Below are positions 1 through 45,704 of a stretch of DNA of 45,704 nucleotides, piece after piece; within the stretch, counting starts at the first letter, position 1, and every line of letters starts with the position of its first letter. A model generated the notes under the pieces. The model had not been told where the DNA came from. It was given only the letters and a program-made list of their open reading frames with translations, and made no database searches. Source of the stretch: Nitrospirales bacterium (lineage in GTDB: Bacteria > Nitrospirota > Nitrospiria > Nitrospirales > UBA8639); the NCBI GenBank assembly GCA_022824735.1, contig JAJDZI010000127.1, forward strand, positions 1-45,704. The letters run 5' to 3'. The translations under genes and the position numbers were made by a program.

Positions 1-305
1 AAGAAGACAGCCATTTGGGGGATTTCATTGAGGATAAGAAGGCGGTGTCGCCGTTGGAGGCGGCGGTGCGGTATGACTTGCAGCGGCACATCGGGAAATC
101 GCTGGAATCGTTGACGGCGCGGGAGGAGAAGGTGTTGCGGAAACGGTTTGGGATCGGGGAGGCGACGGACCACACGTTGGAAGAAGTGGGGCAGGACTTC
201 GAGGTGACGCGGGAGCGGATCCGGCAGATCGAAGCGAAGGCCTTGCGCAAACTCCGTCACCCCAGCCGAAGCAAGAAACTACGCAGTTTCGCCGAAGGCT
301 TTTAA
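1..305 (+). CDS. rpoD: RNA polymerase primary sigma factor RpoD, C-terminal end (5' partial)
   Basis: The frame is open from the window edge and ends at TAA 303-305, so about 100 C-terminal residues are seen. It starts in the [11 protein letters not shown] segment typical of region 3 of sigma-70 group 1 factors. It continues through region 4.1 ([17 protein letters not shown]) and the region 4.2 helix-turn-helix ([20 protein letters not shown]), which reads the -35 hexamer. It ends [20 protein letters not shown], a normal RpoD-type end. The protein directs core RNA polymerase to housekeeping promoters. The RpoD rather than alternative-sigma assignment rests on the region 3 motif and the tail. 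A tRNA gene follows 15 bases downstream. Confidence 0.95.
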
Positions 306-320
306 GGCGCAACCGAACAT

Positions 321-397
321 GGGCCCATAGCTCAGTTGGTCAGAGCGGCTGACTCATAATCAGTTGGTCCCAGGTTCAAGTCCTGGTGGGCCCACCA
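321..397 (+). tRNA. tRNA with CAT anticodon, probably tRNA-Ile2 (lysidine-modified)
   Basis: A complete 77-base cloverleaf with encoded CCA. The acceptor stem GGGCCCA pairs with TGGGCCC, the anticodon stem CTGA/TCAG encloses a loop with CAT, and the T arm is CCAGGTTCAAGTCCTGG. CAT could be elongator Met, initiator Met or Ile2. The extended 'ATAATC...TTGGTC' arrangement resembles Ile2 tRNAs, whose C34 is converted to lysidine by TilS, more than elongator Met. It is not initiator-like, because the first acceptor pair is a normal G-C. The Ile2 versus Met choice is uncertain. Confidence 0.93.
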
Positions 398-402
398 TAC
401 AA

Positions 403-717
403 TCAATCAGTTATGGGAATATTGGAGAGAGGCTGAAAAGATGCGGTCCATTTATCTTCTTTGTGTGGCAAGCCATTTAGAAAATTCTGGAGATTACTCT
501 TGAATTCTTTTTCCTTTAAAAGATTCTCTTCAACTCTAACCACAGACCCTTCAATTTCACGAATCAATTTGGCAATGGTAGGGTCATCAGAATCCAAATA
601 GTTCGTGACATTGAACACGGAAAAGTCCTTGAGATCTTGAAAAGAAATAAGATCGTAGCAATATTCAAAGGCTTTCCGAATCAAAAGCTGATTTTGCTGT
701 TCGAGATATATGTCCAT
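403..717 (-). CDS. Hypothetical protein, AT-rich small gene
   Basis: An open frame of 104 codons reading towards the tRNA, with its stop six bases from the tRNA 3' end. I do not recognise the family. The product (MDIYLEQQNQLL...) is acidic, rich in Asn, Phe and Glu, and has no membrane segment or signal peptide. Base composition is clearly more AT-rich than the sigma-factor gene next door, which suggests acquired DNA. Its start overlaps, head to head, the start of the next forward frame by eight bases. Both could be real only if their promoters lie inside each other's coding sequence. No good ribosome binding site is visible. Confidence 0.45.
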   Translation of the reverse strand: MDIYLEQQNQLLIRKAFEYCYDLISFQDLKDFSVFNVTNYLDSDDPTIAKLIREIEGSVVRVEENLLKEKEFKSNLQNFLNGLPHKEDKWTASFQPLSNIPITD

Positions 718-1057
718 GGAACCACCAGTTCAGTCTCGAATATACGTTTCTGCGACTAGACTACGCCAACTTTTCAATGAGAGTCAATATCCTGAACTAA
801 TCCTGCAAAACCAGTTAGAAATAGAAGTCGATAATTCTTACCTGTTGAGTGAGTTGGCACTTCAGGAAAAATCCCTGCCACCTGGAACGATAAGCGAAAT
901 CATTAGATACCGTGATCTTGCAAGAAATCTATATGTGATGGTTCATCGATACGTTTTGCCTGATGGTAGCCTAGGAGCCAGTGGAAAGCCAGACCCCAAA
1001 GCCATCTTGCTTGATGGTACAATGTTTTGCTGGGATGGTTCGCAGTCTCAGTCTTAG
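710..1057 (+). CDS. Hypothetical protein, divergent from the preceding gene
   Basis: An open frame of 115 codons. An internal ATG at 716 (MEPPVQS) is an equally good start. The product is soluble with no signal peptide. Its C-terminal half contains a YVLPDGSLGASGKPDPKA stretch and ends in WDGSQSQS. The patterned Gly/Pro/Asp segment looks like real coding sequence, but I cannot name the family. The same frame continues past its stop into a segment with a subtilase His-motif remnant (see the pseudogene entry). A broken larger gene is therefore an alternative, although the two halves do not look like one family. Confidence 0.4.
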   Translation: MSMEPPVQSRIYVSATRLRQLFNESQYPELILQNQLEIEVDNSYLLSELALQEKSLPPGTISEIIRYRDLARNLYVMVHRYVLPDGSLGASGKPDPKAILLDGTMFCWDGSQSQS

Positions 1058-1501
1058 TCGGTTTCCATTGCCAATGCCGCGGACACGCGAAATGGTACGA
1101 ACAGAGAACTTCCTTCCCCCTTACCGAGAGTGGTAAGTCGGTGGCTTGCGGATTTCCCTTGGAGGTATAATCCCATCGACCAAGGCACTCAAGGGAATCA
1201 CGGCACTGCAACCGCCGTTTGGCAATCCCTTGGCCAGTGACGCGGGTACTCTGCCTTTGCTATTTTTATGGCGGACGCAGTAAGGCGTTCGATCATGAAT
1301 GACTCATATCTGCGCTGCCTCTTCTTGGGTTAGCCGACTCTCTGTCCACCCGACAAATGTTTCCTCAAACCAGGTCATCCGTATCTTCTGTAGCCATTCG
1401 GTGCGTCTCATCGGATGCCTCCTTCCGCATCTGATGAAAACCGGGCAGATGATGCGCTACAAGACCGGACAGGTTATGTGCTCTCTACACTACGCGAAGT
1501 T
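1058..1501 (+). pseudogene. Degraded 5' part of a subtilisin-like protease
   Basis: In one frame (codons in phase with 1058) the sequence reads DQGTQGNHGTATA at about 1178-1216. This has the shape of the catalytic histidine motif (HGTxxA) of S8 peptidases. A TGA at 1238 and a TAG at 1391 interrupt that frame. The same frame then gives DRTGYVLSTLRE and stops at about 1499. One base shift there would join it to the FDIINRSYG segment of the open frame downstream. The simplest reading is that this is the decayed N-terminal half of the protease at 1299-3014. A recognisable catalytic Asp motif was not found. Confidence 0.4.
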
Positions 1502-3014
1502 TGATATTATCAACCGGTCCTACGGAATTGCTCTGTTCGATCTGGATGTGGTCTCCAGCGAGGTTGGTTCTGAGTTGCAATGGTATAGACGATACCTGCC
1601 GAAGTACTTGGATGCCATCTTGCAAGCCGATAGAACGAATGCCGAGAAAACCATACTCGTCTATGCCGCAGGCAATGAAGGAGAACGTTGGTCGGGCTTG
1701 GGAGCGGACTTGCCCTTCTACATACCGGAGCTACGCGGGCATTCCCTTTCTGTTGCCGCGACGAATCCGGACACAGGAGTGATCGCGGACTACTCTAATC
1801 GGTGTGGTCCCCTTTCATCCAACTGGAATACCGCGAGACATGGAGCGCACTACTGTCTCACGGCTCCGGGTACCGTGCGCGGCCTTGTGCCTAAATCGCA
1901 TAGCCCTGGGAGAGGGGACGTTGAGGGTGGAATGGAAGGCACCAGCTTTGCTGCGCCGGTTGTGTCCGGGGCCTTGGCTCTCTTGATGGAGCATTTCCGA
2001 GGGACCCGAGGCAACACAGAAGTCGTGAGGCGTATGTTGGATACGGCTGATCGGAGTGGCCGGTACGCGAACGCAGCCATCTATGGTGCCGGGCACTTGG
2101 ACCTGGAAGCCGCGCTCTCACCAGTGGGCACGTTGAGCGTAGGCCAATCGGCACGCGGGCTCTACGAGAGCTCGCTCCAAGTGCCGGCAATCTTTGGCTC
2201 GATCACGAACCGCGTGGAGGGGCTGGAACTGACGGCCTTTGACGAGCAGAACTTTCCCTTTTGGGTACCCCTGTCCTCCAGAGTGAGAAGCGGCACGGCC
2301 ATACGCTCCACGATTCCCATGTTCCAGAGCCTTCAACGCAATGCCGCCCCGGCCCCGGGGTTTGAATCCATGGGCATGAACTGGACCCCGATTCAGAATG
2401 CAGGGAAGCTGGGGCTCCCGGAAGGCCAAGACTACGTGATCGGCTTCGGGCCGTCATCCATGAGCTTTGCCCGCCAACCCCAACAAGGCGGGTTCGGCTA
2501 CGGATTCAGTGTCAACGATGGGAATTACTTGGGGGCACAAACGTCCGGAGCCTTTGGCCGGAATCTGCGGTCCGGGATGGTCTGGACCTCGCATGCGATT
2601 GTTCAGGAGCTGGGGCACGGACTGACGCTCAACGCCACCGGCACGGTGGGGATGAGTCTTCCGGACTATGAACAGGATGCGATCTTTCAGGCCTCCTCTT
2701 CACTCCTCTCTGCCGTGGCTATTCGTGTGGGTACCCCGCAAACCGTCCTCATGCTTGAGCAACCCTTACGGGCGGAGACGGGCACCGGCACCTTCCGCAT
2801 TGAGAATGGGCGGATGGAAAACGGCCGGAAACTGTATGACAAATACCGGATCGGGTTAAGCCCGGAGGCGAGGGAAATCCGACTGGCTGTGCATCATGAG
2901 CAAGACGCCATCGGGGGAAAGATCGCCGTGGAGGTTGGCCAGACCATGAACGCCGGTCATATCCCCGGCCGACAGGATTCGCGTCTCGGCTTCGCGTACC
3001 GGCTGATTTGGTGA
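1299..3014 (+). CDS. Subtilisin-like (S8) protease with outer-membrane-type C-terminal domain, N-terminus lost, probably inactive
   Basis: An open frame of 571 codons. From about residue 67 it matches the second half of an S8 catalytic domain: FDIINRSYG, the oxyanion-hole Asn in AAGNEG (N126), and the nucleophile Ser in GTSFAAP (S216). The first 65 or so residues do not look like protease, and the Asp and His catalytic motifs are absent from this frame. A His-like motif lies upstream in another frame. Residues from about 380 to 571 alternate polar and hydrophobic residues with many Gly, and the protein ends FAYRLIW. This resembles the beta-barrel of subtilase autotransporters. I infer a formerly secreted serine protease that has lost its N-terminus by decay. 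The annotated start is only the first ATG in the open frame. Confidence 0.6.
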   Translation: MTHICAASSWVSRLSVHPTNVSSNQVIRIFCSHSVRLIGCLLPHLMKTGQMMRYKTGQVMCSLHYAKFDIINRSYGIALFDLDVVSSEVGSELQWYRRYLPKYLDAILQADRTNAEKTILVYAAGNEGERWSGLGADLPFYIPELRGHSLSVAATNPDTGVIADYSNRCGPLSSNWNTARHGAHYCLTAPGTVRGLVPKSHSPGRGDVEGGMEGTSFAAPVVSGALALLMEHFRGTRGNTEVVRRMLDTADRSGRYANAAIYGAGHLDLEAALSPVGTLSVGQSARGLYESSLQVPAIFGSITNRVEGLELTAFDEQNFPFWVPLSSRVRSGTAIRSTIPMFQSLQRNAAPAPGFESMGMNWTPIQNAGKLGLPEGQDYVIGFGPSSMSFARQPQQGGFGYGFSVNDGNYLGAQTSGAFGRNLRSGMVWTSHAIVQELGHGLTLNATGTVGMSLPDYEQDAIFQASSSLLSAVAIRVGTPQTVLMLEQPLRAETGTGTFRIENGRMENGRKLYDKYRIGLSPEAREIRLAVHHEQDAIGGKIAVEVGQTMNAGHIPGRQDSRLGFAYRLIW

Positions 3015-3018
3015 CACA

Positions 3019-3315
3019 GTGCATCGCCTTCATACCTTAACGCTTGGATGTTTGGCCGTGTTTGGTATGGCTTGCACAAGTCAACAGAACCCGGAAACGG
3101 CACATGCGCCGGACAGCTTGGGCGCTCCGGTCGAGCGGGAAGGCATCATTTACACCCCTGTGAGTGTCGGCTCGCAGGGGTGCCTGCTCTACCACATCAC
3201 AATCCCGGGCGGCCTGGCACCCACGGCCTTGGCGTACCAGAACACGGACGGGCAGTTCAGCTATGGACGTCCGGATCACTGTGTCAAGAAGGCGGCTGGG
3301 GACTTGTCATTTTAG
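3019..3315 (+). CDS. Small putative lipoprotein
   Basis: 98 codons from a GTG at 3019, four bases after the protease stop. The N-terminus has a basic/His region, a hydrophobic core and a lipobox (VFGMAC, Cys19), so export and lipid anchoring are likely. The mature part contains two further Cys residues (GCLLYHIT and DHCVKK) that could form a disulfide. No known domain is recognised. The close spacing suggests co-transcription with the degraded protease and therefore a former functional link, but this is inference. Confidence 0.6.
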   Translation: MHRLHTLTLGCLAVFGMACTSQQNPETAHAPDSLGAPVEREGIIYTPVSVGSQGCLLYHITIPGGLAPTALAYQNTDGQFSYGRPDHCVKKAAGDLSF

Positions 3316-3352
3316 CTTGAGCTGTAGTTCACCTCTCGTATATTCCTTTCCT

Positions 3353-4228
3353 ATGCGTACCGCTTTTCTCCCTTGGTTTCTTCTCCTCGTTTTCTTCCTA
3401 AGTGGCTGTGTGGGTCCTGTGCTGGACCTGCCCGAACCCACGAATCAGGATCTCACCGAAGCCCACCGTCTGCTTGATCACCACAAGTTGTCCCCTGTAG
3501 CCGCGTTCCCTATTACGCGCGAAGATTCGGGATCCTACGTGGACGCCTACAGCCCAACCAAATATCGGATGCGGGACGCCGTGGCCCGCTTCTGTGATCG
3601 CACCCACCTGGGCCGTTGCGACGAATTCTCAAACCTGCCCTATCCGGCCATGGAGTACGACCCCGAGACGATCAATGCCCATGCCGATCAGCATGACCGG
3701 ATTATCGTATACTCCGGCCTCGTCGATACACTCGGCGTCCAGGACGAACTCGGGGCGGTCCTGGCGCACGAATGCGCCCATGTGCTGTTGGGCCACGTGG
3801 ACAAGTCTCTGACGAATGCTGCGGTGGGCGGTGTCATCTTTCCGCTCCTCTTGGGTGGATTGGCGGTGGCGGCGGACGTGGACTTGCATCCCAGCACGTA
3901 TTTAGACGCAGCCGACTTGGGGATGGTCGTCGGGAGCCGGGCCTATAGTCCGGAGATGGAACTGGAGGCGGATCGGCTCTCTGTCTACGTCCTGGAGGAG
4001 GCCGGGTATTCCCTCACAGCCATGCGGGATGCCCTGATCCGGTTGCATCGGACCCATACCGACGCCGGGTCGAGTGGACTGGGGACGGTGGGCTTCCTGG
4101 AGACCCACCCGAGCAGTGACCGACGGATGGCGCACATGCTCGCCACCATCGAGGACGTCCTGGCCGACGTACCATGGACGGGGAAGACAGTGCGCGTCGT
4201 GGTGGAGGAGGACTTCGAAAAAGAGTAG
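3353..4228 (+). CDS. M48-family metallopeptidase, lipoprotein
   Basis: 291 residues from the ATG at 3353, chosen because it begins directly with a lipoprotein signal peptide (lipobox LSGC, Cys19). The frame is open further upstream but overlaps the preceding gene. The zinc site is clear: HEXXH as HECAH at residues 139-143, and the third ligand region ELEAD at about 203-207. A hydrophobic stretch at about 158-174 lies between them, as in many BepA/LoiP-like M48 peptidases. The expected role is membrane-anchored periplasmic proteolysis or quality control of outer-membrane proteins. An internal GLGTVGFLETHPSSDRRM segment is the conserved TPR-proximal 'HP' motif of these enzymes. Confidence 0.85.
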   Translation: MRTAFLPWFLLLVFFLSGCVGPVLDLPEPTNQDLTEAHRLLDHHKLSPVAAFPITREDSGSYVDAYSPTKYRMRDAVARFCDRTHLGRCDEFSNLPYPAMEYDPETINAHADQHDRIIVYSGLVDTLGVQDELGAVLAHECAHVLLGHVDKSLTNAAVGGVIFPLLLGGLAVAADVDLHPSTYLDAADLGMVVGSRAYSPEMELEADRLSVYVLEEAGYSLTAMRDALIRLHRTHTDAGSSGLGTVGFLETHPSSDRRMAHMLATIEDVLADVPWTGKTVRVVVEEDFEKE

Positions 4229-4237
4229 CGCATACGC

Positions 4238-4496
4238 TTAGTCAAAAAAGAGAGGGCCGAGAACCCGTTGGCTGATTTGCCATACTTCAACGAGGTGGTC
4301 GTCTAGATGGGTATCGCAGGTGAAGCGGTCGAGGTTCCACGAGGCTGTGACGTGAAGCGAGGGAGTGGTGTGACTTGGCCTGCTTGCGAACTTCACGCGG
4401 TGCCACGGGGACGTGGACGATGGCAGGGCCTTTGCCCTTTGCATGGGCTAGGGCCTCATTGAGGGATTGGATCAGATCATCGTCAAAAGCATTCAT
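4238..4496 (-). pseudogene. Remnant of an antitoxin-like gene
   Basis: On the reverse strand an open frame starts MNAFDDDLIQSLNEALAHAK and continues to VHVPVAPREVRK. This resembles the N-terminus of HTH-type antitoxins of the HigA/NadS kind, which normally run into a Cro/C1 helix-turn-helix. Here the expected helix-turn-helix sequence does not follow. The reading switches to low-complexity text, and a second reverse frame ends at 4238. I take it as a truncated and recombined relic. The family assignment rests only on the N-terminal 35 residues and is tentative. Nothing else is visible in 4229-4594. Confidence 0.35.
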
Positions 4497-4594
4497 TTGC
4501 TCTCCTTCCGTGTGGCCTTAAAAGAGAGAAAGAGAAAGGCTGCGAAAAGCTACAAACGAATGGCAAGAAGCGATCTCCCTGTCCGGTTGTGCTG

Positions 4595-4861
4595 TTAGAG
4601 TTTCTGAATGGCTTGCTGGAGGAGGGAAAGTTGTTCGGACGGATTCCCGATTTTTTCCAATTCCGCTTTGAGTTGCTCTTTGAGGTAAGAGGAATACCCT
4701 ACCCGGTCCAGGAAAAGTCCCAGAAACGCGCCTGACAACACGCTTTCCTTCTTCAAGGCCTCCACGTCCTCATCGCTGATCGGCACGTACGTGCTTCCGA
4801 TGTGCAGGATGACTTTGTAATAGTCTCCTTCACTGCGACGTTCGAATCGTACTCCGTCCAT
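4595..4861 (-). CDS. Hypothetical protein
   Basis: 88 codons, ATG at 4861-4859. The product begins MDGVRFERRSEGDYYKVILHIG, has an acidic middle (ISDEDVEALKKE) and a helical C-terminus (LKAELEKIGNPSEQLSLLQQ). No signal peptide, membrane span or metal motif is seen. Composition is that of a normal soluble protein, and codon usage is similar to its neighbours. Function is unknown. The 240 bases between it and serC contain no gene that I can see and must hold both divergent promoters. Confidence 0.6.
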   Translation of the reverse strand: MDGVRFERRSEGDYYKVILHIGSTYVPISDEDVEALKKESVLSGAFLGLFLDRVGYSSYLKEQLKAELEKIGNPSEQLSLLQQAIQKL

Positions 4862-5103
4862 GTCCGTGTCTCTGTTCCTGGCTTCTCAGGTTAACGAGAT
4901 GCCCTCCATTGTATGCAAACGGATGACGTGATGACAAGGGAAGCACTCGTTTGCAGATTCCATAGACCATATGATAGCGTACCGGTTCCTGATCTTCATC
5001 TTCACAACTGATCTGCCAGTCTTCAGATCCATTACTCTAAGAACCGTTGATGCCCATGATTGTACGGTGAGTTCATTGACGTTATCTCATCCGGGAGTCT
5101 TTC

Positions 5104-6186
5104 ATGTCACGAGTGTATAACTTCAGTGCCGGCCCGGCCATGTTGCCTGAGGCCGTCTTGCAGCAAGCCCAGACCGAATTGACGGATTGGCACGGGGCAG
5201 GGGCCTCCATTATGGAGATGAGCCACCGCGGGAAAGAGTTTGTTTCGGTCCATGCCGAAGCCGAGCAGGACGTCCGTGACTTATTGGGCGTACCCGAAAC
5301 GTACAAGGTCCTCTTTTTGCAAGGAGGGGCCACCGGGCAATTTGCCGCTATTCCCATGAATCTGTTGCGCGGGAAAAACAAGGCGGATTACATCCTGACC
5401 GGATCTTGGGGCAAAAAAGCCATCGGCGAGGCCAAGAAATATTGCGAAGTGAACGTCGCAGCTTCGTCCGAAGGCGAGAAATTTACGACTATCCCCCCGT
5501 TCGATCATTGGGCGTTGAATGCCGATGCCGCGTATGTCCATTACACGCCGAATGAAACCATTGAAGGCGTTGAATTTCACTGGATTCCCGAGACCGGTGA
5601 CGTTCCGCTTGTCGGTGATCTGTCTTCGACCATTTTCTCCCGTCCCGTTGACGTCAGCCGGTTTGGGTTGATCTACGCCGGCGCCCAGAAAAACATCGGT
5701 CCGGCCGGCGTGACGTTGGTGATCGTGCGGGAGGATTTGATCGGCAACGTCCTCTTGATGACCCCCGGCGTGTGGGATTACGCGCAACAGGCCAAGGCCG
5801 ATTCCATGTTGAATACTCCACCGACTTACAACCTGTATATCGCCGGCTTGGTTTTCAAATGGGTGAAGGAGCAAGGGGGGCTGCCGGTCATGGCCGAACG
5901 CAACGAACGCAAGGCCAAGAAGCTGTACGCCGCCATCGATGGTTCAGGTTTTTACCGGAACCCGGTGGATCCGTCGTGCCGGTCGTGGATGAACGTACCG
6001 TTCGTCCTGGCCGATCCGGCATTGGATGGCGAGTTTCTCACGGGAGCAGCCCAGGCCGGGTTGACCACGTTGCAGGGACATCGTTCGGTGGGTGGCATGC
6101 GTGCCAGTATCTATAACGCCATGCCCGAGTCCGGCGTGGATGCATTAATCGACTATATGACGGACTTTGAAAAACGGAAAGCGTAG
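5104..6186 (+). CDS. serC: Phosphoserine aminotransferase
   Basis: 360 residues, full length for the family. It converts 3-phosphohydroxypyruvate and glutamate to phosphoserine and 2-oxoglutarate, the second step of serine synthesis, and can act in pyridoxal phosphate synthesis. It begins YNFSAGPAMLP, the family signature. The PLP-binding lysine is K196 in GAQKNIGPAG. A phosphate-binding HRS segment is near the C-terminus (LQGHRSVGGMRASIYNA). A GGGAG-type ribosome site precedes ATG 5104. serA starts 10 bases after its stop, so the two serine enzymes are made together. Confidence 0.97.
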   Translation: MSRVYNFSAGPAMLPEAVLQQAQTELTDWHGAGASIMEMSHRGKEFVSVHAEAEQDVRDLLGVPETYKVLFLQGGATGQFAAIPMNLLRGKNKADYILTGSWGKKAIGEAKKYCEVNVAASSEGEKFTTIPPFDHWALNADAAYVHYTPNETIEGVEFHWIPETGDVPLVGDLSSTIFSRPVDVSRFGLIYAGAQKNIGPAGVTLVIVREDLIGNVLLMTPGVWDYAQQAKADSMLNTPPTYNLYIAGLVFKWVKEQGGLPVMAERNERKAKKLYAAIDGSGFYRNPVDPSCRSWMNVPFVLADPALDGEFLTGAAQAGLTTLQGHRSVGGMRASIYNAMPESGVDALIDYMTDFEKRKA

Positions 6187-6196
6187 GGACAATTCC

Positions 6197-7789
6197 ATGA
6201 ATATTCTGGTCAGTGACAGTTTGTCGCCGCGAGGGGTGGCCGTTCTTGAACAGGGCGGATTCCACGTCGACGTGAAAACCAAGTTGCCCAAAGAAAAACT
6301 TCTGGAAGAGATCAAGGCGTATGACGGCATTGTCGTCCGGTCGGGCACGAAAGTGACGGCTGAGGTGATTGACGCCGGCAGCCGGCTCAAGATCATCGGG
6401 CGCGCCGGGACGGGTCTCGACAACGTGGATTGTGAGGCCGCCACCCGCCGGGGCATTGTCGTGATGAATACGCCCGGTGGCAATACGATTACAACGGCGG
6501 AGCACACGGTCGCCATGCTGGTGTCCATGAGCCGTAGAATTCCCCAGGCCGTCGTGTCGACCAAGGCGGGTAAGTGGGAAAAGTCCAAATTCATGGGGAC
6601 GGAATTGCACAACAAGACTCTCGGCCTCGTGGGGTTGGGGCAGATCGGGACTTACGTCACCAAGTTGGCGCAAGGCTTGGCCATGCAGGTGATCGGCTAT
6701 GATCCCTACCTCGCTCCGGGGCGCGCGCGGGAACTGGGAATCCAGGCCGTGGCCTTGGACGAGTTGTTCAGGCGGGCCGATTTCATCTCGGTCCATACCC
6801 CGTTGACCAACGAGACCCGGTCGTTGATCAACGCCCAGTCCATCCGGCAGATGAAAGACGGAGTCATGATCGTCAATTGCGCGCGTGGCGGCATCATTCA
6901 TGAAGAGGATATGTACGAAGCCCTCAAGAGCAAAAAGGTCGCCGCCGCGGCCTTCGACGTGTTCGAAGAAGAGCCCGTGAAACCGGATCATCCCTTGCTC
7001 ACCTTGGATAACTTCATCTGTACGCCTCACATCGGGGCTTCGACCGAGGAAGCCCAGGAAAGCGTCGCCGTCTCGATTGCCGAACAATTTGTCGATTATT
7101 TCGAGAAGGGCGTGGCCCGGGGCGCGGTGAATATCCCGTCGGTTCCGCCGGACGCCTTGCTTCAACTCAATCCCTACCTGGGGTTGGCCGAGCGGATGGG
7201 ATTGTTTCAGGCGCAACTGCTGGATGAAGGTATTGAAGAGGTGACGGTGGAGTATCGGGGAGAAGTCGCGGAACTTTCTTTGGCGCCCCTGACGGTTGCG
7301 ATCCTGAAAGGGTTGTTGACCCCGATTCTCCAGGACGTGGTGAACGCCGTGAACGCACCCTTTATCGCGAAACAACGCGGCATCGAAGTCAAGGAAGTGA
7401 AGTGGAGCGACGCAGGTGATTATACGAGCTTGATTCGTCTCCACGTGAAAACCGGCGCGCAGACGCATCAATTGGCCGGGACCCTGTACAACAAAAAGGA
7501 CGCCCGTATCGTGGAAAGCAATGCGTATACGGTCGAGGTCATTCCCGAAGGCCATATGCTGTTGATCTACAACTTCGACCGGCCCGGTGTCATTGGCACG
7601 GTGGGGCGTATTCTCGGGGAACACGAAATCAATATTGCCCGGATGCAATGTTCTCGTGCGCAGAAAGGCAGCCATGCGTTACTGATTCTTGGGTTGGACG
7701 CGCCGCCACCGCTTTCTGCGTTGGACAACATCAAAAGCGAAACGGACATTGTCTCGGCTCGCTTGGTAGATCTGTCGGGCGTCTCGTAA
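6197..7789 (+). CDS. serA: D-3-phosphoglycerate dehydrogenase
   Basis: 530 residues from the ATG at 6197. The open frame begins 30 bases earlier, inside serC, but homology begins at MNILVSD. It oxidises 3-phosphoglycerate with NAD to open serine synthesis. The Rossmann motif GLGQIG is at 146-151, and the catalytic set is Arg230 (NCARGG), Glu in FEEEP (about 257-259) and His278 (TPHIGAS). An intervening domain and a C-terminal ACT domain (about 455-525) follow, making it the long type that is commonly feedback-inhibited by serine. It lies 10 bases after serC, and hisZ follows after 17 bases. Confidence 0.97.
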   Translation: MNILVSDSLSPRGVAVLEQGGFHVDVKTKLPKEKLLEEIKAYDGIVVRSGTKVTAEVIDAGSRLKIIGRAGTGLDNVDCEAATRRGIVVMNTPGGNTITTAEHTVAMLVSMSRRIPQAVVSTKAGKWEKSKFMGTELHNKTLGLVGLGQIGTYVTKLAQGLAMQVIGYDPYLAPGRARELGIQAVALDELFRRADFISVHTPLTNETRSLINAQSIRQMKDGVMIVNCARGGIIHEEDMYEALKSKKVAAAAFDVFEEEPVKPDHPLLTLDNFICTPHIGASTEEAQESVAVSIAEQFVDYFEKGVARGAVNIPSVPPDALLQLNPYLGLAERMGLFQAQLLDEGIEEVTVEYRGEVAELSLAPLTVAILKGLLTPILQDVVNAVNAPFIAKQRGIEVKEVKWSDAGDYTSLIRLHVKTGAQTHQLAGTLYNKKDARIVESNAYTVEVIPEGHMLLIYNFDRPGVIGTVGRILGEHEINIARMQCSRAQKGSHALLILGLDAPPPLSALDNIKSETDIVSARLVDLSGVS

Positions 7790-7806
7790 CGTTCCGCTCT
7801 TGTTCG

Positions 7807-9165
7807 ATGGCTCGCCGCCAACCACGATCGGAGCCCCACACGGTTTCTGCAGAGACGACGCCCCGTTCTCTTATCCCGATCGGGATGACGACCCTGTTGC
7901 CTGATGCGGCCGAACGCGTGCGTCAGTTGGAACGGGCTCTGTTTGAGGGGTTTACCCGATGGGGCTATCGTGAAATTATCCCGCCGACCTTTGAATACCT
8001 GGACGTGCTCTCCGCCGGGCTGCCGGCCGATATCCTCGAAAAGTGTTACAAGGTCGCCGATTGGACAACCGGACGCATTTTGGTGCTTCGACCGGACGTG
8101 ACCGCGCAGATCGCGAAAATCGTGGCCATGGGAATGGCCGGGCGGCAATTGCCCCTTCGGTTGAGTTATCGTTCCACGGTGTTCCGCTACGAGCCCGAAC
8201 ATGCCGGCCGGGAACGGGAAGTGTTCCAGTTGGGCGTTGAATTGATCGGGGCCGACGACGCGTCAATGGACGCCGAAATTCTGACCTTGCTCATCGAGTC
8301 ACTGAAAGCCGTCGGACTGTCCCATTTTAAAATTTCGCTTGGACACGTCGGTTTCTATCAGGCGTTACTGGCGCAATCAGGCCTCTCGGAACAGGGGCGC
8401 AAGCAAGCGGAGCTCGCCGCGGCGCGTAAGGACTTGCCGAAACTGGAACGCATTTTGAAAACGGAACGCGTCCCCTCAAAGCAGGCCAAGCCTATCCTTG
8501 AAGCACCGGGGCGTTATGGGCGGGAAGAGATGTTGCAATGGGGCCGGACCGTCGCCGGTCGTAATACCCGGTTGCTGGCCCCCATTGAACGATTGGGCCG
8601 GGTGTATGCGCTCCTCGCCGCGGCCGGCGTCAAAGAGCACCTGCTCTTGGACCTGGGAGAATTTCGCGGCTTCGACTACTATGATGGGGTCGTGTTCGAC
8701 GTCTTTTCCGGCAACGTCGGCTGTGAACTGGGTGGAGGAGGACGTTACAACCATTTGATCGGACAATTCGGCCAGGATCTCCCTTCTACGGGATTTGCCT
8801 TGGACCTTGATCGCCTGTTCATGGCGTTGGGGAAGGAGGGAGAGAAATGGGTTCCGGAAACGCCCAGCGTGTTGGTGGCGGCTCCCCATTCTCATTTTGG
8901 AGAGGCGTTCCGCACGAGCCGGCTCCTTCGTTCGCACGGGTTGGTGGTGTATCAGGAAACCGTGCCACGGTGGGATTCCACCCGGCTTCACAAGCTTCGA
9001 ACGCGCCTCAAGGCTTCCGGCGCATCCTGGGCCGTGATGGTGGGCCTGTCTGCCCTCTCGAGCCGGGAAGTCGAGGTGTTGGCAAAACAGGCCAGGACTT
9101 CACGAACCGTTCGTATCCAAGACCTTCCTATGCTGATTCTCAATGGTGCGCATGCTCACGTCTGA
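7807..9165 (+). CDS. hisZ: ATP phosphoribosyltransferase regulatory subunit (HisZ)
   Basis: 452 residues from ATG 7807. It is a HisRS-like class II synthetase fold without the full aminoacylation set. Motif 2-like YRSTVFRYEPEHAGRERE and motif 3-like GGGGRYNHLIGQFG are present, with GFALDLDRL near the end of the core. Together with short-form HisG, HisZ makes the octamer that starts histidine synthesis and gives histidine sensitivity. hisG is not in the window. A short HisRS paralogue is the alternative, but the IPIGMTTLLPDAAERVRQLE opening and C-terminal divergence favour HisZ. Its last 23 bases overlap the dnaB frame. Confidence 0.85.
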   Translation: MARRQPRSEPHTVSAETTPRSLIPIGMTTLLPDAAERVRQLERALFEGFTRWGYREIIPPTFEYLDVLSAGLPADILEKCYKVADWTTGRILVLRPDVTAQIAKIVAMGMAGRQLPLRLSYRSTVFRYEPEHAGREREVFQLGVELIGADDASMDAEILTLLIESLKAVGLSHFKISLGHVGFYQALLAQSGLSEQGRKQAELAAARKDLPKLERILKTERVPSKQAKPILEAPGRYGREEMLQWGRTVAGRNTRLLAPIERLGRVYALLAAAGVKEHLLLDLGEFRGFDYYDGVVFDVFSGNVGCELGGGGRYNHLIGQFGQDLPSTGFALDLDRLFMALGKEGEKWVPETPSVLVAAPHSHFGEAFRTSRLLRSHGLVVYQETVPRWDSTRLHKLRTRLKASGASWAVMVGLSALSSREVEVLAKQARTSRTVRIQDLPMLILNGAHAHV

Positions 9166-10501
9166 CGTTTCCGATCTCCGGTTACCACCCCAGAATCTCG
9201 ACGCCGAGCAATCCATCCTCGGGGCCGTCCTGTTGGAAAATAGTGCGCTCAATAAGGCGCTTGAGGTCATTGTCGAAGAAGACTTCCATCGCGGGGCGCA
9301 TCGCACCATTTTTGCGGGGATGATCGAACTGGCTGACCGCAATGAAGTGGTTGATCAGATCACCTTGACCGAATGGCTGAAAACCAAAGGTCAATTGGAG
9401 CAGGTCGGCGGTGCGGCGTACGTGGCCGAATTGGTGCAGGCGGTGCCGAGCGCGTCGAATATCCGGTATCACTGCAAAATCGTCCGCGAAAAATCCCTGT
9501 TGCGCGGGTTGATCCGCACCGCGACGGACATTGTGACCAAGGGCTATGACGGACTTGGGGAGTCGGAAGACCTCCTGGAATACGCGGAACGGGAGATCTT
9601 CAGGCTGGCACAGGGTCGTTTGGGCCGGTCGTTTGAATCCATGAAACAAGCCGTCATCGAAAGCATGGAGCTTGTTGATCGACTCTATTCTCGAAAAGAA
9701 AACATTACGGGCGTGCCGACCGGCTATCACGTCATTGACACGATCACGGCCGGGCTTCAGCCGTCCGATCTCATTATCATTGCCGGTCGCCCGAGCATGG
9801 GGAAAACCAGCCTGGCCTTGGGTATGGCTGAACATGCCGCGATTCGCGCGGGTCTGACCGTGGGGATTTTCAGCCTGGAAATGTCGAAAGTCCAACTCGT
9901 GCTCCGGATGCTCAGTTCCCAGGCGAGCCTCGATTCTCATGCCCTGAGGACGGGGCAACTCGATCGTCATGCGGAGTGGAGTCAGCTCGTTGATGCGGCC
10001 AATCGCTTGGCCGGCGCCAAGATTTTCATTGATGATTCCGGAGGGATGACGGTCCAACAGATGCGGGGCAAGGCCCGGCGTCTCAAGGCCGAACACGGCC
10101 TGGATCTGTTGATCATCGATTACCTGCAACTCATGCAGGGACGCAGTGATTCCGAATCGCGACAGCAGGAAATTTCCGACATCAGCCGGTCACTCAAGGC
10201 GTTAGCCAAGGAATTGGATATCCCGGTGGTGGCGCTTTCCCAGTTGAGCCGGGCCGTGGAAAACAGGACGGACAAACGGCCCGTCCTCTCCGATCTCCGT
10301 GAATCCGGGGCGATTGAACAGGATGCGGACGTGGTGATGTTCATTTATCGTGAGGAGGTTTATAATCCGGATACGGAGGACAAAAGAAGCATTGCCGATA
10401 TTTTGATTCGGAAACATCGCAATGGCCCGACGGGCGACCGTCAACTGACGTTCCTGGAGCAGTATGCAAAATTTGGCAATCTTGAGACCCAGCATCTCTA
10501 A
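9143..10501 (+). CDS. dnaB: Replicative DNA helicase DnaB
   Basis: 452 residues. The N-terminal domain opens PPQNLDAEQSILGAVLL, then comes a linker, then a RecA-like helicase domain. Walker A is GRPSMGKTS at about 215-223, Walker B is LLIIDYLQLM, and the DnaB signature SRQQEISDISRSLKALAKEL follows. The hexamer unwinds the fork 5' to 3' and recruits primase. The start is either ATG 9143 or ATG 9152; both overlap hisZ (23 or 14 bases), which implies translational coupling. No intein is visible. The pairing with hisZ looks positional rather than functional. Confidence 0.96.
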   Translation: MVRMLTSDVSDLRLPPQNLDAEQSILGAVLLENSALNKALEVIVEEDFHRGAHRTIFAGMIELADRNEVVDQITLTEWLKTKGQLEQVGGAAYVAELVQAVPSASNIRYHCKIVREKSLLRGLIRTATDIVTKGYDGLGESEDLLEYAEREIFRLAQGRLGRSFESMKQAVIESMELVDRLYSRKENITGVPTGYHVIDTITAGLQPSDLIIIAGRPSMGKTSLALGMAEHAAIRAGLTVGIFSLEMSKVQLVLRMLSSQASLDSHALRTGQLDRHAEWSQLVDAANRLAGAKIFIDDSGGMTVQQMRGKARRLKAEHGLDLLIIDYLQLMQGRSDSESRQQEISDISRSLKALAKELDIPVVALSQLSRAVENRTDKRPVLSDLRESGAIEQDADVVMFIYREEVYNPDTEDKRSIADILIRKHRNGPTGDRQLTFLEQYAKFGNLETQHL

Positions 10502-10523
10502 TGCTTCGGATGATAGACGGTTC

Positions 10524-12353
10524 ATGACACGTCCGGGACGAATCCAGGGAAGTTGTGCCGGAGGCGTGGGTCCGGGGTCCGGCGGATGGCAGGAACGGAT
10601 GTTGGTCACGTTCCTCCTGATTCCTCTGCTGGTGGTGTCTTGTGCCGCTGTGCCCACATCCGAACATGACGCCGTCGTTCAACCCGACTCCGTCCCTCTT
10701 CCGTCTCCGGCGTACTATCATTTTTTGCAAGGCTACCTGGCGGAACTCGCGAATGACGTTCCCAAGGCCGTTGCCGAGTATCGAGCCGCGCTGCACTATG
10801 ATCCGAAATCGGCGTTCCTGCGCGTGCGGTTGGCCGCCTTGCAATTTTTATCGGGGAACATGCCAAAAGCCATGGCCATGTTGGATCAAATCGAGTCGGC
10901 GCAGGTCCGGGATGCGCCCGTCTTGGTTGAAATGGCCAAGATTTACGCAGGCGGAGGCCAGTTTGACCGCGCATTGGGATTGTATGACGAAGCGGTGCGT
11001 TTGAATCCTGAGCGAGGGGAGACCTATTTTGACAAAGGCGTGTTGTTGCTCAATCTCAAGCGACCCCAGCAGGCTGAAACGGTCTTCACCCAAGGTCTTG
11101 AGCATGCCCCGGAGTCTCATTTCGGACACTTCTACCAGGGGAAAGCCCTGGAAGCCCAAGAGAAGAGAATGGAGGCCAAGGAGGCCTACCGCCGGGCGAT
11201 CAACCGGGCCAAACGGTTTGAACCCGCGTATCAGGCCTTGCTGAAGCTGTACGAGTTGGACGAGGACCTTCAGGCGGCGATTCAGCTTTACCATGAGTTC
11301 GAGGTATCGGTGACGCCTCGTGACAACACGTTCCGCAAGGACTTTGTCCGCTTCCTGGTCAAACAAAAAGACTACGGGCAAGCCTTGGATATTCTGGAGC
11401 AGATGATCGTGGATGAGCCCCAGGACGTGAAGATGCAAATCCAACGGGCCCTGGTCTACGTCGAAATGGAAGAGCCTCACCGCGCCGTCACGGAGTTGGA
11501 AGGAATCCTTCAAGCGCATCCCTCCGAGCTGCGCGTTCGAGACTACCTGGGATGGTTGTACGAACAAATCGACGACGTTGAACAAGCGTTGGATGCCTAT
11601 AGGACAAATATCGACCTGGATGCGACGTTTTACGACAGTCGCATTCACCTCGGAATTTTACTGTATCGACTCACGCGCTATGAAGAAGCCGTGCAGCATT
11701 TGACCCGGGCTGCCGGGTTGAAACCCGGCAACTCGGAGACTCATCTTTTGCTGGGATTGAGCTACCTGCAAGCCAATGCATTTCAACGGGCGACGTCTGC
11801 GTTTGAAAAGGGACTGGAATATCACCCCAACGATGAAGATTTGCGATTCAACCTTGGGGCTGCCTATGACAAGCTCGACCGGTTCCCCGACGTCGTCCGG
11901 GAAATGGAAGCGGTGCTGGCCCTCAACCCGGATCATACCGACGCGCTCAATTATCTCGGCTACAGCTATGCCGACCGGGGTATCAAAGGGGAAGAGGCCG
12001 TGGAATTGACGCGCCGCGCCGTGGCGCTCAAGCCGGACAATGGCGCGTACGTCGATAGCTTGGGGTGGGCGCTCTTCAAAATCGGGAAAGTGACTGAAGC
12101 CCTTCGGGAACTTCAGCGAGCGGCTGAACTCGTCGAAGACGACCCGGTCATTTTTGAGCATTTGGGGGAAATTTATTTGATCCAGGAGCACCGGGACGCG
12201 GCCAAGGCTGCGTGGATCCGTGCGCTGGAATTGGATCCTCACAATGAAAAGCTCATCAAACGATTTCGTGAAGTGGGCTTTGGCGGACGGCGGGACGGTG
12301 GGCAGGCACAGGGGCCTGCCCCTACAAATAATACGGGCTCTCCCAGCCCGTAG
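10524..12353 (+). CDS. TPR-repeat lipoprotein
   Basis: About 609 residues from ATG 10524. An alternative ATG at 10599 has a better AGGAA site, but it would leave the signal sequence without its preceding arginine. The signal segment MLVTFLLIPLLVVSCAAV has a lipobox (VVSC). The rest is a long solenoid of TPR units, with recurring patterns such as ALGLYDEAVRLNPERGETYF, LGLSYLQANAFQRATSAFEK and ALNYLGYSYADRG. The likely role is a periplasmic or outer-membrane scaffold, for example in secretion, pilus or polysaccharide assembly; the partner is unknown. The final 20 or so residues (GQAQGPAPTNNTGSPSP) are encoded by a palindromic repeat, so the native C-terminus was probably replaced or extended. 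Confidence 0.85.
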   Translation: MTRPGRIQGSCAGGVGPGSGGWQERMLVTFLLIPLLVVSCAAVPTSEHDAVVQPDSVPLPSPAYYHFLQGYLAELANDVPKAVAEYRAALHYDPKSAFLRVRLAALQFLSGNMPKAMAMLDQIESAQVRDAPVLVEMAKIYAGGGQFDRALGLYDEAVRLNPERGETYFDKGVLLLNLKRPQQAETVFTQGLEHAPESHFGHFYQGKALEAQEKRMEAKEAYRRAINRAKRFEPAYQALLKLYELDEDLQAAIQLYHEFEVSVTPRDNTFRKDFVRFLVKQKDYGQALDILEQMIVDEPQDVKMQIQRALVYVEMEEPHRAVTELEGILQAHPSELRVRDYLGWLYEQIDDVEQALDAYRTNIDLDATFYDSRIHLGILLYRLTRYEEAVQHLTRAAGLKPGNSETHLLLGLSYLQANAFQRATSAFEKGLEYHPNDEDLRFNLGAAYDKLDRFPDVVREMEAVLALNPDHTDALNYLGYSYADRGIKGEEAVELTRRAVALKPDNGAYVDSLGWALFKIGKVTEALRELQRAAELVEDDPVIFEHLGEIYLIQEHRDAAKAAWIRALELDPHNEKLIKRFREVGFGGRRDGGQAQGPAPTNNTGSPSP

Positions 12354-12376
12354 GGGACGGCCCCTGTGCCGTCCCG
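12291..12376. repeat. Palindromic intergenic repeat overlapping the end of the TPR gene
   Basis: Two long arms, 12305-12325 and 12350-12370, are reverse complements apart from a two-base swap. Outer CGGGAC/GTCCCG arms flank them, and a nested CGGGCT/AGCCCG hairpin lies inside (12334-12350). The left arm is translated as part of the TPR protein, and the stop TAG (12351-12353) lies in the right arm. The form is that of a mobile REP/MITE-like element. It could also act as a transcription terminator or mRNA-stabilising hairpin ahead of the pilin gene, though no T-run follows. Confidence 0.75.
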
Positions 12377-12446
12377 AATAGATGGTGCTGCCCCACCAGA
12401 GGGAACCGGGTATTCATTGTCGTACCAATCGTAGTGGAGGACACGG

Positions 12447-12893
12447 ATGTTTCATATCATTCGCAATGGACGAGGGTTCAGTTTGACGGAGTTGATGATC
12501 GTCGTGGCTATCATCGGTATTTTGGCCGTGATTGCCATTCCGAATTTTCTGAAATATCAAGCCCGGGCCAAGCAATCGGAAGCCAAAACCAACTTGGTGG
12601 CGATTCATACCAGCGAGATGGCCTATTTTGCCGAAAACAATACCTACGTCGATGATTTCAATGCGATAGGGTTTGCCGTCACGGGCTCCTCTCAATTGTA
12701 TTACTACGAATTGGGGAGCAGCAGTTCCGGAACCTTGCCGCCCGGATGTACGGCTTCGACCATGGACAACGTGTCGGACACGGGATTTACGGCCGTGGCA
12801 ACCGCCAATATCGACGGCGATTCGACCTGTGACGTGTGGACCATCGACGAGAAGAAGACGTTGGTGAACGTCACGAATGACGTGGCCTTGTAG
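12447..12893 (+). CDS. Type IV pilin (prepilin with N-terminal methylation motif)
   Basis: 148 residues. A short basic leader MFHIIRNGRG is followed by the class III signal G/FSLTELMIVVAIIGILAVIAIP, with Glu at +5 of the mature protein. It is cleaved and N-methylated by PilD and assembled into a type IVa pilus or pseudopilus. Two cysteines in the globular part (PPGC and STCDVW) could form the C-terminal disulfide loop. A GTGGAGGA ribosome site precedes ATG 12447. No pilus assembly gene is next to it, so it is an orphan major or minor pilin; pilA is likely but not provable here. Confidence 0.9.
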   Translation: MFHIIRNGRGFSLTELMIVVAIIGILAVIAIPNFLKYQARAKQSEAKTNLVAIHTSEMAYFAENNTYVDDFNAIGFAVTGSSQLYYYELGSSSSGTLPPGCTASTMDNVSDTGFTAVATANIDGDSTCDVWTIDEKKTLVNVTNDVAL

Positions 12894-12945
12894 TCGCTCT
12901 TCCCTTTCTTTTCCCTCTTTTTCCTTCTTCCAGTGCGTAATATCC

Positions 12946-12975
12946 TTGACTCTCTTCAAGAGGGTCTGTTATAAG
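12946..12975 (+). promoter_or_regulatory. Sigma-70 promoter candidate for shc, with internal palindrome
   Basis: TTGACT (12946-12951) and TATAAG (12970-12975) are separated by 18 bases. The region 12948-12966 is a 19-base near-perfect inverted repeat (GACTCTCTT-C-AAGAGGGTC, one mismatch). It overlaps the -35 end and fills most of the spacer, where a repressor would block RNA polymerase. A weak terminator hairpin for the pilin transcript is the alternative, but there is no T-run after it. The shc start lies about 100 bases downstream. Confidence 0.45.
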
Positions 12976-13074
12976 CCGACAACCCTCAATCACGGGGGTT
13001 CATAAGTCACGTTCTTAGTCGTTGGACTTGCGCACGTCTCTCGACGCACCCTTTCGATACCCGTTAGTCTGCAC

Positions 13075-15240
13075 ATGGATCTTCTGATGAACTTTCTGGG
13101 GCGATTGTCCCAGAGTTTTTTCCCCTCTGTCCCCAACCAGGCCCCACCTCGTCATTGGAAGCCGCACAACCCTTCCCTGAGGCTTGTCTCCAACAACCGT
13201 GGAGCAGCAGGAGACGTGGACTGTGCGCAGGGCCGAACCGCTCCACCAACCGTTGGCCACGCGGAAGCCGTAGAAGAAGCCTTGTCGCGGAGCGCGAAGT
13301 GGCTTCTCGACCAACAACATCCTGAGCATGGCTATTGGGTGCAGGAATTGGAGGCGGATACGACGTTGACCTCGGAATATATCATGTTGCGCCGGTATGT
13401 CGGAGCCGTCGACACGGAGCAGGAAGCCAGGATGGTTCGCTATCTTCAAGGCGCGCAACTTGAAGACGGGGGATGGCCGATTTATACCGGAGCCCCCATG
13501 GACGTCAGCGCTTCGGTCAAAGCCTATTTTGCTTTAAAATTGGCCGGGGTCCCACAGGATGATCCGGGGATGCGTCGAGCCCGGCAAGCGATCCTGGACA
13601 AAGGCGGCGTGGTATCAGTCAACGTCTTTACGAAAGTCGCGTTGGCCTTGTTCGGACAATACGATTGGAAAGGGCTTCCGAGCATGCCTCCCGAAGTCGT
13701 GTTGGCGCCCAAGAAATTTGCCTTTAACATGTACGCCATCTCGTACTGGTCCAGGGCCGTCGTCATTCCCCTGCTGATCGTGTTGGCCGTTCGCCGGGAA
13801 TGCCGGGTTCCCGCGGAACGAGGGATTGAAGAGTTGTTCTGTGCGCCTCGCGATCAAATCAACTATCGCTATGCGCCGCCGTTTCAAAAAGATCCCGAAT
13901 TCATCAGTTGGCGGAATTTTTTTGTCTGGATCGACCGGATTCTGAAGGTTTATGAGAAATATCCGCTTCGGTTCGTGCGGAAAAAAGCGATGAAGCGAGC
14001 CGAGGCGTGGTTGCTGGAACATATGCAGGGTGACGGGGGACTCGGGGCAATTTACCCGGCCATGGCCAATTCGATCTTTGCTTTGATGGCGCTTGGTTAT
14101 CCGGCGTCGCATCCGTTAGTCCGGAAGGCTCTTCGAGAAATCGAGGCATTGGAAATCAGCGTGCCGGCCTCAGCGGAAGGCCCGTCTACGCTTCACCTGC
14201 AGCCGTGTCATTCGCCAATTTGGGATACGGCGTTAACCATCAACGCGCTCGTTGAAAGAGGCCTGCGCGTTGACCATGAAGCGCTGTCGCATGCCTCTTC
14301 CTGGTTGCGTTCCCGGCAAACAAAGAAGGTGGGAGACTGGATCGTGTCTTCTCCCGGGGCTACGCCCGGCGGATGGTATTTTCAGTTTGAAAATGAATTA
14401 TATCCCGACGTCGATGATACGGCCGCCGTCCTGACCGCCTTGGCGAAAGTATCGCCTCTTCAGCCTGCCGACCGGGATGAGGTTATTGAGCGCGGGCTGA
14501 AGTGGGCGTTGGCCATGCAAAGCTCCAACGGCGGGTGGGGGGCCTATGACCGGGACAATGATCAACTGATTTTCAACAAGATTCCCTTCGCGGATCATCA
14601 GTCGTTGCTTGATCCTCCCACCGCGGACCTCACGGGCCGGTGCTTGGAGATGCTCGGCGCTTTGGGCTATGATCGGTCTCATCCTGCCGTGGCCCCGGCG
14701 CTTGAGTTTCTTCGACGAGAGCAGGAAGCCGACGGCAGTTGGTATGGGCGATGGGGGGTCAATTATCTCTACGGGACCTGGTGCGTCGTCGTCGGCCTTC
14801 AGGCTATCGGAGAGGACATGTCCGCGCCGTGGATTCGACGCGCCGTTGCGTGGGTTGAGTCCAAACAGAACGTGGACGGCGGATGGGGAGAATCCTGCTT
14901 GTCGTATGCCGACCGGGCATGGGCCGGGAAAGGCGAAAGCACTCCCTCGCAAACGGCGTGGGCCCTTCTGACCTTATTGACCGCGGGTTTGCCCGATTCC
15001 TTGAGCATTGCGCGAGGCATCAATTTTTTGCTTCGCCATCAACTTGATAACGGGACGTGGTACGAGCCATACCACGTCGGCACCGGATTCCCCAGGGTGT
15101 TCTATCTTCGATATCACGGCTACAGCAAATATTTCCCCATGTGGGCGCTGGCCATGTATCGTAATGTTCAGGTACACGGTCGGGCGCGAGCTCAAGCGTT
15201 GCAAGACATCGCGCAATCAGCCAGGCAACGGCAACCCTGA
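13075..15240 (+). CDS. shc: Squalene-hopene cyclase
   Basis: 721 residues. It cyclises squalene to hopene/diplopterol at the cytoplasmic membrane, the committed step to hopanoids. The catalytic acid motif DVDD is at 445-448 (YPDVDDTAA). QW repeats are seen, for example AQLEDGGW, SSNGGWGAYD, EADGSWYGRWG and NVDGGWGE. The first 60 or so residues before the cyclase homology (HAEAVEEALSRSAKWLL) are a poorly ordered extension, so translation may begin at the in-frame ATG 13087 or later. An HpnG-like gene follows with overlap or no gap. Confidence 0.96.
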   Translation: MDLLMNFLGRLSQSFFPSVPNQAPPRHWKPHNPSLRLVSNNRGAAGDVDCAQGRTAPPTVGHAEAVEEALSRSAKWLLDQQHPEHGYWVQELEADTTLTSEYIMLRRYVGAVDTEQEARMVRYLQGAQLEDGGWPIYTGAPMDVSASVKAYFALKLAGVPQDDPGMRRARQAILDKGGVVSVNVFTKVALALFGQYDWKGLPSMPPEVVLAPKKFAFNMYAISYWSRAVVIPLLIVLAVRRECRVPAERGIEELFCAPRDQINYRYAPPFQKDPEFISWRNFFVWIDRILKVYEKYPLRFVRKKAMKRAEAWLLEHMQGDGGLGAIYPAMANSIFALMALGYPASHPLVRKALREIEALEISVPASAEGPSTLHLQPCHSPIWDTALTINALVERGLRVDHEALSHASSWLRSRQTKKVGDWIVSSPGATPGGWYFQFENELYPDVDDTAAVLTALAKVSPLQPADRDEVIERGLKWALAMQSSNGGWGAYDRDNDQLIFNKIPFADHQSLLDPPTADLTGRCLEMLGALGYDRSHPAVAPALEFLRREQEADGSWYGRWGVNYLYGTWCVVVGLQAIGEDMSAPWIRRAVAWVESKQNVDGGWGESCLSYADRAWAGKGESTPSQTAWALLTLLTAGLPDSLSIARGINFLLRHQLDNGTWYEPYHVGTGFPRVFYLRYHGYSKYFPMWALAMYRNVQVHGRARAQALQDIAQSARQRQP

Positions 15241-16045
15241 TTGGCGCCGTCTTTTCTCACTTCAACGGTTTCCGGAGTCCTTCCTGGAAAATATCGCCGT
15301 CTTTGCCGCGACGCCTTGGGAGTTTAACGCCATTGGGCGGGCATTGCCTGCAAGTCGCGTTGAACGGATCAACGGGGTTAAGTGGCGTCGATGGGCGGAT
15401 GCTTCCCGTTTCGTTGCCGTCATTCAAACCGGGATTGGGTTGGCAAACGCGCGGGCCGCGTGCGAGGCAGTGCGTCTGAAAAGACCCTGGACCGTGTTTA
15501 TTTCATCGGGGTTTGCGGGAGCCTTGGTTCCCTCACGAATTGGCGACGTGGTGATTCCCGAGCAAGTCGTCTGTGCGGATTCGAGCCTCGCGGGTTCCGT
15601 TCCCGGTTCCTCGATTGCCTGTAGCGTTCCGTATCGGCAACAAGCCTACAAAACGGCGCAGTTGTCCGAGGGCGCGGTTCTCTCCGGACGTTTGGTCACG
15701 GTTGACACTATCGTCTGGTTGGCTAGAGACAAGCTGGCCGTCGGCAGGGACTTTGAGGCAAGCAGTCTGGACATGGAAAGCGCAGCTATCGGGTCGATGG
15801 CTGCCCGGCATGACATCCCGTTCTGCGTGATCCGGTCGGTTTCTGACCGCTTGGAGGAAGACTTGCCCTTCGACCTCAACCTGTTTCGCCGAACGGGTAC
15901 GTTCGTGCAAGGGGTGTGGGCCGTTGCCACAACCCCGGGAAAATGGCCGGAGTTCAATCGACTGCGCCGGCAAAAGAACGTGGCTTCGGCCCGGCTATCT
16001 CAATTCTTTGAAATCTTTTTCTCTATGACGGAAAATAGTCCCTGA
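15164..16045 (+). CDS. hpnG: Hopanoid-associated nucleoside phosphorylase (HpnG-like)
   Basis: The homologous part begins at about 15287 (NIAVFAATPWEFNAI). It includes a phosphorylase-fold core (SSGFAGAL, IGDVVIPEQVV) and the purine/uridine phosphorylase signature SLDMESAA. HpnG removes adenine from adenosylhopane to give ribosylhopane (phosphate). It sits directly after shc and in the same neighbourhood as hpnH, which makes adenosylhopane. The start is unclear: ATG 15164 overlaps shc by 77 bases, while a CTG at 15284 fits the homology boundary better. No ATG or GTG lies between the shc stop and the homology. A generic MTA/SAH nucleosidase-like function is the alternative. Confidence 0.8.
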   Translation: MFRYTVGRELKRCKTSRNQPGNGNPDWRRLFSLQRFPESFLENIAVFAATPWEFNAIGRALPASRVERINGVKWRRWADASRFVAVIQTGIGLANARAACEAVRLKRPWTVFISSGFAGALVPSRIGDVVIPEQVVCADSSLAGSVPGSSIACSVPYRQQAYKTAQLSEGAVLSGRLVTVDTIVWLARDKLAVGRDFEASSLDMESAAIGSMAARHDIPFCVIRSVSDRLEEDLPFDLNLFRRTGTFVQGVWAVATTPGKWPEFNRLRRQKNVASARLSQFFEIFFSMTENSP

Positions 16046-16121
16046 AGCTTCGACGTGAGTCGAGACCTGGTTGCGATTCTCTCAATGTTGAACGTCCCGT
16101 ATTGATCGTGGAAAGGAAAGA

Positions 16122-16793
16122 ATGATGCCTGAGCTATTTCCGGGAATAATGAGAACGGTTGAATTGCGTGTCCTCACCTTGATCGGCGCATTGATTCTTG
16201 GGTTGTCGGTCCTTGGATTGTCTTCGTCACTTTCAGCAGCCGCGGAGGCAGGTTCAGCCATGGAGGCTATGAAAGGCACTATCGATCAGGCTTTGAAAGT
16301 CATGGAGGATGAGTCTCTCAAGTCGCCGGAACAATCCCGGGAACGGTTGGAAATTCTGGAAGACATCATCGGGGAGCGCTTCGATTATAGAGAAATGGGG
16401 AAACGAACCCTGGGGAAACATTGGCAGCAATTCAGCGAAACCGATCGAGAGGAATTCGTACGGCTCTTTCAGCACTTTTTATCCAGGACGTACGCCGGAA
16501 GCGTTGATGGCTATTCCGGCGAACAGGTTCAATATCTCAAAGAACGCAGAAAAGGAGATTTTGCAGAAGTTCAAACCGCTGTGACCTCGGAGAAATCAAC
16601 CACCTCCATCGCCTATCGCCTACTGAAGCGTTCGAATACCTGGAAGGTATATGACGTGGTCATAGAAGGCGTCAGTTTGGTCAAAAATTTTCGGGGCCAA
16701 TTTGGACGTATTATCGAGGCCGAATCGGCCAAGGGCCTTCTCGAGAAATTACGAACGAAGACCGCCGACCCCGAATCCCAGGATGTCTTGTAG
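16122..16793 (+). CDS. MlaC/Ttg2D-family periplasmic protein (HpnM-like)
   Basis: 223 residues with an N-terminal membrane/signal segment (residues about 13-40, ending SSLSAAAEA). A domain with the MlaC pattern follows: a helical start (TIDQALKVMEDES...), RFDYREMGKRTLGKHW, then SETDREEFVRLFQHFLSRTYAG and a C-terminal beta half ending VYDVVIEGVSLVKNFR. MlaC proteins carry phospholipids between membranes. In hopanoid clusters the homologue is called HpnM and is thought to help hopanoid transport. Its position between shc-hpnG and dxs supports the hopanoid role but does not prove it. The AAAGGAAAG ribosome site supports ATG 16122. Confidence 0.85.
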   Translation: MMPELFPGIMRTVELRVLTLIGALILGLSVLGLSSSLSAAAEAGSAMEAMKGTIDQALKVMEDESLKSPEQSRERLEILEDIIGERFDYREMGKRTLGKHWQQFSETDREEFVRLFQHFLSRTYAGSVDGYSGEQVQYLKERRKGDFAEVQTAVTSEKSTTSIAYRLLKRSNTWKVYDVVIEGVSLVKNFRGQFGRIIEAESAKGLLEKLRTKTADPESQDVL

Positions 16794-16993
16794 CCGGTTG
16801 GTGTCGTTATTTCCGCTTCGATGGGGTTTCCGTGTGAGAGGCGGACGGGAACATGACAGTAGCATATCCTAGGGCAGTTTCTTGACAGTATACCCAGATT
16901 TTGCGAAACTGAGTACCTACATCACTGAATGTTCCCTGAATCCGAATCATTTCAGTGCATCGCAATGCATTATTCGGAGATAAGGTAGGGGTT

Positions 16994-18889
16994 ATGTCTC
17001 TCCTGAAAGGAATCGAGGGGCCGTCCGATCTCAGAAAATTGTCGCCTGAGCAATTTCCGGATCTGTGCCAGGAAATTCGCGATCAAATTATTTCCGTGAT
17101 CTCGGACGTAGGCGGGCATCTCGCTTCCAATCTCGGCGTTGTTGAATTAACCGTCGCGCTTCATTACCTGTTACATACACCCGATGACCTGATTGTCTGG
17201 GACACCAGCAATCAAACGTATGCCCATAAGCTGTTGACCGGTCGACGAGAACAGTTTCACACCATTCGGCAATTCGGCGGGTTAAGCGGGTTTTGCAAAC
17301 GGGAAGAAAGTGTCTATGACACGTTCAATGCCGGTCATGCGGGCACGGGGGTTTCCGCCGCCGTCGGTTTTGTGGAGGCCCGGGAACAACAAAAACAGTC
17401 TCACAAGGTCGTTTGCGTTGTAGGAGACGGCGCGTTGACTTCAGGGCTGACCCTTGAAGGGCTGCAACAAGCCGGTGACAGCCAAAAAGACCTGTTGGTG
17501 ATCTTGAACGACAATCAAATGTCGATTTCGAAAAACGTCGGGGCCATATCCGCCTACCTGAATCGGACCATCACCGGTGAGTTGGGCGTTCGCCTGCAAG
17601 AAAAGGTGAATCTCCTCATGGAGACCATCCCTCGCATTGGAGGACAGGTGAAGAAAGTGGCCGGTCGGGCTCAATCGTTGGCTAAGGGATTGGTGTCGCC
17701 CGGGATGCTCTTTGAGGAATTAGGATTTCGTTACGTCGGTCCTCTCGACGGCCATGAATTTGACTATTTACTGCCGACCCTGGAGAACGTGCTCAAGCTG
17801 GAGGGCCCCACCTTATTGCACGTGGTGACGAAGAAGGGCTTGGGCTATGAACCGGCGATGAACGATCCCGTGTGGTTTCACGCCAGTTCACCCTTTGACC
17901 TCGATACGGGAAAACCCAAGGGTAAAGCCGCAAGGCCTTCGTATAGCAGCATTGCCGTCAACACGCTCGTGCAACTGGCCAAAGAAGATCCGCGTATCGT
18001 GGCGATTACGGCTGCGATGTGTGAAGGAACGGGATTAACGGCTTTCGAGCAGAGCTTCCCCGACAGACTGTATGACGTGGGGATTGCCGAGCAACATGCG
18101 GTGACGTTTGCCGCGGGAATGGCGACGCAGGGCATGCGTCCCGTGATCCCGATCTATTCGACCTTCTTGCAACGCGCCTATGACCAGGTGATTCATGACG
18201 TGGCCACGCAGAACTTGCCGGTCACGTTTTGTATCGATCGGGGAGGACTCGTGGCCCAGGATGGGACGACGCACCACGGGGTGTTTGATTTTGCATACCT
18301 CCGGCATATGCCGAACATGGTGATTATGGCTCCCAAGGATGAAAATGAATTACAACATATGGTCAAGTCATGTATCAGTTCAGACCGGCCTGCCGCCGTC
18401 CGGTATCCTCGGGGTTCGGGGTTGGGCGTGCAAATGGACCAAGTCCCGGAAGCCCTGCCTTTGGGCAAGGGCGAGTTGTTACGAAGTGGTACGGATATCG
18501 CCCTGGTCGCGATCGGCGTGAGCGTGCATCAAGCGATGGAGGCGGCTGAGCGGTTGGAGCAGGAAGGGGTTTCCGCCGCGGTCGTGAACGCCCGCTTTGT
18601 CAAACCAATTGATGCCGATTTGATCGCAACCGTGGCAGGGCAGGTGAAATGTCTGCTCGCCATAGAGGAAGGCGCGGCGATGGGCGGTTTCGGCTCAGCG
18701 GTGCTCGAGGTTCTCTCCGAGGCAGGCATTGCCAGCGTCCCGGCGAAATGTCTGGGATTGCCCGACTGGTTCATTGAACAAGGTCCTCAGGATTTACTCC
18801 GCGACAAATACGGCTTGACGGCTGACGGCATCTATCAACAAGCCAAGCAATTGTTTGCGCGCGTCTCCGTCGGGCCGGTTTCGACCTGA
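16994..18889 (+). CDS. dxs: 1-deoxy-D-xylulose-5-phosphate synthase
   Basis: 631 residues from ATG 16994. The frame is open 39 bases further upstream, but homology starts at SLLKGIEGPSDLRKL. It joins pyruvate and glyceraldehyde 3-phosphate with thiamine diphosphate, the first and rate-setting step of the MEP pathway. Visible signatures are GHAGTGVSAAVG, the ThDP/Mg motif GDGALTSGLTLEGLQQ...NDNQMSIS, the central DVGIAEQHAVTFAAGMA, and a C-terminal transketolase domain (PAAVRYPRGSG). ispG follows after 12 bases, so the first and a late MEP enzyme are co-transcribed beside hopanoid genes. Confidence 0.97.
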   Translation: MSLLKGIEGPSDLRKLSPEQFPDLCQEIRDQIISVISDVGGHLASNLGVVELTVALHYLLHTPDDLIVWDTSNQTYAHKLLTGRREQFHTIRQFGGLSGFCKREESVYDTFNAGHAGTGVSAAVGFVEAREQQKQSHKVVCVVGDGALTSGLTLEGLQQAGDSQKDLLVILNDNQMSISKNVGAISAYLNRTITGELGVRLQEKVNLLMETIPRIGGQVKKVAGRAQSLAKGLVSPGMLFEELGFRYVGPLDGHEFDYLLPTLENVLKLEGPTLLHVVTKKGLGYEPAMNDPVWFHASSPFDLDTGKPKGKAARPSYSSIAVNTLVQLAKEDPRIVAITAAMCEGTGLTAFEQSFPDRLYDVGIAEQHAVTFAAGMATQGMRPVIPIYSTFLQRAYDQVIHDVATQNLPVTFCIDRGGLVAQDGTTHHGVFDFAYLRHMPNMVIMAPKDENELQHMVKSCISSDRPAAVRYPRGSGLGVQMDQVPEALPLGKGELLRSGTDIALVAIGVSVHQAMEAAERLEQEGVSAAVVNARFVKPIDADLIATVAGQVKCLLAIEEGAAMGGFGSAVLEVLSEAGIASVPAKCLGLPDWFIEQGPQDLLRDKYGLTADGIYQQAKQLFARVSVGPVST

Positions 18890-18901
18890 AGAAGGTTTTC
18901 G

Positions 18902-20071
18902 ATGCGGATCACGCGAAAAAAAACCAGGCAGATTCAGGTCGGTTCCGTCAAAATTGGGGGTGGAGCGCCTATTGCGGTCCAGTCGATGACCGTCCCTCAT
19001 CCGAGTGACGTCCGGGGAACCGTCGAGCAAATTCATCGGATGGAAGAGGTCGGGTGCGAGCTTGTGCGGGTTGCCGTCCCCGATCAGGATGCCGCGACGG
19101 CCCTTCCCAAAATCAAAGCCCAGATTTCGATCCCTTTAATAGCGGACGTGCATTTTGATCATCGCCTGGCGCTCAAAGCGGCTGAAGTTGTGGATTGTGT
19201 TCGCATCAATCCCGGAAACATCGGACCGTGGTGGCGATTGGCCGAAGTGATCAAAGCCGTGCAGGACCGGGGCATTCCCCTCAGGGTCGGCGTCAACGGT
19301 GGTTCGTTGGAACGTCCCCTGTTGGACAAGTACGGGTATCCCACGGCAGAGGCCTTGGCTGAATCGGCATTGAACGCCGTCCATGCCATTGAGGATATGG
19401 GCTTTACGAACATGAAGGTGTCGTTGAAAGCCTCGGACGTGCACATGGCCATTGACGCGTATTGGTTGTTTGCCCATCAATCGGATTATCCCCTTCATAT
19501 CGGAATCACCGAGGCCGGGACTGCCAGCACCGGCGCCGTCAAATCCGCCATCGGATTGGGCTGGTTATTGTCTCAGGGGATCGGCGACACCTTGAGGGTC
19601 TCGCTGGCTGCCGATCCCGTGGAAGAAGTGAAGGTTGGCTTCGAGATTCTCAAGTCCCTGGAGCTTCGTCATCGCGGGGTCAACGTCATCGCCTGTCCGA
19701 CTTGCGGCCGGGTCGAAATCGACGTGGTGCGATTGGCCGAGGAACTGGAAAAACGGCTCAGTCATATCAAAATGCCTTTGAACGTATCCGTCCTGGGCTG
19801 TGTGGTGAATGGCATCGGCGAAGGGAAAGAGGCGGACATCGGCATTGCGGGCGGGCAGGGTATGGGAATCCTGTTCAAAAAAGGAAAACTTGTCAAAAAA
19901 GTGCCGTCAGAACAACTGATGGACGTCCTCATCGAAGAAGTCGAGTTGATGGCGTTGGAACAGAATGACTCGGAGACGTCCTCCTCGTCTTCCACCTCCA
20001 CCACCACAGATGTTGCCACTGATCCTCACGCGGCATCCGGTCGTGAACTCCCGGTTTTGTCCTCGCGCTAA
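18902..20071 (+). CDS. ispG: 4-hydroxy-3-methylbut-2-en-1-yl diphosphate synthase (IspG/GcpE)
   Basis: 389 residues. It reduces MEcPP to HMBPP using a [4Fe-4S] cluster. The TIM-barrel half starts QVGSVKIGGGAPIAVQSMT, and the cluster cysteines are in CPTCGR and in VLGCVVNGIGEG, followed by the conserved ADIGIAGG. The C-terminal 35 or so residues are a Ser/Thr-rich tail that is not part of the family core and is probably disordered. It forms an operon with dxs. Confidence 0.96.
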   Translation: MRITRKKTRQIQVGSVKIGGGAPIAVQSMTVPHPSDVRGTVEQIHRMEEVGCELVRVAVPDQDAATALPKIKAQISIPLIADVHFDHRLALKAAEVVDCVRINPGNIGPWWRLAEVIKAVQDRGIPLRVGVNGGSLERPLLDKYGYPTAEALAESALNAVHAIEDMGFTNMKVSLKASDVHMAIDAYWLFAHQSDYPLHIGITEAGTASTGAVKSAIGLGWLLSQGIGDTLRVSLAADPVEEVKVGFEILKSLELRHRGVNVIACPTCGRVEIDVVRLAEELEKRLSHIKMPLNVSVLGCVVNGIGEGKEADIGIAGGQGMGILFKKGKLVKKVPSEQLMDVLIEEVELMALEQNDSETSSSSSTSTTTDVATDPHAASGRELPVLSSR

Positions 20072-20167
20072 TTCACCGGTCTCCAGTCATGACGCCGTGC
20101 GGCGGATAGTCGTGGGTGCCTGGTGTCTCCTTGTCATGGTTCGGGAGCCCCGTTATAATACCGTCCG

Positions 20168-20243
20168 GGCGCCGTACCCAAGTGGCTAAGGGAGCAGTCT
20201 GCAAAACTGCGATTCAGCGGTTCGATCCCGCTCGGCGCCTCCA
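20168..20243 (+). tRNA. tRNA-Cys (GCA)
   Basis: A 76-base cloverleaf including CCA. The acceptor stem GGCGCCG pairs with CGGCGCC, followed by discriminator T (U73, characteristic of tRNA-Cys) and CCA. The anticodon GCA is at 20201-20203 in the loop of CAGTCTGCAAAACTG. The T arm is AGCGGTTCGATCCCGCT. It lies between ispG and hpnH. Confidence 0.96.
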
Positions 20244-20273
20244 TAACCAGCGAGAAAGGATCCTTTGAATTTC

Positions 20274-21290
20274 ATGGGCGTACCGCTCTCCCAGATGATG
20301 ACCGTCGCCGGCTACGTGTTGTCGCAAAAGGTCAAGGGCGTGGAACGTTATCCGTTGGTGTTGATGTTGGAACCGCTGTTTCGGTGCAATTTGGCCTGTG
20401 CCGGTTGCGGAAAAATCCAATATCCCGAACACGTCCTGGACCGGCGTTTGACGCCTGAGCAATGCTGGGCGGCGGCTGAAGAATGTGGCGCTCCCGTGGT
20501 CAGCATTCCCGGCGGGGAGCCGCTCATTCATCCCGAGATGTCGGAAATCGTTCGAGGATTGGTGCGCCGCAAGAAATTCGTGTATTTATGCACGAATGCG
20601 ATCCTGTTGGAACGCAAAATGGACGAGTATGAACCCTCCGACCGGTTGATTTTCAGCATTCACATGGATGGATTGCGCGAGGAACATGATCTCGCGGTCT
20701 GTCGTGACGGGGTCTATGACGTGGCGACGAAAGCGATCACAAGCGCCTTGAAACGAGGGTTCCGCGTCACGACCAACACGACCCTGTTCAACGATGCCAA
20801 TCCGCCGCGGGTGAGAGCCTTTTTTGATGAGATGATGGACCTGGGGGTGGAGGGGATGATGATCTCCCCGGGTTATAGCTACGAAAAGGCGCCGGACCAG
20901 CATGGTTTTTTGAAGCGTCAGCAGACGCGCCGACTCTTTTCCGACCTGCTTGGGAAGAGAAAACGTCGCTGGCGATTTAACCAGTCACCGCTGTTCCTGG
21001 AATTTCTCATGGGCAAACGTGATTATCAATGTACCCCGTGGGGAAATCCCACCTATAATATTTTCGGTTGGCAGAAGCCCTGCTATCTCTTGCAGGATGG
21101 ATACGTGTCGAGTTTCAAGGAATTGCTCGAGACGACGGAGTGGGAACGGTACGGCGTGGGGCGTCATGAGCAATGCCGGGACTGCATGGTACATTGCGGG
21201 TTCGAAGCTTCGGCCGTGGAGGAAACGTTTGGTTCGTGGTCAGGGATGGCCGGGACCGTGAGGGCCATGTTGTTCCCGAACGTCACCTGA
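20274..21290 (+). CDS. hpnH: Adenosylhopane synthase, radical SAM enzyme HpnH
   Basis: 338 residues from ATG 20274. A TTG at 20265 is nearer to the AAAGGA site, but the family begins at the MGVPLSQ position. It adds an adenosyl group to hopene, the first step of C35 side-chain synthesis. The [4Fe-4S]/SAM motif CNLACAGC (C38, C42, C45) lies in LMLEPLFRCNLACAGCGKI, a segment near-identical across HpnH proteins. IPGGEPL and a C-terminal Cys-rich SPASM-like region (CTPWGNP, CYLLQDG, CRDCMVHCG) are also visible. HpnG then acts on its product. Confidence 0.95.
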   Translation: MGVPLSQMMTVAGYVLSQKVKGVERYPLVLMLEPLFRCNLACAGCGKIQYPEHVLDRRLTPEQCWAAAEECGAPVVSIPGGEPLIHPEMSEIVRGLVRRKKFVYLCTNAILLERKMDEYEPSDRLIFSIHMDGLREEHDLAVCRDGVYDVATKAITSALKRGFRVTTNTTLFNDANPPRVRAFFDEMMDLGVEGMMISPGYSYEKAPDQHGFLKRQQTRRLFSDLLGKRKRRWRFNQSPLFLEFLMGKRDYQCTPWGNPTYNIFGWQKPCYLLQDGYVSSFKELLETTEWERYGVGRHEQCRDCMVHCGFEASAVEETFGSWSGMAGTVRAMLFPNVT

Positions 21291-21314
21291 TGCACTGCCG
21301 ATCCTTCTGAATTA

Positions 21315-21344
21315 TTGACAGATGAAAGCCCCTTATGCTAGAAG
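21315..21344 (+). promoter_or_regulatory. Candidate promoter upstream of the respiratory operon
   Basis: TTGACA (21315-21320) is followed after 18 bases by TAGAAG (21339-21344), with a TG two bases before it in the extended -10 position. It lies about 310 bases before the first cytochrome gene. The 21291-21653 interval has no convincing gene, so a long leader is implied if this is the operon promoter. The -10 match is only moderate. Confidence 0.35.
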
Positions 21345-21548
21345 TCACGGACCTTTTTGCCCGGTATTTTCCTTCCTGTCAAACGGTTGCTTAAGGATTG
21401 GGGTGTGGTCTCTCCAAAGGAAAAACGGATCATCTGGATAGGCTCTCCGAAGTGGCAAGTACCGGACTCGATTCTACGCAGCCCGTCATACGCTATCCCG
21501 CTCAAAGATGATCATGTTATGGCTCGTCGAGGGGGCCATGGCGCTTAA

Positions 21549-21570
21549 ATACATCACCGATACATCACCG
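21549..21570. repeat. Tandem 11-base direct repeat ahead of the respiratory operon
   Basis: ATACATCACCG occurs twice, perfectly and without a gap, at 21549-21559 and 21560-21570. This is about 85 bases before the first cytochrome gene. A period close to one helical turn puts both copies on the same DNA face, as for an activator bound as a tandem pair. No regulator is known from the sequence. Confidence 0.45.
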
Positions 21571-21653
21571 TCGGTCATCCTGACTGCGCAGACAGATAGG
21601 GGAAAGAAAGCCAAGGTTTGATCGACCAAAGCGAATAGAATATAGGGGGGGTT

Positions 21654-22388
21654 ATGGAGAAGGATACATGCCAGAAAATGATGAGTCTTGTTGCCATTGC
21701 GGCATTGGGGTGGACGTTATCAGCCTGCGGAGAAGCCAAGCCGCCGGCTCCGCCACCTCCGGCGCCGCCGGAATATGCCGATAAGCATATGCCGGATGGC
21801 TATTGGAACAATCCGGAGATTATTGAGCAAGGGAAGGCGATCTTCACCGGGGCGGAAAATATCGACGTGAATTGCGCCAGTTGCCACGGCAAGGACGGGA
21901 AGCCCGTCAAGGCCGGGGCGCGTGATTTTCGCAAAGGTGACTTTATGAAGCTGTTCTCCGATTCCCAATGGTTCTGGCGCGTGTCCGAAGGGGTCAAGGG
22001 AACCAAAATGAAGGCTTGGAAATCCAAGCTGTCCGAGGATGAACGGTGGAAAGTGATTGCTTTTGAAGCCACGTTCGGCTTGAAAGGCCAGGAATATAGT
22101 GTCGCTGAGCAGAAATGGGTCCCCGCTGGGATGGCCAAGACGGCTGAGGATGTGGCCGCTGAAAAGAAGAAGGCGGCTGAAGAAGCAGCGGCTCCGGCGG
22201 CTGAAGAGGCAGCTCCCGCAAGTGATGAAGCGGCGGCTCCGAATGGAGAGGCGGCGGCTCCGAATGGAGAAGCGGCGGCTCCGAATGGAGAAGCGGCAGC
22301 TCCGAACGGAGAAGCGGCAGCTCCGAATGGAGAAGCGGCGGCTCCGAATGGAGAGGCGGCTGGGGGAGAATCGGGGTCACCAGAGTAA
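21654..22388 (+). CDS. Monoheme cytochrome c lipoprotein with C-terminal AAAPNGE repeats
   Basis: 244 residues. It has a lipoprotein signal (lipobox LSAC, Cys25), a Pro-rich spacer, and one heme c site CASCH (C74, C77, H78). The rest of the small class I-like domain follows, with KMKAWKSKLSEDERW giving a plausible Met ligand in TKMKAW. After about residue 165 comes an Ala/Glu/Lys helix and then six perfect AAAPNGE repeats (about 193-234). It would be a membrane-tethered electron carrier facing the periplasm. It opens an eleven-gene same-strand run. Confidence 0.9.
   Translation: MEKDTCQKMMSLVAIAALGWTLSACGEAKPPAPPPPAPPEYADKHMPDGYWNNPEIIEQGKAIFTGAENIDVNCASCHGKDGKPVKAGARDFRKGDFMKLFSDSQWFWRVSEGVKGTKMKAWKSKLSEDERWKVIAFEATFGLKGQEYSVAEQKWVPAGMAKTAEDVAAEKKKAAEEAAAPAAEEAAPASDEAAAPNGEAAAPNGEAAAPNGEAAAPNGEAAAPNGEAAAPNGEAAGGESGSPE
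22230..22355 (+). repeat. Six tandem 21-base units coding AAAPNGE
   Basis: The unit GCGGCGGCTCCGAATGGAGA(G/A) is repeated six times in frame, with only silent third-position changes (GGA, GAG/GAA, GCG/GCA). High identity means recent expansion and likely copy-number differences between strains. It lies in the C-terminal tail of the first cytochrome c of the operon. Confidence 0.95.
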
Positions 22389-22444
22389 TGCGGGTGCTTC
22401 CCACGTTCCTTTTGCGGCATTAACCGGAAGGAGGGCCACCACCC

Positions 22445-24157
22445 TTGAAAACCTTAATCCGCAGTTCCGTCATATTGCTAGGACTTGTGCTGGGCGGGCT
22501 TGCCGTCGCCTATGCCCAGTCTCCGGCTCCCCCACCTGTGGAGTTTCCCTACACCGGGAATCGGACGGGGGTGTGGATCGTGGCCCAACTTCATATATTG
22601 TTTGCGGCCTTCATCCTGGGAGCCCCGATATTCGCCGTGGTGTCGGAATGGTTGGGCTATAAAAACCAGGATCCGAAATATGATCGACTGGCCAAGGAAG
22701 TCACCAAGGTCACGGTGATCCTCTATAGCATGACCGCTTTGACGGGCGGGCTGTTTATTTTTGTCCTGCTGGCGACCTATCCCGGTTTCACCACTTGGCT
22801 CATCCAGCATTTTTTCCTGATTTTCGCCGTGGTGTATCCGGTCCTGTTTATTCTTGAGACGATTATCTTGTACACGTATTTTTACTCATGGGATACCCTG
22901 AAAGGTGAAAAGAAAGCCCGGCATATTGCCTTGGGGGTCTTGTTGAACGTCGTGGGCACGGTCACGTTGTTCGTTATTGACGGCCCGACGGCGTTTATGA
23001 ACACACCTGCCAAATCCGCGGAAGGCGTCTCGTTGATTCAATTCGTTCAATCAGCGGGTCTGTGGGACAAGGTTGCCAATTACAGTTGGATGCCCCTGAA
23101 TCTCCATCGGTTGGTCGGGAACGTCACGTTCGGCGGGTTTATCGCAGGGCTGGTGGCGGCGTATATGTATATGGGCGCCAAGACGGATGAAGATCGCTCG
23201 TACTACGATTGGATGGGATTCGTAGGCAATATGATCGGCGTGGGCGCGCTTCTGTTCCTGCCCTTCATGGGGTATCTGCTGGCGTATGAACTCTGTGATT
23301 ATGACGCGTCCATTTGCCCGTACATGATGGCGGACCAATTGTCGATGTTTTTTGAGATGCAAGGCGCCATGGTCGGCCTGATCTTCCTGGCCAGTAATTA
23401 TTACATCTGGTTGAGTATGAAGCGAATTGAAGGAGTGGAACAGGTACGGATCTCCGGCATGGTCATGATTGCCGTCCTTCTGATTCCATTGGTCATGGGG
23501 GTCGCGTGGAAACTGTTCCCGCCGCCTGAATGGCAGTCGCTGATTTTCCTGGCGGCGCTGATCGTGTTGCCGCCGGTGTTGAGCCGGCTCCCCGGTTTAC
23601 GGTTTACCGTGTCTTCCTTCACCATGATCAAGGTCGGCTTTCTGATGATCGTGATCGCCAACGCCATCTGGATGACGCCCCACGGATTTGTGGCGACGCA
23701 GGCGTTGGCCACTGAAGAATTGGAACTCCCCTCGTGGGCCAGTGAGTTGGCGCTGATGCCGGCTAAAAATGCGGCCGCGTTTACGTTGGTCTTTCTAACC
23801 ATCGTCAACTATCTGCTCTATAACCGGGCTATCAGGAGCGGGACCATTATTTGGGGAAAGATCGACTTTACGTCCCAGTTCGTCCTGATTTTCCTGGCGT
23901 TCAGTGCGATTTGGACCATGGGCTTGATGGGAACGGTTCGATCCCTCACGAGGAAGTATTTTCACGTATATAACCTTGTGCCGGACTTTACCCCCGAAGC
24001 CTTTACGCCGACTTTGGCCTATTCCGCCTGGTGGATTACGGGTGTGACCCTGGTCTTTTATCTCGTGGTCAGTTTTGCCATTATCGTGACGCTAAGAACC
24101 ACCGGGCAAAAATCCGAGGCCCCGCAAGCGGCTCCGGTGCCTGCTGGCGCGGAATAA
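22445..24157 (+). CDS. Cytochrome bd-like oxidase subunit I paralogue (CydA-like), with signal peptide
   Basis: 570 residues from TTG 22445, with AAGGAGG about 11 bases upstream. A signal peptide (AVAYAQ) is followed by a polytopic domain matching CydA by pattern. His50 in AQLHILFAAFILG sits where CydA His19 is. FILETIILYTYFYSWDTLKG aligns with the CydA Glu107 region (E138). LHRLVGN (H221) aligns with the His186 region, and FTMIKVG (M394) can be aligned with Met393. The CydA Glu99 position is Val, and no GRQPW quinol-loop motif is seen. The protein may therefore bind heme but not act as a standard quinol oxidase. No CydB gene is nearby. A second paralogue lies at 28029. Confidence 0.85.
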   Translation: MKTLIRSSVILLGLVLGGLAVAYAQSPAPPPVEFPYTGNRTGVWIVAQLHILFAAFILGAPIFAVVSEWLGYKNQDPKYDRLAKEVTKVTVILYSMTALTGGLFIFVLLATYPGFTTWLIQHFFLIFAVVYPVLFILETIILYTYFYSWDTLKGEKKARHIALGVLLNVVGTVTLFVIDGPTAFMNTPAKSAEGVSLIQFVQSAGLWDKVANYSWMPLNLHRLVGNVTFGGFIAGLVAAYMYMGAKTDEDRSYYDWMGFVGNMIGVGALLFLPFMGYLLAYELCDYDASICPYMMADQLSMFFEMQGAMVGLIFLASNYYIWLSMKRIEGVEQVRISGMVMIAVLLIPLVMGVAWKLFPPPEWQSLIFLAALIVLPPVLSRLPGLRFTVSSFTMIKVGFLMIVIANAIWMTPHGFVATQALATEELELPSWASELALMPAKNAAAFTLVFLTIVNYLLYNRAIRSGTIIWGKIDFTSQFVLIFLAFSAIWTMGLMGTVRSLTRKYFHVYNLVPDFTPEAFTPTLAYSAWWITGVTLVFYLVVSFAIIVTLRTTGQKSEAPQAAPVPAGAE

Positions 24158-24175
24158 CGGAGGTGGGAAGCGAGT

Positions 24176-24982
24176 ATGGCTGAGCAAAGTTTGACGCGAA
24201 ATATCATCAAAAAAGGCACCATTGGCGTCCTTCTGGGGATTCTCCTGGCAGGGGTGGCCAAGGCCACGCATTTCCCCTTCGTCTTCCAGGTCATGTTCTT
24301 TATTTATGCCATGCTCGGCGCGGGCGTGTTTATTCTCCTTGATGCGCCCTCCCTGAATCGTCTTGAGGGTATAAAGGCGATCATTGGCCTGGTGTTGTTT
24401 TACCTGGTGCTTTCCGGGGTCTACATCGGCGGAGCGAGTGGCTTGCCCCAGTACGACCCGGAAGTCGAAAAAGGAAAAATCGAAAAGATCCTGAAAGCAC
24501 GCCGGGCAAGGACCCAGCAAGGCAAAGCCGAAGAGCTGATCGCGCGGGCCAAAGCCCTGAATGAGCGCGCCGTCTCGATCGAGCAACAATTGAAAGTGCT
24601 GGGCGGCGGCGTACAGGTCGTGGAGGAAGCCGCGACGCCTACCTCAACGGCAGCGGCCGGGGACCTGGTTGCGCTCGGCAAGGAACAATGGGAACTGCAA
24701 GAGTGTTACAACTGTCACAAACTCTTTGGGCAAGGCGGTAAGAAGCGGGGGCCCGAACTGGACAATATCGGCAATCTCATGACGCCTGAAGCCCTCAGGG
24801 AAAAAATTCTCAATCCCAAGAGTTGGAAGGCCGAAGGATTCGACAAGCAGTACAAGAAAGGCAAAATGCCGAACAAATATAAAGACTTGATGTTTGATGA
24901 AGAGATCGACGCGCTGGTGGCTTTTTTGGCGACATTGAAAGATACATCGGTCAATACACCGAAGCCCATCAAAATGAAATAA
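24176..24982 (+). CDS. Membrane-anchored monoheme cytochrome c
   Basis: 268 residues. It has two to three N-terminal membrane spans (about 13-30, 36-55 and 67-86). A charged coiled-coil stalk (about 95-145) leads to a C-terminal class I cytochrome c with CYNCH (C177, C180, H181) and a likely axial Met in KKGKMPNKY (M231). It has no cleavable signal. The GGAGGT site supports ATG 24176. The design resembles a cytochrome held on a stalk near the Rieske/cytochrome b genes that follow, 18 bases on each side. It probably accepts electrons from the Rieske centre, but this is inference. Confidence 0.9.
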   Translation: MAEQSLTRNIIKKGTIGVLLGILLAGVAKATHFPFVFQVMFFIYAMLGAGVFILLDAPSLNRLEGIKAIIGLVLFYLVLSGVYIGGASGLPQYDPEVEKGKIEKILKARRARTQQGKAEELIARAKALNERAVSIEQQLKVLGGGVQVVEEAATPTSTAAAGDLVALGKEQWELQECYNCHKLFGQGGKKRGPELDNIGNLMTPEALREKILNPKSWKAEGFDKQYKKGKMPNKYKDLMFDEEIDALVAFLATLKDTSVNTPKPIKMK

Positions 24983-25000
24983 CCTCATTCCAGGTGGTCG

Positions 25001-25945
25001 ATGCAGCCCAAAATTAAGGCAAAAGCGCGGTGCGCCGACGGGGAAGTCGGCAGTATCTCCAAGGTCATCGTTGATCCGTTATCCCTTGAGATCAGTCACG
25101 TGGTCGTCAGGGAGGGGGACGGGCAAGGCGTTGACCGCCAAGTTCCGGTCGGCTGGATCGAGGACATCCCGAACGAAGAAGAGATTGTGTTGCGGGGGTC
25201 GCTGGAGGACTTCAAGGCATGTCCCGTGCTGGACCGGGATGCTTACGTCACGCATCATGACGTGGAAATCGCGCATTTGGAAGACCGTCTCCACGTGGAG
25301 CCCGGCGAAATTCTCGTGCCCTATCCCCGGCTGGAGCAGGGGGTGCCCCGGCGCAGCTTTTTCATGAACATGACGCATGCCATCGGAACGTTGATCGCTC
25401 TCCCCTTGGCGTTCCCCGTTTTAAAATATCTCATGAAACCCATGTATAAGCCGTTCGACAATTCCTGGTTTTCCGTCGGGAACGTTCGGAAAATCAAAAA
25501 GGAAAACATCGGCTACCAGTTCAAGTTTACCCGGGGCTTCAAGGAAGCCTTTATGCCCGAACAGCAGATCGAAAAAAACATCTGGGTCGTAAAGGCCACG
25601 CCTGAAGTGCAAAAGGCGGTCTACGGCGGGAAAGACAAACAGTTTTATGACCATAAGGGAGACGTGGTGTGGGTGAATAAAGCCAAGACGCCCTACATCG
25701 GTTTTTCCGGAAAATGTCCGCACTTGGGATGCGGGTACAAGTGGAGAAGGACAAAGAATTTTCCTGACGGCGTCTTCCTGTGTCCCTGTCATTTGAGCAT
25801 CTATGACGAGGCGGGCAAGGTGCTGGATGGCCCGGCCCCGCGGTCTCTCGACGTCCTGCCGATGCAAGTCAATGCCGCCGGGGAAGTCCAGATCATCGAC
25901 GTCGAATACAAGGCCGGGGTGAAAGGCCAAATCCGGCTGCTGTAG
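25001..25945 (+). CDS. Rieske [2Fe-2S] protein with N-terminal PRC-barrel-like domain
   Basis: 314 residues. Residues about 1-110 look like a PRC-barrel domain: KAKARCADGEVGSISKVIVDP, then SHVVVREGDG and VPVGWIEDI. A single membrane span (about 122-145) follows, then a Rieske domain with both cluster boxes complete: CPHLGC (C239, H241, C244) and CPCH (C261, C263, H264). Ordinary Rieske proteins of bc1/b6f complexes have no such N-terminal domain, which here would lie in the cytoplasm. Cytochrome b follows after 8 bases, so this is the high-potential arm of a quinol:cytochrome c oxidoreductase-like complex. Confidence 0.92.
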   Translation: MQPKIKAKARCADGEVGSISKVIVDPLSLEISHVVVREGDGQGVDRQVPVGWIEDIPNEEEIVLRGSLEDFKACPVLDRDAYVTHHDVEIAHLEDRLHVEPGEILVPYPRLEQGVPRRSFFMNMTHAIGTLIALPLAFPVLKYLMKPMYKPFDNSWFSVGNVRKIKKENIGYQFKFTRGFKEAFMPEQQIEKNIWVVKATPEVQKAVYGGKDKQFYDHKGDVVWVNKAKTPYIGFSGKCPHLGCGYKWRRTKNFPDGVFLCPCHLSIYDEAGKVLDGPAPRSLDVLPMQVNAAGEVQIIDVEYKAGVKGQIRLL

Positions 25946-25953
25946 CATCGCTC

Positions 25954-27060
25954 ATGAGCGACAAGACCACCAACGCACCCAACGCCTTTGAAAAAGTTGT
26001 CGACTTCGTCGATGAACGGGTCGGCCTGAAAACGATCCAGGCCAAAATGCTGAATGAGCCCGTTCCCGGCGGGTCCCGATGGGCGTACGCGTTCGGGTCG
26101 TGTTTGTTGTTCATCTTCATTATGCAGGTGGTGACCGGGATCCTGTTGATGTTTTATTACGTCCCGAGCACCGATCACGCGTACGCCAGCACGCAGTACA
26201 TCATTCATGAAGTGGACTACGGATGGTTTCTGCTGAGTTACCATTTTTGGGGTTCCTCGGCTATGGTCGTGATGGTGTTCGCCCATATGTCGCAAGTGTT
26301 TTTGTGGGGAGCCTATAAGAAGCCCAGGGAATTGATTTGGTTGGTCGGGCTGGCCCTTTTCGGGCTGGTCATGGCATTCGGTTTTACAGGGTATCTGCTT
26401 CCATGGGACCAACGGGCGTACTGGGCCACGGTCGTGGGCGTCGAGATCATGGATAAGACCCCAATCGTCGGGGATTTCCTGAGTCGTTTCTTGAAAGGCG
26501 GACCAACCCCTGGTCAAATGACTTTGAGCCGGTTTTTCGTTATTCACGTGATGGTGCTGCCGGCGGGATTGATGGGGTTGGCGGGTCTCCATCTCTTCCT
26601 GTTCCGGAAAGCCGGACCGGCCGGGCCGTTCCGTGGAACTCCCGAACAAATCAAGGCGAAGACGGATTATTTCTTCCCCAGACAAATCTGGAAAGACATC
26701 GTGGCCATGGCCACGGTCTTCCTGATCATTTGCACGTTGGCGTTTATCGAGCCGGTCGTGTTGTTGGAAGAGGCCACGCCGGACCCTGGGGATTATCATC
26801 CTGAGCCTGAATGGTATTTTCTCTTTCTCTTCCAGTTGTTGCGATTAAAGATCTTTGGCGGAGAATTCGGTCAGTTTTTGGGAGCCGTGGCGATTCCCGG
26901 AGCGTTTATGGGATTCCTTGCGGCGTTGCCCTTTCTTGACAGGAATCCGGAGCGGAATATTTTCAAACGGCCGATTGCGTTGATCGGCTGGATTGCCATT
27001 ATGGCGGTGATCCTGATTTTCACCGTTTCCGCGATTCTGAACAGAGAATTTTTGGATTAA
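25954..27060 (+). CDS. Cytochrome b, b6/subunit IV-fused type, of a bc complex
   Basis: 368 residues. It begins like b6 (ERVGLKTIQAKMLNEPVPGG), and the four heme-ligand histidines are H97, H111, H198 and H213. The second pair is 15 apart, the b6 spacing; bc1 has 14. KKPRELIW, LPWDQRAYWA and the Qo motif PEWY (286-289) are present. Seven membrane spans are expected. The position of the b6 Cys that binds heme ci covalently appears to be Ala46 (alignment by eye), so a standard ci heme is not expected. It is co-encoded with the Rieske protein and forms the quinone-reactive core. Confidence 0.95.
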   Translation: MSDKTTNAPNAFEKVVDFVDERVGLKTIQAKMLNEPVPGGSRWAYAFGSCLLFIFIMQVVTGILLMFYYVPSTDHAYASTQYIIHEVDYGWFLLSYHFWGSSAMVVMVFAHMSQVFLWGAYKKPRELIWLVGLALFGLVMAFGFTGYLLPWDQRAYWATVVGVEIMDKTPIVGDFLSRFLKGGPTPGQMTLSRFFVIHVMVLPAGLMGLAGLHLFLFRKAGPAGPFRGTPEQIKAKTDYFFPRQIWKDIVAMATVFLIICTLAFIEPVVLLEEATPDPGDYHPEPEWYFLFLFQLLRLKIFGGEFGQFLGAVAIPGAFMGFLAALPFLDRNPERNIFKRPIALIGWIAIMAVILIFTVSAILNREFLD

Positions 27061-27065
27061 TCATC

Positions 27066-28007
27066 ATGTCGAACGCCAAACTCGGTCTCCTGGTCTTGTG
27101 GCCAACCTTCTGGACGGGTTTTCCCCTGAAGATGGTGGCGGCATTGCTCATGTTGGCCGCCGGCGTGCATCCCTGGGAAGGCGTCGGCCTGGAAGCGTTG
27201 TTGGTGCTTTCCATTCCTATCGACGTTTGGGCGCTCGGCCTGTGTTCACGAACTGTTTTTCTGGAACGGTTGAGCGTGGATCCGCCCAAGGGAACGGGCC
27301 TTCGCTTGTGGGGGCTGTGGGCCGTTTTTTCCATCGTGTATCTTCCCCTGTTGTTCATGATCCTGGGCGGCGTCAAGTCCCTGGCTCAATCCGCGGTCCA
27401 CGCCACGTTGCATTTTGTTGAAAACAACGTCATCGTGATTCCCATCGCGGAAAAGATCAGCCTGGAATTGGTCATGTGGGGATTGCCGGCTACCATCGTC
27501 CTGATCATCCTGGTCTATGGTTGGTTGTTCGGTTTGGGCGCCTTGGCTCAACGCTTTGTTCGCACGTCCACGCCCGTCGAGGGGGCGTTCCAGGATATTG
27601 TTTCGAAATGGGACCTTCTCAGGATTCCGCGAGATCAGCCGCTCTTGCTGACGGCTTTTACGGGAACCGGCGTCGTGCTGATCATGATGTTTTGGGGCTT
27701 GCTTCCCGTGAGTACGCCCCACCCTCATGAAGAATACGAATTTGTGGAAGTTCAAAAGGTAGAAAAAAAGATCGTTCCCAAAAAGGTTATCAAAAGCGCC
27801 GAGCAGGTCCTGGCGCGTGCCGAAGCCACGTTGAAGGAATTGGAAAAAGAGAATCCCGCGGCGGAAACGGCGAAAGGGGAGAACGTCGCGCCGGGGCAGA
27901 AGAAGCCGGCGCCCCAGGCGACACCGGCGGCTGTCAAGAAGCCGGCGGCAACGGGCGCTGCGGGGTCCGACGGGCATGACCACGACCATGGCGATCATAA
28001 GCATTAA
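27066..28007 (+). CDS. Unknown polytopic membrane protein with charged and His-rich C-terminal tail
   Basis: 313 residues, starting 5 bases after cytochrome b. About five membrane spans are visible (near residues 6-35, 40-58, 78-100, 135-160 and 195-215). A long hydrophilic tail is rich in Lys, Glu, Ala and Pro and ends DGHDHDHGDHKH. I recognise no family, heme-binding CxxCH or quinone motif. Tight spacing on both sides argues that it belongs to the same complex. The His/Asp end could bind metal (Cu, Zn or Ni) or aid assembly; this is a guess from composition. Confidence 0.75.
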   Translation: MSNAKLGLLVLWPTFWTGFPLKMVAALLMLAAGVHPWEGVGLEALLVLSIPIDVWALGLCSRTVFLERLSVDPPKGTGLRLWGLWAVFSIVYLPLLFMILGGVKSLAQSAVHATLHFVENNVIVIPIAEKISLELVMWGLPATIVLIILVYGWLFGLGALAQRFVRTSTPVEGAFQDIVSKWDLLRIPRDQPLLLTAFTGTGVVLIMMFWGLLPVSTPHPHEEYEFVEVQKVEKKIVPKKVIKSAEQVLARAEATLKELEKENPAAETAKGENVAPGQKKPAPQATPAAVKKPAATGAAGSDGHDHDHGDHKH

Positions 28008-28028
28008 CGAACCAATGAGGGCTCACAT

Positions 28029-29885
28029 ATGAAAAACCGCGGCATAATCGAAAATCTGAAGTCCCTGGTGCCAACGGTGAAACCCTCATCTCTTTTCGGC
28101 TGGAGTGTCTTTTGGGCGCTCGTGCTTCTCCCGGCGCTTGTTTGGGCCCAGGACGCGGCCACCCAGGCGATGTCCGTCGAATATCGCGACATTCCGGGAC
28201 TCGGAAGCCGGAACGTGGTTTGGGTCGTGGCCCAACAGCATTTGCTGCTCGCCGGGTTCGTCTTGGGTGTGCCGATTTTTGCCTGGGTGTGTGAAATCGT
28301 GGGGTGGAAGACCAAGGAGGCCAGGTACGACAAACTGGCAAAAGAGTTTACCAAGCTCCTGACGTCCGCGTACGCCACGACGGCCCTGTTCGGAGGCATC
28401 CTGCTCTTTTTGCTGATCGGGCTGTACCCGAAGCTCATGGCCTATTTGTCCGATATCTTTTTCCCGTCTTTCATCGTGTATTGTCTACTGTTCCTGTTGG
28501 AAACCGCCACCCTGTACCTGTACTGGTACGGATGGGACGCCATGCAGGGGAATAAAAAAACCTTCCACCTGTTTTTGGGATTCCTGCTGAACGTCTTTGC
28601 CTTGGGTATCATGGTCGTTCCCAACGCTTGGGCCACGTTCCAGGCGAGCCCCGTCGTGGTCGCCGAAGGCACGGCCATTGATCGGGCCTGGGCGGCTACG
28701 TGGAATCCAACGTGGTGGCCGGTCAACATCCATCGACTCATTGCCAACGTGGTGTTGGGCGGGTTTATTTGCGGCGCCTATGCCGGTATCCGCTATCTTC
28801 TGGCGGCCAGCCAGGAAGAACGGGAGCATTATGATTGGATGGGCTACGTCGGAAACTTCATCGGCGTATTCGGTATGCTTCCCCTTCCCTTTGCCGGATA
28901 TTGGCTCATGCGCGAGATCTATCAATACAACCAGCAGATGGGAATCACCCTCATGGGCGGGTTCCTGGCGTGGCTCTTCATCTTGCAGGCCATGCTCATC
29001 GGGGTGTTGTTCCTCGGAGCCAATTACTATTTCTGGATGGGTATTACCTACCGGATTCCCGGCTCCGAGCGAGGGTACAGGCGACCGATCCTGGCCATGC
29101 TGATCGTGCTCATGGTATGCCTGGGCGTCTGGATGACACCGCACTCCCTGGTGGCCAGTCTTGAAGAGGCCAGGAAAATGGGCGGGACCCACCACCCGCT
29201 GCTTGGAGTGTTCGGGGTGATGTCCGCCAAAATGACGGTATCCAACCTCATGATCCTGGTCACCTTTATGAGCTTCATCATGTATTGGCGAGCCGGTAAG
29301 CAGGAAACGGCCGGGTGGGCAAAAATCGCCAAATCCGTAATGGGCGCTCTGCTGGTGCTCGCGGGAATTGCCGTGATCGTGCTTGGGGTATGGGGGTATT
29401 TCGTGCCTGCCATTATCCGGATCAATTATTTCTCCGTTGCGCAGGTGTTGATCGTCCTGTTTATCATGCTGACGTTTACGCCTTTGACGGCCATCCTGAT
29501 GAAAAGCGCCAAAACCACGACGGAAATGGTCTGGGGGCAAATGCCGATCCGGGCCGGGTATGCGTTGGTATCCAATGCGGTCATGGTCATTTTGTTGATG
29601 TCGCTGATGGGCTATGCCCGGTCGTCGTCCAGGGTGCACTGGCACATCTACGGCGTGATGAGGGATACGTCGGACTACGCGTATTCTCCCGCGTTGGGCT
29701 ACGCGGCCGCGTTCATGTCCCTGAACACCTTTGTGTTCTGCTTATTGGTGGCGTTCATCTTTTGGGTTGCCACGATGGGTGACAAGGGGAAGAAAACCCC
29801 TGACCGGAAAGAACCCGAACCGGCGAAGATCCCGGCAGGCGTGACGCCGGCCATGGCCGGCGGTTCCCCACGGGAACAGGATTGA
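28029..29885 (+). CDS. Second cytochrome bd-like oxidase subunit I paralogue (CydA-like)
   Basis: 618 residues, homologous along its length to the product of the gene at 22445. An N-terminal membrane/signal segment (about 24-41, LPALVWAQ) precedes the core. Shared features are H71 in AQQHLLLAGFVLG, FLLETATLYLYWYGWDAMQG (E158, at CydA Glu107) and NIHRLIAN (H235, at His186). The CydA Glu99 position is Val, and the Met394 of the first copy aligns with Pro by eye, so the heme sets of the two copies probably differ. There is no quinol-loop motif. The C-terminal tail is Pro/Lys-rich. Two copies flanking Rieske/cytochrome b suggest a heterodimer. Confidence 0.85.
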   Translation: MKNRGIIENLKSLVPTVKPSSLFGWSVFWALVLLPALVWAQDAATQAMSVEYRDIPGLGSRNVVWVVAQQHLLLAGFVLGVPIFAWVCEIVGWKTKEARYDKLAKEFTKLLTSAYATTALFGGILLFLLIGLYPKLMAYLSDIFFPSFIVYCLLFLLETATLYLYWYGWDAMQGNKKTFHLFLGFLLNVFALGIMVVPNAWATFQASPVVVAEGTAIDRAWAATWNPTWWPVNIHRLIANVVLGGFICGAYAGIRYLLAASQEEREHYDWMGYVGNFIGVFGMLPLPFAGYWLMREIYQYNQQMGITLMGGFLAWLFILQAMLIGVLFLGANYYFWMGITYRIPGSERGYRRPILAMLIVLMVCLGVWMTPHSLVASLEEARKMGGTHHPLLGVFGVMSAKMTVSNLMILVTFMSFIMYWRAGKQETAGWAKIAKSVMGALLVLAGIAVIVLGVWGYFVPAIIRINYFSVAQVLIVLFIMLTFTPLTAILMKSAKTTTEMVWGQMPIRAGYALVSNAVMVILLMSLMGYARSSSRVHWHIYGVMRDTSDYAYSPALGYAAAFMSLNTFVFCLLVAFIFWVATMGDKGKKTPDRKEPEPAKIPAGVTPAMAGGSPREQD

Positions 29886-29951
29886 AAAGGGGCCTTGGCG
29901 TGATGGAGACCCTATTGACGTTGGCATTGCCAAACTGGAGCGAGAGAACCC

Positions 29952-30560
29952 ATGAGTGAAGTCGTGTTACTCCAATTGATCGGTCTCACGGTCGTAGGAC
30001 TCGGCATCTGTATCCTGCTCTTCATCAAGGCGAAGTTCCTCAGGGTGGTCGGTTTCGTGGTGATCGTATTGGGGACTTTTACCCTGATTGCCTTGGGGGT
30101 GCCGCAGATGGCCTCCCTTCCTCCGGCGATCGAGACCTTTGACATTGCCGAAGTCAAAACGCCGGATGACTTGGCCTCGATCGGTCAAAAGATTTTCTTC
30201 AGCAAAGGCCAGTGCGCCTTGTGCCACTCCATCGGCCCCAGTGAATCAGCCCGGTGCCCGGATTTGAAGGGCATCGGGGCGAAACTCGCGCCGGAATTCA
30301 TCTATGAAAGCCTCACCGACCCGCAAGCCTATATTTATCTTGATTTCAGGCATGAAGGTCTGCCCAAGGAATATCCGGCACGGATGCCCTATATCCACAA
30401 GAATCCGATTGCCTTGTCGCAACAAGAGATTTATTCGGTCATTTCCTTTCTCCAGAAAATGAGCGGGGAACCCATTAGCATCAAGGTCGAAGACGTGATG
30501 AATATCGGCAAGGAAAGCGAAGTGGAAGTCGCTTCCCTCGCCGTCAATGGAGCACCTTAA
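29952..30560 (+). CDS. Membrane-anchored monoheme cytochrome c
   Basis: 202 residues. Two N-terminal membrane spans (about 6-25 and 31-52) lead to a cytochrome c domain with CALCH (C88, C91, H92) and an ARMPYIH segment giving a possible Met ligand. An extra Cys in SARCPDLKG is close to the heme site. Hydrophobic N-terminus and periplasmic heme domain fit a fixed carrier in the complex. The gap to the preceding gene is 66 bases, one of the largest in the operon, and the next gene is 15 bases on. Confidence 0.9.
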   Translation: MSEVVLLQLIGLTVVGLGICILLFIKAKFLRVVGFVVIVLGTFTLIALGVPQMASLPPAIETFDIAEVKTPDDLASIGQKIFFSKGQCALCHSIGPSESARCPDLKGIGAKLAPEFIYESLTDPQAYIYLDFRHEGLPKEYPARMPYIHKNPIALSQQEIYSVISFLQKMSGEPISIKVEDVMNIGKESEVEVASLAVNGAP

Positions 30561-30575
30561 CCAAAAGGGTGAACG

Positions 30576-31301
30576 ATGAAAGGTCCTCTTGCGAAAACGG
30601 CTATCCTGTTGGTGGGAATGTATGTGTTTCTCAAGTTCATACTCCCATTGTTTACGGCACCGCTCCCGGCCAGTTTGATTTTTCTCTACCTGGCCCTGAC
30701 CTTTGCCTCCGCGATGATTTTCTACACCATGAGCGGGGGAAGCCTCGATGAATTCATGGGGCCGGTCGGGCGATTTCTTACCGGTTCGGGGCAAGCGGGA
30801 GTTGCCGGGACCGCGCGCGTCCTGGTGTTCGTGTTGTTTCCCTTGTTGGTGGGATGGCAAACGTACACCAAGCTTGCCCCAAGCGATTTGCCGCCTGCGG
30901 AAAATCGAACCATTCATCCCGCGCCTCCCGGCGAGTTCGTCGGGTTGGCCAACCCGTATCCGAGAACGCCGGAAAACATCATGATGGGAAAGGGCTTGTA
31001 TGCGGCGTTTTGTTCGCCCTGTCACGGAGCCAATTTTGACGGGAAAGGTCCGGCGGCCGTGGGCTTCAATCCGCCTCCGGCGAATTTCAGCGATCCGGGA
31101 ACGATTGCCCAATTACAGGAATCCTATCTTTTCTGGCGGATCAAGAAAGGCGGCGTCGGGCTTCCGGTTGAAGCGATGCCTTGGAAATCGGCCATGCCGC
31201 GCTGGGAAGTGGAATTGCCGGATGAATGGATTTGGAAGATCATCATGGGTGAATACGACGGCGCAGGTCAATCTCCACGGACTTGGGAAGAAGAGGAATA
31301 G
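30576..31301 (+). CDS. Membrane-anchored monoheme cytochrome c
   Basis: 241 residues with three N-terminal membrane spans (about 8-27, 33-52 and 80-97). A periplasmic cytochrome c domain follows with CSPCH (C146, C149, H150), a GANFDGKGPAAVGFNPPPANFSDP-like loop typical of small cytochromes, and Met candidates in EAMPWKSAMPRW. The N-terminal spans differ in sequence from those of the other anchored cytochromes here, so these anchors were acquired separately. It precedes the NxrC-like gene. Confidence 0.9.
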   Translation: MKGPLAKTAILLVGMYVFLKFILPLFTAPLPASLIFLYLALTFASAMIFYTMSGGSLDEFMGPVGRFLTGSGQAGVAGTARVLVFVLFPLLVGWQTYTKLAPSDLPPAENRTIHPAPPGEFVGLANPYPRTPENIMMGKGLYAAFCSPCHGANFDGKGPAAVGFNPPPANFSDPGTIAQLQESYLFWRIKKGGVGLPVEAMPWKSAMPRWEVELPDEWIWKIIMGEYDGAGQSPRTWEEEE

Positions 31302-31379
31302 GTAACGGGGTGAGGTCGCGTCCTCGCAGGCCCGACGATTGCCGGAAACGTCGAAGGGAAGGATCCAAGGAGCAGGAAA

Positions 31380-32216
31380 ATGGGATATAAGAAGATCTTC
31401 AGCGTCGCGCTTGGACTCACCCTCATGGTGACGGGAGTCGAGGTTTCCGGCGTGTTTGCGAGCGACCCGCCGCCGGAGGGCGAAACCGGAAGCGTGGCCG
31501 TTCGTTTGTTCTTGACGGAAGGGGCCGTCCCTGCAAATGATCCGAATGCCGCCGTGTGGAACACGATCGAGCCTGCGGAATTCAAGCTGGCTCCCCAAGT
31601 GCATTGGCCGGACCGCATTCAGGAAGTCACGGTGAAGTCCGTGAAGGTTCGCGGGGTCCACAATGGCGAGGATATGGCAATCCTGCTGGAGTATGCCGAT
31701 CCATCTGAAGATGCCGCTGATGCCGCCGCAGTCGAGTTCATGGTCGGTGACAAAATGGCCCACTTCGCCCATGGGCAGGAAATGCTTCAGGTCGAGGGGG
31801 GAGACGTCAATATCTGGTATTGGAAGAAGGAACACGGCAAAGCCACCAATATGACGGCCAGGGGCTTCAAGACGCTTCGGCCGCAGGAAAGCCAGAACGT
31901 CTCGGCAACGGGAGCCTGGCAGGATGGAACGTGGCGCGTCGTGTTTTCACGGCCCCTGCGAACCGGTGAAGACCTGGACGTACAAGTGACGCCGGGAGAA
32001 TGGCGAAACGTGGCATTCGCGTTTTGGGACGGGGAAATCGTGGATGGAGACGTGAAAGAAAAGGGGTCACAAAAAGCCATTTCATCATGGTGGTACCTTC
32101 GAGCCGAGCCGCCACCGGACAATTCCATTTATGGATACGTCGTGTTGGGTATCGTGCTTGCTGCTGGCTTTGAGTTTTTCCTGGTGAGAAAAATTCGGAG
32201 GGGTAACGAATCATGA
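31380..32216 (+). CDS. Ethylbenzene dehydrogenase-type heme b subunit (NxrC-like)
   Basis: 278 residues. It has a signal peptide (ending VSGVFAS) and a beta-rich domain with the pattern of the gamma subunits of DMSO-reductase-family type II enzymes: VAVRLFLTEGAVP, VWNTIEPAEFKL, VRGVHNGEDMAILLEYADP, VEFMVGDKMAHF and GEWRNVAFAFWDGE. A C-terminal membrane span (about 249-270) follows. Such subunits hold one heme b by Met and Lys; DKMAHF and the KEKGSQKAISSWWYL region are candidate ligand sites. In Nitrospira the NxrC candidates pass electrons from nitrite oxidoreductase. No alpha or beta subunit is nearby, so here it may belong to the bc/bd-like complex. Confidence 0.85.
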   Translation: MGYKKIFSVALGLTLMVTGVEVSGVFASDPPPEGETGSVAVRLFLTEGAVPANDPNAAVWNTIEPAEFKLAPQVHWPDRIQEVTVKSVKVRGVHNGEDMAILLEYADPSEDAADAAAVEFMVGDKMAHFAHGQEMLQVEGGDVNIWYWKKEHGKATNMTARGFKTLRPQESQNVSATGAWQDGTWRVVFSRPLRTGEDLDVQVTPGEWRNVAFAFWDGEIVDGDVKEKGSQKAISSWWYLRAEPPPDNSIYGYVVLGIVLAAGFEFFLVRKIRRGNES

Positions 32217-33304
32217 AGGGAGAGCAAGGCATGCAGCGGGTACTGAGCAGGGTCGCCGTCGTGGTCGTCGCGGTCTTTGCCGTGACGAGCGGTTGCGCCT
32301 TGTTTGAAGATGAACGGACGGCAAAAGGCCGAAAACTCTATCGTCATTACTGCATGCATTGTCACGGCGAAAGCGGACAACAGCAGGAGGGCTTTAACTG
32401 GGAACGGATGCCGGACCCGCGTCCTCGGGACTTGTCGGAATCCGAAGCGATGTCGACGTTCTCGGACGAAGAAATTTTCAACACAATTTCCCGGGACATG
32501 CGCGATACCACGTTGCAGGAAGTGCTCGATGATGAAAATTATTTCGCGGTCTCGACCATGCCGACCTTCAAGTATACGCTCTCCGAAGAAGAACTCTGGG
32601 CCGTGGTCGGCTACGTGCGAACGCTGCACGGCGGGTCGTTGACGTTTGACGTGGAAGGCCGGAAAGCCGAGTTGGAATCCCGGTTCAAGGCGGCTGAGAC
32701 GGCCCATGATCAGGCTAAACAGGCCATGGACGAAGCCTTGGCGAAACAGGAAGCCGAAGAAGCCGCCAGGGCCGAGGCCGAAGAAGAAGCCGAAGAAGAA
32801 GCCGAAGAAGATGACGAAGATATGGATATGGAGGACGACGAGGACGCTGACCTGGAAGAAGAGGATGAAGAGGAAATCCTGCTTCCCGAAGAAGAGGCCT
32901 ATGAAAAGGTGGCTGAACAATTTGAAGCTGCCAAGGCCGCGTGGGAAAATTTCTCGAAACGTCCCAGGATGACTCAGATTGCGCGTCCGGACTTAACCGT
33001 GGAGGAGACGGAAAAAGCCGTCTTGGAAGAAAAAGGCAAAAGCCTCTATTTCAACAAATATGGCTGTAACGGGTGTCATAGTATCGGAGACGTTGGTGGT
33101 CTGGTCGGACCTGCCTTGGACCGTGCCGGCTTCCGTCTCAACGATACCTGGGTCTATCGCTGGGTCCGTTACCCGCAGGGCATGAAAAAGCACACGCGCA
33201 TGCCGAACCTGGGACTTGATGACCCGGATGCGCGAGCCGTAACCGCCTATCTCGATACGCTGCGCGCCCCGAAACCGGACAAGCCAATTCCCCTGCCTGA
33301 ATAA
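32213..33304 (+). CDS. Diheme cytochrome c lipoprotein with acidic linker
   Basis: 363 residues; ATG 32213 overlaps the previous stop by four bases (ATGA). It has a lipobox TSGC (Cys28). The first cytochrome domain has CMHCH (C47, C50, H51) and a likely Met ligand in STMPTFKY. A very acidic, coiled-coil-prone linker (about 145-245; the core 178-228 is mostly Glu, Asp and Ala) leads to a second domain with CNGCH (C285, C288, H289) and TRMPNLG. The two hemes may be held apart for long-range transfer, and the acidic region could dock basic partners or bind cations. It is the last gene of the operon. Confidence 0.92.
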   Translation: MKGEQGMQRVLSRVAVVVVAVFAVTSGCALFEDERTAKGRKLYRHYCMHCHGESGQQQEGFNWERMPDPRPRDLSESEAMSTFSDEEIFNTISRDMRDTTLQEVLDDENYFAVSTMPTFKYTLSEEELWAVVGYVRTLHGGSLTFDVEGRKAELESRFKAAETAHDQAKQAMDEALAKQEAEEAARAEAEEEAEEEAEEDDEDMDMEDDEDADLEEEDEEEILLPEEEAYEKVAEQFEAAKAAWENFSKRPRMTQIARPDLTVEETEKAVLEEKGKSLYFNKYGCNGCHSIGDVGGLVGPALDRAGFRLNDTWVYRWVRYPQGMKKHTRMPNLGLDDPDARAVTAYLDTLRAPKPDKPIPLPE

Positions 33305-33333
33305 CGAATGGCGGCGCCAACGCTCTTATGAAA

Positions 33334-33371
33334 CCCTCTCCCCATCGTGGGAGAGGGCTAGGGTGAGGGGG
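33334..33371. repeat. Dispersed palindrome CCCTCTCCCC...GGGAGAGGG, convergent intergenic copy
   Basis: The stem CCCTCTCCCC/(T)GGGAGAGGG encloses a short loop and is followed by CTAGGGTGAGGGGG. Related copies lie at 34365-34403 and 45438-45510. It sits between the converging ends of the diheme cytochrome gene and the UbiA-type gene, where the hairpin could end transcription from both sides, though there is no T-run. Similar elements are common dispersed intergenic repeats in GC-rich bacteria. Confidence 0.75.
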
Positions 33372-33425
33372 CTGACAGAGAGAGGAAGTCCGGGCGCAAA
33401 AGCGTAACCCGACAGCACTACGCGC

Positions 33426-34316
33426 CTACAGCGTTCCCGCCCAAATCCCGATCAGAATGACGAGGCCGATGACCGTGTGTTGTTTGAACATGGAAAGCGC
33501 CTCAGAGGGGGAAACCTCGCCTCTGAGGCGCCGGACTTGTTGACTCAAGAACCCTGCGACTCCGGCGAGTCCCGCATAAAACACCGCATTCAGACTTTCC
33601 AGCCAACCCGCCGTTGCCAACAGCACCAGCATCGCCGTCTCGATGATGCCCACGGCAATCCACATGTGGGCACCGAAGAGAATCGCCGACGAGTTCACTC
33701 CGATACGCAGGTCGTCCTCAATGTCCTGAAGCGCGTAAATGGTGTCGTAGGCCAGGGACCAGCAGATCACGGCGGCATACAGTAGCCAGACCGCGGGATC
33801 GAGTTGATTGCGAACGGCTGCCCAAGCCATCACGGCGCCCCATCCGAACGCCAACCCCAGAAAGAGTTGCGGGACGCGGAAGAACCGTTTCGTAAAGGGA
33901 TAGATCACGGCCAGGACCAACGCAACCGGGCCGAGCCGTATGGCCAGCGGATTCAGGAACAACAGGAGATACACGGCCACCGCGAGGAGAACGCCGAGAA
34001 ACAGGACGGCGTGCCAGGGGCGAAGGGCCCCACTGGCGAGAGGCCGGGTTTGGGTGCGGGTGACTTGCCGGTCAAACGAGCGATCGACCAGATCGTTCAT
34101 AATAACGCCGGCGCTTCGCATGATGAACGATCCCGCGATGAACAGGACGAGCAGCAGACCGGATGGACGACCCTGTGACGCCAGGACCAAAGCCCATAGC
34201 ACCGGAATCATAAGCAGGAGAGTGCCCGTTTGATTCGCAAGCCTGATCAGGGAGCACAGATGAACAAGGAGGGGAATCGATGACGGAGCAGATTTGTCGG
34301 TCGGAGAGGACATCAT
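33426..34316 (-). CDS. ubiA: UbiA-family prenyltransferase (4-hydroxybenzoate polyprenyltransferase-like)
   Basis: 296 residues from ATG 34316 (ATG 34313 is equally possible; the frame is open to a TTG at 34337). It is polytopic, with both Asp-rich motifs of the family: NDLVDRSFDRQVTRTQTRP and YDTIYALQDIEDDLRIG. These bind the Mg-diphosphate of the isoprenoid donor. Members attach prenyl chains to aromatic quinone precursors. The sequence resembles 4-hydroxybenzoate transferases, but Nitrospira use menaquinone, so the true acceptor (futalosine-pathway product or other) is uncertain. The symbol denotes the family. Confidence 0.85.
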   Translation of the reverse strand: MMSSPTDKSAPSSIPLLVHLCSLIRLANQTGTLLLMIPVLWALVLASQGRPSGLLLVLFIAGSFIMRSAGVIMNDLVDRSFDRQVTRTQTRPLASGALRPWHAVLFLGVLLAVAVYLLLFLNPLAIRLGPVALVLAVIYPFTKRFFRVPQLFLGLAFGWGAVMAWAAVRNQLDPAVWLLYAAVICWSLAYDTIYALQDIEDDLRIGVNSSAILFGAHMWIAVGIIETAMLVLLATAGWLESLNAVFYAGLAGVAGFLSQQVRRLRGEVSPSEALSMFKQHTVIGLVILIGIWAGTL

Positions 34317-34364
34317 GTCACGGTATCGGAGAAACAAAATTCATGTCAATCATGCCTGACAACT

Positions 34365-34403
34365 CCCTCTCCCCATTTGTGGGAGAGGGCTGGGGTGTGG
34401 GGG
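34365..34403. repeat. Dispersed palindrome, second copy
   Basis: CCCTCTCCCCATTTGTGGGAGAGGG followed by CTGGGGTGTGGGGG, the same element as at 33334. This copy is in the roughly 180-base space between the start of the UbiA-type gene and tRNA-Thr, a divergent setting, so a terminator role is less likely here. Confidence 0.75.
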
Positions 34404-34494
34404 ATGGGCCACAGTTGACACGGCTCGTCCCGGAAAATAAGATGGCCGTCGGGTTGGAAACAGCAGTCTCCCGACGCGTTCAATCCCAGGCAAG

Positions 34495-34569
34495 GCCGGC
34501 GTAGCTCAGTGGTAGAGCAGCTGATTCGTAATCAGCAGGTCGGTGGTTCAATCCCACTCGCCGGCTCCA
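34495..34569 (+). tRNA. tRNA-Thr (CGT)
   Basis: A 75-base cloverleaf including CCA. The acceptor GCCGGCG pairs with CGCCGGC, followed by T and CCA. The anticodon stem CTGAT/ATCAG encloses a loop with CGT at 34527-34529. The T arm GGTGGTTCAATCCCACT is regular. It reads ACG codons, which are frequent in this GC-rich sequence. Confidence 0.94.
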
Positions 34570-34699
34570 TTCACTGCACCCGTGTGGTGTCACGAAGAAA
34601 AATGCTTGCAAGATACAGAGAATATGGCATGATGAGATGGAGTGCCGCTTAACGGTGCCCTGAGTAAGCCCCGTTTGTGGCATGGGAAAGGAGGTGGCG

Positions 34700-34972
34700 A
34701 TGAAATTGAAAGCCGGCAATTTTGTCGTCTATCATAAAGAGAAAACCTCGACCCATCCCAGTTCGCGAGCCGAAAAGGTCTTCCCCGCTCGACACGGTGA
34801 CACCTATTCTTACGTGATCAGGAAATTCTGGAAGGTGCTCCGGGTCTTTGATGACGAGACGATTGAAGTCGAGACCCGCCGCGGGAAACGCCGCACCTTA
34901 GCTCACGGCGATCACCGCATGCGCAAAGCCGGACTCTGGCAACGGTTGTTCTTCAAAGACAGGTTTTTTTGA
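34700..34972 (+). CDS. Small basic protein of unknown function
   Basis: 90 residues from ATG 34700. This start is chosen because a strong AAAGGAGGT site lies six bases upstream; the frame is open 18 bases earlier. The product (MKLKAGNFVVYHKEKTSTHPSSR...) is strongly basic, with a beta-rich centre (SYVIRKFWKVLRVFDDETIEVETRRGKRR). It suggests a small SH3-like barrel that could bind nucleic acid. No CxxC, signal or membrane segment is present. The excellent ribosome site suggests a well-expressed gene. Function is unknown. Confidence 0.75.
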   Translation: MKLKAGNFVVYHKEKTSTHPSSRAEKVFPARHGDTYSYVIRKFWKVLRVFDDETIEVETRRGKRRTLAHGDHRMRKAGLWQRLFFKDRFF

Positions 34973-35010
34973 AGACCGCGCCCTTGCGCAGGCCTTAGGT
35001 TCCTTAGGTG

Positions 35011-35259
35011 TCAGGGTGTCTGTCTTTTGCCCGACCCTAGCGCAGCAAACAGGATGCCTCCGACCAATACTCCAACCACAAACACCATACCGAACGTCAA
35101 CCCCGTTTGCGCTTCAGACAAATTACGGAGCAGTGTGTTTAACAACGGAGACGGGGGAATATTGACGTGTCCCTCCCAGCCCAAGGCTTCATCAATGGTA
35201 GGGTGTTCTGCCTGCGGCTGGTCGGCCTGATTCATCGAACCTGAAGTGAAAGACGTCAT
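35011..35259 (-). CDS. Small single-span membrane protein
   Basis: 82 residues, ATG 35259-35257, with GGAG ten bases upstream. A hydrophilic N-terminal half (QADQPQAEHPTIDEALGWEGH) is followed by one Gly/Val-rich membrane span (about 55-75, GMVFVVGVLVGGILFAALG) and a short basic tail. I recognise no family. The topology is that of a tail-anchored or helper protein. Confidence 0.6.
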   Translation of the reverse strand: MTSFTSGSMNQADQPQAEHPTIDEALGWEGHVNIPPSPLLNTLLRNLSEAQTGLTFGMVFVVGVLVGGILFAALGSGKRQTP

Positions 35260-35370
35260 AATGCTCGCTCCGTTTGAAATGAGGGATCGTTGACGGATTT
35301 CCTCGATATGGTGTCAGGCTCGCGGTTCCGTGTCAAGGCCTCTCATCGAAGTCTGGGGCCGGATTGGCGT

Positions 35371-35670
35371 TCAATCGAGCGATGGGGGCCGGTGTTGCTG
35401 TGGTCGGGAAACGTGTGATGGCGGCGTTTCTTCCAATTCCATCACCCGTCTGTTGAGTTCCGCGATTTCCTTTGATTTCCGTATGCGGGTCGGCATGGAT
35501 GCCAGGATGTGAATCGCAATGCCCAGGCAAAGGGTGGTTAGTAACACCAGGACGAGCGACCCCTCGAACGTCCACGCGAAAAATGTGATGGAAACCGTCT
35601 GGTCGTTCTGGAGGGAAAAGGTAACGGTCAAAAAGAGGAGAACGAGGGTCGCAATGAATGGAAAGGGCAT
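35371..35670 (-). CDS. LapA-domain (DUF1049) membrane protein
   Basis: 99 residues from ATG 35670; the frame is open upstream but without homology. Two membrane spans (about 3-20 and 36-57) surround the family pattern FSLQNDQTVSITFFAWTFEGSLVLVLL. A cytoplasmic coiled coil follows (RKSKEIAELNRRVMELEE). LapA/YciS proteins with LapB regulate LpxC and lipopolysaccharide assembly in E. coli, but this small family has many members of unknown role. No lapB is adjacent, although the long TPR lipoprotein elsewhere in the window is not LapB-like in having a lipobox. Confidence 0.8.
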   Translation of the reverse strand: MPFPFIATLVLLFLTVTFSLQNDQTVSITFFAWTFEGSLVLVLLTTLCLGIAIHILASMPTRIRKSKEIAELNRRVMELEETPPSHVSRPQQHRPPSLD

Positions 35671-35884
35671 TGGTCGGCACCCATGGCCGTATCGGCGAGA
35701 ATGTCTTTTGAGTATATACCGAATGGGCCGTTGACGTACACCCCGAGGTGCAAGAAATCCGCTTTTCCGGTGGAACTGCCTCAGGATTGTCTCCGGAAGT
35801 TGCGTTGATGCCGGAAGACGCATTTGGTAAGCTGAGCCTCCGCGTTCTTTTCCTTTCACTCACTGTCGAATTGAGGAACGAACA

Positions 35885-37435
35885 ATGGGCAAATTGAACC
35901 ATGCATTGATCAGTGTGTCCGATAAGACGGGCGTCGCGGAGTTTGCCAGAGGATTGGTTGAGCTCGGAGTCACCATTCTCTCCACGGGAGGGACGGCCAG
36001 TGCCATACGCACGGCCGGACTGCCGGTCACGGAAGTGTCATCGCATACCGGGTCTCCGGAGATTCTGGGCGGACGGGTCAAAACCCTGCATCCCAAGATT
36101 CACGGGGGGCTGTTGGGCCGGCGGGGGCGGACCGACGACGTTCGACAAATGCAGGAGCAGGGGATTGAGCCCATTGACCTTGTGGCGGTCAACCTCTACC
36201 CGTTCGAGTCAACCATTGCCAAACCGGATTGTACCTTTGAAGATGCCATCGAGAATATCGATATTGGTGGCCCGTCCATGCTCCGGTCGGCTGCCAAGAA
36301 CCATGCGGACGTCGTGGTGGTGGTCGATCCTGGCGACTATGGTCGCGTGTTGGAGGCGTTGCAGTCCGGGTCTGTCCCGTTGACGCTTCGCCGTGAATTG
36401 GCCCGGAAAGTGTTTCAGCACACATCGCGGTACGACAGTCTGATCGCACATTATTTAAACCGGCAGGACGATGGAGCAGACAAATTTCCGGCACGCTTGT
36501 CGATCACGTATGAACTGGCCGAAATCCTGCGATACGGGGAAAATCCGCATCAGGAAGGCGCGTTTTACCGGGAGACCGGCAGCACGGAACCCTCGATTTC
36601 CCTGGGTCGTCAACTGCACGGCAAGGCCATGTCCTACAACAATTACCTGGATGCCAATTCGGCGTTGGAGTTGGCGAAAGAATTCGATGATGGGGCCGTG
36701 GTCATCATCAAACACAATAATCCGTGTGGCGTGGCCTTGGGGGCGACTCCGGTCGAAGCCTATCGAAAGGCCAGGGAAACCGATCCGGTTTCCGCCTTCG
36801 GAGGGGTGATTGCCTCCAACCGGCCCGTGGACCTGGACATGGCCAGGGAAGTGACGTCAACGTTCGTCGAAGTCCTGATTGCTCCTGAGTTCACCGACGA
36901 GGCCGTGGCCGAGTTGCAACGGAAAAAGGACTTGCGGCTGTTGACGGTGGGTTCGCTCGAAGACCGGGCCCGTGACGGCTACGATTTGAAAAAACTCGTC
37001 GGGGGACTGATCCTGCAGGATCGTGACCTGGGCGCCCTCGCCGACCTGAAAGCCTTGGCGGTTCCGACCAAACGAAAGCCTACGGATGACGAATACGCAG
37101 CCTGTGCCTTTGCGTGGAAGGTCTGCAAACACGTGAAATCCAACGCCATTGTGTTTGCCAATGCCACGCAAACCGTGGGTGTCGGGGCCGGTCAGATGAG
37201 TCGCGTCGATTCCGTCAAATTGGCTGGGATGAAAGCTAATCTGCCGATCAAGGGGTGCGTCATGGCCTCGGACGCCTTTTTCCCGTTCCGGGACGGACTC
37301 GATGAGGCCGTCAAGGCAGGCGTGACGGCAGTCATCCAACCGGGCGGCAGTATCCGGGATGAAGAGGTGGTCAAGGCCGCCGATGAACAGGACGTGGCGA
37401 TGGTTATGACGGGCATGCGTCATTTTAGGCACTAA
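35885..37435 (+). CDS. purH: Bifunctional AICAR formyltransferase/IMP cyclohydrolase
   Basis: 516 residues, full length. It catalyses the last two steps of IMP synthesis. The N-terminal IMP cyclohydrolase domain (MGS-like) reads SDKTGVAEFARGLVELGVTILSTGGTA, with KTLHPKIHGGLL and AVNLYPFE. The C-terminal formyltransferase domain has RYGENPHQ and the catalytic Lys-His pair in IIKHNNPCGVA, ending in GMRHFRH. purD follows after 26 bases, a common arrangement. Confidence 0.98.
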   Translation: MGKLNHALISVSDKTGVAEFARGLVELGVTILSTGGTASAIRTAGLPVTEVSSHTGSPEILGGRVKTLHPKIHGGLLGRRGRTDDVRQMQEQGIEPIDLVAVNLYPFESTIAKPDCTFEDAIENIDIGGPSMLRSAAKNHADVVVVVDPGDYGRVLEALQSGSVPLTLRRELARKVFQHTSRYDSLIAHYLNRQDDGADKFPARLSITYELAEILRYGENPHQEGAFYRETGSTEPSISLGRQLHGKAMSYNNYLDANSALELAKEFDDGAVVIIKHNNPCGVALGATPVEAYRKARETDPVSAFGGVIASNRPVDLDMAREVTSTFVEVLIAPEFTDEAVAELQRKKDLRLLTVGSLEDRARDGYDLKKLVGGLILQDRDLGALADLKALAVPTKRKPTDDEYAACAFAWKVCKHVKSNAIVFANATQTVGVGAGQMSRVDSVKLAGMKANLPIKGCVMASDAFFPFRDGLDEAVKAGVTAVIQPGGSIRDEEVVKAADEQDVAMVMTGMRHFRH

Positions 37436-37461
37436 GCGACACTTCACGACCGGTAAACCCT

Positions 37462-38730
37462 ATGAAGATCCTGGTCATCGGCGGTGGAGGGCGCGAGCAT
37501 GCGTTGGTCTGGAAACTCGCCTCGAGCCCTCGAGTCAGTCAGCTCTATTGCGCGCCCGGGAACGCGGGGATCAGTCAACTGGCCACGTGCGTGCCTCTTG
37601 CGGCGACCGACTTGCCCGGTCTGAAAGCGTTTGCCGAACAGGAAGCCGTGGATCTCACTATCGTCGGTCCCGAAGCGCCGCTGGCGCTGGGCCTCGCGGA
37701 TCTGTTTCGGGAAAACAAACTCAAGGTCTTCGGTCCGACCAGGAACGCCGCCAAGATCGAATCCAGTAAAGCCTTCGCCAAGAACCTGATGATGCGTCAG
37801 GGGATTCCGACCGCTGAGGCGAGTGTCTTCGAGAGCGTCCGTCCCGCGTTGGATTACCTGGAACGATGCGCGCTTCCCATTGTGGTCAAAGCGGACGGGT
37901 TGGCCCAGGGGAAAGGCGTGGTCGTGGCCCGGACGGTGCAGGATGCCAAGGACGCGGTCGTCAACGTGCTGGAACGTCGAGCCTTCGGCGACGCCGGTAA
38001 CCAGGTGGTCATTGAAGAATGTCTCGAAGGGGAGGAACTGACCCTGATGGCCTTTGCCGATGGGAAAACCGTCGTCCCCATGCTGGCCGCCCAGGATCAC
38101 AAGCGGCTCGGGGAGGGCGATACCGGCCCCAATACCGGAGGCATGGGGGCCTATGCGCCGGCGCCGCTGGCCACGCCGGCCTTACGCTATGCGATCATGC
38201 GAGACGTGTTGCACCCTGCAATCGAAGGGCTGTCGCGCGTGGGCAGTCCGTTTTACGGGGTCTTGTACGCGGGCGTCATGGTCAAGGACGGGACGCCTTA
38301 CGTGCTGGAATTCAACGCGCGGTTCGGCGATCCCGAGACCCAAGTGGTGTTGCCGTTGTTGAAAACGGACCTCGCCGACGTTCTCGAAGCGGTCGTGGAG
38401 CATCGGTTGGATCAGATCCATCTCGATTGGTCGGAAGAATCGTCGGTCTGTGTCGTCATGGCGTCCGGCGGGTATCCCGGCACGTATGCGACCGGCCTGC
38501 CGGTCAACGGGCTTTTGGAGGCTGCCGCCGATGACCGGGTCTCGGTCTTCCACGCCGGGACAGCCTTAAGCGGCCAGGACGTCGTCACGGCCGGCGGGCG
38601 AGTATTGGGGGTGACGGCTTGGGGGGACTCCCTCAGGGCGGCGCGTGACCTGGCCTATGAGACGGCGCGGCACGTCACGTTTGAAGGACACTATTTCCGC
38701 GCCGACATTGCCGCACGAGTCTTGACGTAA
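37462..38730 (+). CDS. purD: Phosphoribosylamine-glycine ligase
   Basis: 422 residues. It joins phosphoribosylamine and glycine with ATP, the second step of purine synthesis. The N-terminal domain starts KILVIGGGGREHALVWKL. The ATP-grasp domain has VVKADGLAQGKGVVVA, EECLEGEELT and the metal site VLEFNARFGDPETQVVLPLL. Co-transcribed with purH. A dispersed palindrome separates it from the next gene. Confidence 0.98.
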   Translation: MKILVIGGGGREHALVWKLASSPRVSQLYCAPGNAGISQLATCVPLAATDLPGLKAFAEQEAVDLTIVGPEAPLALGLADLFRENKLKVFGPTRNAAKIESSKAFAKNLMMRQGIPTAEASVFESVRPALDYLERCALPIVVKADGLAQGKGVVVARTVQDAKDAVVNVLERRAFGDAGNQVVIEECLEGEELTLMAFADGKTVVPMLAAQDHKRLGEGDTGPNTGGMGAYAPAPLATPALRYAIMRDVLHPAIEGLSRVGSPFYGVLYAGVMVKDGTPYVLEFNARFGDPETQVVLPLLKTDLADVLEAVVEHRLDQIHLDWSEESSVCVVMASGGYPGTYATGLPVNGLLEAAADDRVSVFHAGTALSGQDVVTAGGRVLGVTAWGDSLRAARDLAYETARHVTFEGHYFRADIAARVLT

Positions 38731-38760
38731 ACCATGAATCTGCTGTTCCATATGCCAGGT

Positions 38761-38875
38761 TGTCATCCTGAACGAAGTGAAGGATCTGCTTTTCTTGGCG
38801 TTCGATTATCAAGCGTCTAAACGACGAGATTCCTCGCAGATCCTTCGCTTCGCTCAGGACAAGCTCGGAATGACA
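38761..38875. repeat. Large imperfect palindrome (TGTCATCCTGA-type dispersed repeat)
   Basis: The left arm TGTCATCCTGAACGAAGTGAAGGATCTGC is mirrored by a right arm ending in TCGGAATGACA, whose reverse complement shares TGTCAT and GAAGGATCTGC with small gaps. About 40 bases lie between the arms. Elements with this TGTCAT...GAAGGATCT shape are scattered between genes in many unrelated bacteria. It separates purD from the YrdC-type gene and would fold into a long hairpin in RNA. Confidence 0.75.
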
Positions 38876-38879
38876 ATTT

Positions 38880-39575
38880 GTGGTTTTTTCATACCAAAGA
38901 CCGTCGCTCGTGGCTAAAATCCTTCCGGTTCCAGCAGATCCTTCTCCCTCCTTTTTCGTCCCGATTGCAGATCTCGTTCATCGAGGCGGCCTGCTGGCCG
39001 TCGGGACGGAAAGCTCGTACGCCTTGGCCGCACCGGTGTCCAATCCCACGGCCTTGGACCGCGTGATCGATGCGAAAGAACGGCCTTCCGGGAAACCCCT
39101 TCTCGTGCTGATCGGAGAACGGAGTCAACTCGATTCGCTGGCCGGGTCCGTTCCATCCTGGTTCCACGCGATGGTTAACGAATTCTGGCCTGGGCCGTTG
39201 ACTGTCATCGTTCCGGCCCAACCCGGGCTTTCTTCCGTGTTGACGGCAGGGACCGGGACCATCGGGATTCGAGAACCCGCGCCGGCGTTCCTGCGGGCCT
39301 TATTACGTCACACGGGTCCGTTGACCGGGACGAGCGCGAATCGATCCGGTCAACCCCCGTGCCTGACCGCCGGCGAGGTGGACGCGGTCTTGGGACAGAA
39401 CGTCGATCTGATTCTGGATACCGGCCCAGCCACGGGAAACCGCCCTTCCACCCTGTTGAGCGTGGTGGATGAGCCGGCCATGCTTCGCGCGGGCCCGGTT
39501 TCCGTAGAAGAGATTCAACGCGTGTTGTCGAACATCGGGCTTCTTGTTCCCGTCAAGGAAACTGCCGTAGAATAA
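38880..39575 (+). CDS. tsaC: L-threonylcarbamoyladenylate synthase (YrdC/Sua5 family)
   Basis: 231 residues from GTG 38880; GTG 38910 is the alternative, and no ATG is available. The family makes threonylcarbamoyl-AMP from Thr, bicarbonate and ATP for t6A modification of ANN-reading tRNAs. The motifs are [20 protein letters not shown] (usual PTDT.YGL altered to TESSYAL), [29 protein letters not shown] and [10 protein letters not shown]. The altered first motif, Ser/Ala rather than Tyr-Gly-Leu, is a slight deviation, so a paralogue with a different role remains possible. It lacks the extra Sua5 domain. Confidence 0.87.
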
Positions 39576-39646
39576 AGCATGTCCTGCGCTTGTCGAAGGG
39601 GAAGAAACGCGAAGAGGCGATAACGGTCTTGAGAGGAAGCCTGACG

Positions 39647-40678
39647 ATGATCGATCTGCGAAGCGATACCGTGACCAAGCCGACTCCGGGTATGAGAGAA
39701 GCCATGGCGCAGGCCGAGGTCGGCGATGACGTGTACGGTGAAGATCCGACGGTCAATGCCCTGGAAGCCAAGGCTGCCCGACTGTTGGGAAAAGACGCGG
39801 CCCTGTTCGTGCCCACCGGGGTGATGGCGAATCAATTGTGTCTTCGTCTCCATACCCGTCCGGGAGACGAGGTGCTCGTGGAAGGCACGGCCCATATTAT
39901 CCGGTATGAAGGGGGATCGGCCTCAGCCTTGTCTCAGGTTCAATTATGCTGCATCAAGGGCAACCGGGGCCGTTTGACCGCCGATAGTGTGCTCGCGGCC
40001 ATTCGGCCTCAAGACGTTCACAATCCCCCGACGACGCTGCTGTGTCTGGAACAAACGCATAATTTCGGAGGGGGATCGGTTTACCCCTTGTCCGCGATCC
40101 ACGAAATCACGAAGCTGGCGGGAGAGCAGGGGCTTGCGTTGCATTTGGACGGCGCCAGGTTGTTCAATGCGGCCGTGGCCACCGGGGTCTCCGCCGCCGA
40201 ATTTGCGCAGCCGTTCGATACCGTGTCGTTCTGCCTGTCCAAAGGGTTGGGGGCTCCGGTCGGCTCATTGATCACCTCGACCAAGGACCGGATTGCCAAG
40301 CTTCGGCGTTTGCGAAAAATGTTCGGCGGCGGTATGCGGCAGGCAGGCATTCTCGCGGCTGCGGGCCTTTATGCTCTGGAGCATCACGTGACCCGGCTTC
40401 AGGAGGACCATGAGAATGCCAAAAGTTTCGCCCTGCAACTGCAACAGATTCCCACGGTGTACGTGGAGCCCGACCACGTCGAAACGAATATTATTCTGTT
40501 CGAGGTCGTGCGAAGCGACCGTTCGACCCGGGAACTCCTGCAAGCGTTCAAGGAAACCGGGGTCCTGTTGAATGCCGTCGGCGATCACCGGTTTCGCGCG
40601 GTGACCCATTTGGACGTGTCGAATGCGGACGTAGAACAAGCGACGCATACAATCGGCAAGGTGCTGGCGGACGCCTAA
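39647..40678 (+). CDS. ltaE: Low-specificity threonine aldolase
   Basis: 343 residues from ATG 39647, with GAGAGGA upstream; the frame is open 57 bases further. This PLP enzyme splits threonine/allo-threonine to glycine and acetaldehyde. It starts [20 protein letters not shown], with [34 protein letters not shown] and the PLP lysine K199 in [13 protein letters not shown]. All are family signatures. Located between tsaC and a small zinc-ribbon-like gene. Confidence 0.95.
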
Positions 40679-40712
40679 GGGAACTGAGGTCTTTCAGTGG
40701 TACATATTGGTT

Positions 40713-40919
40713 ATGGCAACGCGTGACCGGGATTGGCCGGGGTATACGGTATGGTTCTTTTGCCCCGGTTGCGAGCGGCTCTGGACGTATCAAGGCCCCG
40801 ACGTGGTCGCCCTGGACCGGAACATGGCCTTGGGGCCGGCTGTGGCCAGTGAAGGGATTCACAGTCGAACATGCGTGAACTGTGACGGGTCGAAAAAAGC
40901 CACGGCTGCGGAGATTTGA
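40713..40919 (+). CDS. Small CxxC...CxxC protein, zinc-ribbon-like
   Basis: 68 residues from ATG 40713; a TTG at 40707 is possible. CPGC in FFCPGCERLW and CVNC in TCVNCDG are separated by about 37 residues. They could bind one zinc ion or form a redox pair. No signal or membrane segment is present. Its function is unknown, and the ribosome site is weak. Confidence 0.55.
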   Translation: MATRDRDWPGYTVWFFCPGCERLWTYQGPDVVALDRNMALGPAVASEGIHSRTCVNCDGSKKATAAEI

Positions 40920-40928
40920 TCTGCCGGG

Positions 40929-41354
40929 TTATTCCAGGGGAACGGCTTTGCCCTGGACGTCGGTTTCTCCTTCCGTCACCGTGGTTTTTTCCAGGGTCCA
41001 TTCCGAGGGCGTAATCGTGAGGGTGTGGCCTCTCAAGGTATAGAACTCGCCCTGTGAGATCACGAGCCGGCCATTTTCCTCAAGAGTCATGTTGAGGATT
41101 TCTTTTCCGCTGTCCTGATGCCGCATCACCAGACTCGTGGGACTTCGTTCGAGCGCATAGGCCTGGCCTTCATTAATCGCCAACGTGCTGTTCGTGAGTT
41201 TTGCCGGCATTTTCCCTCCCGTCTCAAACAAGGCAAAATTCACTTTCGGGAATCCGCCGGAGGGCCGTGGCTCGATATCGATTTGTGGCACGCCTTCGAC
41301 TTCAATCGTGCCGTTACTGTTACGGTACAGGTGAGGTCCGATCTGGATGTCCAT
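40929..41354 (-). CDS. Hypothetical beta-rich protein
   Basis: 141 residues, ATG 41354, starting MDIQIGPHLYRNSNGTIEVEG. The whole length alternates in short beta-strand-like pieces (LVISQGEFYTLRG, LTITPSEWTLEKTTVTEG). No cysteine, signal peptide or known motif is visible. It is nine bases downstream of the ComM-type gene on the same strand and is likely co-transcribed with it. I do not recognise a family. Confidence 0.65.
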   Translation of the reverse strand: MDIQIGPHLYRNSNGTIEVEGVPQIDIEPRPSGGFPKVNFALFETGGKMPAKLTNSTLAINEGQAYALERSPTSLVMRHQDSGKEILNMTLEENGRLVISQGEFYTLRGHTLTITPSEWTLEKTTVTEGETDVQGKAVPLE

Positions 41355-41363
41355 GAGGTTCCT

Positions 41364-42890
41364 TTAAAATGTGGTCGTTCGGTCCAGGCTCCGATACTGG
41401 ATGGCCTCGGCCAAGTGCGATGGTTCAATAGCCTCTGAGTCTGCCAAATCCGCAATCGTTCGTGCAACACGCAATATCCGCGCGTAGGCGCGGGCCGAAA
41501 GCCCCAAGCGGGTCGCGGCCTGATCCAGGAGTTGCTTGCCTGTCCGGTCGAGCCGGCAATGCGTTTTCATGTGCCGGGGTTTGAGTTGGGCATTGGCAAA
41601 CAGGCGCTCCGCGGCATACCGGTTTGCCTGGATATGCCGGGCATCGGCCACGCGTTTCCGAATGGAGGCGGAACATTCAGATGATTGATCGTGCCCCAGG
41701 TCCGAAACCGGCACCGCGGGCACTTCCACGTGAATGTCGAGCCGGTCACGGAGCGGCCCTGAAAGCCGGCCTCGATACCGCCTGACTTGGTGAGGGGTAC
41801 ACATACAGTCATGTGCCCGGTCTCCATGGTACCCGCATGGGCAAGGATTCATGGCAACAACCAACATGAACCGCGCCGGATATTGGAGCGACGCGTTCAC
41901 CCGCGTGACGGTCACGGTCCCTTCTTCCAGCGGCTGGCGTAGGCCGTCCAGGACCGATCGTTTGAACTCCAGCACTTCATCCAAAAAGAGCACGCCGTTG
42001 TGCGCCAACGAGACCTCTCCCGGCCTGGGAATCGTGCCTCCTCCGATGAGTCCTGCATCCGAGACGTTGTGGTGGGGGGCGCGAAAGGGTCTCGTGGTCA
42101 TCAGCGATTGGTCTGTCAACAAGGTGCCGGCCACGCTATGGACCCGCGTGGTATCCAAGGCCTCCTGGATGCTGAGGTGGGGCAGGATCCCGGGTAGGCG
42201 TTGGGCCAACATGGTTTTTCCCGAACCCGGTGGGCCGATGAGCAGGACGTTGTGGCCTCCGGCTGCGGCGATTTCCAGGGCACGTTTGGCGTGGAATTGA
42301 CCACGGACTTCCGAGAAGTCTTCTTCCGGTGTGGCTGAGGCCCGGAAGAATGATTGTGGGTCCGTGATGAGCCGGGTGAGCGGGTGTTTTCCCGTTAAGG
42401 CCTCCACCACTTCGGGGAGCGTCCGGGCTCCATAGACTTCGACCTGGTCAATGACCGCAGCCTCACGCGCGCTTTCGGCGGGAAGGATCAGCGGACGTTG
42501 GTTTCGGCACAGCAGGCCGATGGACAATCCGCCCCTGATGGGTTTGATCCGGCCATCCAGTGATAATTCGCCAACCAGCACGTAGCGTTGAGCCGTTGCC
42601 TGGTCAATGATGCCCTCGGCCACCAACATGCCGACGGCCATACTCAGTTCGAGTCCCGCGCCTTCTTTTTTCAAGCCGGCAGGGGCCAGGTTGACGGTAA
42701 TCTTTTTGGGTGGGAGGGCAAAGCCGGTGTTTTTCAGGGCCGCGCGAATACGGTCCCGGCTTTCCCTGACGGTTGCGTCGGGCAGGCCAACGATGGAAAA
42801 TTGAGGAAGGCCGCCGCCGATATCGACTTCGACCTCGATCAAATGGGCGTCGAGTCCGAGCAGTCCGGCACTGAAAACCTTTGCAAGCAC
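41364..42890 (-). CDS. ComM/YifB-type AAA+ ATPase (Mg-chelatase-like)
   Basis: 508 residues. The N-terminal lon-like ChlI domain starts MLAKVFSAGLLGLDAHLIEVEVDI and contains GLPDATVRESRDRIRAALKN. The AAA+ domain has Walker A GPPGSGKTMLAQRLPGILP and Walker B GVLFLDEVLEF. A Cys-rich insertion (NPCPCGYHGD...CMCTP) and a C-terminal domain (GLSARAYARILRVARTIADL) complete the family plan. ComM is a branch-migration helicase that helps integrate transformed DNA. The start overlaps the divergent frame at 42881. Confidence 0.95.
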   Translation of the reverse strand: MLAKVFSAGLLGLDAHLIEVEVDIGGGLPQFSIVGLPDATVRESRDRIRAALKNTGFALPPKKITVNLAPAGLKKEGAGLELSMAVGMLVAEGIIDQATAQRYVLVGELSLDGRIKPIRGGLSIGLLCRNQRPLILPAESAREAAVIDQVEVYGARTLPEVVEALTGKHPLTRLITDPQSFFRASATPEEDFSEVRGQFHAKRALEIAAAGGHNVLLIGPPGSGKTMLAQRLPGILPHLSIQEALDTTRVHSVAGTLLTDQSLMTTRPFRAPHHNVSDAGLIGGGTIPRPGEVSLAHNGVLFLDEVLEFKRSVLDGLRQPLEEGTVTVTRVNASLQYPARFMLVVAMNPCPCGYHGDRAHDCMCTPHQVRRYRGRLSGPLRDRLDIHVEVPAVPVSDLGHDQSSECSASIRKRVADARHIQANRYAAERLFANAQLKPRHMKTHCRLDRTGKQLLDQAATRLGLSARAYARILRVARTIADLADSEAIEPSHLAEAIQYRSLDRTTTF

Positions 42891-42943
42891 GGCTGCCTCA
42901 TGTGAAAGATGAGCAAAACGGGGAGCGCACGACGATTATAGTG

Positions 42944-43561
42944 ATGGATCTTACAGGTTTTCAACTTAACGGTCTAATTTTCGTGCTGTTGATTTTGTGT
43001 TGGCCGGGCGGGGGCGTCTCCGGGATTATGGCGCAGGATGAGATTGGTATGTCACCTGCCCCTGCTCGTCCCATACAATCCGGACGGACGCCGGCCGCTC
43101 ATATCGGATCGATTATGGCGTTGTTGGCCACGTTTCACGAGGCCGGCGTGTTGCCGCCGGAATCCAGTCGCGAAGCCAACCGGCTCATCCATGCGCTGAT
43201 CCAATCACAGTCGCTGTTTCTCAACAATCAGGATCCCGTTGTGCAGGACGTATTCGTCTCCGCATTGTCCGATACATTCGGCGCGAAGAAAGCCGCGTCG
43301 TTGAGTCAGGCGTTCACGGTAACGGGTTGGACCTCGGAGACACTCGAAGCGCTGGTTGATTATACCGCGTCGCGATCAATGGCCGATGAACCGCACTGGG
43401 TAGAATGGGCAGAAGCGTTCCACGAGTATAACGTCACCGCAGCCGATTGGGCGTACGTAGAGCAGGTGTTCGCCAAGGCGAGGGAACAGCTTCTCGAACA
43501 GGGGAAGCAGGTGCATGCGGTATTCGCCGCCCAACGGGCATCCATGCCCGGCGCGAGATAG
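42944..43561 (+). CDS. Putative exported protein of unknown function
   Basis: 205 residues from ATG 42944 (the frame is open from 42881, overlapping the ComM-type gene). A signal-like hydrophobic segment (LNGLIFVLLILCWPGGGVSGIMAQ) is followed by a mainly helical domain: HIGSIMALLATFHEAGVLPPE, SREANRLIHALIQSQSLFLNN, and a Trp-rich part (WVEWAEAFHEYNVTAADWAYVEQVF). No catalytic motif is recognised. Periplasmic location is inferred from the signal. Confidence 0.65.
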   Translation: MDLTGFQLNGLIFVLLILCWPGGGVSGIMAQDEIGMSPAPARPIQSGRTPAAHIGSIMALLATFHEAGVLPPESSREANRLIHALIQSQSLFLNNQDPVVQDVFVSALSDTFGAKKAASLSQAFTVTGWTSETLEALVDYTASRSMADEPHWVEWAEAFHEYNVTAADWAYVEQVFAKAREQLLEQGKQVHAVFAAQRASMPGAR

Positions 43562-43580
43562 GGCGTGCCCTGAATGTGTT

Positions 43581-44303
43581 TCATCGCTTCCGCTTCTTCG
43601 TTGCCTCAAGGCGGATGAAGCACAGTGGGTCGCCGACGATGGCGGTCGGGTAGAATTTTTCTTCCACGCGAAACGGGATTCGGTTCCGGGTGAGCCAATC
43701 CGTCATCCATGTGACTTCTTCCACTGTGGTGGAGAGAAGCCCCGGACGTGAGAGTTTGGGCAGGCACGCATCCAGCAGTTCCTGGATCCGGGTTCGCTCC
43801 CGTTGAAACGCCACGGGATCGAATCGTACGGGGTCGGCCCGCCCATACGCCAACGCCGAGGTTTCCGGAAAACATTCCGGATCATTGAGCACGCTGGCCA
43901 TCCAGAGGTGATCAAAGGTGCCCCGGGCCGTTTGGGCAGGGCTCGCCTGAATGGTCAACGGCAGGCCGCCGCACGCCTCGTTGAGAGCGTCCACTTCACG
44001 TTCCCGAAGGTTATAGGACTCGACGGTCCGATTCATATCAAGGGTTTCCAGCAGCAGTATGGGCAGTTCAGCCACTCCTGCTCCCACGTAGAGGCTTCTT
44101 CCTTTTTGGGAAAGCCGGTGTTTGAGCGCTTCGGCGATCCTGATTCCCATGGTTTGGCATGTGTTCTTATGAACTTTCCAAAAGGCCTCGCCGCCCTCTT
44201 CGCAATACACGTCGCCGAGCAGGCCATAGTCCAACCTCGAAAAGACGTCCTTGATCGCGCGCTTCGTTCGGGCGCCGATGGAATAATCGTTGGCGTTTCG
44301 CAT
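43581..44303 (-). CDS. Methyltransferase-like protein of unknown substrate
   Basis: 240 residues. A glycine-rich loop GRSLYVGAGVAELPILLLE after an N-terminal helical part resembles SAM-binding motif I. A later acidic position (ESYNLREREVDAL) could hold the ribose of SAM. FDHLWMASVLNDPECFPE matches the motif IV region (D-h-h). It could be a class I methyltransferase fold without clear activity. It sits between convergent (42944) and divergent (kdsD) neighbours and is therefore transcribed alone. Confidence 0.65.
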   Translation of the reverse strand: MRNANDYSIGARTKRAIKDVFSRLDYGLLGDVYCEEGGEAFWKVHKNTCQTMGIRIAEALKHRLSQKGRSLYVGAGVAELPILLLETLDMNRTVESYNLREREVDALNEACGGLPLTIQASPAQTARGTFDHLWMASVLNDPECFPETSALAYGRADPVRFDPVAFQRERTRIQELLDACLPKLSRPGLLSTTVEEVTWMTDWLTRNRIPFRVEEKFYPTAIVGDPLCFIRLEATKKRKR

Positions 44304-44425
44304 GGAGAGTAGAATAACTTAAGTGCAAAATCCGATTCAGCGTTGACTCCGTTTCGGGGAATATGATGAAGTATTTTCCTTGTTACGCATCAAGAAGGCA
44401 ATCTCGATTAGAGCTTCCTGAAAGA

Positions 44426-45397
44426 ATGACCATGGACGTTCTGGCTGAAATACGACGCGTGATTGATCTGGAAGTGCGGATGATCGATGCGCTCAAACCG
44501 GCCCTGGGTCCGGCGTACGAAGAGGCCGTACGATGGATTTTCGACTGTCGCGGGCAGGTCGTGGTCACGGGGGTGGGAAAATCCGGCGTCATCGCCCAGA
44601 AAATTGCGGCGACGATGGTCTCCACGGGGACCCCGGCCGTGTTCCTGCACGGCGCCGATGGATTGCATGGCGGCATCGGAATCATCAAGAAAGACGACAT
44701 TGTGCTGGCCGTCGGGAAATCCGGGGAAAGCGAAGAATTACTCGCGATGCTCCCCGTTGCCAGGAAAATCGGGGCGCGGGTCATTGCAATGACCGCCCAA
44801 CCGCGTTCGTCGATGGCCAGGCATTCCGACCTGGTCCTGCATACGCCTGTAGAGGAAGAAGCCTGCCCGCTGAACATGGCGCCGACGTGCAGCACGACCG
44901 TGGCGTTGGTGGCCGGCGACGCCCTGGCCGTGGCGCTCATGAAATTGCGCGGTTTTCAGTCCGATGATTTTGCCATCAATCATCCCGGGGGACAACTGGG
45001 GAAACGGCTGCTCCTGACGGTGGGTGATCTCATGCGATCCGGTGAAGACAATCCGGTTGTGCATGTGGCACAAGACGTGCGGTTCATGTTGACGGAAATG
45101 ACGCGACAACGGGCGGGAGCCGTCTCGATCATTGATGATGCGCACCGGTTGCTGGGCCTGGTGACCGACTATGACGTTCGGCGTGTGTTGGAAGCGCAAA
45201 AGGACGTGTTCGCCCTGACGATTCAGGACATCATGAACGCGACCCCGGAGTTTGTCTATGAAGACGACAATGCGTACGCCGCCCTGGAAAAAATGGAAAA
45301 ACGCACGAAACCCATTTCCGTGTTACCGGTCTTGAACCGGGAAACACAGGTCGTCGGCATGATCCATCTCCACGACCTCATCGCCCGCGGGCTCTGA
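44426..45397 (+). CDS. kdsD: D-arabinose-5-phosphate isomerase (KdsD/KpsF)
   Basis: 323 residues from ATG 44426 (ATG 44432 is possible; the frame is open from 44363). The SIS domain (GQVVVTGVGKSGVIAQKIAA, VLAVGKSGESEELLAML, CSTTVALVAGDALAVAL) is followed by FAINHPGGQLGKRLLLTV and two CBS domains. This is the usual plan of the enzyme that makes arabinose 5-phosphate for Kdo, hence for lipopolysaccharide. It implies an outer membrane with Kdo-containing LPS. Confidence 0.94.
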   Translation: MTMDVLAEIRRVIDLEVRMIDALKPALGPAYEEAVRWIFDCRGQVVVTGVGKSGVIAQKIAATMVSTGTPAVFLHGADGLHGGIGIIKKDDIVLAVGKSGESEELLAMLPVARKIGARVIAMTAQPRSSMARHSDLVLHTPVEEEACPLNMAPTCSTTVALVAGDALAVALMKLRGFQSDDFAINHPGGQLGKRLLLTVGDLMRSGEDNPVVHVAQDVRFMLTEMTRQRAGAVSIIDDAHRLLGLVTDYDVRRVLEAQKDVFALTIQDIMNATPEFVYEDDNAYAALEKMEKRTKPISVLPVLNRETQVVGMIHLHDLIARGL

Positions 45398-45437
45398 GGA
45401 TGGCAGGTCGGGTTGGCCCTGACCACCCTCACCTTGA

Positions 45438-45510
45438 TCCTCTCCCATCAAGGGAGAGGATATTCTGTTCGCTCCTTCGCCCCTGGCGGGAGAGGGCTGG
45501 GGTGAGGGGG
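45438..45510. repeat. Dispersed palindromes between convergent kdsD and metG
   Basis: A perfect nine-base stem TCCTCTCCC/GGGAGAGGA with loop ATCAA (45438-45460) is followed by TATTCTGTTC. A second, longer copy (45472-45510) ends GGGAGAGGGCTGGGGTGAGGGGG. The element is the same family as at 33334 and 34365. Position between two convergent genes and the strong first stem suit a bidirectional terminator. Confidence 0.7.
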
Positions 45511-45521
45511 CGGAATTTCCG

Positions 45522-45704
45522 TCACTTCACCTTCGTGCCGGGCTGAAGGTCAACGTCTTCGAACGTGACCAGGCCCTGGACGTCCTGATCTCCTGCCGCC
45601 AGCACCATGCCCTGCGATTCCACGCCCATCAGTTTCGCCGGTTTCAGGTTCGCCACGACCAGAATCGTTTTTCCCACCACGTCGTCCGGGCTGTATTTTT
45701 TCCC
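45522..45704 (-). CDS. metG: Methionyl-tRNA synthetase, C-terminal tRNA-binding domain (5' part beyond window)
   Basis: 60 residues are read on the reverse strand from the window edge to TGA (complement of 45522-45524). The segment contains GKKYSPDDVVGKTILVVANL and KPAKLMGVESQGMVLAA, the end of the OB-fold tRNA-binding/dimerisation domain of MetG. The same fold occurs in CsaA and PheT, but KPAKLMGVESQGM at the protein end is characteristic of MetG. Confidence 0.9.
   Translation of the reverse strand, partial: GKKYSPDDVVGKTILVVANLKPAKLMGVESQGMVLAAGDQDVQGLVTFEDVDLQPGTKVK

Follow-up and report, generated by a model that had tools for sequence, protein, structure and literature searches.

An eleven-gene respiratory cluster of Nitrospirales combining a b6-type bc core, c-type cytochromes and a candidate CydA-like oxidase

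Genes and layout of the operon

The window, i.e. the whole stretch of DNA analysed (45,704 nucleotides, contig JAJDZI010000127.1 of the Nitrospirales assembly GCA_022824735.1), carries eleven intact co-directional ORFs on the + strand between positions 21654 and 33304. They are separated by gaps of 56, 18, 18, 8, 5, 21, 66, 15 and 78 bases and by one 4-base overlap, which agrees with an earlier sequence-only reading of the locus (eleven genes on a single strand with gaps of 5 to 78 bases or a 4-base overlap). Pfam and NCBIfam searches and a motif scan gave the following order (scores are those of the domain named):

21654..22388, +, gene 1: lipoprotein of 244 aa, a monoheme c-type cytochrome ending in a tail of NGEAAAP repeats (CXXCH at residue 74; conserved lipobox Cys25; Cytochrome_CBB3 2e-9)
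22445..24157, +, gene 2: CydA-like protein of 570 aa starting at TTG, in the bd-like_1 position, putatively OR-N1 (Cyt_bd_oxida_I 54 bits)
24176..24982, +, gene 3: monoheme cytochrome c that has membrane helices at its N-terminus (Cytochrom_C 2e-12; CXXCH at 177; three hydrophobic segments)
25001..25945, +, gene 4: Rieske iron-sulfur protein extended at the N-terminus by a PRC-barrel-like domain (Rieske 1e-7; one membrane segment, 127-145)
25954..27060, +, gene 5: b6-type cytochrome b with a fused C-terminal part (Cytochrome_B 7e-51; Cytochrom_B_C 3e-8)
27066..28007, +, gene 6: orphan membrane protein of 313 aa in which a TPHPH motif is invariant (position conserved)
28029..29885, +, gene 7: CydA-like protein of 618 aa in the bd-like_2 / NIDE0901 position, putatively OR-N2 and a candidate for the core of an O2 reductase (Cyt_bd_oxida_I 68 bits)
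29952..30560, +, gene 8: membrane-anchored monoheme cytochrome c (CXXCH at 88; Cytochrom_C 4e-7; N-terminal helices)
30576..31301, +, gene 9: membrane-anchored monoheme cytochrome c (CXXCH at 146; Cytochrome_CBB3 5e-7; three hydrophobic segments)
31380..32216, +, gene 10: heme b protein anchored in the membrane, NxrC/ethylbenzene dehydrogenase gamma-like, in the alt_NxrC_1 position (EB_dh 8e-22)
32213..33304, +, gene 11: diheme c-type cytochrome, probable lipoprotein (CXXCH at 47 and 285; conserved Cys28)

Genes 1, 3, 8 and 9 each include one CXXCH motif and gene 11 two, giving five c-type cytochromes with six hemes. The four monoheme proteins are predicted to be membrane-tethered, as had been claimed, gene 1 as a lipoprotein and genes 3, 8 and 9 through N-terminal membrane helices. 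Domain matches and CXXCH counts likewise bear out the two CydA-like proteins, the diheme cytochrome and the heme b protein of the ethylbenzene dehydrogenase type, and the cluster indeed contains no CydB, heme-copper oxidase or nxrAB gene. The gene 1 tail is composed of six NGEAAAP-type repeats; its length and sequence vary among close relatives and it is much shorter in N. defluvii. A long, highly acidic linker separates the two heme domains of gene 11. Directly past the operon (33334-33371), an inverted repeat (CCCTCTCCCC...GGGAGAGGG) and, after it, GGTGAGGGGG resemble a dispersed intergenic repeat.

The bc core is encoded by genes 4 and 5. The b6-type label that it had been given is upheld by the spacing of the heme ligand positions in gene 5 (His97/His111, 14 residues apart; His198/His213, 15 apart) and by its PEWY motif. 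The Rieske motifs CPHLGC/CPCH are invariant or almost so among gene 4 homologs. This protein has about 85 additional N-terminal residues, and a PRC match is found in 18 of 27 homologs at E-values up to 1 (best 2e-4). Since the PRC-barrel-like domain lies ahead of the only membrane segment of the protein, it is probably cytoplasmic. A search of the accessible literature found no description of a PRC-barrel combined with a Rieske protein. Neither cytochrome c1 nor f was identified in the cluster with Pfam and NCBIfam, the c-type cytochromes present being of other kinds. Gene 6 matches no family in the same two collections; its predicted structure is helical (pLDDT 76) and matches nothing in the PDB at E 0.001, so that neither route gave a known family or fold. 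Gene 10 carries an EB_dh/DMSO-reductase-II gamma (NxrC/EbdC-like) domain between an N-terminal signal-like helix and a C-terminal helix. It scores 108 bits against TIGR03477, a model of the DMSO-reductase-II heme b subunit, under the curated cut-off of 169.85, and does not qualify as NxrC on that basis.

The CydA-like pair and the respiratory inventory of the host

Genes 2 and 7 are related to subunit I of bd oxidases. The sole PDB sequence match of gene 2 is the bd subunit I of 5doq, and the top PDB matches of gene 7 are bd oxidases, as are the top structural matches of its predicted model (low confidence, pLDDT 56), in which the helix VI-VII loop appears short. A ribosome-binding site and the TTG start of gene 2 are kept in close relatives, and ATG is found in N. 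moscoviensis and N. defluvii. The proteins were aligned to E. coli CydA with MAFFT; the middle part was misaligned, and only N-terminal positions and missing motifs were used. Equivalents of His19 and His126 are present in both proteins in all sequences aligned, and that of Glu107 in all gene 7 sequences and in 30 of 34 for gene 2. Glu99 is substituted, the alignment has gaps at the quinol-loop positions Lys252/Glu257, and no equivalent of Glu445 or GRQPW occurs among the aligned homologs of either gene. Past the N-terminal third the alignment is uncertain, and heme ligands such as Met393 and the O2 site are unassignable. In a phmmer comparison, gene 7 His235 pairs with the histidine conserved in helix V of 5doq and 9r2g. 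A W-M-T-P-H stretch is conserved in both proteins.

The missing quinol-loop and GRQPW residues fit a loss of quinol oxidation in both proteins. Two CydA-like subunits occur here with neither the CydB partner nor the quinol site of a canonical cytochrome bd, and this combination is that of the OR-N CydAA' enzymes. NIDE0901-like proteins have been placed in OR-N2, and an OR-N1/OR-N2 CydAA' oxidase fed by cytochrome c has been proposed (PMC12342949, PMC10579370, PMC10839748); these O2 reductases are attributed to Murali et al. 2021, as cited in PMC12342949 and PMC10839748. From these papers and from gene position, genes 2 and 7 would correspond to an OR-N1/OR-N2 CydAA' pair. The operon therefore probably carries its own oxidase, a candidate for being fed by cytochrome c. 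The sequence-only reading had seen no oxidase here and failed on this point: the candidate cytochrome c-oxidising O2 reductase of the literature corresponds to gene 7 (bd-like_2, NIDE0901 type, OR-N2) paired with gene 2 (OR-N1).

The host genome is small (about 2.3 Mb, 98% complete), the window being its contig 31. Genome-wide searches identified gene 5 as its only cytochrome b and found no heme-copper oxidase (COX1), CydB or NrfD; an alternative complex III was rejected on the absence of NrfD. The nxrA and nxrB genes are located on a separate contig (contig 114). Four CydA-like matches were obtained in total, genes 2 and 7 and only two others, both on one contig (C39) and with the same residue losses. 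This C39 region (L051, G000:C39:5000-24990) carries the CydA-like genes at 8080-10035 and 13702-15663, together with cytochromes c and an NxrC-like match, and resembles the bd-like_3/bd-like_4 region of Nitrospira. Among the nearest named loci are 'Nitrospira sp. bin75' and a number of Nitrospirales bins, and by resemblance the host stands near the sponge-symbiont genus bin75 / 'Ca. Nitrosymbion', a placement with which the G+C content of the window is in keeping. For the described 'Ca. Nitrosymbion' species (GTDB genus bin75), the published inventory lists four bd-like oxidases, while cbb3, cydAB and alternative complex III are lacking (PMC11812461); this agrees with the inventory of the host (four CydA-like proteins; no COX1, CydB or NrfD).

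Conservation of the cluster and its occurrence without NXR

All eleven genes are found in the same order in 50 of the 51 Nitrospirales loci with enough flanking sequence to be judged (of 80 named loci). The synteny predicted earlier was thus found, and such conservation excludes a chance grouping of the genes. N. moscoviensis and N. defluvii both carry genes 1-11 in order with matching spacing. The single exception is CP070743, where genes 1-5 are seemingly missing; the break falls at a run of Ns in this scaffolded record and is not evidence of a real loss. This 'chromosome' (CP070743.1) contains 100-N runs about every 4.9 kb (4705, 9524, 14457, 19400), so that gene order across them is untrustworthy. 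Two further records titled 'Nitrospinota bacterium' (JADFRB010000078.1 and JACZVJ010000088.1) carry this Nitrospirales cluster with a gene 7 identity of 81-85%. Their titles look wrong, the apparent source genomes (G025 and G019) being filed in the window's own family.

The cluster extends beyond Nitrospirales. The set occurs in the same order in three genomes (G200, G206 and G242; 97-99% complete), gene 6 being weak in the first two and undetected in the third. Most of it is present in G241, G245 and G246, where it is partly cut by contig ends, and it is seen only in part in G243. No NXR-alpha match was obtained in G200, G206, G242, G243, G245 or G246 (95-99% complete), whereas the same search gave full or fragmentary matches in the Nitrospira-type genomes tested. 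Their class placement and lack of NXR suggest that these carriers may be relatives of 'Ca. Troglogloeales', an order in most of which bd-like TO_1 has been reported (PMC9040806). A strict tie between the operon and NXR was rejected on these genomes, and gene 10 does not follow the rule that NxrC occurs only with NXR alpha/beta. Because near-complete genomes of a sister lineage give no NXR-alpha match, the cluster appears not to be specific to nitrite oxidation, and the nitrite specificity implied by the sequence-only reading is not supported. That the complete cluster is found where NXR is missing sets it apart from nitrite oxidation and points to a general backbone for high-potential lithotrophy.

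A possible respiratory assembly and its known relatives

Nitrospirales produce much of the world's nitrate. To our knowledge no terminal oxidase has been isolated from them, and how they generate quinol is likewise not settled. With one cytochrome b and no more than four CydA-like proteins, this reduced genome narrows the options to two gene clusters.

Our favoured reading, to which we assign a probability of roughly 0.6, is that the cluster encodes one respiratory assembly in which a complex III core is joined to a complex IV-like oxidase, with forward and some reverse electron flow. We infer a physical assembly in which the Rieske/cytochrome b6-type core (genes 4 and 5) would exchange electrons between quinone and the membrane-tethered cytochromes c. 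Genes 2 and 7 would form a CydA/CydA' heterodimer that has lost the ordinary bd quinol site and would pass cytochrome c electrons to O2. The cytochromes of genes 1, 3, 8, 9 and 11 may connect both halves, replacing cytochrome c1 or f, and gene 10 could supply a heme b subunit on the periplasmic side for electron entry or docking. In lithotrophic growth, the majority of the electrons would pass from a donor in the periplasm via cytochrome c to O2, and some would be forced through the bc core to quinone at the expense of the proton motive force. Such reverse flow is a plausible mode of the cluster, and the earlier suggestion of it gains some weight from the sole cytochrome b of the genome. Since there is only one, any bc-dependent reverse flow must use the gene 5 complex, unless the bd-like cluster on C39 makes quinol instead, as Mundinger et al. 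suggested for its counterpart (PMC6606698).

The same genes could alternatively encode two separate complexes, a bc complex of the ordinary kind and a CydAA' oxidase independent of it, co-expressed from one operon and linked only by a diffusible cytochrome c. Conservation of an operon need not equal one complex and, in two other members of the class (L210 and L211), the gene 7-11 block comes first with Rieske/cytochrome b downstream, so that the two parts can move independently. The lack of cytochrome c1 or f, the membrane tethering of the linking cytochromes and the very strong conservation of gene order speak against this arrangement, which we regard as rather unlikely. Close to the sequence-only reading, the cluster might instead be dedicated mainly to moving electrons from cytochrome c to quinone; reverse flow must supply the quinol for autotrophy when the donor is of high potential, and the genome has only the one cytochrome b. 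Its CydA-like proteins would then be electron-transfer or proton-pathway subunits, as their lack of the canonical quinol-site and some active-site residues would allow, and O2 would be reduced by the C39 cluster, with its two further CydA-like proteins and nearby cytochromes c and NxrC-like match. However, the C39 proteins show the same residue losses, and the literature assigns the opposite roles, oxidase to the gene 7 ortholog and reverse flow to the C39-like bd-like_3 cluster (PMC6606698); this possibility seems to us distinctly improbable.

Least credible is a nitrite-specific module in which gene 10 docks NXR and nitrite electrons enter the assembly directly. Gene 10 is NxrC-like, NXR is encoded elsewhere in the genome, and docking of NXR was proposed for alt_NxrC_1 by Mundinger et al. 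(PMC6606698). Nevertheless, alt_NxrC_1 transcripts lie 25-fold below those of the main nxrC (PMC6606698), and the cluster, gene 10 included, occurs in the NXR-less genomes described above, which leaves this option very little room. Returning to the single assembly, a broader and more tentative version of it, possible but with odds below even, is that of an ancient donor-independent III-IV supercomplex of the class Nitrospiria. There a bc lineage whose Rieske protein bears a cytoplasmic PRC-barrel domain, and which has an orphan histidine-motif subunit, would be hard-wired to a cytochrome c-fed CydAA' oxidase, working forward and in reverse in genomes with no other complex III.

We know of no purified complex or activity for this cluster, and a literature search on Nitrospira and complexome returned, by title or abstract, no paper on it. 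The cluster itself has already been described in Nitrospira, and the present finding is a rediscovery that initially left out the oxidase. In N. moscoviensis, Mundinger et al. 2019 reported CIII_1, bd-like_1, bd-like_2, alt_NxrC_1 and several cytochromes c, noted that the cluster is highly co-expressed, and proposed a III/IV supercomplex (PMC6606698). The single-supercomplex idea of the sequence-only reading agrees with that proposal for the orthologous cluster, apart from the overlooked oxidase. What is added here is the conservation count, the NXR-less carriers, the single cytochrome b, the PRC-like domain of the Rieske protein and the family-less gene 6.

The eleven genes are in identical order in the N. 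moscoviensis CIII_1/bd-like_2 region. There two cytochromes c sit between bd-like_2 and alt_NxrC_1 (PMC6606698), exactly as two cytochromes c and then the NxrC-like gene follow gene 7, and genes 7-8-9-10 correspond to the published oxidase, cytochromes c and alt_NxrC_1. The two regions differ in sequence only (38-87% identity per gene), gene 6 of N. moscoviensis being longer through an N-terminal insertion. The cluster resembles the OR-N CydAA' O2 reductases in having a pair of paralogous CydA-like proteins and the NIDE0901-type position, and in lacking both CydB and a quinol site. Genes 2 and 7 have subunit I homology and helix I, III, IV and V residues in common with canonical CydAB but lack CydB, the quinol loop and GRQPW, and have a longer C-terminus with extra predicted helices. 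As in bc1/b6f complexes, the Rieske motifs, the four heme histidines of cytochrome b in b6 spacing and PEWY are all present, whereas the absence of cytochrome c1 or f, the PRC-barrel-like domain of the Rieske protein, the orphan gene 6 and the setting in an oxidase operon set this core apart. By gene content, the cluster can also be likened to TO_1-TO_4 of 'Ca. Manganitrophus' (PMC9040806), where bd-like proteins accompany a periplasmic cytochrome b or complex III components in a non-nitrifying member of the Nitrospirota.
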